Of a DNA stretch of 64,000 nucleotides, positions 1 to 64,000 are shown piece by piece (positions within the stretch are counted from its first letter, which is position 1; each line of letters begins with the position of its first letter). The notes beneath the pieces were generated by a model. That model worked only from the letters and a program-made list of their open reading frames with translations, was not told the origin of the DNA and searched no databases. The DNA is taken from positions 5,419,001 to 5,483,000 of the forward strand of contig NC_068561.1 of the NCBI RefSeq assembly GCF_022201045.2, given 5' to 3'. The stretch is from Citrus sinensis. Its lineage: Eukaryota; Streptophyta; Magnoliopsida; Sapindales; Rutaceae. The translations under genes were made by a program, and so were the position numbers.

Positions 1-221
1 TGATGGTAAAATTTAATTAAAATTTTATTGTAATTTGTTTGTCTTTTTTTTGTAATTTTCATCAAAGAAAGAGCAATACATATAAAAAATATTAAATTTT
101 ATAATAATTTTAAAATTGGCTAGAAGCTAAACTCAATTTGAAATTTAGATTCCAGGTTGAGCGAAGCAGAACTGAGCCAAATTGCGTTCAAAATCAGTCG
201 TTTCACCAAATTTTGCCTCTC
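1..221. other. AT-rich flank, no gene
   Basis: No coding region or RNA gene can be supported. This is the flank into which the hAT element starting at position 230 inserted. Confidence 0.6.
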
Positions 222-556
222 ATAAATGTTAGGGGTGTTCGTGGATTGGATTTTGCGGATTGGATATCAATCCGTATCCGATCCACGATTTTACGGATTA
301 TAAATTTTCAATTTAATCTAATCCAATCCACGGATTGGTTAAATTCAATTCAAATCCAATTCATACATCTACGGATTTAACCCAATCCATCATTTTGCAG
401 ATTGTTTTGTGGATTAAAATTTTTTTCATTCTATCCAATCCATGAACTAATAAAATAAAAAAATTTAATATAAAAATAATTTTGCTACCAGTCAAATTCA
501 AAATTGAATAAGATTTAAATAAATTAATTATTTAAATAAAGTTAGAATAATACATT

Positions 557-3500
557 CACTACTAGAAAAACAGGCTACTATGACAGAATTTTTGTGATAG
601 ATATTAGAAAATTAGGCATTTATCACAAAAATATGACACATATGTGATAGAATTTTCATATATCAATAAGGCATGATAGATTTGTGATAGTTTCTTTATC
701 TGTCACTTACACATGATAGCATATTATATAGTAATGAAACGATGAGTTTAAGATTGGCCAATCTGGGCATTAAACGACACCGTGTCTTGAAACCTTTAAA
801 AAAAATTCTAAGTGTTGGACACTCCTTTGAACTTCACATAGAAAACCCTAATTTCTACATCCAAACCGAATCACACAAAAATACACCATCACACTTGCCG
901 ACAACAAATTGCTGTTGTTCGTCTTTGTCGTCATCTTCATCCCCACTCCACAGCTTGCTGGCTATTCCCATTTCCCTTTTATAGCTTGAACAACTGATCT
1001 TCTTCAAGTTCGAGCCACTGTTACTGACTTCTTTCGGGAGAGGTAAGTGATTAGTTCTTTTTTTTTTTTTTTTGAAGAGACAACAATCACCATAAATTTA
1101 TCAAAATTCCTAAAATTATGCCAAAAAAAATAAAGCCGCTCCATGGCCTTATAGGACTGACTTCGAGTTCGTGGACTAACGTGCCAATGACTCCGCTTTA
1201 TGGCCTTCGTGGAACGATTCCGTGACACGTGAGTGGCAGTGTGCTATTTACGTGGAGTCGGATCGGAGAAGATTGTACTACGAGGAGTTGGCGACGTGAG
1301 AAAGACAGCGAGTTAGCTACTACATCTTCGAATTAGGATAAAATTTTGGCAGAATTTGAGCTGAAATTTAGTGGGTTTTGAGTGGTAAGACGAGGTTTTG
1401 AGAGAGGAAAATGAGTGTTTGGCTGGCGAGAAAGTGAGAGAAATTTTTTTAGTGTGGAGTGATGGCTTCTCTGTTTTTACTTCTTCATTGTTCTTTATTG
1501 AGTAGATGGTGGCGATACAAACTTTTAACATTGTTTACTTAATTAATTGGATAACAATCTTACATGACTGTTATGATTTATCAGATAAATCAGTTAGAGA
1601 AGAATGGAGATGTTGTTGCTCAGGCACGAGCAATTACAGCAGTCTAGACATTCTGCCCCGTCTTTCTTTCAAATTTGTTGGCACACTAATAATTTCCTTA
1701 GTGACAAGTTAACCAAATTTAGAGGTATATGTGATTTTGATTTGACTTACTCTTAATGAAATACAATTAAGGAATTTTTCTATTGTTTCTAGGCCTTTTG
1801 GAGAGTTCGGATTGAAGCAAAGTTTGCCTTAGCTAATACAACATCTAAGGTATTGTTATTATTCTCACCTTTATTTATTAAATATATTGAGCACATGGTA
1901 GGTCCACCAAAATGTATGCAAAATCTATTCACCAGAGGTATTTGTATAAAGTGAATTTTTGTGAGAGACTATTCTTCAACTGTGAAAACTACTTTGGTAT
2001 TTCTCAAACCCATTACAATTGATTGGTGCTTGTGTTTTTCTATTAGAAAGATATCTTCTGTAAAATCTTTGTGAACTACATTTTTGGAAATGCAAATGCT
2101 TTGTGTGGTGGTGATTGTGCTTATTTGCTTGGTCTTCTAGCATTTCAGTGAAATGATTTATTTTGACTTGTGCTTATGACTAACTTCTTGACAGAGAAAC
2201 TAGGCCATTTATGGATGCACTGATATGAATCCTATAATTTTTCTCTTAATTGACATGTTGAACTTTTTGGAAGATATTTTTTTTATTTGATTTGTCACGT
2301 ATTGTGCTTTATTAGTTGGAAATGTTTTGGTTTGTGGACCATGTTGCACTTACCAGTTCTCAATATTGATATATGATATATACGCACTATTGTACTGGAA
2401 ATTGATTGAGTTGGTTTGCTCCATCTGGTGAAATTTTATAAAAGTCAAAGGTTTGATGAGAATATTGGACTCCCCAAGTGAGAATCTATCTAAGTTTGAA
2501 ATTGTTCTGATATCGTTGCTGCAGCACTTTGTTAACTTTTTTGTTTTCTGCTGATCATTCCAGGGCAAATGATATCCGTGATTTTTCAGAGTATCTGTTC
2601 TTGAGGTAATGCCTTGAGGTAAGGTATGTAATGAGTTTTGTGAAGTGGGATGTGATAATAATTTTTCCCTTGCTTCATGTGATGAAATCGCACATAATTT
2701 TCCCTTGCTTTATGTGATGAAATCTTTAGGTGGTTTGTTTATTTAGTGTTTTTCTATTTCTTTTTATATGATAATTTTCATAGTTCTAGAGCAAGTCTTT
2801 CTCTAGTCATTTTGAAACACTTCCACATGCTGCTTCTTAGCCAAGATTGTCTTGCCCTAATGAACAAGTTAAATGGATTTGCGTTGCTTGAAGTCTCAGT
2901 GTAATATGTGTTTAGAACTTAGATTGATAAACAAATTTGAACAAATACAGTGGAAGAAGAATAAAGAGAAGATTAAAAAAAAAAAAGAGTAGAAATAAAG
3001 AAAAGGATGGTGAAACTTTAGGAGAATAAGGGAAATCAAGAGAAGAGGATCGAATTTTGATGGATTTTATTTAATTATGTAATTGAGGTTTTGTGTTGTT
3101 AGATGTTGTGCGTTAATTAATTTGTAATCTTGGAAAAATACTTTATCATGAATTGGGTTAATTGTAAGTGGCCAATACACTAATATATATTCTTCTAGCA
3201 CTCATCTAAATGTAATATGTGTTTCAGGTGATGTTGGTGGCTCTTGGGAATTTACTATCAGTGTTCTTTTTACGAATTAATTGTTTTTCTAATGATGGGG
3301 TAGTGATTGAATATTGTAGAGAATTTATGAGCTACTCTTATTTGATTCACCATGTATTTTGATGATACTATTTGTTGGAAGTTTCAAGTAATTGAAATTT
3401 TTAGTATATGGTGATATTCGGTATTTGATAGTTTTTATGAATTTGAACGTAATTTTTATTTCAGTTAATTCAAATTTTAAAATGTGGCTTTTGTTATTTC

Positions 3501-3888
3501 TATTTCAAAATTCTGGAATTTAAATAATATTAATTAGTATTATTATAATTTCAAAATTAAAAATAATAATTTTGTTTTTTTAAACCTTAAATCTCATGAC
3601 AGAGAACGTGAATCATTAATATATGAAAGATTTTGAAAAAGCCCACCAAATTCAATATAATTTAAATTACCTGCTAAAATTTCCAATTAATTCTCAAAAG
3701 CGTTGCAAAACGACGTCGTTTGGTTCGTAACATATGCGTGATAGATATACACTGTCATAGGAACATGTGATAGATAAAATGTTGTCATAGATATGTGAGA
3801 GGGGCTACAATGACAGATGAAAACTCTGTCATAAGAGGGGTCAGATGACATATATTCTCTGTCATGGTAGCTCATTTTTCTAGTAGTG
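557..3888. mobile_element. CACTA (En/Spm) transposon, non-autonomous, nested in the hAT element
   Basis: It begins CACTACTAGAAAAA and ends with its inverse complement. The match extends to about 31 bp with four mismatches, and the 3-bp duplication ATT flanks it (554-556 and 3889-3891). Both subterminal regions (about 570-720 and 3720-3880) are crowded with short words such as TGTGATAG, TGTCATAG and ATGACAGA in both orientations, the usual arrangement for transposase binding in CACTA elements. No CACTA transposase is visible, so it must depend on a partner. A perfect 14-bp palindrome AAACGACGTCGTTT lies at 3708-3721 near the right end. Confidence 0.9.
742..2620 (+). other. Exon-like segments inside the CACTA element (possible captured host gene)
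   Basis: The interior resembles a spliced host gene rather than transposase. A 5'-UTR-like stretch with AAAACCCTAATTTC leads to an 80-codon ORF at 742-984. A strong donor GAG|GTAAGT follows at about 1040. Two later segments are bounded by AG and GT: about 1793-1850 (reads AFWRVRIEAKFALANTTSK) and about 2563-2608 (reads ANDIRDFSEYLFLR). I do not recognise the parent gene and the exons do not join in one obvious frame. Capture of gene pieces by CACTA elements is well known. Here it is inferred from splice-like boundaries only. Confidence 0.3.
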
Positions 3889-4220
3889 ATTCAAAATTTC
3901 AAAATATAACATATCAAAATCAATTGTTGAAATAAAATTACAATAACACATTTAAAGTTTCAAATTATGACACACCAAAATGAAAAATGTCTGCCGCCAA
4001 TTTGTATTTCGTACTTTAACTTGAACAAAATACACATAATTGAAATACATAACAAATAAAGAACTGTTATTTAATAAAAAATTAATAAATATTTACCCTT
4101 ACCATCCCTTCAAATGCTATCAAGCTTCATCAAATATATTCTTATCAGCTCCCAAAATCTTTGCAAAAGAAAAATGTCAATTTTAAAAAATAGAATTAAT
4201 AATATAAAGTCAAATAATAA

Positions 4221-4577
4221 TCAGCAAATACAATTAAAGTTAAGTTGTTTCATGTTACCTGCCTCAATATGTTCAATCTTACTTATTACTTCATCAAGGT
4301 TTGTCGGAGTTGAGAGCAACCAATTTTGTGTGCAAATCAGTGCCTCCACTGTCCTTGTAGATAGTGAGCACTGATGTGGATCTAGAATACGACCACTAGT
4401 GCCAAATGTTAACTCAGACGTCACTGTGGAGAAAGGCATGGCCAAAATATATCGAACAACATAAGAGAAAATTGGATATTTGGAAAAATTTATCTTCCAC
4501 CAATCTAATATTTCAAAACTTTCATTTTTTAGATTCTCATATGATTTGGTCAAGTAAACATCCACTTTGTTTTGCAC
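4221..4577 (-). pseudogene. hAT transposase fragment (C-terminal dimerisation domain)
   Basis: This 118-codon stretch is the conserved C-terminal hATC region of hAT transposases. It shows the FEILDWWKIN block, a variant of the A-x-P-x-S-T-V-x-S-E motif (AMPFSTVTSELTF), GRILDPHQCSL and the ending EALICTQNWL. In active hAT transposases this domain mediates dimerisation near the DDE catalytic core. The BED finger and the catalytic residues are not visible upstream, so this is a remnant. Its position and minus orientation fit the hAT element around it. Confidence 0.88.
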
Positions 4578-6414
4578 TCTATAGAAATATTGTCTTTTAA
4601 AATCTACATATAACCTGAATCCAACACCAGCTTAGCATCAACCTCAGTAATCAACCTATAACTCCTTTTCATCATACAAACTACTTAAATTATTCTGCAC
4701 TTTAACAACTAACTAATTAACTTTAAATTCACCCAAAAATAATACAAAACAATATCTCAAAAAATATTTTTTATGCCAAGGATCAAGTAATATAGAAACA
4801 AACAAATAAGGGTTGACTGATTCATAATTTCCCTAATACGTATTGTAGGTGTCATATTCTAAAAGGCACCAAACCATGCCACATGTCCATCCTGTCAATT
4901 AAAAAAAGCTATTCCGGCGAAATAACACTCAAGTTATTCCAAGAAAATAACACCCAAGCTATTCTGGGGAGTGACACCTAAGGAAAAATTCCTCTAGAGT
5001 TCATAAATATCACAAGAAGGGGAAATTAGTTCCGTAATCCAATAGTCCAAGGAATCACACCTAAAAGTCAAAACAACATGGAAATATGAATGTGCAGAAT
5101 AATTCCCTACGATTAAATTCACCTCCACGTGTACATAAATGATGGGTGAAACATGTCATTAGGTTGAGGGTTCAAAGCAAAACCCTAAATCGACATCACT
5201 CGTCATCTATAAGTAGAGACTCATCTATAAGAGAAAGAGGTCTGTGGCCTTCAAAAAGCAATGTTCATTTTAGAGAGAGAAAACTCATTTTCTCCTCCAT
5301 TCTCATCTCTTTAACCTTGATCAAATACTACTTGGGCATCAAAGTGCCTTTTTCAGGTAGTCAACCTACCGGAATCGAGGCCAACAATTATGACAAGTTC
5401 CCCACAAGCTATAAATATGTATGAAGGTAAAAATCTAGCACCTTTACTTATCATACTTCTTTTCATATTCTCAACCATTATCTTTAAAAATAAATCCTTA
5501 CTATCCCTCCAAGCTTGCAATTGTTTATGAACCAAACATAATTGGTGTGAAAAAAGTATTGGATGTCACATATAAAGAACTAGAAAGTGTCAAAGTGGCA
5601 TCATAAAAAATCTTTAAAAATATAGTGAATAACGAGCATATTCCTAATCAATTGAAGAAGGACAAACATGCAAAAACCCAGAGAAAGCTGAGAGTGTGTA
5701 AGGAGCAAGAGTTGAAATGTGAAGTTTCTGAAACCAAACAAGGTCGTGATTCTTCTCTAGGGCCATTACACCAGTCGAAAAGTAGTGATCATGAAGTCAT
5801 TGACGATGGGAACTGGGAGAGGCCTAAGGGTAGTGATCTCGAAGGCTGCGATACTGAAATTGTTCAGCCGGAAGTAGTGATTGTGAAGTGGCTCGTTGGA
5901 CTCGGTGAAGAAGATGGCTTGCTCTCATGGGAATCGACCGCCATGACATCCTTTAAATCGACGTCGACAATTTAATGAGTCGGTAATAGGTGCTGCACTA
6001 CTGGTAGTGCGTGTGGTGGTGGGGAAGCTTAGGGTTTTTTGTTTACCAATTATTGGTGACTTGGCGTTATGTGATTAGTAATTTATTTAGCTTAAGATTT
6101 TTATTTTGTTTTAGAGTTTTTACAATTTATATTTCTATATTTAATTTTTTTATTTCATATTATTATTTGATAATGGCTAAGACAAATTATAATGCTAATT
6201 TCATTATGTAATTCGACATTTATAATATTTTTTAATTAAATAAATATTTTTCTTTTTTTTTTGCAGATTTACAAAAGTAAATCCATATATGATCCATTGA
6301 CTGTGGATTTTTAAATTTTCAGTCTAATCCAATCTATCAATCCACAAATCAGATTTTTACGGACTAAATTGATTGAGCGGATCAGATTGGATTCGGAACA
6401 CCCCTAATAAATGT

Positions 6415-8045
6415 TTGGAAATATTAACAATAATTAGTGGTCATTAAATTGGTCGTCATCATTAAGTTGACATACACAATTAATTAGTATTTAGAAAAGG
6501 TCAAAATAATATTATTTTACCTTCTTATATTGTGTATGGTGTATGAGATTATTGAATGTAAGAGAATTTTGGGTGGAAATTCCAAATATCGAAAATCATA
6601 ATAATAACTAAAAAAAATAACACCATGTCCACTAGAAGCTAAATGACAGAAGAAAATTTCAAATGGTTCACCTCAGTGTGCATATTGTTGCCTCCATATC
6701 ACCTCAAGACTTTGTCCTCGCTCTCTTAATTAATTAATTAGCCATTACAATTTCTATATGCATATATTTATACATAAATATTTAGGTCTTGGTTGTCATG
6801 GGATGAGTATTTTGTGCAATAAACCCATATAGTACTTAGGCAACTTTTACCTAGAAGTTACTAAGTAAACCTTGAACTTCTTGGCTAGCTAAGTTAAGAT
6901 GTTATGGAAAAGATAGAAAGAAGAGAGAGCAATATAGCAAAGCCAAGCTAGTACACCTTGGCTCAATTTAACCTCTTTGGCTAAAAAATCGAGTGGCCCG
7001 CGATAAGACACTCTTAACTTTTTAATATGAATATACTCTTAAGTTATTTGTCTTTATAGTTAATAGAACAATGACTCTATTAGACTATATGGTTTGATAG
7101 TAAATTGAAACTGACTATATTAAACCTTCAAAAAACATAATTAAAAACGCTTGCGCCTGAGAAGGACTTGTTGGATCCTTAATCCAACATTGTTATATCT
7201 TTATATGTGAATAATTATGTGTTGCGAATTAAATATAAAGTAAAGCCCAATTAAAAGTGATCTATTAAGGTTTTTGAAAATTTGGGCTTTAATGCATCCG
7301 ACAAGTATGGGGTCTTTAATGCGTAGAAACTTAAAAGATAATTTATATTTCTATGATGGGCTGAAATAGGAATACCTAATAAAAATAGAAAAGTTATCCA
7401 TATAAGGGGTAATGGTTCCCAAATCACACGTAACATTCTATTTTTTTTTTATATTCCATCATTAAAAATAGTGTGATGAGAAACTTAAAGGACTCTCTAG
7501 TAAAATGTGTTAATCAGGAAGGCCAACCATAAAATTTAGAGGGTAATTTATCATCTTGGATTCAGGTATGCTCCCGCATATTCAATTATTGATTCTTGAT
7601 GACACAACATGAATGTTCTTGGGTTTTAGCTGAGGCAATCCCTAAGTTACGTTTAACGTAACATACGATCAGCACATTTGAAACCGTCAGATGTCTTGCA
7701 CTTCGATCGAACGGATAAAGAGAGACTGACCTCGCATGGCAACCGGCTGAATTGGTTAATTGAAGAAATGGGCTACCGGATTAAACGGTTTTAATGCTTT
7801 TTTTGCAAATCCAGGCGATTGATTGCTTGCTCTGCTGCCATTGAATTACAGAAGGGCAGGAAAGCCAAAGAAGAGGAGAAGAGTGAGGGGGGGATACAAT
7901 TACAAGGGTAGAAAGTGGGAGAATTGTCGATAGCAGGCCACGAGACCTGCATAATTTGCCCCTCTCTCGATTTATCATTCGATAAATCGAGAACGCCATT
8001 CTCGAGCTATCTCTCAAAATTTCCTCTTTATCTCCCACGCCCACA
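6415..8045. other. Intergenic stretch, nothing recognised
   Basis: AT-rich DNA without a supported ORF. The last 300 bases (about 7700-8045) are richer in G+C and contain purine-rich and CTC-rich runs. They look like the promoter and 5' leader of the gene remnant that starts with the ATG at 8046. Confidence 0.5.
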
Positions 8046-9246
8046 TGGATCAGGTTGTTAGTTCTCCTTCTCGTTTCTTTTTATTTTTTTAATTTTCGAA
8101 TTAATTTTGTTTGGTTGATAGATTATTTTATACAAGTAGTAGCTCTTGAACGCTTTCGATTACTTGTTGTCAGATTGATTAATAAGTAGTTTTAAAATAT
8201 TATTAGGTTGAAGATAGTCAGTCAATGGAAGTTCACTTAGCTACGTTCTTAAAATTTGCATTTGAGTAATTATACATGGAATTTTTCTTTTCAACAATTG
8301 TTCAATTTTTTTCCTTTTATTTTATTTTTAATTTGCTGGGACTGCCTTCTTAATTATTATTGATAAATAAAACAACGAGCCACTGAACTCATCGATCCCA
8401 TTTGTTGCAGAAATCTGATGTTTATGTTGGTGTCGATATCAACTATGTGCAATCAAAGAAAAATGTATCTTTTACGGAGTGATGTTAAAAGTGGGAGAAG
8501 AAACGAGGCATGGATTAGTTATAATTCTAGTACTCATAATCTGAGTGTTGCTTTCAGTGGCTTGAGAAATAATTCAGTAGTGATGCAAGGCCTTGATTAT
8601 CAGGTTGATTTAAGGCAACACTTACCTGAGTTTGTCACTTTTGGTTTCTCAATGGCGACTGGAGTAGATTTCGCGATATTTAGCATTTACTCGTGGGAGT
8701 TTAATTCAAGTTTAGAAATGGATGATGAGACTACTAATCCTGTCTTTAATCCAAAAAGTAGAAGGAAAAACATAACAGCTCTGGTTATGGGATTGTGTCT
8801 TGGCGGAGGGTTTTTGGTTGGTGGGGTGGTTTTGATCATTTGGCTTGCTGGCATTGGGAGGAAGAGAAAAGATGGTGATGAAGAAGACAATCAAGGATTC
8901 AGCGAGTACATTGATGATTAATTTGAAAGAGGAGCAACACCGAAGAGGTTTCCGTATAAAGAATTGGCTCTAGCGACAAATGATTTCAATGATGATCAGA
9001 AATTAGGACATGGAGGTTTTGGTGGTGTTTATAAAGGGTTTTTTTAGGGAAACCAACTCGTAAATCGCTGTTAAAAGAGTGTCACTAGGGTCAAAACAGG
9101 GGATAAAGGAATATGCATCTGAGGTGAAGATTATTAGCAGGTTAAGGCACAAGAATTTGGTGCAACTACTGGGTTGGTGTCATGAGAAAAATGAACTCTT
9201 GCTTGTTTATGAAGTCATGGCTAATGGCAGCTGTAGATGGAAAATG
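8046..9246 (+). pseudogene. L-type lectin receptor kinase pseudogene, 5' and 3' truncated
   Basis: L-type lectin receptor kinases sit in the plasma membrane, with an extracellular legume-lectin domain, one helix and a cytosolic Ser/Thr kinase. Here a three-codon exon (ATGGATCAG, 8046-8054) is followed by a GT-AG intron to about 8409. Then comes the middle of a lectin domain (VGVDINYVQSKKN; AWISYNSSTHNLSV). A membrane segment follows (about 8775-8850), then the start of a kinase with its glycine loop ([12 protein letters not shown], about 9003-9040) and [16 protein letters not shown]. It is broken by a frameshift near 8480, stops near 8920 and 9045 and a second frame change, and stops at the kinase hinge (VYEVMANGS). 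The signal peptide, first half of the lectin domain and catalytic kinase lobe are missing. It runs straight into a PHP-gene fragment. Confidence 0.85.
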
Positions 9247-9346
9247 GCACATGTCTTATCAGGTGAGTGTATCTCATTTTATCAGCTTATTCAATATTTC
9301 CTTTCATTGCTTCCTATGGTTAATTGCTGCTGCCAATTTGCATCAG

Positions 9347-9945
9347 ATGGAGAAGAACAGGGGTTTCACAGAGGCATACAGGAACCAGTTCACATCCTTG
9401 CATACTATAGTAGCTATGGGCCATCAAAGTATGAAGAACTGGAAAATTTATTGGGTAACATAAGGGATGGCCGTTTCCTACGTGCTAAAGACATGATCTT
9501 GAAACTAAATAAACTGAAGTTACCTCTTAAGTGGGAGAACGTGGCAAAGATTGCTGGCAAAGGAGTTGCTCCTGGAAGACTGCATGTGGCTCGTGCTATG
9601 GTTGAAGCAGGCCATGTGGAGAATCTGAAACATGCATTTGCAGATATCTCTATGATGGGGGACATGCATACTCCACGTAATGAACCAGTGGGTGCTGTTG
9701 AAAAATGTATAGAATATAGTTAATGCATATTTCGAATAGATGAAACTGACTATAAAGTTTCTGTTTGCTGTGGTTGTAGGGGAAGTCAACCTCTGGCAGA
9801 GGTAGCAGTTGAATTGATACATAGAACGAGTGGGTTGGCAGTACTTGCTCATCCATGGGCATTGAAGAATCCTGCTGCCATCATTAGAAAGTTGAAAGAT
9901 GTGGGCCTTCATAGGTTAGAGGTTTACAGAAGTGATGGAAAACTA
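9347..9945 (+). pseudogene. PHP-domain phosphoesterase (TrpH-like) fragment
   Basis: The reading [20 protein letters not shown], then [20 protein letters not shown] and AVLAHPWALKNPAAIIRKLK, matches the plant branch of the PHP (polymerase and histidinol phosphatase) family. These are metal-dependent phosphoesterases related to bacterial TrpH. An acceptor AG at about 9346 and an intron between about 9690 and 9780 (AG|GGAAGTCAACC) mark two exons, and the second ends at GATGGAAAACTAG|GTAGGT. A one-base slip near 9640 breaks the frame. The N-terminal H-x-H metal site and the C-terminal H residues are absent. The fragment follows the lectin-kinase remnant in the same orientation, which suggests a rearranged chimera. 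Confidence 0.8.
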
Positions 9946-11417
9946 GTAGGTGTGATATTTACATTGCAAGATGGTTCCCATTACGAATCCAAGAAAGAAA
10001 TAGAGAGTATTGTGTTGGAAATTCTTTGTTCAATTATTTACTTGATGCGTGAATCTGAATTCGAATCTCAGTTTCTTCTCTAATTGGAAGAAACTGAGTT
10101 GAAGCATGGGAAGGCGGTTGTGCGTCGTAAAGGGCTATTTCGGGATATCAGGAATTCCACTTATGGTGGAGAAGCCACTGGCAGCAACCCAGGAATCAGT
10201 AAAAGCAGGAGATTAAAAAATTAGATGCACAGCAGAACTCAATTTTTGTAGTTAATAATTGAATCGATGAATCTTGTAGTGTTGTTGTGACTCAATTTTC
10301 GTAGTTGATATTTGTATATAACAATGATATAATAATTAGAACAAAAAAAACTATCAGATAATTGTTTCAGCTGATTGCTCACGAACTTTGTCCAACTATT
10401 ATGGCCACCTACTAAACGCAATCAACAAAATCTATCTTGTTTGTTGTCGAATTTTTAACCATTACGTTTACGTATATAATCCTCTGAATCCCGATCAATT
10501 TTGCAGAAAATGACAATCCTCTTGTTACAAATTAATTATGAGGATAAATTCCAATTTTCGTTTCTTGGAAGTTTAGGCAAGCCTCTCCGGACAAGAAAAC
10601 TTAAAAAAACCGGACTTAATATTCAAAGTATCAGTTTTCACTCCGCCCATCATATCCAAATGATCAATGATCTAACTCTGAGACTACTGGGGATGGAAAA
10701 GTGAGCTGATTTCGGCGAGCGAAAAGGCAGATCCACTATTATTGACCCACGCGTATATGCTACTGAGGTGGGATTTTGTTGAGTGATCTTTAATTAATTT
10801 TGTCATGAAATAATTGTAGATTAATAACACTGATATAATAATTAGAACAAAAAAACTATCAGATAATTGTTTCAGTTGGTGGCTCACACATCACAGACAC
10901 AATCTTGCAGAAGGTTAGACGCAAATGCATATAGAAAGACCCACACTGATGGGGCTTATTGTGAATTTCCAAACGCTGCAAGAGGAACCAATGTAATAAT
11001 TGATGACCACTGTAGATTAATAACACTGAATACACAGACGACATTCTTCTGTGCAACCATAACCACTAAAATTCAGGATCAAAAGGAAGCAACAAATATA
11101 TGCGTTTAGGGCTGCAAAATTCAAACAATATTCATAAACAAGTTGCTGGCTTTGAAGATATAAATCCAAGGTTACAACACGATCATCATTGTTTCTACAT
11201 AAAAAACTACCATCACTATAGTCACAAAAAGTTGCCCAGAGTCACGTATGATTATGTATATATTACAAACCATAATATCAGCGGTAAGGACCAAAAAATT
11301 GCAGTCCTCTGGACTTCCTCCTCCAAGTCAACAAAAAACCATCACTGCTCAGTTTATCATATATCAAAAGGATCCTGCTTCATAATAATGATTGCATAAT
11401 TATAGATTTGTTATTAC
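9946..11417. other. Gene-poor stretch with short repeats
   Basis: After the PHP fragment an open stretch to about 10218 (reading ELKHGKAVVRRKGLFRDI) could be one more exon, but I do not recognise it. The rest holds only short ORFs. Two roughly 50-bp direct copies lie at 10321-10372 and 10827-10877. Confidence 0.4.
10321..10372 (+). repeat. 50-bp direct repeat, copy 1 (copy 2 at 10827-10877)
   Basis: Both copies read through GATATAATAATTAGAAC, an A-run and CTATCAGATAATTGTTTCAG, with only a few differences, and are about 500 bp apart. They could be terminal direct repeats of a tiny decayed element or a local duplication. No PBS or polypurine tract was found. Confidence 0.6.
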
Positions 11418-14031
11418 TTAAAGAGTAAGAGTATGAACGACAAACAAACTATAACATGAATTAAATTGAATATACTGCTGTGTAGTGTAAGTTAGAAACA
11501 ACTTACTGCTATAGTCCTCTGAGCTACCGTGAATATTCGAGCAGCAATACACGCTTGTGGGAGCAGAAACTTCTCCTTCTTCAAGCAAATCCTGCAGACA
11601 TGGAGCAAGTATTTCATTACAATGTAGTACTACACCGAAATTTAACCTGATGTTACTAGAGATATTCAGATAATCCACATGGCTGAATTAAGTAAAGAGA
11701 CATTACCACACTAACTTGTTTTACTTTTGAACAACATAACTCGCTGTTTTTGGCCTTATGTATGGTCAGATCGGGAGTGTTGGCATTTTGCGGTGGCAAT
11801 ATTGATTCAAACTTGGAACTTGGCCAACATTTCTCCTCAGGAAGCAGTTGCATCATTACGGCATATGTTGACAAATATCTATCTTTTGTTAGCAATGGAT
11901 CAACGAAGTCGTCGACCTCTCTCCCAACATTCAAGATGCATTTTGATGCGTGAGCACAAGGGATTCCACTAAGCTGCCAGCTGCCACAGTCACAACATTG
12001 CTTTTTAATATCAACGCTAACTCGACTAATGCCATTCTCTAAAACATGCATGACTTGGCCCTCAGTTGCTTCCACATTCATCTCTCTTGCAGCCTCGATT
12101 GCGTTGTTTACCTTTTCACGAACAACTGGTGGAAGCTTCCCTTTCCATGGCAACCACGCTGCATACCTCCTCTCGAACAAATCTCTTGTCTTCCTCACGA
12201 TCGCTTCCATTCTTCGCGTGATGCTTTGTGCAAAGTATTCATGCATCCAGAAAAAAAACTTTTTCCCCATTTTGTTCGTAACATGGGTACATTTTGCCCA
12301 AGCAGGCATGCAATGCAAAGCCCACCTTTCCCATTTAGATTCCATCAGCCATTCATAACACCTCTCATCTAATACCTTTATTTCATCCAAGTGTCTGTAG
12401 AATTCTGTTGCATTAGTGCTGCGACAAGCCCCCCAAAACAACTGCCACAGTATATTGCTTGGGAATTTTGCCTTCATCCGCTCATAAACAGTCTGAGCAC
12501 AAATTCTTATCTCCGCCCTACACATTAAGGCTTCTAAAGCATCCTCAACACCGTTCTCACCATCTGAAATAAAGCAAAAACCTTCCCCATTATCCACCCG
12601 CAACATTTCACCTAGCTTGAGTAAGAAATTATACCAAGTGGAGTTTGATTCCTCTTCAACTTCGTAAACGGCAACAGGCCATATTCCATCATTGGCATCG
12701 ATTCCTACGGCAGTCAACATAACCCCACCGAATTCACCCCCAAGACGCCATCCATCAAGCGCAATAAAATGCCTACAGCGAAAGGCAAAACCCCAAACAG
12801 TTTCACGCAAACAAAGAAAGAATCCTTTGAACCTTGGTTGCTGTGAATCAGTGCACCATTCGGTTTCGACATGGACTTTGTGCGAGCTGTCCATGTCCTC
12901 AATTACAGTAGCCAGCTGGCCAAGACATGTGTATGAATCAGCATGGTCAGCGCCTAGAATTTCCCGGCCCATTTTTTGCGCTTCCAGCAGTTTAGTCTTC
13001 GGACAATCAAACCCATATACGCGACGGATTTCATCACCCACTCTCTTTAAAGTAACCTCAGAATCTCCATTCCACTCGTGTAGGAAAGTATACGCTATCC
13101 ACCTCGAACTCCCTATTTTGTTTCCTCCCTTCGGCAGGCAGTTATGGATGGGATTAATGTTCGTCACTTCAAACATAGGACCTCGGCCAATCTTTCTTCC
13201 CTCTATATGCCAGTCACATGTAATGTCTGAGCATTCAGCGGACACACATTGCTCATTGTTGGTAATGCGGCATAGGTTGAAACCATCCCTTACTGCTACA
13301 GCCTTAACTGCGTGGCGAAACACGAGTCCATTATCAAAATTTTTCCCCAAATGCAAATTAATTTTGCTGTCATCTCGTGGTGAAAATGTTAAACTCCTCC
13401 CGTGCAACAGGTCAGGAGTTTCGTCGAAGTTGTCCTCCACTTGAACCCACTCATATTCTGAATCATAACCTTCCATTTCATCGTCGTTGTCGCTTATATG
13501 CGGCAAAGGGTCGTCTTCACTTTCTGAATCTTCAACTGCAAACGGATTCTGAACCACGCTTTTGCTAGGGATGCCTACAGACTTAATTGCATCTTCGAGT
13601 CTGTGTATTGCTTTTCCCAACTCCTTGTAAATGGCATCATCTGAATCAGAATCAGATTCTGAGTATAAGTCTCTCCAAACCTCATCATCAGAAATTTTCA
13701 CTGCCGAACCACCTTTATCTTTGCCTCTGCATTTATTTGATTCATTATCATGGAGACCCCCTGCAGCCTTCCCCCTTTTCTCTGCCAATTTTTCTTCTAC
13801 CGTTGCTAGGTGGCGAGTACAGCTTTGGACCAAGTCTTCTCCATACTGCAAAGACTGAAACAATGATCTAAACACCTTTCTCTTCCCTTTCCTTTTACTA
13901 ATTGTCGGATTTCCCCCGCCATCCGTCTCGTCAGTTGCGAATCTCCGTTTCCCAATCTGACCCAGTTCCTTTTCTGTCCCACCTTCTTTGGTTGAAGAAT
14001 GTTTATCACACATGGCAGAGTTTTCCATCAT
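11418..14031 (-). CDS. MULE-type (Mutator-like) transposase or domesticated derivative
   Basis: The main exon runs from 14031 down to about 11707 (775 codons) without a stop. A donor GTAATG then fits an acceptor at about 11592 and a last exon ending with a stop at 11418. Domains: acidic, Ser-rich N-terminus (residues 110-205, e.g. YSESDSDSDDAIY); a MuDR-like DNA-binding segment (about 220-300); the MULE catalytic region (about 420-520) with Asp426 in ALDGW and Asp490 in FISDGENG; a SWIM zinc finger at 680-694 (C-D-C then C-A-H). The usual C-x-x-H step after the second Asp is changed (RICAQTVYERM). This is the only long uninterrupted transposase in the window, which suggests a recent copy or a domesticated gene. 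No terminal inverted repeats were identified. Confidence 0.8.
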
Positions 14032-17000
14032 TACACATGTAAGTATATCAACTGAATATCATTACACTTTGCAACAGGCGAGCTTTGCTTTACGATACAG
14101 TCAACCACACATTGATCATCAAGACTGTCTCCAGTTTTGCTATCTACTTTTTTTTTCCTGCCAAACATTTTCCGCGAACACCAGCCCCCATCCGTATTTA
14201 TACAATCGCTTTGACTTTGTATCACAGGATAGCCTTTGTGGCGCGAAAAGGAAGCAGTTACAAAATCCATCGGCATGGCACGAAATTTTCTTACATCGTA
14301 ATCTGATTTAACTTTCTCTTTGCCACCCCATTCGGCAACTCCTCTGACATATGATTATTGGATAGAAACGACGGAGCTTGGCCGCTTGCTTGACCAAATT
14401 GCTTTTGCTATGTGCTGTGGATTTCTGTTAGGGATTGCCTTAGTAATTTAGTTTATTTTTCCTGTTTTTCCAAAGATTAAGTGGTAGCCAATTGCGTTAA
14501 TTTGCATATGGAATCGCCCAAGTTACGGCTATTGCTTTCTGAAAATAATATATTCACCTTTACCTTTATTTTTTTTATTTAAATTACGATCCTATCATAA
14601 TTTAAATAAGGAATAAAATCAATAACATAGACAATTACGATTGTATGACACCACAGTTAATATTCACTACTATACATGTATTTTCAATATAGTTTATTTA
14701 TTTCAGCTGCAATCGATACTTCAATTATCCTGCTATTCAATCACGTTGTTAGATGGCCTGGGACAAAATCCTTGCCTTTAAATCATTTTCTTGGTTAATG
14801 AATCTAAGCCTTATAATGTTATAGTTGCCATGTGTCATTATCATTTTAAAAGGGGTTGGAAAAATGAGGTTACGAGAGGAGCAACATTAATATAAGAGAC
14901 ATACGAGAGTTGCATAAATCTAATGTTATTTTCTCTTATACTGAAATATTGGCTATTTATCTTTAACAATGCTCCTAATTAAAATTCTCTATTTTATGAT
15001 ATGTGCCAATTTTTGTCCAATGAATCTGATCTCTGCCTAATGTTTTCATCAGCATGAAATATTATGTGTACAAGTGGCCATAATTTTACACTTGTCTAAA
15101 AAACTGATAATAACTGTTATAAATTATGGTGTAAATATATATGTAGATGACATTAAACTTTGACGCCATACTACTAGTCAAACCTATGCATTTGAAAATA
15201 AGAAGAACACGAAGTGCATAGGAACCAAGGAAATCTTATAAAGTACAACTTAGGTGTTATTGAAAGAAATGTTTAAATCAGATACATACATAAACATTGA
15301 AACTATTAGCCTCTTGAAAGTAAATTTTGAAGTATACATCGATTAATATGTTTACTTCACACCGTTCTTTTGATGGGACAATATCTTAGAAGGAAACTTC
15401 CAACTCATGATACTTTATATTATCTCATTTTTTATTTACACATAATATTAATTACTATAATTTTGGTTAATGAACAACTATAATAAATTAAATAATTTTT
15501 ACTTATAATATATGATCTAGTTAGAAAGGTGGCCTCACTTCCACGAACTGTTGATATAAATAATTTTGGTTACTTATATATTGGTTTAATTTATCAATAA
15601 ATTAAACAACGTAATAATTTATTGCATTATTGGATTGTAATAAAAATACTACTCGGTACTACTTTATATGTCGTGTTTGGGAGAACGTCAAAGTGTGGAA
15701 TTAGACTAATTGTTTGGATAACATTTGAGTGTACTCTCATGTTTGGCAAACACACTTAGATTAGATTAAGTGGACTAAATTCAAATGTAGTTAATACATT
15801 TGAATGGATTAGTTATCCTCATTTTTTCATAGTTTAAGGGGGATTAGACTAACAATCTTTGTCTTATTATTATTTATTTGTATTTCTTTATTTATGTATT
15901 GTTATTATTTATCTATTTAGTTTTATTCATGGTTCCATTAACATTAAGTAATTTATTTTTTTATTGTACGTATGACATCTTCTTTCATTTAGTTATTTGT
16001 ATTAACATTTAATGTTAAATACTTTATTCATATTATATTATATAATTAAAACATTATTTATTAAGTAACATCCCTTTTATCATTTGAATATTATGTAATT
16101 TTGATACATAATGAATTTAAATTTTAATGATTTAAATTATAATTTATTTAATAATCTAATCGAATCCAGATCATATAGTCAATCCAATTAAATCTTCCGT
16201 GCCAAACGTAGCCTGACATTATAAATCTTAACGAATAATGGAACACCTATTAATTACATGATTTCGTATCATATTTTAAAATATTTGTTAAAAATTCACG
16301 TGTAATGCTTAGAATATTTTATGTTTTTTATTTGATTATTATATTATGGTTACACAATAACTGGTATACTAAATTTTTCTCAGTTATTACTTATTAAATT
16401 ATAATTTTTATTTATGACTATATAGATTCATGAATCTAATCTAATCTTACGTGCTAAACATAACCCTTGTATTGTCAACCATCTCCATAGCTCATTATTT
16501 GATTCACAAAATTGCGTACGCTTCAAATGTTTTCAAGCCTCCCACCGATGTCTTGCACATACCTTCAACATAGCTTGTTATTTATGAAATTCCGCATTCA
16601 CAGTAGAAGTATAAAAATTTGATTTAAATTTATTGGGTTATGTTGAGAAATTGCATATTATTATTAAGTTGTTACGCATATCACCACACTCACATATATG
16701 GTCGTTCCTCTCAATTCTTAAGCATCGCGAAATTATAATTACTTCTACAGAATGTCAACAATAAGCTAGAAAATGTTATGCAATTCCGCCATTCACCTAC
16801 CACTTACACATGAATTTGAATAAGCGGGAATTTTGCACAGACCCACAGTTAATGTCCGAATGAATTTTCCTTACGTACAATAAGAATTAAAATAAAAATG
16901 AAACAATATAATTGAGCAATTTCTTCCTGATAAAGCAAAGCTGCACGCGTGCAATATATTGAACCATTTAATGCTGGGCTGGTTCTACGTTACGTGTAAA

Positions 17001-17578
17001 GTACGCCACACGCAACAACAGTTGCTTGTGCAAATAATTGCCACAACCCCATACCCCTGTATGGGATGTGACGTGAGGAAGTGAGGTTTTCAAAGGCAGT
17101 GGCGTTGTAGGTCCCCCCTTTTGATGGGACAATAACCTCTTGGTTGTTGTTGTCACGATTTTCTAGAAATTTAACCATGTTTAATGTGTTCTCGATAAAG
17201 AAGAAATTAAAATTAAAGTTTGTTAATGTGTAATTGCAAAATAGCCCAGGGATAGTTTAGAAACATTGTTTGCGTTCTTGATTTTGTTAACAAATTTTAG
17301 TCGGTCCATTTGATATATTTCCATATGTTTTTCTGTATTATGTATTTTATCTTTCATTATTCTATGAGGTCAAATTAGTTTATCGGTACAGTGATTTAGG
17401 CATTACTCTATGGAAATGACTTTTTTTGGTTCAGTGAAAAATGCAATAAAACAAAAAGTCCCATCCAATAGGGAGACAACTATTGCTGTAAATAGTCAAC
17501 TGATTTGAAGTCTCCGTTTTGAAACTGACCCAAAGATACGCTACCCTTTGACCCACTCCAGAGTCCAAAATATGTTCA
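14032..17578. other. Gene-free AT-rich stretch with MITE-like pieces
   Basis: The first 300 bases are presumably the promoter and leader of the minus-strand transposase gene; a short minus ORF at 14031-14276 has no recognisable domain. Beyond that no gene is supported. MITE-like sequence lies at about 15660-16470. The short ORFs at 16968-17178 show no domain. Confidence 0.5.
15660..16470. repeat. MITE-like sequence, one or two nested copies
   Basis: The left side reads GTGTTTGGGAGAACG. The right sides read GTGCCAAACGTAGCC (about 16200) and GTGCTAAACATAACCC (about 16451). The inverted GTTTGG/CCAAAC words next to ATTAGATT/AATCTAAT runs resemble short non-autonomous DNA elements. Exact ends and target duplications were not resolved. 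Confidence 0.35.
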
Positions 17579-20350
17579 GTGCTCCCAACCACGCCTTGTA
17601 CTTTCAATTTTACCAAACACATCTCACTTTCCACTCCACCTGCCACTAATTTCACTTTCACCTTTACCAACCCACCGTTCTTAGTTCAAAAGTTAAAAAA
17701 CATAAACCGAAATGAGGAGAGAAAACTTGTTTTTTCACCAGTTGAGCTTTCAGCAACAACTCCAACTAAAAGAAACGAACAAGCCCAGGTTAGTTTACTT
17801 CTGTTCATCTTTCCAGTCGTACTCATAATAAGTTTTGGTGATTCCAACAAGCACTACTCGGTACTTAAGAATCGTTTTTATCAATTTTTTTTACTTACTT
17901 TATATGTCGTATATCTGCAACACTTGAAACCCTTAACCCTAGTGCTGTCATCGGGGGGTATTGAAACACATGTTCAGATGGATGATGTGAATGGATCCGT
18001 TCTAGTATTTGTTAAGTTCGACGGGGACGAACACTATATTGGTAGAGTGTATTTGGAGCTATGGACTTGGTACGGTCTGGTTGCCAATACTCTGGGTAGG
18101 CGTGCTTTACCGAATGAAACAAGTACTAATCCGCAGTCGGGCATCATACAACAGGAAGCTACATATGAAATGTTGGAGAATCGTTTTGCTGTAGGAAGTG
18201 AATTTGCCAATGAAGATGAGGCAGAGAGTTTGTATTTCTTGTATGCCAAGTTGAAGGGTTTTGGAGTAAGGAAAGATGCAAAGCGCATTGATGGGAATGG
18301 CAAAGTGAAGGGTCGGAGATGGGTTTGCAGCAGGGAAGGGTTCAAGCCTTGTAAGTATTTGGAGAACACCAACAGGAAAAGGGCAGCAAGGCCCCTAACT
18401 AGAACTGGATGCAGGGCAGGACTACGGATTCTGTTTGATGAAAAAAAAGGTGCCTGGATCTCAACAATCTTGACAGCATATCACAATCATAACTTGACCC
18501 TGCCGCATCATGTTCATTACATTCGGGCACACAGGAAGGTTTCTTAGGTGGATTTGGCAACTGCTTCTGTAATGCACCGTGTGGGCATAAGGCCTTCTCA
18601 GATTCATGAGTACATGGTCCAATGTTCTGGTGGATATAGCGAGGTCGGCTACATGAGAAGGGATGTAGAAAATGTGGTTGCAAGTCAGAAGCGAAAACAA
18701 CTACAGGATTTTGATTCTGAGTCGTGCATAGCATATCTGAATGGGAAGAAAAGTTCTGACCCTTCTTTCTATTTCGAGTACACAATTGACGACGAACATA
18801 GATTGGGTGATATTTTTTGGTGTGATGGTGGTTGTAGGGCAGATTATGCAATATTTGGAGATGTTATTGCATTCGACACAACTTACCGGACAAATGCTTA
18901 CCTCAAACCCTTAGTTGTTATTGTAGGCATTAACCACCACTATAAAACAACAATCTTTGGGTTTGCTTTGCTGACGGCAGAAACTGAACAGGCCTATACG
19001 TGGTTGTTGGTGACATTTTTGCATGCTATGGAGGGTAAACATCCAAAGGCAGTCTTGACTGACGGAGACAAAGCAATGCGCAAAGCAATTTCAACAACAC
19101 TTCCACAATCAATCCATAGGCTGTGCTGTTGGCACCTTGAGAGGAATGCACAATCAAATGTCGGGAGAACAGAATTTACGGCTGACTTTAAGGATTGCAT
19201 GCTCTACACAAAGGACCATCAAGATTTTCAAGATAAATGGGATGCGATGGTGCGTAAACATCAAGTTGAAAGTAATGAATGGGTGAAGAAAATGTATGTT
19301 GACAGAAATTTATGGGCAGAACCTTATTTCAAATGGCAGTTCTTGGGGGGGATGCGAAGCACACAGAGATGCGAGGGATTTAATGCTTTCTTGAACTATT
19401 ATGTGAATAGGAAACTTCGATTAATCGAATTTGTGGATCAAATTGACAGGTTAATGAGCAAACAGCGAGAGATGGAGGGAAAAGATGATTTTGACAGCTC
19501 ATATGGGTCACCGGTATTGTGCACCCACCTAAGACAATATGAGCAGCAAGCTGGGGAAATTTACACGAAGTCCATGTTTGAGAAAGTCCGTACGGAACTG
19601 AATAAGGAGGGATTGCTTTTTATCAAAGGATATGTGGATGACATAAGCACCCGGACTTACAGCATCGGGGAGTTCCGAAAGGCAAACAAAGAGTGGAAGG
19701 TTGTATTCCATCACCAAACCAAGCTTGCTGCATGTCAGTGCCAACTTCTAGAGAGGCTGGGCATACCTTGTTCACATTCATATACGGTTTTAAAGGCTGA
19801 GGATGTTCAATCAATTCCAGAATGTATGCAACTGATGCGGTGGCTTAAAACTGCAAAGATAAACAACCCTCCGCAAAATGATGACCAAGCAGAGAAGGTG
19901 TACATGAGCAAACTGGTGCGTATAGGTTTAGTCAATGCAGCATGCAAGAGCTTGCAGTATCTTGCTGGCAACAGCCTCAAAGCATACAAAGAAGCGATGA
20001 AAGGAATCCACAGCCTGACATTGCGGCTCCAATCTATGTCCTTGACAACAACTGAACAAGATTTTGAGAGAAATCCCGATGTAATTTGAGACCCTATGCT
20101 TGTATTAACAAAAGGGGCACCGAAACAGCCGAAAAAGGCCCAAAAAAAACAAAGAAAATGCAGTCGATGTAACAAGCTTGGTCATACGGTTAGAACTTGC
20201 ACGAGGAATCCATCACCCATCCCAACAAACATATATGGCAGGAATGATTGTAGTGACCACATGTCGGACAATGGCATAGAAGAATCACCCCATAATACCT
20301 CCACTCGGACCAACAGAAATATCGATGGAAGCTCAGAATCTAGGATGTAA
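17579..20350 (+). pseudogene. FAR1/FHY3-related (FRS) protein gene with two stop codons
   Basis: One frame runs the whole length, with only TAG at 18545-18547 and TGA at 20087-20089. FRS proteins derive from Mutator-like transposases, and some act as plant transcription factors. Order of domains: FAR1 DNA-binding domain (about 18180-18500; zinc ligands in WVCSREG, TGCRAG, HNHN); MULE core (about 18860-19160; FDTTY, LTDGDKA and HRLCCWHLERN); SWIM finger (about 19730-19790; CQCQLLERLGIPCSH); and a C-terminal zinc knuckle CSRCNKLGHTVRTC (20158-20199). All metal-binding motifs are intact. Both stops could come from single C-to-T changes. The true start is uncertain: the first 350 bases are poorly conserved, and a later Met at about 17980 is possible. 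It may be a recently dead gene or a FAR1-type transposase. Confidence 0.85.
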
Positions 20351-21761
20351 CCTGTAATTACCTGGCTTTTCATGTGGTATTATAAGATATATACTCTTGT
20401 AAATGTTATTTCATTTTGTGAAATTGTTGTGGCATACATATTAGTTATGGTGGAAACATAACTTAAATTTCGTAGTTGCTACTTAATCAGATATCTACCA
20501 AAACGTGCTATTTTTTATTAATATGCTAATATTTTTCAGTGGTATAGTTGATTACTTTTGGCTTCTGTCTTTGCAATTTTTTATCTTTTTAAACATTCTA
20601 CTGCTGTCCATATTTTATAAATCTGGTCTGCATATATCCTTATTGTAATGTTCCATCATGCCGGTGCTAAACATATCTGACTCAGATGGCTATTTGTTCC
20701 ATTTTCTTTGTCATATATATTGAAGACTATTCTAACCGATTAATCCATTAATAACTTCATTGTTCATGCAGAACTATATGTAATTTGTTTGATCAACCAT
20801 TATCTACTTCCTAGTTTACTGGTGACAAAGTTTGGGAAATGACATGTAAAAGTTTTTGTGGTCTTGTTCTGGAAACTATGGATTAAAATGGGTTTATGAC
20901 TGATTTTTCTGGATATGTGAGTATGAAATTAAGTTCTGAAAATTTCCACGTTGTTTTCACTCATGATTACTTGTGTGAGTCAGCCAAAGTTTGCCATTTG
21001 CTACTGAGGCTGAAATTTAAACAGATCTGAAAATGTGCTCTTCATCTTAAGAAGCACATGTCTATTTTCATTTCGAATAAACTCAAATTTTGAATGGTTT
21101 ATTCGAAATACGCAAAATCTTTTACTTAAAAGTTTGAACAATTACAATAAATTGTTCCTTTGCTTTTGTAGCTGCATTAACCATTACAGTTGATGTTGAA
21201 ATTCTGCTTTCTTATTAAAATTTCAAGTTTTGCAGACCTTCCTGCGTGGAGTAAGATGGCTGGATGCCTTGCATTTTGCTGATATTTTTTTTGAACTATT
21301 CTTCATATCAAAGCTGTTATTAGGTCGTTGAGCATGTATTCCTGGGGATTTTTTGGCACTACTACCTTGTAACCTCTTCAAAAAGATGACAATATTGCAG
21401 ATTTTAATTTGTTACTATAAAGGTTGCTGGTTGCAGATTGGAATTTTGTATGGAAACCGTCAGTTAATTTCTTAAGTGTTGCTTTTGTACAAGTGTATAA
21501 TGTAAATTTCAAATGCCATTATTATTTCATTCTTGTGCAAACATTAATTCTGGCTTTGCAACACTTATGTGCCTGAAAAGAGTACGTCTATTACCTTTAA
21601 TTGAATCAAGGTTTGATACACCAAAAAATTGTGCAACTACTACAAGGAATACTTCACATTGGCATAATTAAAAAATAAAAATAGCATTGCTAACTTAAGT
21701 AGCCATTTAAGTACGATAAATAAATGGAAGAATCAGACCGTTTTTTGTCTACACAAGTATT
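20351..21761. other. Gene-free stretch with a hairpin
   Basis: This is presumably 3' untranslated and intergenic DNA of the FAR1-like gene. A perfect 13-bp inverted repeat (ATTTCGAATAAAC at 21070-21082 and its complement at 21097-21109, 14-nt loop) is the only structure noted. Confidence 0.5.
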
Positions 21762-22073
21762 CTACATGTCCTGAAAATTAAGCAAGAACAATTCCCAATT
21801 GCACTTTTTACGTGCTCCAACAGCCGGATTTTCATCTCGTCGGCTGCAACCCTCGATACTCGCAATTTGTCTGCTCTTCTCAGTTCTAGCTGCAATTTTT
21901 CCCTTTTCTACCAGCTCTAAGAGACTTTCTTTTTCTTGGGAGTACATAGCCTGCTGTGCAAGTTCCTTCTCTTTGACAGATCTGGAACTTTTCTGCATCT
22001 TCATTTCAACAGTTTGTAACTTACTGCTATCTATCCTCCAGGATTTCTTAGTCCAATCCTCAATTTCCCTCAC
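21762..22073 (-). CDS. Hypothetical charged, helix-forming ORF (possible exon)
   Basis: A 103-codon minus-strand ORF, rich in Lys, Glu and Gln (for example EKELAQQAMYSQEKESLLEL), looks able to form a coiled coil. It lies just downstream of the last NHX-like exon on the same strand. I do not recognise it. It could be an exon of a captured gene or chance. Confidence 0.3.
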   Translation of the reverse strand: MREIEDWTKKSWRIDSSKLQTVEMKMQKSSRSVKEKELAQQAMYSQEKESLLELVEKGKIAARTEKSRQIASIEGCSRRDENPAVGARKKCNWELFLLNFQDM

Positions 22074-22228
22074 TATCTACTTACGAGAAATATGGAAAAA
22101 GAACAAAGAGACAGCACTCTAAGTTCTGGAGACTGAACAGAGAATCACAGCAAAATGTTTTAATCAAGATCTTCTTATGCACGATGGATTTTTGGCCTTA
22201 GAATAAATAATACATATGCAGTACTCAC

Positions 22229-24515
22229 TTGTCAATATCCAATCCGGCATACTTGAAAAGGTTTAGGGAATTAAGGTTTCACAAAACATTGTAATAGATA
22301 AAAGTCAGTACAACAAATTTAATCAATAAAGCCCCAACAAAAAAAGGATAACAAAGCAGAAATAAATCCAACTCCAACACCTGCAAAACAATACTGCATT
22401 ATTACAAATGACATGAAAAAAGGGATTAATATAGCAATACTGCATTATTGATATAGGATCTATATATATGGCTCCTAAGCAGGAATAAGCCCTAGCTCTC
22501 ACTCTACCACAACTGTTTGTCTTACACGACAATAACTAACCAGAGCATGAAAAAAGGCCAGAACAGGATAAATAAGCAAAATACACAGTGAATATAAAGC
22601 AGAACACCCAAAACTATAGATGATATAAATTATAACGGAAAGTATAATTTTTGGCAAAACTGCAAGATAGATTGAAAAAACTACCTGCAGACATTGAGCC
22701 AACAAAGGTCTCAAGAAACCTGACAATCACCAGAAAAAAATTTTGCCCAGATGAAGCATGACTTCTCACTAAGGACATTGTCCTGCATATCAAGAACAGC
22801 TTACTTCAATCCCAAATCCTAACCCACATAATGATCTAACTGGTTATGACAAATGCAAATTTTACATACCGGTACAAGGATATCGCCATCTACCATTTGT
22901 GAAACATACAAAAAGATCAATTCTCACACATTAAATGTTTATCCGGATAAAACAGAAATTTCACTCGCAAGAAAATTGGGCATCATAGCTATCAACAAAG
23001 ACTTACTGCATCGTTCAAAACAGATTCCCCAAAAACCAATGCATCAGATGGGAACTAACTACAAACACCATATAAGCACACCAACCATTAAGAAAAAAAA
23101 ATCAAATACAGATAATGAAAACCAAAGCAGATGAAACCTCGAATTTAAGCAACATGCAAATCCAGCCAACTTAAAAATCACTTTCTCCTAACCTTTCTTA
23201 TCACGATATACAGCTTCTGCACCAAGTCCAGTTACAGAAGGATCCAGCTCTTGAAACCTACAAAATTAAATATGTATTTAAGTCACACAATCAAGTTGGA
23301 TAGCGTCACCAAATAAGGCAAATATCCTATTTGCTTTTTCTAGCAAAATTTCTTAGAATAAGATATCATATTATTTAGAACAAGATCAAACAAAATAGGA
23401 AGTGGATATGCACAATCAAATTAATAGAAGGCAACTACTATGTAATTTAGTAACCAGTTCTCCCTTCTCCTTTTATCTTATCCCAGATAAATCTAGAAAC
23501 AACACTGAGGAAGAGTTTTGAATTACATAATAATAAATAGAATTCAAAGTTACAAATTCTTGAAATTGTAAACCATTGATAATTTTGAATTTCACATATC
23601 AACCACTTCAAATGTTTTCAGTACAATAAAAATATAAAGAAAACAAATGAAAAGAAAAATAAAAGTATATATATTTGTTTCCAGTATATAAGACATAAAA
23701 CTCTCAAATCTTTATCTAAACTAAATAGAAAATGCAGGTTATTGGTAAGCCCAATCAACATGGAAATACCACCCATCTTAAAAAGATCGTCTACATACCC
23801 TTCCTAATCTGAGGTGGGCAATCATACAGTTAGCTTCTTAGTCAGCATGTAAAACAAACTTTTAACAATTAAAGCGAGCCCAAAAAGAAAATGAAGAGCA
23901 CAATAGAAAGAGGACACTAACTGGTATACTCGTGACCATTGAAGCTAAAACGGTTCCAAAAATAGCAAATGTCACAATGGCTCCAAAGTTAAAAATAAAA
24001 GCTTTCTGCCAGGAAAACAAAATCATGACGAGACAGGTTGCACCTGAGCAACTAGAGTTTTAGGATCACATCATAGAAGCAAAAATGGAAAATCCAGTGA
24101 CATTAATTCATTAAAAGAAAATGAATACCTAATATTTGTTTCAGTATTAGAGATATTAGCCAGTGCACCAACAATTAAACCTGAAAAATATACGATGCAA
24201 GGATAATTATTCAGCCAGCAATTAAAGTAAAATTAGCCAGAAAAAGAAAAAAGAAAAGAAAGGAATAAAAGTAATTAAAATAATACCTATGAGAAGAGAA
24301 GCGTTGGCTTCCAGAAGATAATAGAATTTGTGACGACGAAGGACGTGGCCGAGGACGAAAGAGAGTACAAGCATCGTGATCTGGAGGATTATGCCAACGC
24401 CAGTGACTTGCTGCTCCTTTGCGGGACTTCCACGAGGATCGTTCGCCGGAGATATCTGCAATGCCTCTCCGGTCATTATACCCCGATGTCCCAACTTTTG
24501 AGCCCTAAAATTCAA
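22229..24515 (-). pseudogene. Endosomal Na+/H+ exchanger (NHX5/NHX6-type) pseudogene, exons missing
   Basis: NHX5/6 exchange Na+ or K+ for H+ in Golgi and endosome membranes. The first exon (24287-24515, likely Met at 24476) reads [14 protein letters not shown] and the first membrane helix [20 protein letters not shown], then [16 protein letters not shown]. Further pieces are 24129-24180 (LANISNTETNI), 23922-24005 (FNFGAIVTFAIFGTVLASMV), 22685-22719 ([13 protein letters not shown]), about 22350-22380 (VGVGFISALL) and 22229-22261 (FKYAGLDID). Most keep GT-AG borders. Missing are the exons normally between these blocks, including the region with the ion-binding Asp pair and the whole C-terminal half. 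The last two blocks should be contiguous but are separated by unrelated DNA. It cannot make a working exchanger. Confidence 0.85.
23193..23257 (-). pseudogene. BUD13-like exon inside the NHX remnant
   Basis: This 65-nt segment has AG and GT borders. It reads FQELDPSVTGLGAEAVYRDK, which resembles the region of the splicing factor BUD13/CWC26 around its conserved E-x-V-Y-R-D-K motif. It does not fit any NHX exon. No other BUD13 exon was identified, so the call rests on one short match. Confidence 0.4.
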
Positions 24516-25088
24516 TTTTAATTGTTGTTGTTTTCTCCTTCACAATGAGCCCTATAATTTACCAATACCTATCGCTTGACTATTTATGTATCGAAAAACA
24601 TATAATTAATAACCTTAACAATCATGAAGGCCAATTCCTGATTCATCCATTCAATTTGTAACTCTCAAGTAACCAAAGAACATCAGCGTTACAACCAACC
24701 GAAAAGGGAGAAAGAAAATAGTTTCTGAAAATAAATAGAAAATTTAACCAAGCATCAGTCACGTTTCTTCTCTTGTGAGCCGTAACGACTTCGGTGGTGG
24801 AGGATTGAATTTTGACGACGATTGGATTAAGTTGGAAGGGATGGGAATTTGAAGGTGAAAACGACGCCGTTACGCCAGTCAAGACCGGCTGTAGAAGGGA
24901 GTATCTCGCATTGCTTGTTTTTGGTAACCGGTTTCAACCGCTTAAACCAGTTTAATTTTATCACTTATGTATCCACTTGGCAAACGTTTATTCACCAACT
25001 AGTCTTTTCACTGATTGTATCTTACAATAAACGTAACTTAGAGGGATCCTTTAGCTGATGGTCTTTACTAAATGATTATTTTCTCACA
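24516..25088. other. Promoter-like flank of the NHX remnant and end of a Copia LTR
   Basis: No ORF is supported. A motif AAAACGACGCCGTTAC lies at about 24859. The last bases before 25088 (ending TTCTCACA) should be the end of a Copia LTR, because a primer-binding site follows. The start of that LTR could not be placed. Confidence 0.4.
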
Positions 25089-25214
25089 AGTAGTATCAGA
25101 GCCTTTTAATGATGAATAATTGAGAAAAATTTATGGTTTTCTTCATGATTATAAAATACTAAAAATTTAAAATTTTGAGTTTAGAAAATTCGGATTTATG
25201 TCGATGGCAGCAAC
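25083..25214 (+). mobile_element. Ty1/Copia remnant, part 1: primer-binding site and leader start
   Basis: TAGTATCAGAGCC at 25091-25103 matches the initiator tRNA-Met primer-binding site (TGGTATCAGAGC) of Copia elements, with one change. The leader continues to ...GATGGCAGCAAC and is then interrupted by Gypsy element A. It resumes at 44944, where the leader and gag start are found. Confidence 0.7.
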
Positions 25215-26486
25215 TGTTGAGTGTTAGAAAATGTATATTTATAAAGGAGAAAATCATCATTTTACACTTCAAGTTTTATTAACACCCTTACTTTTATGTA
25301 TTTAAGCTTCTTGTGATTTAATTATGTGTGCTTTATTTTAATTAAGTATTTTATGTATTTTAGGGGCATCATGGTCATTTTACAATGAACGAGAAATCAG
25401 ACGGAAAAATGTCACTGTTCACATGTACGGTACTATTCACATATACGGTATTGTCTACGTTACTGCTCACGACACTGTTCACATAGACGGATCGATGACG
25501 TGGCATTGACCGATGATGTGGCATTGACTGATGAGGTGTCACGATTCCATTGGAGAGAATTCTTATGCACTGTTGATCGGTGACATGGCAGCATGTTAGT
25601 GGACCAAAAATTACGTGTACGGTACATGCATATGCACAGAATTATTTTCAACCAAACCGCGTCACTGTTCAAACTGGTTGATTGTTCAAACTGCGTGGTC
25701 AAACCGTGCGGTCAAACCGCATACTGTTAACTGATTATGTGGCGCAATCCTGAGCGTCCAAACTGTTTTTAATCCGATGGCCATCATTTACTCAATGTAT
25801 CTATAAAAAGGGGAGCTCTCCCCCCTAATTTGATATCTCTGAATCCATTTTTGGGCTCTATTTTCTGTAATTCCTTCTCCATCTTGTATTTTCTACGTAT
25901 TTTAATAAATTTTCATTTTGCCACTAGTTCAATTATGAGTAGCTAATTTTCTTTCAAACTTGGGTTGAAGGTGAAGTCTCAACATGTGCTATGGGCTTTA
26001 TTTGGTAAATTTATTTTCTCTTCCCTTCTAATTTTTGTGGATGTTTTGACTTTTCGTCGATAAATAATAATAATCTTGTCTAGATACCACCCTGGTTTCA
26101 CCGGCTCCATAGTACAAGGTTACTATTATTTGGCACGATAAGCGCTTAGCACCATATTGATTAGAGTATAATTCATGAGGTATAGATTCTCCCCTCATGA
26201 TTTAATTGGCACTAATACGGAATATTTAGCTCATCATGCATGTTGATGCGGCTCCAGATACCCAAGTGCTCCAATTATAATAATTTCCAATTTGATTTAA
26301 TTCCGTCATTTCAATTTAAATTCTAAGATAGTCTAAATCACTTTCACCACAAATCCAACCACCCTCATAGAAAATTAATTCTACATATAATTAAAATTCA
26401 CCTCCTCATGGGATCGACACTCGTCATCATTGATCTATTCTACAATAGATTCGTGCACTTGCGAGTTTAATAAAATTTGCACAACA
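25215..26486 (+). mobile_element. 5' LTR of Gypsy element A
   Basis: The LTR runs from TGTTGAGTG to GCACAACA (TG...CA, 1272 bp). The 5-bp flanks GCAAC (25210-25214) and GCAAT (after the 3' LTR, 44939-44943) differ by one base, so the two LTRs belong to one insertion. A TATA box (TATAAAAA, 25802-25809) is followed directly by a short inverted repeat GGGGAG-CT-CTCCCC. The last ~590 bp match 44347-44938 closely. Confidence 0.85.
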
Positions 26487-26492
26487 AGTTTT

Positions 26493-26510
26493 TGGCGCCG
26501 TTGCTAGGGA
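26493..26510 (+). promoter_or_regulatory. Primer-binding site of element A (tRNA-Asp type)
   Basis: TGGCGCCGTTGCTAGGGA is complementary, with two mismatches, to the 3' end of plant tRNA-Asp, the primer typical of Athila-type Gypsy elements. It lies 6 nt after the LTR end. Confidence 0.85.
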
Positions 26511-26799
26511 GGTAAGTTATTTTAATTCGTAGAATTAATTTTTGTGAATAATTTCTTTTATTTGTTTTCTTATTAAAAAAAAGGAAAAAAATGAATCTGC
26601 ATTTAGAGGAAAGAAAATTTCTTTTCTTTCTCTATTCTTTACAATTCTGTAATTTAATTTATTTTTAGTTAATTTATTTCACGTATTTTTTTAGTGTGTT
26701 TTTATAGAAAGGTTTTAACAGCGTGATAAGGTTAGTACCGTAATTTCTCCTTCTGGTTTATTTTTATTAATTTTGTTCTCAATTTTTTTTATTCATTGA

Positions 26800-28490
26800 A
26801 TGCATGGTCGAAGGTTATTATTACCTAGTCTTGAGCCTATAGACCTTAAACTTGAGAAAACACTTCGCACACACAAACACATTGTAATTAAAGATAAAAG
26901 TGAAATGGATTTGCACCAACAACAAGCACCACAGGAGAGGCCATTTAAGCACTACTTTAGTCCCTTAGCTAATTTGAGCACATCATGCATAAGATACCTA
27001 AATGTAGCTGCTAGGAGTTTTGAGTTAAAACCTAGTGTACTAAATTGTCTCCCAACATTTTATGGCCTAGAAAATGAGGACCCATACAATCATTTGAATG
27101 ATTTTCAAACTGTTTGTTAAACATTTAAATATGAGAATTTTTCAGATGATGATGTTAAATTTAGACTATTCCCATTTTCTTTAAAGGATAGAGCTCATTC
27201 ATGGCTCAATACATTGCCTACTAATAGCATTACATCATGGGAACAAATGGTTACAAAATTTTTGAATAAATATTTCACAGTGCATAAAACCAATGCTATT
27301 CGCAGGGAAATTTTAGAGTTTACCCAGAGAGAAGACAAGTAGTTTTTCGAAACATGGGAGCGATTCAATGGGCTACTCTTAAAGTGTCCACATCATGGGT
27401 ACGAGAAATGGCTCCAATGCCAATACTTTTTGGAGGGATTATTGCTGAATGTGCAAGAATGACTAATGGCAACAAGTGGGGGAGAACTAATGTCAAAAAA
27501 TACATCAAAGATTTGGGAATTCTTCCAGCGACAAGCAGATAATTTCCAACAACGGAGTCGATCACTCAGGAATATTAAAAGCATTAAAGGAGTGAATGAG
27601 GTTCATATTGGCGAGTCAACTTTGAGAATAAAAGAAGTCAAGGAGATGGTTGATGGTCTCTCTCGACAAATAGCATCGTTATCGACTGCTAAATCAACAG
27701 AACCACATGACCATGACTCATACTCAGATCAAGCCAATGCCATAGGTGTAATGAGAAAACCATCAAATTACAATCCATACTCCAACACATATAACCCTGG
27801 ATGGAGAGACCACCCCAATTTTTCATGGTCTCAAGGATTCCAACAGAATGGACCAGCAGCTCCAGCTCCACCAATGCAACCAATTCCTCAAGCCTCTCAG
27901 CCACCATTTAGACCATACAATCAGAACCAGAACTACTCTCAACCCAAACCATGGGAGGATGCATTCCAGAATTTCAGGAATGTTACTCACTCCACGATTG
28001 AGTAACAGAACCGCACCATTGATGAACTACGAAATGAGATGAGAGCAGGCTTCAATTCACAAGCCTAATCAATTTCAAGCCTCGAGAAAATGGTGGGACA
28101 ACTTACTTCTTCAGTTCATACCTTGGCAATGACTGTTGAGAAAGGCAAGTTTCCAAGTCAACCAGTGCCTAATTCTAAAGGAGTATATAAAATAAGTACC
28201 AGTTCACTACAGCAGCATGGAGAGGTCAAAGTAGTCATGACCTTGCGAAAAGGAAAAGAAGTCGACAACAAAGTGGAGATGCCGGTGACAAAAGAAAATC
28301 AAATTGTACATGTGAATGTTGAGGACTCACCATCGGAAGAGAAAGAAAAAACCAACCCACCAGAATATGTTCCCAAAGCTCCATTTCCTCAGAGGTTAGC
28401 TAAAGGAAAGAAGGAAAAATCCACAGGTGAGATTCTTGAAATCTTCGAACAGGTAAGTGTTAACATCTTTTTACTTGATGTTATAAAATA
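26800..28490 (+). pseudogene. gag of element A (Athila-like)
   Basis: This is the capsid/nucleocapsid polyprotein of a Ty3/Gypsy retrotransposon. One frame is kept throughout, broken only by stops near 27118, 27340, 27460, 28003, 28066 and 28488. Recognisable are the Athila-type gag core (LPTFYGLENEDPYNHL; FRLFPFSLKDRAHSWLNTLP) and a Pro/Gln/Asn-rich tail (27750-27960). The CCHC zinc knuckle present in element B is not visible here. Relative to element B the first half is strongly diverged. Confidence 0.88.
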
Positions 28491-29583
28491 AGTTTCATCT
28501 TATGCCAAGTTTCTTAAAGACCTTTGTACTAAAAAGAGAAATATTCACGCTCAAAAGAAGGCATTTTTAATAGAACACATTAGTTCTATACTCCAACACA
28601 AAATTCCTCTAAAATGCAAACACCTAGGCTCCCCTACCATCTCATGTAGTATAAGAAACCACACAATTGAGAATGCTTTATTGAATTTAGGAGCTAGTGT
28701 AAATCTGTTGCCTTATTCAGTATTTGTGAAACTTGGACTGGGCGAATTACACCCAACTCCAGTGGTGTTATAGTTTGCAAATCGGTCCACAAAAATACCT
28801 CGTGGTATTGTGGAGGACGTGCTTATCCAGGTAGAGAAGTAAGATCTTTCCTTGGGCATGCTAGTTTTTATAGACGTTTCATTAAAGATTTTAGCAAAGT
28901 TTCTAGACCCTTATGCAATCTACTTGCTAAGAATGTACATTTTTATCTTTGATGATTCATGTCTTGTGGCATTTGAAAAATTAAAGTAGTTGTTGACATC
29001 ATCACCCATCATTTAGCCCCAAAACTGGAGCTTACCATTCAAGCTCATGTGTGATGCATCAGATTATGCAGTATGAGCAGTATTAAGACAAAGAATTGAT
29101 CGAATTCCTTATGTTATTTACTATGCTAGTATGACATTGAATGATGCACAATTGAATTATTCAACTACTAAAAAAGAAATGCTAGCAGTGATATTTGCAT
29201 TGGAAAAATTTCGATCTTATCTCATTGGTTGTAAAATAATTGTATTCACAGATCATACTGCTCTTAAATATCTTCTCATAAAGAAAGATGAAAAAGCTAG
29301 ACTAATTCGTTGGGTGTTACTTTTGCAGGAATTCAACTTAGAATTTAAAGATAAGAAAGGCATAGAGAATGTTGTGGCTGACCATCTCTCTTATCTCTAT
29401 TTTGACACAATTACAGAACCATTAACATTGAATGAGTCATTTCCAGATGAACAATTAATGAGTGTGGAAGTATTACCATGGTATGTTGACATCGTGAATT
29501 ATCTTGTTATAGGTAAACTTCTAGAGCATTGGACCAAGCAAGACAAGGCCAAATTTTTTACAGAAATAAAGAATTTCTTTTAG
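28491..29583 (+). pseudogene. Protease and RNase H of element A, reverse transcriptase deleted
   Basis: The protease region reads LGASVNLLPYSVF (normal D-x-G-A changed to L-G-A) and VEDVLIQV. At about 28830 it jumps directly to REVRSFLGHASFYRRFIKDF, which in element B lies about 1.4 kb further on. The whole RT core, including its catalytic F-M-D-D block, is missing. RNase H follows ([30 protein letters not shown]) with stops and one frame change, then [14 protein letters not shown]. The element cannot copy itself without help. Confidence 0.88.
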
Positions 29584-29584
29584 G

Positions 29585-30772
29585 ATGACCCATATTTGTT
29601 CAAGTATTGTGCAGATCAAATTGTTAGATGATGTGTCCCAGAAAGTGAAATTCATAATATCCTTTCATTATGCCATAAACAAGCTTGCGGAGGCCATTTC
29701 AGTGCTAAGAAAACAGCTACTAAAGTTTTACAATCTGGTTTCTATTGGCCAACTATATTTCGAGACGCTTATACTTTCTGTTCTTCGTGTGATAGGTGTC
29801 AACGAATGGGGAGCATTACACGAAGGAATATGATGCCACTAAATCCAATTTTAGTGGTTGAGATTTTTTATGTGTGGGGTATCGACTTCATGGGACCATT
29901 TCCCCATTTTTTTTGCCATCAATACATATTGGTTGCTGTTGACTACGTATCGAAATGGGTAGAAGCAATTCCATGTAGAACCAATGATCACAAGGTGGTG
30001 ATAGGATTTTTGAAAAGCAACATTGTTTCACGCTTTGGATTCACTCGAGCAATAATCAGTGATGGTGGTGTCCACTTTTGTAACAAAGCATTTAAAGCTC
30101 TTTTGACAAAGTATTCAATCACTCACAAAGTGGCGACCCCATATCATCCGCAAACTAGTGGCCAAATTGAGATCTCCAATCGAGAAATAAAGCACATTAG
30201 AAAAGACGGTGAGGCCAGACATAAAAGATTGGTCATTAAGACTTGATGATGCATTATGGGCATATAGAACGGCTTTCAAGACCCCGATTGGGATGTCACC
30301 CTACAGGCTAGTGTATGGAAAAGCTTGCCACCTACTTGTGGAACTCGAGTGTCGTGCGTACTGGGTCATCAAGAAATTCAACTTTGACATGCATCAAACT
30401 AGCTCAGAAAGAATATTACAACTGGCAGAACTTGAAGAAATTCGCAATGATGCATATGAAAATGTCAAGATTTACAAGCAGCGAATAAAAGTCTTTCATG
30501 ACAAGCAAATTATGAGAAAATCTTTCACTCCAGGTCAGAAAGTGCTTTTATTCAATTCTCGCTTGTATCTATTCCCAGGTAAGTTACGCTCTCGATGGTC
30601 TGGCCCCTTTATTGTTCATACTGTTTTTCCACATGGGGCAATTGAAATTAAGGACCCAAAGAACAGTGTCATGTTTAAAGGTAATGGTCAAAGATTAAAG
30701 TCATATCTAGAGTACCAACCACATGAAGAAGACACCGAAATAAGTTTGAGTGACCCACCAAATTTGAATTGA
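29585..30772 (+). pseudogene. Integrase of element A
   Basis: The zinc-binding start (CHYAIN..., CDRCQ) is split across frames. The DDE core is clear: [19 protein letters not shown] and [15 protein letters not shown] (catalytic Asp, Asp, Glu). The C-terminal part (30209-30772) reads [20 protein letters not shown] and ends [13 protein letters not shown] in a shifted frame. At least one frameshift near 30210 makes it a pseudogene. Confidence 0.88.
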
Positions 30773-30946
30773 GTTTTTTCTTTCTTTTTGGTGATTTGAT
30801 TTTTTTTCTTTCTTTTTATTATTCTTTTGCTAATTGAAATTATTTTTGCATAAGTGTGTTTGTTTAACCATTAAATTTTCTCTTATCATTGTTAATCATA
30901 AGTGCCATAGCTAAACAGTTCCTCCTGGACATTCTTAAACCACTTT

Positions 30947-31132
30947 AACGTGTAAAATCTCATCTCAAAAGGCATATTCGATTTTATAAAACACATCGTA
31001 TTTGGGCTCTGCAACCACCAGAGTTAGTATCCTATGTTGAGGATTTAGAAAGCCAACTCAGAGACATTGAGAGAAGTGTCTACAACATCCAGTTGGAGCT
31101 TGAGGTAAATTCAATAAGAGGACCATTATAAT
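30947..31132 (+). pseudogene. Short conserved coiled-coil segment after the integrase, element A
   Basis: The frame reads LQPPELVSYVEDLESQLRDI then ERSVYNIQLELEVNSIRG, with a heptad-like spacing of Leu/Ile/Val. Element B has the same block at 41455-41583. It sits between integrase and ORF-X, where Athila elements often carry an extra envelope-like gene. It may be a first exon of the downstream ORF. Function unknown. Confidence 0.5.
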
Positions 31133-31274
31133 TTTCTTTATGTGTTTTAGTTTGTTTTTCTTTGTTTGTGTGCTTTAGTTTGTCACCCCAGTGAAGTGGC
31201 GGATAACAGTACTCCGTGACAATCAAGTCGGTTACTTCAGTTTCCCATAATAACTGATATTCTGAGGCGAATGT

Positions 31275-31832
31275 ATGGACATAAACGAGATTCTAGCAAA
31301 GCTTCACAATCGATTCCCTTCACTTTCTCAGAATGCCCTCCTTACAATCTATAAAGTTCGGTCCGAACGCATGTGATTGCTCATGAGGAATAACATACCT
31401 GCTGATATCCGTTGGTTAATCGAGGCCAAAGTACGATTGGCAGGTGAGTTACCTCCAAAATTTATAGCATACATGCCTGGTTGTGGTAAAAGTAATTATG
31501 TAAGAAAACAAAGAGCTTGAAGAATTTCTGTTGCTTGTCATAAATGTGCCAGAATGAAATGCAATAAAAACTCATATTCTTTAGAAATGGTGTCTGATAA
31601 CAGGGAAGATAAGATTCAATTCATTAGGGATGGCTTGAATAAAGAGTCATTGGATGATATCCTTTTGTCTCTTGAAACGCATCCTAGTGGATATGTGCAA
31701 GGAGCGATTCTCTAGTTATGGCCATTATTCTAGAAAGAGCATGCACGATATAGTCTCGGGAATCTGACTATAAACGACCCTGTTTACCAGTTTATAAGAA
31801 AACTGGATGGGAAGCCTATCCTCGACCCATAG
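31275..31832 (+). pseudogene. ORF-X of element A: unrecognised 185-codon ORF with a Cys cluster
   Basis: The frame starts MDINEILAKL and ends FIRKLDGKPILDP-stop, with internal stops at codons 34, 82, 147 and 153. Conserved with element B are MPGxGK, a Cys cluster (CHKCARMKC, residues 88-96), NREDKIQFIRDG, NKESLDDILLSLETHPSGYV and SLGNLTINDPVYQFIRKL. The Cys cluster could bind zinc. I recognise no family. A conserved 60-base block follows the stop (31838-31901) and reads VFKLFLDVK. The upstream block GATAACAGTACTCCGTGAC (about 31202) is also shared with B. Confidence 0.6.
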
Positions 31833-32150
31833 AGGGTGTTCAAGTTGTTTCTGGACGTAAAACCAGAGGAAGATGTGAGCCACAGTCGTAACTACATGTA
31901 AATATCCTTTTACTTTACTATTGTTTTATTTCACTATTGTTTTATCATTTGCATTATTGTCTTTAATAATTTTATTCTATCACTGTTTACTTTTTCCTTT
32001 TTACTATTTCCTTTTTGACTCGCGAGCCATGTGCTTTACGTGTTATTTGACACTGACATGCTACCTCATACACAGCTGTGACCCACTGTCACTAAGATTC
32101 TTAAATATGATTTTTTGTCAAGCACTCACAAATTATTTTTGAGAAGTATT

Positions 32151-33415
32151 TGATGAGCATAATTTATATACATATTTTACCATTTATTATCTAATTACTA
32201 GTTATTTTTATTTGTTATTTTTAATTAATTGAATTATTTTATTGCATAGGGAATTAATTGGAGATTGGAAATAAAAAGTGCAAAAAGAATAACAATTTGG
32301 GAGAATATTAATTGAAGCCGTGACAGAGTTAAGAGCCAAGAGCAATTTGCATTGAATCTCAATTCTCCAATTGAGTTGCACGTGCATGGCATTGCAAAAG
32401 TGGAAATAAATTTAAATGGGGCCCACACTTGACTTTCAAAAGTGGAATTAATGGCTTATGGTGGCGTTATTATGGAAGCTTTGTTTGATAATTGGAAAAG
32501 GATTTTAATTAGTAGACAAAGAGGATTCGGTGGCTAAGCATTATAAAAAGAGAGTTTTGGCTTTTGAATGATGTAGCCGCCAGAGGACGGAAACAAAAGG
32601 GAGGACGCGAGACAGAGAGAATAGAGGTAGCGGCAGCAGCACTTCGGCTTTCCATGGCTGATTTTATTTATTTTGTTGCTCCCAATTCAAGTATGTCTAA
32701 CTAATTTTCTTATACTGAGGTTAAGGATGAAACCTTATTCAATGAAATAATTATCTTTTTATTTAATTAATTCCCTATATATATTCTTTGATGATTATGA
32801 TTTTTATTTCACATGATTAATTGGATGTTAATAAAATCTTTTCATCAATTTTGTCATGCATTATTGATTGTTAGGATTAATATTCGATTAAATCTATGCT
32901 TAGATTTATAAAGTTTATACATGATTATCTTTGATTCTATGTCTTTCATTAAATTGTTTACATGGAGTGCTTAAGAAACTTTGACTCTTTGTTATTCAAT
33001 ATGTTTACATGAGATTCTTAGATGTCATATTATTAAGCAGAAAAAGAACCTACACAAGATTAATTTTATTTGGGCTTAATTGTTATATCCATGAGATGAC
33101 ATAAATTGATTTCGAGTTGTCACTGTAAAATTGAGGATTAATTAATAATTAGATAATTATTAGTTGAATAGTGGTGGATTCTAAAGACTTGGTAATTCTT
33201 ATCTTATTGAATTCTCCTTTATTTTAATTGCTTCCTTAGTTTAATTGGTTTAATTTTCTTAGAAACTCAATTTGGTCAACTAGGTTAGAATTAATATTAA
33301 TTTTAGATTTAAATTAGACTTTTAAATTTATAACAATCCCTGTGGGATCGACCTCGTTACCATTATTCTATTTCTAGATTCGTGCGCTTGCGAGTATATT
33401 AAAATTTTCACAACA
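32151..33415 (+). mobile_element. Solo LTR of another Gypsy family, inserted in element A
   Basis: It runs from TGATGAGCAT to TTTTCACAACA (1265 bp) and is flanked by GTATT (32146-32150) and GTATC (33416-33420), a 5-bp duplication with one change. No PBS or coding follows it. Element B has no such insert between ORF-X and the LOG-like ORF, so it entered A later and lost its interior by LTR-LTR recombination. A TATAAAAAG box is at about 32545. Confidence 0.8.
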
Positions 33416-33423
33416 GTATCCCA

Positions 33424-34067
33424 ATGGCAGCTACTCCCCATAGACAATTCCAGAACATTTGTGTGCTTTCTGGATTTAACTATGGCAAACATAAAGAGTT
33501 CATTGAGGCAGTCATAGATTTGGTCGAAGTATAGCAGAAAGAAAATTACACTTGGTGTATGGAGGGGGTAACCGAGGGTTATCAAAATTGGTCTCAAAAG
33601 TTGCTTTTGTTAGAGGAAGTTAAGTGTTAGGCATCATCCCAAGAGCTCTAAACTCTTTGGGTAGTTTATCTGACTCACCGACTGGAGAAGAGTTAGTCGG
33701 CTCAGGTATGCAAGAAAGAATAACTGAAATACTTAATCATGCTGATGCTTTTATTTTCCTTTCAGGAAATCTTGCAACACTGGAGGCACTTATCACACTA
33801 GCATCTTGGGCCCATCTGCACATTTACCAGAAACTATTCGGTTTGTTAAATGTCAATAACTTTTATGATGGCTTCATCGCATTTCTTAACCATGCAATAA
33901 AAAATTATTTCATTCCTTCCACAGCGAAAAAGCTTTTTATTTGTCCTCACACTGCTAATGAGCTACTTGATATGTTACAAGCTTATATACCGGAGCCAGA
34001 CCCTTGGACCTTTGTGTTGGAGCGTCCAAATAATGATGGTAACAGTAGCCGCAGTAAGAAGTACTAA
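33424..34067 (+). pseudogene. LOG-like ORF of element A
   Basis: LOG (LONELY GUY) enzymes release active cytokinin bases from cytokinin riboside monophosphates. The reading starts MAATPHRQFQNICVLSG, keeps HLVYGGGNRGLSKLVS, SGMQERITEILNHADAFIFL and LLNVNNFYDGFIAFLNHAIK, and ends in EPDPW. The usual PGGxGTxxE site reads SGNLATLEA, so the catalytic Glu is Ala. A one-base slip near 33527 and a TAA near 33620 break it. There are no introns, unlike host LOG genes. It stops at 34067, right at the LTR of element B. Element B carries the same ORF in the same place. Confidence 0.88.
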
Positions 34068-34068
34068 T

Positions 34069-35166
34069 TGACACTAAAAAGTGTACATTTAATAAGGATA
34101 AAATTATTAGTTTTTCACTTATTGTGTCGATTAATGCATTCATTATTTCTAAATTATTTTAATACTCCCCAAATATATTTTATGTTAAACTAATTCGTAA
34201 TTTGTTAATTTTTATCTTGTAAATATTTTTCAGGAATAAAAATAGAATTTGAATTGAAAGCGGGAACAAAGAAGAACTACTAGAATAAAATTGAAGAGAT
34301 ATAATAATAAATAATAAATAATAAATAAAATAAAATAAAATAATAAAAAGAACAAAAACATGTTGGTGTTGGTCAGGAGGCCATCACGCCTCCTAACCAT
34401 CACACAATTCAATATATAGATATATATAATATAAAAATAAAATAAAATATTAATATTAATAAAATAAAATAAAAGAAGACGATTCCCTTGCCTATAAAAG
34501 GCAAGGGGATGCAGGCCAGAAGAGGGAGAGCTATTTTGAGAGCTGAAACCGAGACTGAAGAATTTATATCTTTGTTTCTTTTCTTTTCTTGTTTCCTTTT
34601 GTATCAATTTTCTTTGTAATATATTTCAAAAAGTTTATCAAATAAAAAGAGTGTTGTGTTTTCTTTCAATATGAGTAGCTAATTTTATTAAGCTGAGGTG
34701 TATGGTGAAGCTCAATGTTTCAAATTATTAATTATTATTATTTTCTCAAATGAGTTTTTAAGTTATTTAATTCTTTTCTAATTATTTTTATATCATGTTA
34801 ATTTATAAATCTCACTGGTATTTATGGTATTTTGACATAATGTCGACACATTAATAAAGTGTGGCACATTAGGTACTTTATTCTATATTTATCCACACAT
34901 ATAGAATTAAATGATGTAATAATTAATTAGTAAAAGTGAGTCAAAATATAAATGAGAGAGTATTAAAATTATAGTTTGAATACAGAGAGTGGATCCTAAA
35001 CCTTAGCTTATTTTTAAATTGATTTCAAATAATTTTTTTTCCCCACAATTAATTTTCTTAGTTTTACTAGATTTAAAACTCCCCGTGGTTCGACTCCGGT
35101 CTCACCGGGTTATATTATAACTAGACACTCTTATACTTGAGAGTAATATACTTTTGAGCCACGTCA
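34069..35166 (+). mobile_element. 5' LTR of Gypsy element B
   Basis: It runs from TGACACTAAAAAGTGT to GCCACGTCA and is followed by a primer-binding site. It starts immediately after the LOG-like ORF of element A, so B inserted into the end of A. Its sequence differs from the element A LTR. No matching 3' LTR exists in the window. A TATA box (34493-34499) sits exactly between the inverted arms CCCTTGCC and GGCAAGGG. Confidence 0.75.
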
Positions 35167-35172
35167 AGTTTT

Positions 35173-35190
35173 TGGCGCCGTTGCTGGGGA
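35173..35190 (+). promoter_or_regulatory. Primer-binding site of element B (tRNA-Asp type)
   Basis: TGGCGCCGTTGCTGGGGA matches the complement of the tRNA-Asp 3' end with one mismatch and lies 6 nt after the LTR end. Confidence 0.88.
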
Positions 35191-35783
35191 GTTTTCTAAA
35201 TTTTGTATTAGTTTGTCTTTACTTTATTTTAATTTTTTTTTGTTTTGTCGTTACCATCTTTCCGTGATTCTATTTTATTCTCTTTTTGTAAAACTTCAGT
35301 TAGCACCCCTCTTCTTTTCAAACCTTAACATTATCCATAACATTTGTGAGAAACTTCATCTTAATCCAAAAACCCTTGCAAATCAGTCCCCAAATCAAAT
35401 TTATTTATTTAAATTTCTTCAATTTGCTTTCCGCATTTATTTTAAATGGTCGGTTCTACTGCCTAACTGTTATTTAAATTTTGTTAATTTATGTATTTTT
35501 ATTTATATGGTCGGTTCTACCGCCTAGCATTTTAATTTCAGTTTATTTATTTTTGTGCATTAATTTATTTAATTTTATGTTTTATTATATGTCTGGTTTT
35601 AAAATACCGCCTAAACTGTTTCTTTTAATGGCTGGTTTCACCACTTAATTTATTTATTTATTTTCAGTTTGTTTATTTTTATTTCGTATTTTTTTACTTA
35701 TTTAATTTCCAGTTTATTTTTATTTCTACAATTTTCATTTAGCGTTTTTCCATCATTAGTTTAGCACACATCATTAGCATTGC

Positions 35784-37472
35784 ATGCGTCGTTGGTCTTG
35801 TACAAATAGTGGTAGATTAATTAAAAAATCACCTTCACCACCCTTAAATATGGCTGACATAGGAGCTGAAAATTGTTTGGAGCACGAAAATGACCAAGCC
35901 TTGCAAAATGTTCATGAACAACCTAGGACCCTTAGAGACTTCATGCATCCTACTAGTACAGGGTCACCATCATGCATAGTTTTCCTTTCTGATGCATCAC
36001 ATTTTAATTTCAAACCTGGTATCATTCAAATTCTTCCTACTTTTCATGGTTTTGAGTATGAAAATCCATATTTGCATTTAAGGGAATTTGAGGAAGTCTG
36101 TAACACATGTACTGATCAAAATTGTAGCATAAATATAATCAGGCTTAAGTTTTTTCCTTTCTCATTTAAGGATAAAGCTAAAATTTGGCTACAAAATCTT
36201 AGGTTAGAATCCATCAGAACTTGGGATGAAATGCAAGCACAATTTTTGAAAAAATTCTTCCCACCCCATAGAACAAATTCTTTCAAAAGACAAATCACCA
36301 CTTTCACTAAAAAATCAGGAGAAACCCTCTACCAATATTGGGATAGGTTTAAAGAACTACATAACATTTGCCCACATCACGATTTTGAAGCATAGAGATT
36401 AGTGTCTTATTTCTACGATGGATTAACATCCCAAGGTAGACAAGTCGTTGAAATGATGTGTAATGGTGAGTTAAGGGATAAAAGTCCTGAAAATGCATTA
36501 GACTATCTTGACTATATAGCAGAAAATGCACAACACTGGGATACATTTGGTTCTTATGAGTCATCATGTAAACCCCAGTCATCTCCATCTGGTGGAGGCA
36601 TGCATAACCTTAGAGAAGACCATGATTTTCAAGCCAAATTTGCATCATTAGCTAGAAAAGTCGAAGCATTAGAGTCGAAAAAGAATGATCATGTAAAGTC
36701 TATTCAAAATATTTCATGTTATGTTTGCGATTCTACTGACCATTCTACGTAGGACTGTCCAACTTTACCAGCTCTGAGAGAAAGTTTGTATGAACAAGTA
36801 AATGTCGTTGACAATTTCAAAAGGCCAAATCCAAATCCATACTCCCAAACTTACAACTCTGGTTGGAGAAACCACCCAAATTTCAGTTGGAGAAATGACA
36901 ATCATGCACAACCTTCACAACCAGTCCCTCCATGTCAAAATTTCCAAAACTCCCAAAGTTACCCACCATATGTCCCACCACCAAGAAAAACTCTGGAAGA
37001 CACATTGCATTCGTTTATTAAAAAAAAAAAAGAGTCGATCAATAACCAAACGATGCAAACCTTAACCAATTTGACAAAAACTATCTCCAAATTTACATCT
37101 GCTCTAACCATACATGAAAAAGGAAAGTTTCCTGCTCAACCTAAACCAAACCCCAAGAGTCAACAACATACTCAGATGGGAAATTCAGGAAACCAAAATA
37201 TGAGTCAAGTCAAATCGGTTATAATCCTTCGTGGTGGTAAAGTGGTTGAAAAACATATTGTGGACCCTCGTGAAACTAGTAAAGATTCAATTTTAGAAAA
37301 TAAGGAAGAGTTTATCGAACCTTTAACCCATGAAGAAATAACCAACTCTCCTCTTGTACCCTCATTTCCTCAAGCACTAATCAAGCCAAAGAAATCAAAC
37401 CACAGTCCAGAAATTTATGAAGTTTTTAAACAAGTAAAAGCTAACATTCTTCTACTGGATGTCATTAAATAG
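35784..37472 (+). pseudogene. gag of element B (Athila-like)
   Basis: One frame, broken by TAG at 36393, 36750 and 37470. The gag core reads LPTFHGFEYENPYLHLREFE and FKDKAKIWLQNL, followed by ETLYQYWDRFKELHNICPHH and YFYDGL. A CCHC zinc knuckle (CYVCDSTDHST-stop-DC, about 36718-36760) binds RNA in related elements; its Trp position is now a stop. A Pro/Asn/Gln-rich linker and the pre-protease end (VKANILLLDVIK) follow. Each stop fits loss of Trp or Gln by a C-to-T or G-to-A change. The frame continues into pol. Confidence 0.9.
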
Positions 37473-38195
37473 GTACCTTTTTATGCTAAATTTCTGAAAG
37501 ATCTGTGCACGATGAAAAGGAAACATAAGGTGCAAAAGAGAGCTTTTCTAGCAGAACAGGTAAGTTCTATTCTCTCAACCAATAGTGCTTTGAAATACAA
37601 GGATCCTAGTTGTCCAACTATTTCTTGCACTATTAGGGATCATAAAATTGGACATGCTTTACTTGATCTTGGTGCCAGTGTTAATTTGCTTCCTTACTCA
37701 GTGTACCAACAATTCAATCTCGGTGAGTTAAAATCAACTTCTACTACTCTTTTACTTGCTGATAGATCGATTAAAGTTCCAAAAGGAATAATTGAAGATG
37801 TATTAGTCTAGGTCGATAAATTCATATATCCTGTGGATTTTATTATTTTGGAAACGGAACCAATTGCTAATGAATGCCAACAAATTCCTGTTATATTGGG
37901 TCGATCATTTTTAGCTACTGCTAATGCTTTGATAAATTGCAGGAATAGATTAATGAACTTATCATTCGGCAACATGACACTAGAACTCAATGTGTTCAAC
38001 ATGTGTAAACAACCTCACCACTAAGAAGATGATGATAATGAGAATGAGAAAATTGATCTCATCGAGCCAATCATTGAGGAACACATTCAGGATGAGAATT
38101 TTACAAACTCTGCAGAAATTTATTTTGCTGGTTCTGTTAAATCAAGTAAGGAATTAGATTTTGATACTGCTAACATATGCCTTACACTTGATTCT
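37473..38195 (+). pseudogene. Aspartic protease region of element B
   Basis: It continues in the gag frame. After FYAKFLKDLCT the protease core reads HALLDLGASVNLLPYSVYQQ, with the expected D-x-G-A, then ADRSIKVPKG and PVILGRSFLATANALI. TAG at 37809 and TAA at 38022 interrupt it. A Glu-rich spacer leads into the RT. It would cleave the gag-pol polyprotein. Confidence 0.85.
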
Positions 38196-39179
38196 ATGCA
38201 GGTACCTATAGGTGACGATGACCAATCGAACTTAGAAGATACGGTACAACCTGAAGAAGCAAACGAAGAGGAAGCACTAGAGCTCGAATTAAAGCCCTTA
38301 CCACAAAAATTGAAGTATGCCTATCTTAGAGAGCAACAGACATATCCGGTGGTAATTTCTTCTCAGCTCACACATGATCAAGAAGGTGAGTTGTTATCTG
38401 TACTAAAAAGACATAAAATTGCATTTGGTCGGACCTTAAAAGACATAAAAGGCATTAATCCTTTAATTTGCACACACCGAATACACTTAGAGGAAAATGC
38501 CAAAACAACTCGTCAACCACAAAGAAGACTAAATCCTCATATAAAAGAAGTGGTAAAGAATGAGGTCCTTAAACTACTAGATGTAGGAATTATCTACCCT
38601 ATCTCTGATAGTAAATGGGTAAGTCCAACACAAGTAATACCAAAAAAATCTAGAATAATTGTTGTAAAAAATGAAAAAGGTGAACCAATCCCAACACGAA
38701 TTCCATCTAGTTGGTGCATGTGCATTGATTACAGAAAATTAAATGATGCCAATAGAAAAAATCATTTTTCCCTTATATTTCTAGACCAAATTCTCGAAAG
38801 AGTAGCTGGACATCTATACTACTGCTTTCTTGATGGCTACTCTGGCTATTATCAAATCCCTATAGCCTTAGAAGACCAGGAAAAGACCATATTCACATGC
38901 CCATTTGGAACATTTGCATTTAGGAGAATGCCCTTTGGACTTTGTAATGCTCTTGTAACATTTCAAAGGTGCATGCTAAGCATTTTTAGTGATATGGTTG
39001 AAAATTGTCTAGAGGTTTTTATGGATGATTTAATTGTATTTGGTAATTCTTTTGATACATGTCTTGATAATCTAGAAAATGTTTTGAAAAGGTGCAAAGA
39101 AAAAGGACTAGTTTTAAATTGGGAAAAATGTCATTTCATGACCACTTCTGGAATTGTCTTACGCCATATTGTGTCTTAA
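38196..39179 (+). pseudogene. Reverse transcriptase of element B
   Basis: A 327-codon uninterrupted block holds RT motifs in order: LLDVGIIYPISDSKWVSPTQ, CMCIDYRKLND, FLDGYSGYYQIPI, TCPFGTFAFRRMPFGLCNA and the catalytic EVFMDDLIVFG. The F-M-D-D form is usual for Athila-type elements. It ends at a TAA (39177) inside the thumb region. Element A has lost exactly this part. Confidence 0.92.
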
Positions 39180-40010
39180 AAAAGAATCGAAGTTGATAAA
39201 GTCAAAGTTGAAGTCATTTCAAAATTACCATCACCAAAGACAATTAGAGAAGTTCGTTCTTTTTTAGGACGTGCAGGATTTTATAGGAGGTCTATAAAAG
39301 ATTTTAGTGCCTTATCTAGACCAATTTGTAACCTCCTAATAAAAGACACACAATTTGAATGGACTACAGATTGTCAACAAGCTTTTGAAAAGATAATTAG
39401 TCTTTTGACATCAGCCCCAATAATACAACCCCCTGATTGGTCTTTACCTTTTGAGCTAATGTGTAATGCTAGTGATTATGTCATTGGCGCTGTTCTGGGT
39501 CAAAGAAAGGAAGGTAAGCCCTTTGTCATCTATTATGCAAGTAGAACTTTGAATAGTGCTTAAATGAATTACACTACAACTGAGAAAGAACTACTTGTTG
39601 TAATATTTGCATTGGATAAATTTCATTCGTATTTAATTGGTTCATCTACTGTTGTTTATTCTGATCATGCTACTGTGAGATATTTAATGTCAAAATAGGA
39701 TGCCAAACCAAGGTTGATATGATAGATTTTGCTACTTCAAGAATTTAATTTGACAATCAAGGACAAAAAAGGTGCTGAAAATGTTGTTGCAGATCATCTT
39801 TCAAGATTTACAAATGAGTCTTCAATTGAAACAATACCCATCAATGATTCTTTCCCTGATGAATTTTTGTTTTCTATAAACAAAATGCCTTGGTATGCTA
39901 ATATTGTTAATTATCTTGCAACAGGTGAAATGCCATGTGGCTGGAGTTCCCAAGACAAAAAGAAATTCTTAACAGAAGTGAAAAGCTTTTACTAGGATGA
40001 ACCATACATG
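39180..40010 (+). pseudogene. RNase H of element B
   Basis: Same frame as RT. It reads GRAGFYRRSIKDFSALSRPI, then the RNase H residues in ELMCNASDYVIGAVLG (usual D changed to N), TEKELLVVIFALDKF and YSDHATVRYL. Stops lie near 39561, 39699 and 39721-39726. [16 protein letters not shown] leads into the link to integrase. It would degrade RNA in RNA-DNA hybrids. Confidence 0.87.
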
Positions 40011-41181
40011 TTCAAGTACTACTCCGATCAAATTTTTCGAAGATGCATACCAGACGATGAGGTAAGTAGGGTCATTCAATTTTGTCATTCTAAAGCATGA
40101 GGTGGCCATTTTCTTCAAAAAAGACAGCTGCAAAAATATTGCAGTGTAGATTTTATTGGCCTACATTATTTAAAGATTCACATGCATTCTGTAAAATGTG
40201 TAAGAATTGTCAAATGGTAGGGTCATTTCAAAGCGAAACATGATGCCTTTAAACCCCATCCTTGTCATTGAAATCTTTAATTGTTGGGAAATTGATTTTA
40301 TGGGCCCTTTTCCATCATCATTTGGATTTGTATACATTTTGGTTGCTGTTGATTATGTTTCAAAATGGATCGAGGCGATTCCTTGTTGGCACAATGATCA
40401 CAAGATTGTGATCCACTTTTTTAAAGAAAATATTTTGAGCAAATTTGGAATACCTCGAGCCATTATCAGTGATGGAGGTAAGTATTTTTATAATAAGCCA
40501 TTTGAGTCATCAATAAAGAAATATGAAATTACACATAAGGTTGCTACCCCTTATTACCGTCAAATAAGTGGTCAAGTTAAATTAGCAAATAGGGAGATAA
40601 AACAAATTTTAGAAAAGACAGTTAATCCAAACCGTAAAGATTAGTCTCTTCGACTAATTGATACACTTTGGGTATATCGTACTGCTTTTAAAACATCTTT
40701 AGAAATGTCACCCTATCGGCTTGTTTATGGAAAATCTTGCCATTTACCATTAGAGCTTGAACATAAATCATTTTGGGCCATTAAAGCTTTTAATTCAAAT
40801 CTTGATGATGCTGGCAATGTGCGTAAATTGTAAATAAATGAACTTGAGGAATTAAGGAATGATGCATATGAGAATTCTAAAATTATTAATGCAAGAACCA
40901 AATTTTTTCATGACAAAAGAATTTTTCGGAAAATATTTGAAATTGGTCAAAAAGTGTTGCTTTATAATTCTCGTCTTCATTTATTTCCAGGGAAGTTAAA
41001 GTCAAAGTGGAATAGTCCATTTATTGTAAAAAATGTGTATATATATGGAGTCGTAGAAATTGAGAATCCAAAGGATGGTGTCACATTTAAAGTTAATGGC
41101 CAAAGATTGAAACCATATCTGGAATACCAACCACATGAAGCAGATACTGAAATCCATTTGAGTGACCCACAAAAATTTTGA
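40011..41181 (+). pseudogene. Integrase of element B
   Basis: The zinc-binding end (CKMCKNCQ, about 40192) is followed by a frameshift near 40210. The DDE core then reads [30 protein letters not shown] and [20 protein letters not shown]. Stops near 40642 and 40831 follow. The end (40954-41181) reads KVLLYNSRLHLFPGKLKSKW and LEYQPHEADTEIHLSD, the same ending as in element A. Confidence 0.9.
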
Positions 41182-41454
41182 TTAAGCCTTTTTATTTTAA
41201 CGTTTTGTGAATTTGATTTACTGTTACTTTATCGTTTGAATTATTTGATTTTTTTTCTTTTTCCTTTTCCCTATGTCTTGAATGGAGTGCATAGCATTGT
41301 TTTAATTGTGTTGTTTGACAATTGTGATTTAGCTCACCAAATTTTTATACTTGTCATGAGTACCTTCATAAGAAATTTCATTTTCGATCATCTTAAAACA
41401 CTTTTTCATGTAAAATTTCACTTGAGGAAATTGCTCCATTTTGTAAATTACATC

Positions 41455-41583
41455 CCATTTGGGATCTGTAACCACCAGAGTTAGTATCTCACTTGAAAGA
41501 TCTAGAAAGACAACTCAAGGAAATAGAGGATGGTATTTATAATCTGCAATTGGAACTAAATTCAATAAAAGGACGAAGGTGAG
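41455..41583 (+). pseudogene. Short conserved coiled-coil segment after the integrase, element B
   Basis: It reads PPELVSHLKDLERQLKEIED then IYNLQLELNSIKG, matching element A at the protein level. It ends at GACGAAG|GTGAGT (GT at 41579-41580), a very good splice donor. Candidate acceptors TTTTGCAG and TTTTGTAG lie near 41650-41670. It may therefore be an upstream exon spliced to ORF-X, but no in-frame join was found. Confidence 0.5.
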
Positions 41584-41775
41584 TTATATTCCTTGTGTGT
41601 TTTTGTTTTATTTTGTTGTTCTTCTTCACTTTTGATTTGATTTTGCAGATTTGATTCGATTTTGTAGATTTGATTCGTTTTGTTTTTATTCGCTCTCCCA
41701 TATAAATGGCCGATAACAGTACTCCGTGACTTTTTAAGTCGGTATTCTCAGTTTCCCACAATAACTGAAACCTCA

Positions 41776-42303
41776 ATGTCAAGCATGGAAGAAATACAAT
41801 AAAATTTGCATCAACATTTTCCTTCTCTCCCTCAAAATGCTCTTAAGAAGATTTACAAAGCTCATTGTGAACGACTGCGTTTGTTAATTGAAGCAAAGGT
41901 CTGATTGTCAGGTGAGTTTTCTGATCCATTCATTTCCTACATGCCTGGCTTTGGTAAAGGTACATTTGCTAAGAAAAGAAGAGCTAAGCGACTTGGCTCT
42001 GAATGTTCTCACTGTGTAAGACTTGCTTGCAAAAATCCACGTTGTAAAGCTTTAGGAATGGTTTCTGTAAATCGTGAAGATAAAATCAAATTCGTTATGG
42101 ATGGCATGAGTAAAGAATCGTTGGATGATATCTTACGATCTCTTGAGACACATCCGAGCGGATATGTTCAACGTGAAATTCAAAATTTGTGGAAGCTGTT
42201 CCAAAACGAAAGTGCACAGTTTAGTCTTGGGAATTTGACTCTAAAAGATCCTGTTTGCCAGTTTATAAGAAAACTGGATAGAAAGCCTATCCTCGACCCA
42301 TAA
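41776..42303 (+). pseudogene. ORF-X of element B
   Basis: The frame starts MSSMEEIQ and ends FIRKLDRKPILDP-stop, with stops only at codons 9 and about 44. Positions 41905-42303 are open. Conserved with A are YMPGFGKG, a fuller Cys cluster (CSHCVRLACKNPRC, spacing C-x2-C-x4-C-x4-C), NREDKIKFVMDGMSKESLDD, LETHPSGYV and SLGNLTLKDPVCQFIRKL. An open extension upstream of the ATG (TVLRDFLSRYSQFPTITE) could be part of the protein. The family is unknown. A nucleic-acid-binding or zinc-binding role is only suggested by the Cys cluster and basic residues. Confidence 0.65.
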
Positions 42304-42630
42304 AAGTGTTCAAGCTGTTATTGGACGTAAAATCAGAGGAAGATGTGAGCCACAATCACAACTACCAATAAATATCCTTTTATTTTACCGTTCCTTTATC
42401 TTTTGCATTATTATTATTATTGTGTGTTTTTCTTCTTTATTTTATCTAATCACTGTTTGTTTTTTCTTTTCACTGTTTGCCTTTGAATTATTAAGCTAAA
42501 AACTTCACGCGTCATTTGACAAACACACCACCCCATTTACAGATGTATATCATTATGTCCGTCGCCAAGATCCTTAAATAGGAACTTCTTTTCAAGCACT
42601 CACAAATTGTTTCTTTTTAGAATTGTTCTA

Positions 42631-43299
42631 ATGGCAGCAACTTCAAGCAGTCAACTTAAAAATATTTGTGTGCTTTCTGGATTTCGTTATGGAAAGTATA
42701 AGGAGTTCGTTCAGGCAGCCATAGATCTTGGTCGTGCTATAGTAGAGAGGAAACTACATCTTATATATGGAGGAGGTGACCGAGGGTTATCAAAGCTTGT
42801 CTCTGAAGCTGCTTTCGTTCGAGGAAGCCAAGTGCTAGGCATCATTCCAAAAGCCTTAAAACCTTTAGGATGTCTACCTGACTCACCAACTAGAGAAGAG
42901 TTAGTTATCTTAGGTATGCAAGAAAGAATATCTGAAATGTTAAATCACGCTGACGCTTTCATTTTCTTACCAGGAGACCTTACAACTTTGGAGGCGCTAA
43001 TTACATTTGCTTCTTAGGCCCATTTGAATATCCATAAAAAACTCATCAGTTTGTTAAATGTTAATAACTTTTATGATAGCTTGATAACATTTCTTAATCA
43101 TGTAATAAAAAATTACTTTATTCAATCCTCAGGGAAAAAACTCTTTATTTGTGCTCCTACTGCTAATGAGTTACTTGATCTTTTGCAAACTTACAAACCA
43201 GAGCCAGATCCTATGACTTTGGCATTGGATTGGGCAACTGATGACAATGGCAATAACTCTCATAAAAAGTGTAAATTAGATTTAACTTTCCATTTGTAA
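42631..43299 (+). pseudogene. LOG-like ORF of element B, full length with one stop
   Basis: It has 222 codons, the usual length of plant LOG proteins, no introns, and a single TAG at codon 129 (43015-43017) where element A has Trp. Order of motifs: NICVLSGFRYGKYKEF (11-26), HLIYGGGDRGLSKLVSEA (43-60; the YGGG phosphate-binding motif), LGMQERISEMLNHADAFIFL (94-113; the conserved Arg is kept), then PGDLTTLEA (114-122) in place of PGGxGTxxE, so the catalytic Glu is Ala, and LLNVNNFYDSLI. Family knowledge says the Glu is needed for phosphoribohydrolase activity, so this copy is probably not a normal cytokinin-activating enzyme even without the stop. It lies between ORF-X and the 3' untranslated region. 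Confidence 0.9.
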
Positions 43300-44346
43300 A
43301 TATTTCCAACAGTGGCCAGGTGATATCTTCTAAACTCTACTCTTTTCTTTAGACATTGAGGACAATGTCTTTTTCAGGTTGGGGGGAGGGAATAGTTGAT
43401 AATTGTGGAATGTCTCAGTCATAGTGATGTTTTTACTAATTTTTGTTGTAAAGACTAACTTTGGATAAAAGTTTAAGTTGAAGATGGCAGAATATAGAAT
43501 GTAGTGTCTCTAGAAACGCATCTTCTTAATTTTTGTGTTTTCTTCCAAAAAAAAATGTTTCTAACTTTTTGTTTTCGGTCTTTTTCTCTTAATTATCTCC
43601 CTTAAGTTTCTGCAATTAGTCCTAATTTTTTAGTGTTTTCTTAAAAAACAAATTATTTTCTTTTACGGTGTGATCTTTTAACATTGGATAACATCATGAT
43701 TTTTAAATTTTGGTGTTCGTATTATCTTTGGCCTTGAGTTATGTTACACTATGTTTTTCCCTTTGCATGTTGAAACGTAAATTGAGAAATTGAATGAGTG
43801 AAATTGATTAAGCCATTTGGAGGAATATACATGTTATGAAAAGACCACGCGAGTTTTTGAGCCTATTATCCTTGGAGAGTAACCTTGTTTGCCTATACAG
43901 TTTCACAATTTATTGTACAAGATCTCAATATTATTTAAAAAAAAATTTGTGCAGTTGCATCTAAAAGTCCATTGAACTAGTGGATATGAAAGATTATATA
44001 GAACTCTAAAAGATGACAGAAGGCCATCTTTGATCCGTTTGAGCCTTTCTAGCCAACCCTATTATAAAGAATCCATAGTTAACCCCTTTGAGCCTTTGAA
44101 AAATTTTTTTTTTCTTTTTTAACCTATCATATTTTCCTACTCCAATGAGGAGTATCACCTTATATTTTATGTTTTCCATCACACAATTATATTTAAAAAT
44201 AGGGATGATTATGTATTCCTAATAATGGTGCTATAAAAAAAAAGATGATATGTATATATCAATTAATAAAAAAAAGGAGAAAAAAATCCAAGCAAAAAGA
44301 AAAAAAAGCACCTTATAATCTCCAAAAAGTCCCATATTTTTCAAAC
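43300..44346 (+). other. 3' untranslated region of the Gypsy element with hairpin and purine tract
   Basis: GACATTGAGGACAATGTC (43352-43369) forms a 7-bp stem with a 4-nt loop and is followed by the purine tract GGTTGGGGGGAGGG (43377-43390). This arrangement is common near the 3' end of Athila-type elements. Then come about 950 bp without ORFs, including A-rich runs (44220-44310). The junction to the shortened 3' LTR lies near 44346. Confidence 0.6.
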
Positions 44347-44938
44347 ATATATTTTAATAAATTCCCATTTTGCCCCTAGTTCAATTATGAGTAGCTAATT
44401 TTCTTTTAAGCTTGGGTTGAAGGTGAAGTCTCAACATATGCCATGGGCTTTATTTGGTAAATTTATTTTCTCTTCCCCTCTAATTTTTGTGGATGTTTTG
44501 ACTTTTCGTCGACAAATAATAATAATCTTGCCTAGATACCGCTCTGGTTTCACTGGTTCCCTAGTACAAGGTTATTATTATTTGGCACGATAAGCCCTTA
44601 GCACCATATTGATTAGAATGTGGTTCATGAGGTATGGATTCTCCCCTCATGATTTAATTGGCACTAATACGGAATATTTAGCCTATGGTGCATGTCGATG
44701 CGGATCCAGATACCCAAGCGCTTCAATTATAATAGTTTCCAATTTGATTTAATTCCGCCATTTCAATTTAAATTCTAAGATAGTCTAAATCACTTTCACC
44801 ACAAATCCAATCACCCTCATAGAAAATTAATTCTACATATAATTAAAATTTACCTCCTCGTGGGATCAACACTCGTCACCATTGATCTATTCTACAATAT
44901 ATTTGTGCACTTGCGAGTTCAATAAAATTTGCACAACA
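44347..44938 (+). mobile_element. 3' LTR of Gypsy element A, lacking its 5' half
   Basis: About 590 bp align with the end of the 5' LTR at about 25898-26486 and end in the same GCACAACA. The first ~680 bp of the LTR, including its TATA box, are absent. The following GCAAT pairs with GCAAC before the 5' LTR as a target duplication. It belongs to A although it stands after the internal part of B. Confidence 0.8.
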
Positions 44939-44943
44939 GCAAT

Positions 44944-46056
44944 AGCCTCCACTAGTGGTGGATTTCAAGCAGCCAAGCCGCAACCACCACGTCGTGGCAT
45001 ATAGGATACAAGCTATGGCCACCATGCCACGACAACCTGAGGAGGAGCGGTGGCCATCAAGAGTAGAAAAAAAAAAAAAAGAGGAGGCAGTATTGTGATT
45101 TCAAACTTGACAAGGACTAAGGATAGGTTGCGCCAACATGCCCACCGTAGTCACCACAACGCTACAACTTGGGATAAAGAAATGACCATGGAAAGAAGAA
45201 AAATGAAATAGGTTTAGGAAAATGGGTTTAGGGTTGGTTTAGGATCTGGGTTGGGTTAAATTGACCTAGTCCAGCTCTGACCGAGTCAATAACTGAATAT
45301 TGATTGGTCAACTATTGACCATTGACTTTGACCTTGACTAATTTTTTAAGGGCAATTTTGGTGTAATTTTAAATTCAAATATTGGTATATTTATGTATAT
45401 TTTGAGATGAATTAGTTGAAACAATATGTCACCAAAGTAACCTCTCTTGTGGAAATCAATTTATTTTAGCATATAAAATGTTATCTATATGTAATTTGTG
45501 TGAATATCATCAACACAAAGGAAGTCCATATTTGACAAAATTGTGTCTACAACAGTGGTAATAAATTCATGATGATTATTTAGTTTTACATGTGAACAAT
45601 AAATCAACCCAAAGGAAGATTATTGTTTGACATGTTCAAATTATCAATATTTGATCACTACACTAAGATATTACTTACAAGTTAATATTTTGTTCAAAGA
45701 TAAAATATTAATGAAGTGTCCCATATCTTGAGATAGGGTTTGCCTTTATTTAAATTTGTATTTGTTTCACGACTTATATGAGCTACTTATATGAGTTTAT
45801 TTGTTTATTTGTTATTCTCTGCTTCAATTATGACTCTAGTTAATATTACTATTAACATCAATTCTATTCCTATGCTAAATGGCTTTAATTTTAGGTCATG
45901 GTAACAGAACCTTTTAATATTTCTCGCAATCATGCATCTCGACCTTGCGTTAAGAGTTGATTATCCCCCATTTTTTATGGATGAGAGTACTTCTGATGAC
46001 AAGAAGGATTTGGAATGCTGGAAGAAATCAAATTGGAATTGTATGACGATTATGAA
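44944..46056 (+). mobile_element. Ty1/Copia remnant, part 2: leader and start of gag
   Basis: The leader resumes after Gypsy element A. A gag start at 45830 reads MTLVNITININSIPMLNG, FNFRSW-stop-QNLL, HLDLALRVDYPP and DDKKDLECWKKSNW, the typical N-terminus of Copia gag (UBN2/DUF4219-like). It breaks off at about 46056, where a hAT end begins. Protease, integrase and RT are absent. Confidence 0.75.
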
Positions 46057-46143
46057 TTTGATTGAAAATTTATAATCTGCAAAATTGTGGATCGGATATG
46101 GATTGATGTCCAATCCGTAAAATCCAATCCGCGAACACCCTTA
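46057..46143 (-). mobile_element. Orphan hAT terminus, same family as the element at 230-6406
   Basis: The sequence from TTGAAAATTTATAATC to CCGCGAACACCCTTA is the inverse complement of positions 230-316, with few differences. Only this one end is present, joined directly to Copia gag. Confidence 0.8.
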
Positions 46144-47272
46144 CCTAATACACAAGGTCAGATCTAAAAACTTAAATTATTGGAGGTAAAATTATAATTA
46201 AAAATAAAAAAAATTTATAAAATTGATCCTAATATTAAATTTTTTTCATAAATTTATCCCACTCACACAAAAGTTTATGAAAAGCTAATATAAAAATAAA
46301 GAATTTTTTATTAAGTGGGTCAATTGACCACATTAGCTTCTATATGCATCTGCCCCTGCCTATATGTATCTCCATCAGGACACCTAACAATATATTTTAT
46401 TCACACCTTCAATAGTGACTGCTGGATATAATACAGGGCTGAGATTCATTTAGTTCAAAAGCGGGCAGCCGAACATTTTGACAATTTAAATAATATTATT
46501 TTATTATTAATAGAACTCTACTTGCCTATTATGACTATTAAAAAATAACATTATTTAATAAGTAGTCATATTTTCAATCTATGATTTAACACAATTTTTC
46601 AGTGTTGTTGCGGCTTTCTCAAGTATTCTTTTATTGCTACAATTAGAAAATAGAACTGCGTTTCACGCGGCTTTGAAAAAAGAATTTAATATTATCATTT
46701 TTTCTTACTTTACACTTGATGAAACTGATAAAAAATATGAATTGATTTTTTTTTAAGATGAGGCAGCCTTATAAAAAACAAAAAAAGATATTAGCCAGCA
46801 ATACAAATAAAAAAGCAATGCAAGATAAAGAATAAAATGAGAAAATATATTATAGAATGATTTTATTCATTTTAATTGTGTGTGTACAAAACAAAAAGAT
46901 GAGCTCTCCTTTTATAATTACATAATCACTCTATGAAATTAATGAAAAATTATGGATCATAATTCCTTGTGAGATAGTGGGAGTTATAGGGAAGCTAAAG
47001 GTTGCTAATGGGAGATAGTGGGTAAACTAAGAGATATATGTTATGAACATCCACATTTATTTTAATAAATGTATAACACTCCCCCTTGTATGTTCATTAC
47101 AAAGAATATACCTCATTAAAATCTTTACATAATTATTATTGTGTAATAACAATTAAATTAATTATGAGAAGATGAAAAGGCAAATTTAAAAGAAAATTTC
47201 TCTATTTATTAGATAATAGAAAATATAAAAAAAATGAGAAATAGTGATGTCACATCACCTCTTGTAGTTTCA

Positions 47273-47276
<4 letters not shown>
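46144..47276. other. Gene-free AT-rich stretch
   Basis: No ORF is supported. The part around 46990-47100 (TATGTTATGAACATCCAC, AACACTCCCCCTTGTATG) resembles a Copia LTR on the minus strand, but no PBS or second LTR was found. Confidence 0.4.

Positions 47277-47322
<46 letters not shown>
47277..47322. repeat. (TA)n microsatellite, about 23 units
   Basis: It is a pure TA run directly left of the pararetroviral sequence. It is followed by two tandem copies of ATGAACAGAGGTA (47321-47346). Florendovirus insertions have been reported to favour TA repeats. Confidence 0.95.
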
Positions 47323-47338
47323 GAACAGAGGTAATGAA

Positions 47339-47672
47339 CAGAGGTAACACTCACCACACAGACTGGCCTATCTAAAGCCAACACTGTTATTCCAAAACCA
47401 ATCCAATGGAAAGACGTCAATCTTCCAGACGAATGGATTCTTGAAGGAGCCACTGCTCCAGTAATTCCAAAACAACTTGAGCCAAATACAAAGTTGCAGA
47501 ATATGACTCAGTATTCAGATGGTAAAGTCAAATACTTGATTAAAATCACTTTAATCTTTTCTAAAGATTTTGAAATTGACAAGGGGAGGATAGTGTAATA
47601 TAGGATAGAGATTTTGTGTTTAAAGGCTTATATTTTTGTTGAATATTGTTTGTGTGGTGAGTGTTACCTCTG
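47339..47672 (+). other. Rearranged fragment of the endogenous pararetrovirus
   Basis: Positions 47359-47532 copy the end of the movement-protein region (48461-48634). They are joined directly to 47533-47580, which copies the start of the protease region (55562-55609). About 2.5 kb of viral sequence is missing at the join (not counting the CACTA insert in the other copy). The fragment lies inside a perfect 22-bp inverted repeat (47339-47360 and 47651-47672). Confidence 0.85.
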
Positions 47673-47791
47673 GGTGCCTCGGTAATTTTTGGTCGTAAGT
47701 CCCGATTTGGTTGAAGGACAGTAAAACTAATTCTTAGCCTTGAATTGTAGCCATACCGACAGGACTAAAACTTAGATATAGGTCCTAACCC

Positions 47792-49024
47792 ATGGATTCT
47801 CTACTCTGTAGAGCATCATCCTTTTCTAGCTCTTCCTCTGGAAGAACTAGTGATTCGAAGAATGTTGTGAATTCTGAAGAATTTGTAATTGAAGACTTTA
47901 ATAAAGCAATTGATAATTGGAAATTACCAAAGGTTAATAAAGAAATGATTTATAAAACAAAAAAGCTTGATTTTTTAAAGAATGATTATGTTATAAAGAC
48001 TGAAGAACGTGACATAACCCTTTCAAAGCCTTTTGAAACAATTCATTTGTTTTCAGAACAATCTTTAAAGAAATTAAGAGATAAAAATTTTAATTATATT
48101 CACATCGGCTTAATACAAGTCGGCATAAAACCCCTTACTAAAGAAGGACTTAATACTTCCATACTTGCTGTCCTAAGAGATGGGCGATTCATCTCTTTTG
48201 ATGATTCTTTACTAAATAGTATAGAATCAAGTCTTTGTAAAGGACCCATTTCATTTAATTGTTATCCAAACATAACGATTTTCTTAAAAGACAAGAACAT
48301 TTTAAAAAGCATGATTTTACAAATCAAAACCCACAATTATGATATGATTGAGGGATCTATTCCAGTAGCCTTAATTTATAAAATTTCTTACAAAGCCATG
48401 ATTTCTGCGTTTAGCACGCAACATAAATTCCAGTCAAAAAGAGATGAGACTCTTCTCTTACAGACTAACCTATCTAAAGCCAATACTGTTATTCCAAAAT
48501 CAATCCAATGGAAAGACGTCAATCTTCCAGACGAATGGATTCTTGAAGGAGCCACTGCTCCAGTAATACCAAAACAACTTGAGCCAAATACAGATTTGCA
48601 AAATGTGACTCAGTATTCAGATGGTAAAGTCAAATTATCCTTTCGGAGATCTACATCATCCAGATTCCTTGATAAAGATTCATGTTCAAGCATTCCTTCA
48701 TTGGAAAGAAAATTTTCAAAAATACCTTCTATTATAAATCTCCCTTTCCAATCTGTAAAGAGTCAACCTAGGTTTTCCACTTCAAATATACCTAGTTCCT
48801 CTATTCACTCTGTTGACTATACCACTAGTGTTCCGCACTCAATCTACACTAGCAGTCAACATGAACAAAGACAAGAAGAGAATGAACCTTCTCCTCCAAC
48901 TTCTCCTATATTTTCTGCTGTCACAGAAAATGTGATAAATGTTATTGAAAAAGATTTTGAACTGGATAAAACTCTCCTCCATAATGATTTCTATTCAGCT
49001 AATAATAAAGAAAAAAGACTCTGA
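47792..49024 (+). pseudogene. Endogenous pararetrovirus ORF1, movement-protein region
   Basis: This is the N-terminal part of the ORF1 polyprotein of an endogenous Caulimoviridae member. A region with the 30K-type movement-protein pattern (YIHIGLIQVGIKPL, LAVLRDGRF, about residues 105-130) is followed by a long Ser/Pro-rich stretch. The movement protein moves virus between cells through plasmodesmata. The frame is open for 410 codons and ends at a TGA at 49022, after which the same frame continues. It is an old copy and, because of later breaks, cannot produce the full polyprotein. Confidence 0.82.
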
Positions 49025-50922
49025 TTTTTTAAACATTTTCTAAATCAAAGAAAAGAAATTCAAGAGACATATTATGAATTTGTAAATTCATATAAAATTC
49101 ATATATTGTTTTTTGATTGGTTTGAGATATATTCTTCGAATAACAACATTTCTTATCCTTTTAAAGAATCAAACCCTATTACTGTTAGGAAGAAAATCCC
49201 TGAGTGGAATCTTTCTGATAGCAATAGAGTCATAGAATCTGAGCATCCACCTCTTAGGAGTTTAGCTATAAACCACGGTGAACCTCCTGTTGAGATTAGA
49301 GCCTCACCTTATAAAATCCCTAAACCAAATGATTCTGATGCGAATTTAAGTAGTATTATTCAACAGAATAATTTCTGTAATACTAACTTAAATACAATAG
49401 GAAAACAGTTGACTAGGATAGAAAGTCAATTCCAAAGGTCAACCATAGCTGTTTCTCCTATTAGCGCAAAATCGGATTCTGATAAAAAGCTTAAGGAACT
49501 TATTTTCAAACCTTTTCAGGTTTTGAAAACTAGCTAAAAGCTTGTTCAAAAGTCAAAATCGGATTTTGCTAAAGCCATTAGAGACCAATTAAACAGAATA
49601 GAAGCTTCTTCTTCTTCTTTTAAGGTCCAGATAGCCCCAGATAGTGTCCAATCTAGCAAGATTGGTGTACTAGAACATGACAATGTTTCTATAGCCTCTT
49701 CAGATATAGAAGCATTTAAAGATGAACCATCTGCTCCTAAAGCCAACAAAATCCATTGGGATTTAGCCTTACCTACTGTCAAGACTCCACCAGATCTAGT
49801 TATAGATAATTGACCGAGTGCTTTAAATCAATCGCGATTTAATGCATCTTCTGTCTATGAGTGGAATATTGATGGTATGTCTGAATACAACATCTTAGGA
49901 TTATTGCAACAGATAACCATGGCAGCTAATGCCTATAAAATACAGGCGGGAACTTCTGATAGAGACATAGCAAAAATTCGCATTGCTGGTTTTACTGGTC
50001 AACTTGGAAGGAGAAATTCCTTGCAGGTTTACCGACCTTACTAGGAGAAAAGGTTAGGAATTCCATTAAAGCCCTGTATGACAACCGTATTCCTTATGAT
50101 GAGCTTACCTATGGTGAACTTGTTAGTTTTGTCAACAAAGAAGGTTTAAAGATTTGTCAAGATTTGAAGGTACAGAAACGACTAAAATGGGAGCTTAGGA
50201 AATCTAAGCAAGAATTAGGTAGTTTCTGTAAACAATTCAATTATGACCCCTTTAAAACTTCTACTTCTAAGGATTGTAATGATAAGTGTTCTTCGAAACC
50301 TTACAAAAAATATTACAATTCAAAAAGTCATAGGAAACCCTTTCAAGATTTTAGAGAACTTTCTTATAAGAAACCCTCGAAGCCTTATAAGAAGCCCAAC
50401 TTCTCTAAAAAGAAAGAGTTTAGAGCCAAACCAAAAACCCCTTTTAACTACAAAGAAGCCACATGTTATAAATGTGGAAAGAAAGGCCATACTGCAAAAT
50501 TCTGTCGTATAAGCAGAAAGCTCCATGAGCTTGGCCTAGACGAAGAGATATTTTCTAAAATTGCCCCTTTACTTATAGAGTTCTCTGACTTTGAGTCTTC
50601 CATGACGGGAGATAGTGAGCCTCTACAGATTGATGAGTTAATTGACTCAAATACATCTGTATCCAGTGATAGTGATTCTGATACAGAATCTTATTTAAAG
50701 AAAATCAACGTTTTGACTAAAGAACAAGAAACTTTTCTTGAACTTGTAAAATATATTTATGATCCTACTCTCCAAAGAGAGTATCTTGATAAGCTTCTAA
50801 AAACCTTAGATGTTAGCAAAGCAGAAACTTCAACTTCTAAAGCCCCAATTATAAAAAAAAATACATATGACCTTACTGAAATTTTGGATAAAAAGAAAAC
50901 AAAGAAAACAATGACTCCTAAT
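49025..50922 (+). pseudogene. Endogenous pararetrovirus ORF1, coat-protein region with zinc knuckle
   Basis: It continues the polyprotein. It has open stretches at 49106-49537 and 50164-50922, with a stop at 49535, further stops near 49812 and 50041 and a frame change near 50010. A Lys/Ser-rich basic segment precedes a CCHC knuckle CYKCGKKGHTAKFC (about 50464-50505), the nucleic-acid-binding motif of caulimovirid coat proteins. An acidic Asp/Ser-rich segment follows. It is cut at 50922 by the CACTA insertion. Confidence 0.8.
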
Positions 50923-50999
50923 CACTACTAGAAAAATGGTCTTTACTGACTTTAGAATATTGTCAGAAATTACTTTCACTGACACTTGTTAATTGTGTC

Positions 51000-53926
51000 A
51001 GTAATCTGAGAGTCAGAAAAATAGTGACACTTGTAAGTGGTGTCAGTGATTACTATTACTACACTATCACCGATATTATGACACCATAATGTTAGTAGTT
51101 ATTGATATTTTATTAGTGTCTATGATTACTGTTACCATGGTATCACTAGTTAATTTATTTTTAAAAAACTAAAAAATTGAATTGGATCATTGCCTATTGA
51201 TTTATTGGTAAAATTAAAAGCACCACAAAATAACAAAAAGAAATTAATTTATATCACAAAATCTTTCATTTCACATTTAAATATTATTAGTATATATTAC
51301 AAATTCAACTTCAATAGCCAAAATATGAGATATCCTACTCTCATAACTAAATAATCCAAATTCAATACATAAAAATTTCTACCATCCAATCAAATGCCTA
51401 CTACTTGTGGCTAAATTTAATAAATCTAGAAACTAAATTGAGAATGATGACTGTCTTTCACTCTTTGAATATGAGTAGTATAATGGCGTTATCACAGCAG
51501 CAGCTTCTCCGTTCAATAGACTGTATGGGTTAGGATACAAGTGAAGTTGAGGAATAAACACTTCAAACACATTGAGCAAATATGCATACATGGAAAAGGG
51601 AGAAAAAATTAGCTGCCAATTCCCAACCATTAGAGAAACAATGGTTAATATAAATAAATATATTTTGTTCTAAAGAAAAAATATTCATACACTATTTATA
51701 AGTAAACTCAGTTATTTCAAAGAAAAATTAGTGAACAAGGAAGTTGTAGTTTATTTCCTTAAAAATACCAGAGAAATACAGTTTATTCAACTACAGATAT
51801 AAATAAGAAAAAAGGGAGTTAATGATTATTCTCTTTTGGTAAGGTTATTTATAATAAGTTAATGACTCTAAATAGAGTAAGAACGATAACTAGGTAAAAA
51901 TACAATTACTTGTTGAAAATTGTTCACTAGATTCCCAGTAACTACATCATAATGTTGAGCAATTAATTACTAAGGCATCAGCCAAGTAGTTAGTGTAGGG
52001 ACTGACTTCATTCATTCCCTTAAAGAAATCCAATAACCTTGCTGCCTCCTTATTTATATACATACTTCCAATGTTTAATTATTTTGCTGCAGAGAAAGAA
52101 AGTTAATAGAAATGACAAACTAATAGCGCTTTTGCAATTTTCAGATAATCACACAAAGCATTTCTTTTATAAATTAACCGTCTACTTGATCGATTAAGCA
52201 CATTCTTGTTAATTTCCTTAAACTCCTCTATTTTATTTAATAACTTAATTTCAACCTTCATCACTAGGAAAAAAATTTTAAAAAATTAAAAAAAAAACAC
52301 TTTCGTAGTGGTGAAGGAGATGGCTAAATATATGCGCAACAGAAAAAGAAAAATCCTCACCGTGTTGGAATTGCTGTAGCCTGTACAAAGGTGTAAGCGT
52401 GCGTAACCTTCACATTTTCTTAATTGACATATCACTCCTGCGGTAAAAATATAGAGTTCTTGAAATAATAATAATAATAATTTTAAAGATTATACAAATA
52501 AAATTTTCCAAGATGAAGTCGCCATTTCTGCATATAGCTTCGGGTGACCAACAAGGAACTGGAATTTAGAATTTTGCAGTTTGAATAATTTTAGCATATA
52601 TAAACAACTGGAGTAATAAATTATTATATGTATATATTTAAGGATCCTATTGGAAAACTATGTCAAGCTCAAATCTCTGTATTTCTCAAGGAACAGCCAG
52701 GAGAGTATAGATTGGTAGGAATATGGTAAATTCAATAAGTAAGGGGGTTTGGGTACTATTTCTCAGTAGAATCACTTGAACTACGTGTATATATACATAT
52801 ATATTTGCACATTTTGTGAAGCTGGGCGCTCTCCTTTGATTTATGCCTTGATGGAAAGCGAATAAAGAAAGAAAGACCGAACTTGGTTTTCTATTTTTGT
52901 GGAAAACTAAGAAGACCAAAAATCATCAGAAGCAAGGTTCGGTTGGTTAGAAAAGGAACATGTGAATCCAAATTAGAAAAACCACCAAATGACGGGCACA
53001 TAAGTGACACTTACCAATTTGATATAATGGCCATGTTTATTCTTGAATGGTTTTGATGGCAATGTTGAGAACCTATGTAAGTCTGCACCATTCACATTGA
53101 AAAGAACCTGTGTAAGTTTGCACCATTCCCTATGTAATTATTCGACAATTTTTTTTTATTTTTTATTTTTAATTGACAAGTACATTATTTTAGTTTCTCA
53201 TCCAATGGAAGCTAGCTGCAGTATAATTTATACAACCCAGTACTAAAAAATTACTGCAGCCAATCTAAGAAGTACAGGTTAAGTCCAAGCATGCATCATC
53301 ACTTAAGCTAGAATAACATCTCACATTATTTTGATCATAATTCGAGCACATAAATCCAAAGAAAAATCTGACAAATGAAGATTATACGAAAGCTATATAT
53401 TATAAGTGGAGCATTTCATGTCTAGCCTATAGCACAAACATTTTATATGACAGCAGTTTGAAATTCCATAAATATCACTAAATTCTATTTTTAGTGTAAA
53501 AAATGTTTAATGTCGTTCATCAGCAAAATAAAGTTATCCTTATAGTGAAGATCACCCTAAACACAATATTTTCCAACGTAGATATAATAAAGGCTATTTG
53601 GTGCCAATAAAAGAAAAGAAAGTAGCAGAGAAAAAAGCACAATAAAAGCTAAATTTTTATCTTTTTGTTTCTTCCAAGTAGCCAAAGAAATAATACCTTT
53701 TAGTTTCTTCCAAGTAGTCAAAGAAACATAGAAGCTCTTCTTCAAATCACTTATTTAAACCTAAAAGAACAATTAAAACAAAAAAAAAACTCAAGATCTA
53801 ATGATAATAAGAGAGACCCGAAATCATAAAATAAGAAAAGAAACAAGAAGTTAGGATTTTGAAGGCAAATGGTGAACATGTGCCACCGGTTTAACAGGAT
53901 CATGGCTGAGCACTTTTTGACAATTT
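51000..53926. other. Interior of the CACTA element, no gene recognised
   Basis: AT-rich sequence with short ORFs only. A few AG/GT-bounded segments are possible, but none gives a recognisable protein. No CACTA transposase domain was seen on either strand. Confidence 0.5.
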
Positions 53927-54881
53927 TTTTTTTAGCCAATGATAAATAAACATCAATTCAAGAAAACTCTGATTGTAAAACTTTAAAGCAAACAATTGTC
54001 CCCAAATAGCAACATACTAGTCCTGCAGCAATAAAAAACAGAAAAGTCTGTAACAAACAAAGCTATACTATAAAGTCGACCAAAATGCCTTTCATTCTAA
54101 TGCTCTCCTCTCCATGCAGCCATAAGTAGCTTAAGGCTCAACTTGATCAACTTCTGTGATGACTGCCTTGCTGATGGGCTTTGCCGTCAAAAGATTTGTG
54201 TACTCTTGGTATGGAGATTTCACAAAGCGAGTCTCCCTCCAGAAGTCAGGTGTAAGGAAGCCATATGTCTTCAACAAACACTCAAAGGTTGCCTTGACAA
54301 AGTTTCCAAGAGTCTTGGTCGACCCACGAGAAGATGTGAAAACATCGTCAATACCAACAAACTGCAGCACTTTCTTTGGAACCCTAGCCGCCACAATTTC
54401 GGCACCACGTGGGGCCGGAACCATCCTCACGGTGGCACTGCCACACTTACCGGTCACCTTACACGGCACGGTGTGTGGCCTCCCGATCTTGTTACCCCAG
54501 TAACCCCTTCTCACCGGAATCACCGACAGCTTCGCCAATATGATAGCGCCACGGATGGCAGTGGCAACCTCTTTGGAGCACTTAACGCCAAGACCCACGT
54601 GGCCGTCCGTGTCACCGACGACGACGAAGGCCTTAAACCTCGTCCTTCAATTTGTGGTCGATAAGCGTGTCGATGATTTGATACTCCTTGATTGGGAGCG
54701 AGTGGAGGTAGATTTGCTCGAGGCTCCTGATCTTGCCTTCTCTCACTAGACGGTCGAGTTTCGTGACTAGGACCCACTTCTCTTCTTCCTCTCTGTGTCT
54801 AGCGTGGCGACGGTCACGTGGGCCTCCACGGTCACCGCGGCCACCAGGCCCGAAGCCGCATCCAAATGCACCACGCTCACC
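53927..54881 (-). pseudogene. RPS2: Processed retrocopy of 40S ribosomal protein S2 (uS5)
   Basis: uS5 is part of the small ribosomal subunit near the decoding site. The minus strand encodes an almost complete, intronless copy: Gly/Arg-rich start (54884-54800), [36 protein letters not shown], a break near 54640, then [19 protein letters not shown] to the stop at 54131. Perfect 16-bp repeats CACTTTTTGACAATTT at 53911-53926 and 54882-54897 flank it. A run of ten T just inside the left repeat is the poly(A) tail on the minus strand. These are marks of LINE-mediated retroposition. It is 5'-truncated at the start codon. A deletion removes about 16 residues and shifts the frame. Later a [20 protein letters not shown] block is intact. 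Confidence 0.95.
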
Positions 54882-55052
54882 CACTTTTTGACAATTTGGA
54901 TGTTAGGGATTTTTCAGATCTGGGAAGCTTAAGAGGGAAAGAATACTTTGGTAGAGGGAGTTGAAAAGTTGTATTTTGGATAAGATAAGACTTGTTCATT
55001 TGTTTTGTTTTTATCCACTCAAAAAATACAACTTTAAAAAAATTAAAAATAA

Positions 55053-55130
55053 TTCGTAGCCTAGTGGTCTTTTGATTCAATGTAGAAGCTCTAGGTTTAA
55101 GAGGTCTTGGGTTCGAATTCGGACTAAAAC
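55053..55130 (+). repeat. tRNA-like SINE head
   Basis: It reads TAGCCTAGTGGTC (A-box-like) and about 45 nt later GGGTTCGAATTC (B-box-like), as in RNA polymerase III promoters of tRNA-derived SINEs. It does not fold into a good tRNA acceptor stem. It lies near the right end of the CACTA element. Confidence 0.4.
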
Positions 55131-55333
55131 AAAATTAAAATGATAATTTTTAATTGCTGATACCTAAACGTCATTGATCGCTATTACTAAAGCTATTGAT
55201 ACTTCAGTATTAGTAATTAGTGATACATATCTGTTAAACGCGGAAAATTATCCAAATATATGTATATACTGATACTTTTAAATAAAGTGTCAGAACACAA
55301 GTATCAGTAAAGACCATTTTTCTAGTAGTGAAT

Positions 55334-57499
55334 ATCCAAGACTTTCAGAAAGAGATTAAAGAAATCAAACTTGAAATTAAAGAATTAAAAGAGAAGCAGA
55401 AAAATGACTCAGAAACAATCCAGCTATTATTGCAAAAACAATTGGAAGACAATTCTGATAAAGAATCAAACTCTGGTGAAGAAAATGGGCAACAACTTGA
55501 AAACATTGAATCTATCCCCAATGATTTTCTTTTTGTTTTAAAACAAATCACTACCAGAAAATACATGATTAAAATCACTTTAATTTTTTCTAAAGATTTT
55601 GAAATTGACACCATTGCCCTCCTTGACACTGGTGCCGATTTAAATTGCATTAAAGAGGATATCGTCCCTAAAAAATTTCATGAAAAGACAAAGGAAAGAC
55701 TGTCAGCCGCCAATAATTCAAAACTAAAAATTAAATCAAAAGTTGATGCCTCAGTGCATAACAATAGCTTTGAATTCAGAACTTCCTTTCTTCTTACAAA
55801 TGACATACACCATACTGTCATTTTAGGAACTCCGTTTATAAATCTTATCACCGCATATACTGTCAATTATGATAGTATATCTTTTAAAGCAAAAAACCAA
55901 AAACTTGTTTTCCCTTTTATTGAGAAACCAAAAACAAGAAACTTAAATATTGTTAAAGCTTGTTCTGTTTACCAAAACCAAATCAATGCCATACTTAAAT
56001 CTAAACAAAATAACTTGCTTTGTTTAAAAAATGATTTAAGTTTACAAAGAATTGAAAGCCAATTACAAAAGGACTTTATACAAAGAAAAATCTCTGAATT
56101 TAAAGATCTCATTGAAAAAGAAATATGCGCTGATTTACCATCTGCTTTTTGGAACAGAAAACAACATTTGGTAGATTTGCCCTATGAAAATTCTTTTGAT
56201 GAAAAACAAATACCCACTAAAGCTCGTCCAATCCAAATGAACATGGAATTGGAACAACACTATAAAAATGAGATAAAAGATTTAAAAACTAAAGGACTCA
56301 TTGTAAAATCTAGATCCCCGTGGTCTTGTGCCGCTTTTTATGTAAATAAAAATTCCGAAATAGAAAAAGGAACACCAAGACTTGTAATAAATTACAAACC
56401 CTTAAATAAAGCATTAAAATGGATTAGATATCCCATACCTAATAAAAAAGATTTGCTCCAGAAATTGTGTTTTGCCTTTATTTTTTCAAAATTTGACATG
56501 AAATCTGGTTTTTGGAAAATTCAAATTCACCCTAAAGACCGTTATAAAACTGCCTTTACTGTTCCTTTTGGATAGTATGAATGGACTGTAATGCCATTTG
56601 GACTAAAGAATGCACCCTCAGAATTTCAAAAAATCATAAATGATATTTATAATCCTTTTTCTGAGTTTTGCATTGTTTATATAGACGATGTGTTGATTTT
56701 TTCTCAAACAATTGATCAGCATTTCAAACATTTAAAAACCTTTTACCTTGCCACTAGAAAGGCTGGCCTAGCCATTTCTAGTTCTAAAGTCTCATTGTTT
56801 CAAACAAAAGTCAGATTCCTTGGTCACTATATTTCGAAAGGAACTATTACGCCTATTGAGCGATCACTTTTATTTGCTGATAAATTTCCTGATAAAATTC
56901 TTGATAAAACACAACTACAAAGGTTTTTAGGTAGTTTAAATTATGTTCTTGATTTCTGTCCTAACATCAATAGGATGTCTAAACCACTGCATGATAGGTT
57001 AAAAAAGAATCTTGTTGCTTGGACAGATGAACATACTAAAGCTGTTAGACTAATAAAGAATTCTGTTAAAAACATTCCATGTTTATTTCTTGCAAATCCT
57101 GCATTACCTAAAATTGTTGAAACATATGCATCAGATTTAGGTTATGGAGGCATATTAAAACAAAAGGAAGATAATAAAGAACAAATAGTACAATATGTTT
57201 CAGCTCACTGGAATGATTGTCAGAAAAACTATTCTACTATCAAAAAAGAAATTCTTTCTATTATTCTGTGCATTTCGAAATTTCAAAGCGATCTGTTAAA
57301 TCAAAAATTTTTGCTTAGGATTGATTGCAAAGCTGCAAAACATGTTTTAGAAAAAGATGTTCAAAACATTGCATCGAAACAGATTTTTGCACAATGGCAA
57401 GCCATTTTGAACGTTTTTTATTTTGATATTGAGTTTATTAAAGGAGATACAAATTCTCTCCCTGATTTTCTAACCAGGGAATTCCTTCAAAACAGATAA
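55334..57499 (+). pseudogene. Endogenous pararetrovirus ORF1, protease, reverse transcriptase and RNase H
   Basis: After the CACTA insertion the frame resumes with a coiled-coil-like Lys/Glu-rich part. An aspartic protease follows (LLDTGADLNCI, then VILGTPF). RT comes next, with SPWSCAAFYV, RLVINYKPLN, FDMKSGFWKIQIHP, VMPFGLKNAPSEFQ and the catalytic YIDDVLIFS. RNase H ends the ORF (YASDLGYGG, KKEILSIILCISKF, RIDCKAAKH). A single TAG at 56573 between two RT blocks interrupts it. The RT type and the gene order fit Caulimoviridae, close to florendoviruses. No integrase is present, as expected of a pararetrovirus. The stop codon TAA at 57497 touches the ATG of ORF2. Confidence 0.9.
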
Positions 57500-58909
57500 A
57501 TGCCGCCCAAAAGGAACAACAAAGGGAAAGGGATCCTCAAAGACCCTGTGTCCCAGACACCTTCTAAAGCCTCCCAATCTTCCCCTCCTAAAAAAAAATT
57601 ACTTTCTTCAGCCATGCCAATCAAATCATGGATCGATATGATTGAAGACGAAGAAGCCAAATCTAAAGCCATCGCCTCTCAAGAGCAGGTAAATGGATGG
57701 ATGAAATCCATTTCTAAATCCCCTGAACTTATGCTTGTATTACAAAGCTTTTCTCAAAGTCAGATTTCCCCTAAAGAAGAAAAATCCATTTCTAAAGAAA
57801 TTTCTAAAGCCTCTTCACAAAATGTAGTTCTTTCTGGAGAAAGTTCATCATCCCAAATTATTCTTTCCCAAACAAAGCTTTCAAAGAAAACTTCGGATTG
57901 GTATGATAAAGCCTATTTTCAAAATGTTTTATCCATGGAAGATGGTTTTTACCACACTGATCCTTTTCAAGCAATTTCAAATATTTTTCCTAAGGGATGG
58001 TTTTTCAAACCTTGGGACTTAACAAAGCCCCAGTGTTATTATCAAAGCATTTTGGAGTCTACTGAGTCTGTAAAATTTAAACATTTCTTCCTTAGTGAAG
58101 CCTATACAGAACCAGCCTACTCCACTGCCATTATCCTAAAGGTTTTGAGCCCAAAACAATGGGGAGACCAACTTCATAAACTAAAACCCTTCCCCGCCAA
58201 TTTTCAAATGCGTTTGCCACACTGTCTGTCCTATTCTTACTAGGACTATCAACAGGCCTGGTTTAACACATTTTTTATCCAAAATCCAAAGAAAACCCAT
58301 TCTTGGTTATTTTTCTTCAACTCAAAAATAACCATCCAAAGCCTTCCAAAATGGTTCCAGCAGTGGTGGAATTATTTCGGCCCATGTCCTGAAATCCTCA
58401 CCCAAAATGCCATCTAGTGCCTAAATCTTTTTAAAACCCATTATGTACCTACAGAATCTGAGAAACGATTTCCTCCTTTTCTCTACTTCTGTACAAATTT
58501 CTTTCTTCCCTGGGTATGGATGTGGAACTTCCGATACCATCCACAAGATGCCCAACTAATTTTACAAAGAACCTTCAAAGTAAAATGGTGGTCAAAATTT
58601 GATGAACAGTCCAAATTGACTGTTAATATGATCGAAAATTGGCTCTCCTCTAAAAACCTTCTACACCCAACCATCAAAGATATTAAAGCCCAAGGAACCT
58701 TCCTTACCCAAAAATCCAAAGCCCAATCTCTATTGGCAAGTGCCGAAACAGAAGAAGAATATTTTAAAGTTATGGAACAGCTGCTTGCATCTAGATCTGA
58801 GCCATCTATTGCCAGCTCATCCGACAACGAAAGTGTAGAGCCCTTTATATCCCTTGGTGAAGACAATGAAGACGACTGCTTCGGGATCTTCCCTCCAATA
58901 AAGCACTAA
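57500..58909 (+). pseudogene. Endogenous pararetrovirus ORF2, unknown function
   Basis: One frame of 469 codons with two TAG stops (58241 and 58415). It begins MPPKRNNKGKGILKDP, is rich in Ser/Lys/Pro for about 130 residues, then has a Trp/Tyr/Phe-rich globular part (KPWDLTKPQCYYQSIL; WVWMWNFRYHPQDAQLI) and an acidic C-terminus (SLGEDNEDDCFGIFPP). A second ORF of unknown function after RT-RNase H is described for some florendoviruses, and this placement matches. Its ATG follows the ORF1 stop with no gap (TAAATG), which suggests translation by reinitiation or coupling. Confidence 0.75.
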
Positions 58910-59046
58910 AATATTATTTGTAATTATTTGTACTATTTCTTTCTCGTTAAAAAAAAAAAGAGTAAAATTGTTTGTAATTATTATGTCGGGTGGTCCTCTG
59001 GACACAAGTGAGAGCGCACATGTCTCTTCACCCAAATATTTTTAAA

Positions 59047-59121
59047 GCTACAGTTTCGCTACAGTTGTGAAGCTACAGACTCGCTACAGTTGTGAAGCTA
59101 CAGACTTGCTACAGTTAAAGA
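59047..59121 (+). repeat. Three 25-bp tandem repeats upstream of the viral promoter
   Basis: Units start at 59047, 59072 and 59097. Each holds GCTACAG twice, giving six copies of GCTACAG spaced 11-14 bp apart. They lie 12-86 bases before a TATA-like box, a position typical for enhancer repeats. Confidence 0.92.
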
Positions 59122-59132
59122 TCCAGTCTTTG

Positions 59133-59141
59133 TATTTAAAT
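59133..59141 (+). promoter_or_regulatory. TATA-like box of the viral promoter
   Basis: TATTTAAAT is followed by GGGAGGAAGAC, then a CT-rich tract (59170-59220). In caulimovirids the pregenomic RNA starts about 30 bases after such a box. Confidence 0.6.
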
Positions 59142-60007
59142 CGGGAGGAAGACTTAGACTCCTCAGATTTTTAGAATTCTATTTTCTTTCTTCCTTCTTC
59201 TCCTTCTCTCTCTCTCTCTGGGAATCAGGAATCGAAAGACGATAAGGAATTTTCCCGTCTTCAGATTAATTTCCCATTTCTTTTGTAATACTTTCCTTTA
59301 AAGAAAAACAAAGCAAGGAAAATCAAATGTAAGATTTGTAATTTCTTTTAAAGTTTGTAATAAATTTAAATTTCTGTATGTTTAAATTTTTGTAATTTAA
59401 TTTAAAGCATTTTAATTTCCGCAATTTATTTTAAAGCATTTAAATTTCAGTAATTTAAATTATATGCATGCTTTGCAGACTGATCTGTATCAAATCTGCC
59501 ATATAAATTGCTACATTCCTCAGAAGTAAAGAGACCAGATCTCTGCCTTCTGTTGTACCTTCTCTTCTCCCTCCAACCATTCAGAGTATTATTTCTGGGA
59601 TCCAGATCTAATACTGTCTATGAGCCTTTAGATCTGTTGCTAGGCTTGATTTTTGCTTGAAGATTGTAAAGAAATTTAAAAGGGTATATCGGCTGGAAAA
59701 CAGAACGTGCGAGATATTGATCTGTTCTAAGTCAGATCTGGTCTCAAAGGCAGATTAAGTTCTGCATCGATCTGGCCACAACATCACGTACCTATTAAAA
59801 ATTGGTTATTTATTGCAATATTAAAGTTTTAATTTTAAATTCTGCATAATCACATCCATGCGTATTACTCTTAATAAAATTGTCTCACAATTTACTATAT
59901 TATTTGAGATGAATTGTTGTGATTTTAAAACCCTGTTTCTAAAGTAATTGTGATAATTAATGAAATTTCTGAATTAGGTATTCAGGGAAGGTGTTTATCA
60001 ATAAAAC
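59142..60007 (+). other. Viral leader-like region
   Basis: It is untranslated, with a pyrimidine tract and repeated TTTAAATTTCxGTAATTT words (59380-59460). Between 59540 and 59790 come many AGATCTG/CAGATCT words that can pair with each other, suggesting a structured leader. No tRNA-Met primer site was recognised. Confidence 0.45.
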
Positions 60008-60253
60008 ATGAGTGAAATTGATCACACCCCTTTAAAACTCATCAAAACCACTTTTACTGAAAATACCCCATTAATACTTAATAGCTTTAAAATGTGCAAT
60101 TCCCATTTAAATGCCACAAATACCCTCATCTCCTCATTCTACTGTTCGTGGGGTAGTGATGTTTGGATTCCTGAAGTTCCAAAGTTATTAGGCTTTTATT
60201 TTATATGTCATCCAGATGTTTTAAGAGAGAAAAAACATTTTAATTTTTGTTGA
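60008..60253 (+). CDS. Hypothetical 81-codon ORF after the viral leader
   Basis: It starts MSEIDHTPLKLIKTTF and is the first open frame after the leader-like region. It does not match the ORF1 start at 47792. It may be the start of an ORF from another viral copy or chance. Confidence 0.25.
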   Translation: MSEIDHTPLKLIKTTFTENTPLILNSFKMCNSHLNATNTLISSFYCSWGSDVWIPEVPKLLGFYFICHPDVLREKKHFNFC

Positions 60254-60818
60254 CGTTTTTAAAGTTATATGTCATTTATTGATTTTCTTCTTCTGGTTAT
60301 TAGATTATTTATTTGTTGAAACTACAAGTCAAAGGAAATAAAATAATCTTTTTCAATTGAAAGAATCTAAAGATAAGAACATGGATGATATCTTGATTCT
60401 TGGGTTAACAATGTTGGTAGGTAAGATAAAAATATTTGTGTGGGAATGTATCACCATTTCATTATACTAAAATGTTGGGACCTGTTGATAATCTCATTTT
60501 AAAATCTAAGGCCCCGCGACAGGATAAAATACCATTGAACAGTCTACCACTTCATGGTGTAGAGATTGTAGGATAACCCTAAACAAGTGTTTTCGTATGT
60601 AAAAATTAAGAAAGATAAATTCTACGAAAGTCAAGAGGAGACTTAGAATTCAAGTAGAATTGCATGTCTTATTATATAGCTTCACTAAATGATTAAAACT
60701 TTAATTACAAAATAATTAAAATGGTGTTTTAATAGGACTTTAGAGGGGTGCCAATGGCACCACTCATAAGTCATGAAACAAACACGGTGAGTCTTGTGCC
60801 ACTTATTAAATCTTTTAA
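60254..60818. other. Gene-free flank
   Basis: AT-rich, no supported feature. The right border of the viral integration is probably in or just before this stretch. Confidence 0.4.
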
Positions 60819-61537
60819 GGAGAAATTTATAAAAATAACCAAAAAAAATTATTTTTGAATTTAACCCTCAAATTTTTTTTTTATCATAACTAGTCAAATG
60901 TGTTTTTTTGCCCCAAATTACCCTCATTTCAATCAGCTAACTCTCTTCCTTATCACACTAAAACTTTTGTCTCTTGAACAGCGAACAATGATGCCAATGG
61001 TGAATGGCAATGGCATTGGTGAACTAGAATAAAACAGAATCCACCGGAATTTATTCGAATCCAACGGACTCCAACAAATTGAAAAGAGCCTAAACCCTAG
61101 GTAAACTAATTTCATCATTTTTTTAATGATTTAAATGAATTTGTTTGGGATTCTAGATGAATATAGGCTATTAGAGGGATATAATGAAACAAAGTTTAGT
61201 TAAAACGTGCAAGGAGGTGTTTGATGAAATTCCTCTTAGATAGTTTGCGCTTAGTTTTTGTATAATCAAGTATTAAAATGTGCAACGGGGTGTTTGTTGA
61301 GTTATGTGGTGTGTTTTTCTCATATCAAGTGCGACAAAGAGTAAATTTGGTGCAACACGATGGCATGCCATGTTTGTTGCACGCATAACATGCCTACATG
61401 CAGTAGAGGCACTGCCGCTTGGTGCACCATGTCGCACCAAATTTTAGTCTTTTTTTGTGTTGTTGTTAATGTTATTAATTTATTAAATGTAATTATTAAT
61501 ATAACAATTTAATTATGTAACTTGTATTAGATACACA

Positions 61538-61930
61538 ATGAAATCTAAAATAGCAAAACATAATCCACCCGAACACATGAATGAACTAAGCATGATGAAG
61601 GTACATTATTACAATCACTTCCTTGGGCATATCATGAGTATCTATAAAATAGATACAAGTGTAAAAGCCATCCAGGAAAAACTAACAAAGCGACAGTTGA
61701 AACTGTTCAAGCAAGACATATTTGGCAATTTCATGGAGTGTCAAAGCTTTTTATCCAATGGCATATTTGTGCATAATGTATTGCTCAGGCAAGTGGCCCA
61801 TGGAGAAAGAATTAAAAAAGATTAGTTGTGGTTTCAAATTGGCGAGCATATGGTATGCTTATAACTTTGCTTGTTGCAAGCTTGGATTTTTGAAGCAATC
61901 AAAAGGTTGCGGTCAAAGTGAATCATGAAA
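61538..61930 (+). pseudogene. DUF1985-domain gene fragment
   Basis: The reading KLTKRQLKLFKQDIFGNFME, VHNVLLRQVAHGER and KDELWFQIGEHM matches the plant DUF1985 domain. A frame-shifted continuation follows (LLQAWIFEAI, about 61860-61900). In plants this domain is often found with Ulp1-like protease domains inside Mutator-like elements. The protease part was not found. The frame is broken near 61840. Confidence 0.7.
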
Positions 61931-63123
61931 ACTAAAAAGAAGATTCCCCGTATCATGCAATGAAAAACCCATTGCTTCTTTTAAAATAAACTTTACTGAA
62001 GTATAATCATATCACTATGACAATTCTCATCATGTAAGTAATAGATATGTTTGTATATATGTAGCTACTTTTCATATTACTAAATACTAGATGATTAGAC
62101 TAACTTTAGGGTAAGGAAACATTTTAGAAACCATCAAGTTGGATGCAAAGGAGAAAAGCCCAAAAACATTGGAAGATTATGGAGAATTACATGCGATATA
62201 TCCAAGTTGGGTCCGTAATGTGGGTATCCTTTAGTGCATCATAGCACAATTTAAAATATAATCGAAACTCAAAATCTTTTGGCTTGTTATTTGCTCATGT
62301 TCAATGTCACTTTATGCAGCATCAATCTTCTATCAACGCGGCACAACACCACGAGCCTAAATAAGTGCAACAGAATCCCATTGAGGATGAGCTTACTGCA
62401 AATGACCATCATGAATTCGCACATGATTTTAATGACTGCTCTAAAAGAGGTTTTTACTTTCTACAAGTGGCTCAAAATCTTGGTTCAGAACTTGAGGAGA
62501 TGTGGTAACAAATATAAGGATGCATCCATAATTGACCACATCAGAGGTCATATGTAATACAACCTTAACTATTTCATCATTAAATACGTCCATAAGTAGT
62601 GAACATACACAATAGATTATGTTACTAGACCTCAAAGTTGTCTTCGTTAGGATTTATATGTAAAATTTCATACACTCTTACAAGAAACTGATCAAACGCA
62701 CAATCTTTTCAAATAAAAAAAAAGTTGCATTATTGGCATTCACATATTCTATGCGATCATCCGTCAACATCTCCCACCAATGGTCGTAACAAAATTGAAG
62801 AACAACTAAGTCCATTAAGCTTGAAAATGATTTAAAAAACAAAAAAGCAAAATTAGACACCACAAAACAGGATAAAGTGAATATATGACATATTTTACAT
62901 GGATGTCGCACATACTATGATTATGTGCAACAGTACAACAAGTGTCTGTCGCACTTAAATTGAAGCAAATTTTTTGTTCGACCATGTGGTACAATGGCGA
63001 AATCGATTTTTGATTTGATTCGTCTCGTCGCAAGTCTTAAAATGATATATTATACCCCCAAAATGAATACAGATAGCCTAAATTATGACTCTAAAAAATA
63101 TCAAGAAATTTAGCGCGATAGAT

Positions 63124-63267
63124 TGATTTAGTGTGACAAGCAGTGGGACAAGTGCCTGTTGCACATAATCAGTATTGTGTTTATGTGCGATAGGCACCTG
63201 TCGCACATAAACACAATGTTGATTTATTGCGATAGTCATCTGTCCCACTGTCTGTCACACTAAATCA
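63124..63267. repeat. 144-bp foldback (nested inverted repeats)
   Basis: A perfect inner stem of 17 bp (63174-63190 with 63201-63217, 10-nt loop) stands inside an outer pair (63124-63150 with 63241-63267) with few mismatches. TGTCGCAC/GTGCGA words recur here and at 61420-61440 and 62900-62955. Confidence 0.88.
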
Positions 63268-63763
63268 GCCTACTTTATTAAATTTAGGTTTTGTTTACTT
63301 GGAATTTATATTATTTTCAATTATCTTTTTTATTTTTTATTTCTCAATTCAAATTAAGTACTTTAATAAATTACATTATTTTTATGAATGAAAAATAATG
63401 GCATTTACAATAAAACTATAATAGTTTTGAACCTAAACACTAAACTTAATACATAAAAGATTCATATTGTGTAAGAACATATACTAACCTTAAAGTTTTC
63501 TCCATTGATGATTATATTCATCTATGTAATACAAGTTTGATGGAATTTGGTGATTTGTTGAAAGTGATGAGGCTTGGTGATTTGTTGAAGTATTAGATTT
63601 TTCCTGAATTTTTAAAAGTGGCATTTTGTTCGTAAATTTATTGGAAGCGACGAGGAGTATTTGGTCAAAAAAAGCTAATATTTAGCTAGTTGTGCTACTA
63701 AAAAGTTTGGGGCTAAATTTAAAAAACTAAAACATTTTTTGTCCGTCCTCGTAAATTTTCCTC

Positions 63764-63829
63764 TTTTTGAGAGGTATGTGTAAAAAATAAATAAAAGCCA
63801 TATTCTCGTCCAGAATTTGTCATTTCACC
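63764..63829 (+). promoter_or_regulatory. Short upstream region of the right-edge gene
   Basis: Between the MULE end and the ATG at 63830 are only about 66 bp, with an A/T-rich TATA-like run (TAAAAAATAAATAAAAG, 63781-63797). The promoter of the gene must include, or have been altered by, the transposon. Confidence 0.4.
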
Positions 63830-64000
63830 ATGGCCACAACCCTTACATGGCAACCCTTACAATTACAACCCAAAACCACACTCCATATCGGTCGCCGTCG
63901 AGCGGCAACCGTCCGGGCCTTCCGACGAAGCGACTTCGACCGGTTCGCACGGCGGATGACCTCCGGTGAGGCCTGGAGGGACGCTTGGCGCACCGCTAAT
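63830..64000 (+). CDS. N-terminus of a probable plastid-targeted protein, cut by the window end
   Basis: The ATG lies in a good plant start context (CACCATGGCC). It opens 57 codons without a stop up to the window edge: MATTLTWQPLQLQPKTTLHI, then Arg-rich RRRAATVRAFRRSDF, ending SGEAWRDAWRTAN. The first ~30 residues are rich in Thr, Ser-like and Arg residues and have no acidic residue, as in chloroplast transit peptides. The G+C content rises sharply compared with the surroundings, as in a real coding exon. I do not assign a name. Confidence 0.65.
   Translation, partial: MATTLTWQPLQLQPKTTLHIGRRRAATVRAFRRSDFDRFARRMTSGEAWRDAWRTAN

What the first reader, a model, noticed from the sequence alone, without database searches (positions are those of the whole stretch)
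42631..43299. Athila-like retrotransposons carrying an intronless LONELY GUY (LOG)-like gene
A full-length LOG-like ORF sits downstream of integrase in element B. A broken copy sits at the same place in element A (33424-34067). The two elements have different LTRs and strongly diverged gag, so the gene was probably acquired by a common ancestor and kept. Host LOG genes have several introns, so capture through mRNA is likely. A hormone-metabolism gene as a standing part of a plant retroelement lineage would be unusual.
Basis: partly seen in the sequence, partly recalled or inferred. Interest (0 to 1): 0.92.

Follow-up and report, generated by a model that had tools for sequence, protein, structure and literature searches.

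The report
Jumping gene with disarmed hormone enzyme
A large family of citrus jumping genes carries a relative of a plant hormone-activating enzyme, and the key catalytic residue is replaced in every listed copy that could be scored, so the gene is likely kept as a non-catalytic helper of the element rather than to make hormone.

Summary
The LOG-like sequence is real, but the copy at 42631-43299 is not full-length: an in-frame TAG at 43015 cuts it, and copy A is broken too. The host is Citrus, probably C. sinensis. LOG-bearing Ty3/gypsy elements in Citrus are already in print (PMC9289625 passages; Steinbauerova 2011, recalled), so the headline is known. Added here: (1) the gene belongs to at least three diverged subfamilies of this genome, in the order RT-RNaseH-INT-accessory ORF-LOG-polypurine tract; (2) stop-free copies of different subfamilies differ with dN/dS 0.18-0.24, so selection kept the protein; (3) the catalytic Glu of PGGxGTxxE is absent from 118 of 118 scorable element proteins and present in 120 of 120 LOGs listed for a plant query, so it is predicted to be a pseudoenzyme; (4) between the two window elements LOG is less diverged at silent sites than pol, which suggests exchange of the 3' module; (5) the ORF just upstream belongs to a family matching flexivirus nucleic-acid-binding proteins. 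Best reading: a selected, non-catalytic accessory protein, possibly pairing with host LOG; that role is untested.

The parts
25215..26486 (+). 5' LTR of element A (TG...CA); primer-binding site TGGCGCC at 26493
   Evidence: ends set by eye
26824..30757 (+). broken gag-pol region of element A (RNase H, integrase core)
31302..31831 (+). broken accessory ORF (NABP-like) of element A
32151..33415 (+). likely solo LTR inserted between accessory ORF and LOG of A; flanks GTATT/GTATC
33424..34067 (+). broken LOG-like gene of element A
34069..35166 (+). 5' LTR before element B; primer-binding site TGGCGCC at 35173
   Evidence: ends set by eye
35784..36395 (+). gag ORF of element B (PF03732)
38196..39179 (+). 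reverse transcriptase ORF of element B (PF00078)
40207..40644 (+). integrase core ORF of element B (PF00665)
41806..42303 (+). broken accessory ORF (NABP-like) of element B
   Evidence: family matches
42631..43299 (+). LOG-like gene of element B, in-frame TAG at 43015-43017
43379..43390 (+). polypurine tract
43397..44938 (+). 3' LTR after element B; last 589 bp 93% identical to A's 5' LTR

Best explanation
The ORF at 42631-43299 is a stop-interrupted copy of a LOG-fold gene that lies between a second accessory ORF and the polypurine tract of Athila-like retrotransposons in what is probably a Citrus sinensis genome, where it occurs in at least three diverged subfamilies whose stop-free copies show purifying selection, and it is predicted to be a catalytically dead pseudoenzyme that likely helps the element by binding a partner, possibly host LOG subunits, rather than by making cytokinin. 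Shown: gene order, occurrence in three subfamilies, dN/dS well below 1 between them, replacement of the catalytic Glu and of several substrate-site residues. Inferred: inactivity, the binding role, pairing with host LOG (whose pocket is built by two subunits), capture from a spliced mRNA, and exchange of the 3' module between families.
For: LOG homology. Accessory ORF beside LOG in 47 of 52 distinct LOG-picked places and LOG beside it in 8 of 8 accessory-ORF-picked places; polypurine tract 81-111 bases after LOG in 71 of 76 loci; RT, RNase H and integrase upstream in 3 of 3 stretches, one per subfamily. dN/dS 0.18, 0.23, 0.24 between subfamilies. Catalytic Glu in 0 of 118 scorable element proteins and 120 of 120 listed LOGs of a plant query; phosphate-site Ser replaced by Phe in 115 of 117; adenine-site Lys by Ile in 115 of 119. 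Two records of one bacterial LOG, 5zbj and 5zbk, differ as E and A at that same position. One clade for element LOGs.
Against: No activity, binding or expression was tested. The second proposed catalytic residue, Arg, is kept in 106 of 119 and Trp of the prenyl site in 115 of 119, so some other reaction is not excluded. The structure model failed (pLDDT 40). dN/dS used stop-free copies only, and within subfamily B it is 0.50. Only 11 of 36 B-type matches of at least 82% identity are stop-free. Partnership with host LOG is a guess from dimer architecture.
Confidence: 0.6

Rival explanations
1. The element LOG is a working enzyme, with an altered substrate or mechanism, that raises local cytokinin and so favours dividing cells in which insertions are inherited.
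For: Purifying selection between subfamilies; the LOG fold families match; the Arg and the GGG loop are mostly kept.
Against: Catalytic Glu in 0 of 118; phosphate-site Ser, both Gly of GG.GT, adenine-site Lys and prenyl-site His and Glu replaced in nearly all scorable proteins.
Confidence: 0.12
2. The protein binds a small molecule without hydrolysing it, as a sink or sensor of a nucleotide or cytokinin.
For: The same Glu-to-Ala difference separates two records of a bacterial LOG, of which one is probably the AMP-bound form (inferred from the review passage); T of GT and the E before the catalytic one are kept.
Against: Ser to Phe and Gly to Asp at the phosphate site, and Lys to Ile at the adenine site, would disturb nucleotide binding (effect inferred).
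Confidence: 0.15
3. LOG was simply inherited with pol from the common ancestor of the families, and only looks younger because its silent sites evolve slowly.
For: For subfamilies B and C, LOG pS 0.40 is close to RT 0.54, RNase H 0.50-0.55 and INT core 0.44 and above the INT C-terminal piece 0.27-0.30.
Against: Window A vs B: pS 0.52 for LOG and 0.58 for the accessory ORF against 0.81-0.82 for INT and RT-RNaseH; 0 of 5000 permutations reach the difference. The LOG/pol ratio is thus lower for A vs B than for B vs C, which a slow silent rate alone does not predict.
Confidence: 0.3
4. LOG is a neutral passenger captured once and copied along.
For: Many copies are decayed: 25 of 36 B-type matches carry stops, and both window copies are broken.
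Against: dN/dS 0.18-0.24 between subfamilies and 0.20 between the window copies; stop-free 222-224-residue ORFs in all three subfamilies.
Confidence: 0.06

Closest known systems
LOG/YgdH-bearing Ty3/gypsy consensuses of Citrus sinensis, C. clementina and Populus trichocarpa (PMC9289625: passages, and one section); Athila-like elements similar to LOGL4 (Steinbauerova et al. 2011, not held; abstract recalled)
   Same: Same host genus, same kind of element, same captured domain; very likely the same elements.
   Different: The passages I saw say nothing of the lost catalytic motif, of selection, of subfamilies, or of the virus-type ORF beside it. Whether Steinbauerova 2011 does, I could not see.
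Plant LOG enzymes (AtLOG3, AtLOG8)
   Same: Fold family and length; about 43% identity to an Arabidopsis LOG3-type protein
   Different: Intronless, carried by a retrotransposon, catalytic Glu and several pocket residues replaced
Flexivirus nucleic-acid-binding proteins (Viral_NABP PF05515, Carla_C4 PF01623)
   Same: Profile matches of the upstream accessory ORF family: 36 and 35 of 45 members at E up to 1e-3; 6 of 10 members over each curated cut-off
   Different: Carried by a retrotransposon; about 182-185 aa; the window's own copy is under both cut-offs; fold comparison not significant (best E 0.55)
2-ODD (m6A demethylase) capture in orchid Ty3/gypsy elements (PMC9289625)
   Same: A host-type enzyme domain fixed in a Ty3/gypsy lineage
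   Different: By that paper's title its domain is functional; here the catalytic residue is lost

Membership tests
LOG (cytokinin riboside 5'-monophosphate phosphoribohydrolase) | LOG/TIGR00730 fold family by profile | tested here: met
   PF03641; TIGR00730 121.9 and 124.4 bits against cut-off 96.35 for P0046 and P0001
LOG (cytokinin riboside 5'-monophosphate phosphoribohydrolase) | PGGxGTxxE motif with catalytic Glu | tested here: not met
   0 of 118 scorable element proteins have the Glu; 120 of 120 listed LOGs of the AtLOG3 query do
LOG (cytokinin riboside 5'-monophosphate phosphoribohydrolase) | NCBIfam equivalog NF058542 over its cut-off | tested here: inconclusive
   87.9 bits against 300, but the Arabidopsis control P0241 also fails with 132.4
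LOG (cytokinin riboside 5'-monophosphate phosphoribohydrolase) | Phosphoribohydrolase activity | not testable with these tools
   needs bench work
Athila lineage of Ty3/gypsy | Ty3/gypsy gene order with RT, RNase H, integrase | tested here: met
Athila lineage of Ty3/gypsy | Extra ORF(s) between integrase and 3' LTR | tested here: met
   that this marks OTA elements: PMC6317226 passage
Athila lineage of Ty3/gypsy | Primer-binding site of the type TGGCGCC... after the 5' LTR (label recalled) | tested here: inconclusive
   TGGCGCCGTTGC at 26493 and 35173; no comparison with a tRNA was made
Athila lineage of Ty3/gypsy | Athila ORF-1 domain PF03078 | tested here: not met
   no match in 10 ORFs of A and B; but only 16% of Athila elements have it (PMC6317226 passage), so it is not a strict mark
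Athila lineage of Ty3/gypsy | RT in the Athila clade of a reference tree; no aRH domain | not tested
   no reference RT set was at hand
Flexivirus nucleic-acid-binding protein (accessory ORF) | Pfam PF05515 or PF01623 over the curated cut-off | tested here: met
   met for the family: 6 of 10 members for each profile; not met by the window's own copy (Carla_C4 15.3 bits, Viral_NABP 13.2; its best match was C6_DPF, 0.0076, also under cut-off) nor by P0121
Flexivirus nucleic-acid-binding protein (accessory ORF) | Same fold | tested here: inconclusive
   model pLDDT 64.8; no match with E up to 0.001, best E 0.55, though the three best entries are named RNA silencing suppressors
Flexivirus nucleic-acid-binding protein (accessory ORF) | Nucleic-acid binding or silencing suppression | not testable with these tools
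   needs bench work

The most novel reading that the evidence does not exclude
An Athila-like lineage has put together a two-gene module against its host: a relative of flexivirus RNA-silencing suppressors and a LOG-derived dead enzyme that poisons host LOG dimers and so tunes cytokinin; the module is swapped between retrotransposon families and has spread to more than a thousand places in a Citrus genome.
Probability: 0.2. Interest if true: 0.88.

Novelty: new variant of a known kind. Interest (0 to 1): 0.62.

Why it matters
Plant retrotransposons rarely keep captured genes. A captured hormone enzyme that lost its catalytic residue yet stays under selection would be a pseudoenzyme put to use by a mobile element, and gives a concrete, testable route by which a retroelement could act on its host. 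The neighbouring virus-type nucleic-acid-binding ORF, whose relatives bear names from Citrus, Xanthoceras, Acer and Populus, would link plant retroelements with flexivirus accessory genes. It also warns annotators: many Citrus proteins named cytokinin riboside 5'-monophosphate phosphoribohydrolase are element proteins without the catalytic residue.

Tried and rejected
Fold of the element LOG: the model was too poor (pLDDT 40), so no fold search was made with it. Scans of IMG/VR with an accessory-ORF protein and a LOG protein found no relative. Papers: searches found 0 papers joining Carla_C4 or carlavirus nucleic-acid-binding protein with retrotransposons; one search found one, on host sensors by its title; one search found four, seen as a listing only. 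Steinbauerova 2011 is not held. I considered that bacterial LOGs may lack the Glu naturally, since 5zbk reads TLEA, but 5zbj reads TLEE, so 5zbk is probably an engineered mutant (inferred); 5zbk served as the bacterial row of the tree. A host LOG on C7 whose 3' exons are joined (L081) was checked as a possible donor; it keeps GTLEE and other introns and is only 33% identical to element LOGs over the best piece. Separate captures by A and B are not supported by the tree, which holds 18 of the 120 listed element proteins and 18 of the 120 listed LOGs besides AtLOG8, one bacterial LOG and the two window copies.

Full report
Host. The window is G000:C6:5419001-5483000 of a 299.7-Mb assembly in 11 contigs. 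The named hits among the 120 best to the LOG protein are all from Citrus. P0034, named Citrus sinensis, lies on a contig of 32,942,340 bases, exactly the length of G000:C2. P0111 (Citrus x changshan-huyou, 149 aa) equals the window ORF over its first 95 and last 55 residues, as a gene model that skips the part with the stop. So the host is Citrus, probably C. sinensis (inferred).

Observation. 42631-43299 reads as a LOG-like protein of 222 residues with one in-frame TAG at codon 129. The two open parts each match PF03641 (2.9e-9 and 5.3e-8), and so does an open piece of copy A (7.7e-16). With X at the stop the best solved structures are AtLOG3 (E 2e-42) and AtLOG8. LOG homology is certain; 'full-length ORF' is wrong for this copy; A is broken as said.

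Anatomy. Both elements have Ty3/gypsy parts and TGGCGCCGTTGC just after the 5' LTR (26493, 35173); B has a polypurine tract about 80 bases after LOG. In A a likely solo LTR with flanks GTATT/GTATC lies between the accessory ORF and LOG. The LTR after B matches A's 5' LTR over its last 589 bp at 93%, and B's own 5' LTR only over 51-55 bp: the locus is rearranged or chimeric, which I did not resolve.

A standing part of the lineage. In the own genome PF03641 has 1560 first-look candidates; 150 were scored, all over the cut-off. First-look numbers for protein queries are 2106 and 2094 (element LOGs), 1759 (Arabidopsis LOG) and 1887 (accessory ORF); they are not confirmed matches and only show the scale. 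I read 76 loci at 60 distinct places (by DNA identity of a 2-kb core 59 groups) in three subfamilies: A (like P0046, 8 places), B (like P0001, 30; window copy B is L044) and C (like P0008, 22). The accessory ORF, whole or in part, is beside LOG in 47 of 52 LOG-picked places (63 of 68 loci; the five without are L033, L034, L045, L052, L054, all B), and LOG beside it in 8 of 8 places picked by the accessory ORF. A polypurine tract lies 81-111 bases after LOG in 71 of 76 loci (A 8 of 8, B 25 of 30, C 38 of 38). RT, RNase H and integrase lie upstream in 3 of 3 stretches fetched, one per subfamily. The places are the best-scoring ones, not a random sample.

Selection. Among distinct full-length LOG sequences without in-frame stops (7 A, 9 B, 11 C) mean dN/dS is 0.18 (A-B), 0.23 (A-C), 0.24 (B-C), and 0.25, 0.50 and 0.27 within A, B and C (Nei-Gojobori with Jukes-Cantor on mean differences). 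Copies with stops were left out, which favours selection somewhat. The accessory ORF gives 0.20, 0.25 and 0.32 between subfamilies and 0.09, 1.07 (6 pairs) and 0.23 within A, B and C. Window A against B, both broken, gives 0.20 for LOG and raw pN/pS 0.31 [0.23-0.41]. Many B-type copies are decayed: 11 of 36 matches of at least 82% identity are stop-free.

Active site. The Glu that ends PGGxGTxxE (Glu122 of CgLOG, proposed as catalytic together with Arg99; PMC4979012 passages) is Ala in 105 of 118 scorable element proteins and Glu in none; 2 of the 120 listed have a gap there, and 527 further hits were not listed. The phosphate-site Ser is Phe in 115 of 117, the adenine-site Lys is Ile in 115 of 119, the prenyl-site Glu is Thr in 115 of 119, the prenyl-site His is Gln in 116 of 119, and the second Gly of PGG is Asp in 116 of 118. 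The Arg is kept in 106 of 119 and the prenyl-site Trp in 115 of 119. All 120 listed hits of the AtLOG3 query keep GG.GT..E (120 of 7988 hits, so this control is LOG3-like). 5zbj and 5zbk, two records of one bacterial LOG, read E and A at this position; a review passage says the structure was solved free and with AMP (PMC8234997), so 5zbk is probably a mutant made to hold the substrate (inferred). I predict that the element protein does not hydrolyse cytokinin ribotides.

Origin and history. A tree of 40 rows puts all 20 element rows, window A (a 127-residue piece) and B included, on one side of a 100/100 branch; 19 plant LOGs form one group (98/85) with a bacterial LOG outside it; A and B fall in two different supported subclades. 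The element stem is long (1.19), the host set is mainly LOG1/3-like plus AtLOG8, and the program warns that long branches meet, so the donor is not identified. Host LOGs of this genome are split: of nine exon matches of 60-90% identity eight end at query residue 54-60 and one runs to 73, whereas many element matches (for example those of 39% identity) run on to residue 70-71; L080 matches in five pieces, one of them spanning a further intron-like insertion. An intronless copy fits capture from spliced RNA (inferred). Silent divergence (pS) of window A and B is 0.52 for LOG and 0.58 for the accessory ORF, against 0.76 for the gag region, 0.82 for RT-RNaseH and 0.81 for integrase (pol against the two accessory genes: 0 of 5000 permutations). 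Subfamily data agree for A against B and C (LOG 0.46 and 0.49; INT core 0.79-0.95; INT C-terminal piece 0.65-0.74 for the genome copies). For B against C, LOG (0.40) lies near RT, RNase H and INT core (0.44-0.55) and above the INT C-terminal piece (0.27-0.30) and the accessory ORF (0.26). The simplest reading is that the 3' module passed between the A and the B/C lineages after their pol genes parted (inferred; few pol stretches, high divergence).

The neighbour. The accessory ORF belongs to a family of about 182-185 aa. Of 45 members that I chose from 120 listed (261 hits), 36 match Viral_NABP and 35 Carla_C4 at E up to 1e-3, best 1.1e-8 and 3.7e-8. Of ten tested singly, six pass the curated cut-off for each profile. 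The Citrus member P0121 and the window's own copy do not; the fused Citrus gene models P0067 and P0113 just do for Carla_C4, and P0106 just fails. Members bear names from Citrus, Xanthoceras, Acer and Populus. A Foldseek search with a model of middling confidence gave nothing significant (best E 0.55), though its three best entries are named RNA silencing suppressors. Direction of transfer, if any, is open.

How it may work. The pocket lost catalytic and phosphate-site residues, so action by protein contact seems likelier than catalysis or nucleotide storage (inferred). LOGs work as dimers whose pocket is built by both subunits (PMC4979012 and PMC8234997 passages), so a dead subunit could spoil host LOG and lower local cytokinin. 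Nothing here tests this.

Prior work. LOG/YgdH domains in Citrus and Populus LTR retrotransposons are in print (PMC9289625: passages, and the section 'Screen for Non-canonical Domains'), which cites Steinbauerova 2011; I recall its abstract as naming two Athila-like elements similar to LOGL4, but could not see it. I saw no paper on the lost motif or on the virus-type ORF in these elements in the searches, in a library of open-licence papers and mostly as listings. Verdict: a known kind of element with new and unexpected properties.

Noticed in passing
47792-49024 and 55328-57499: A movement-protein domain (PF01107) and aspartic protease, RT and RNase H domains: probably an endogenous caulimovirid, apparently interrupted or rearranged.
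   Followed up: no
11656-14031 (-) and 18548-20089 (+): Two MULE-type transposase ORFs (PF10551; 791 and 513 aa).
   Followed up: no
41806-42303 and 31302-31831: The accessory ORF between integrase and LOG belongs to a family matching flexivirus nucleic-acid-binding proteins.
   Followed up: partly
L012, L059, L060 and other C-type loci: Different places share an identical 2-kb core around LOG (L012/L060 and L059), and many C-type places give the same score, which suggests recent spread of subfamily C.
   Followed up: partly
L081 (G000:C7:1412200-1414600): A host LOG gene whose 3' exons are joined, unlike eight other host LOG matches; catalytic GTLEE kept.
   Followed up: partly
25210-25214 and 44939-44943: GCAAC before A's 5' LTR and GCAAT after the 3' LTR of B agree in 4 of 5 bases, as if these two LTRs had bounded one insertion; their 5' halves do not match.
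   Followed up: no
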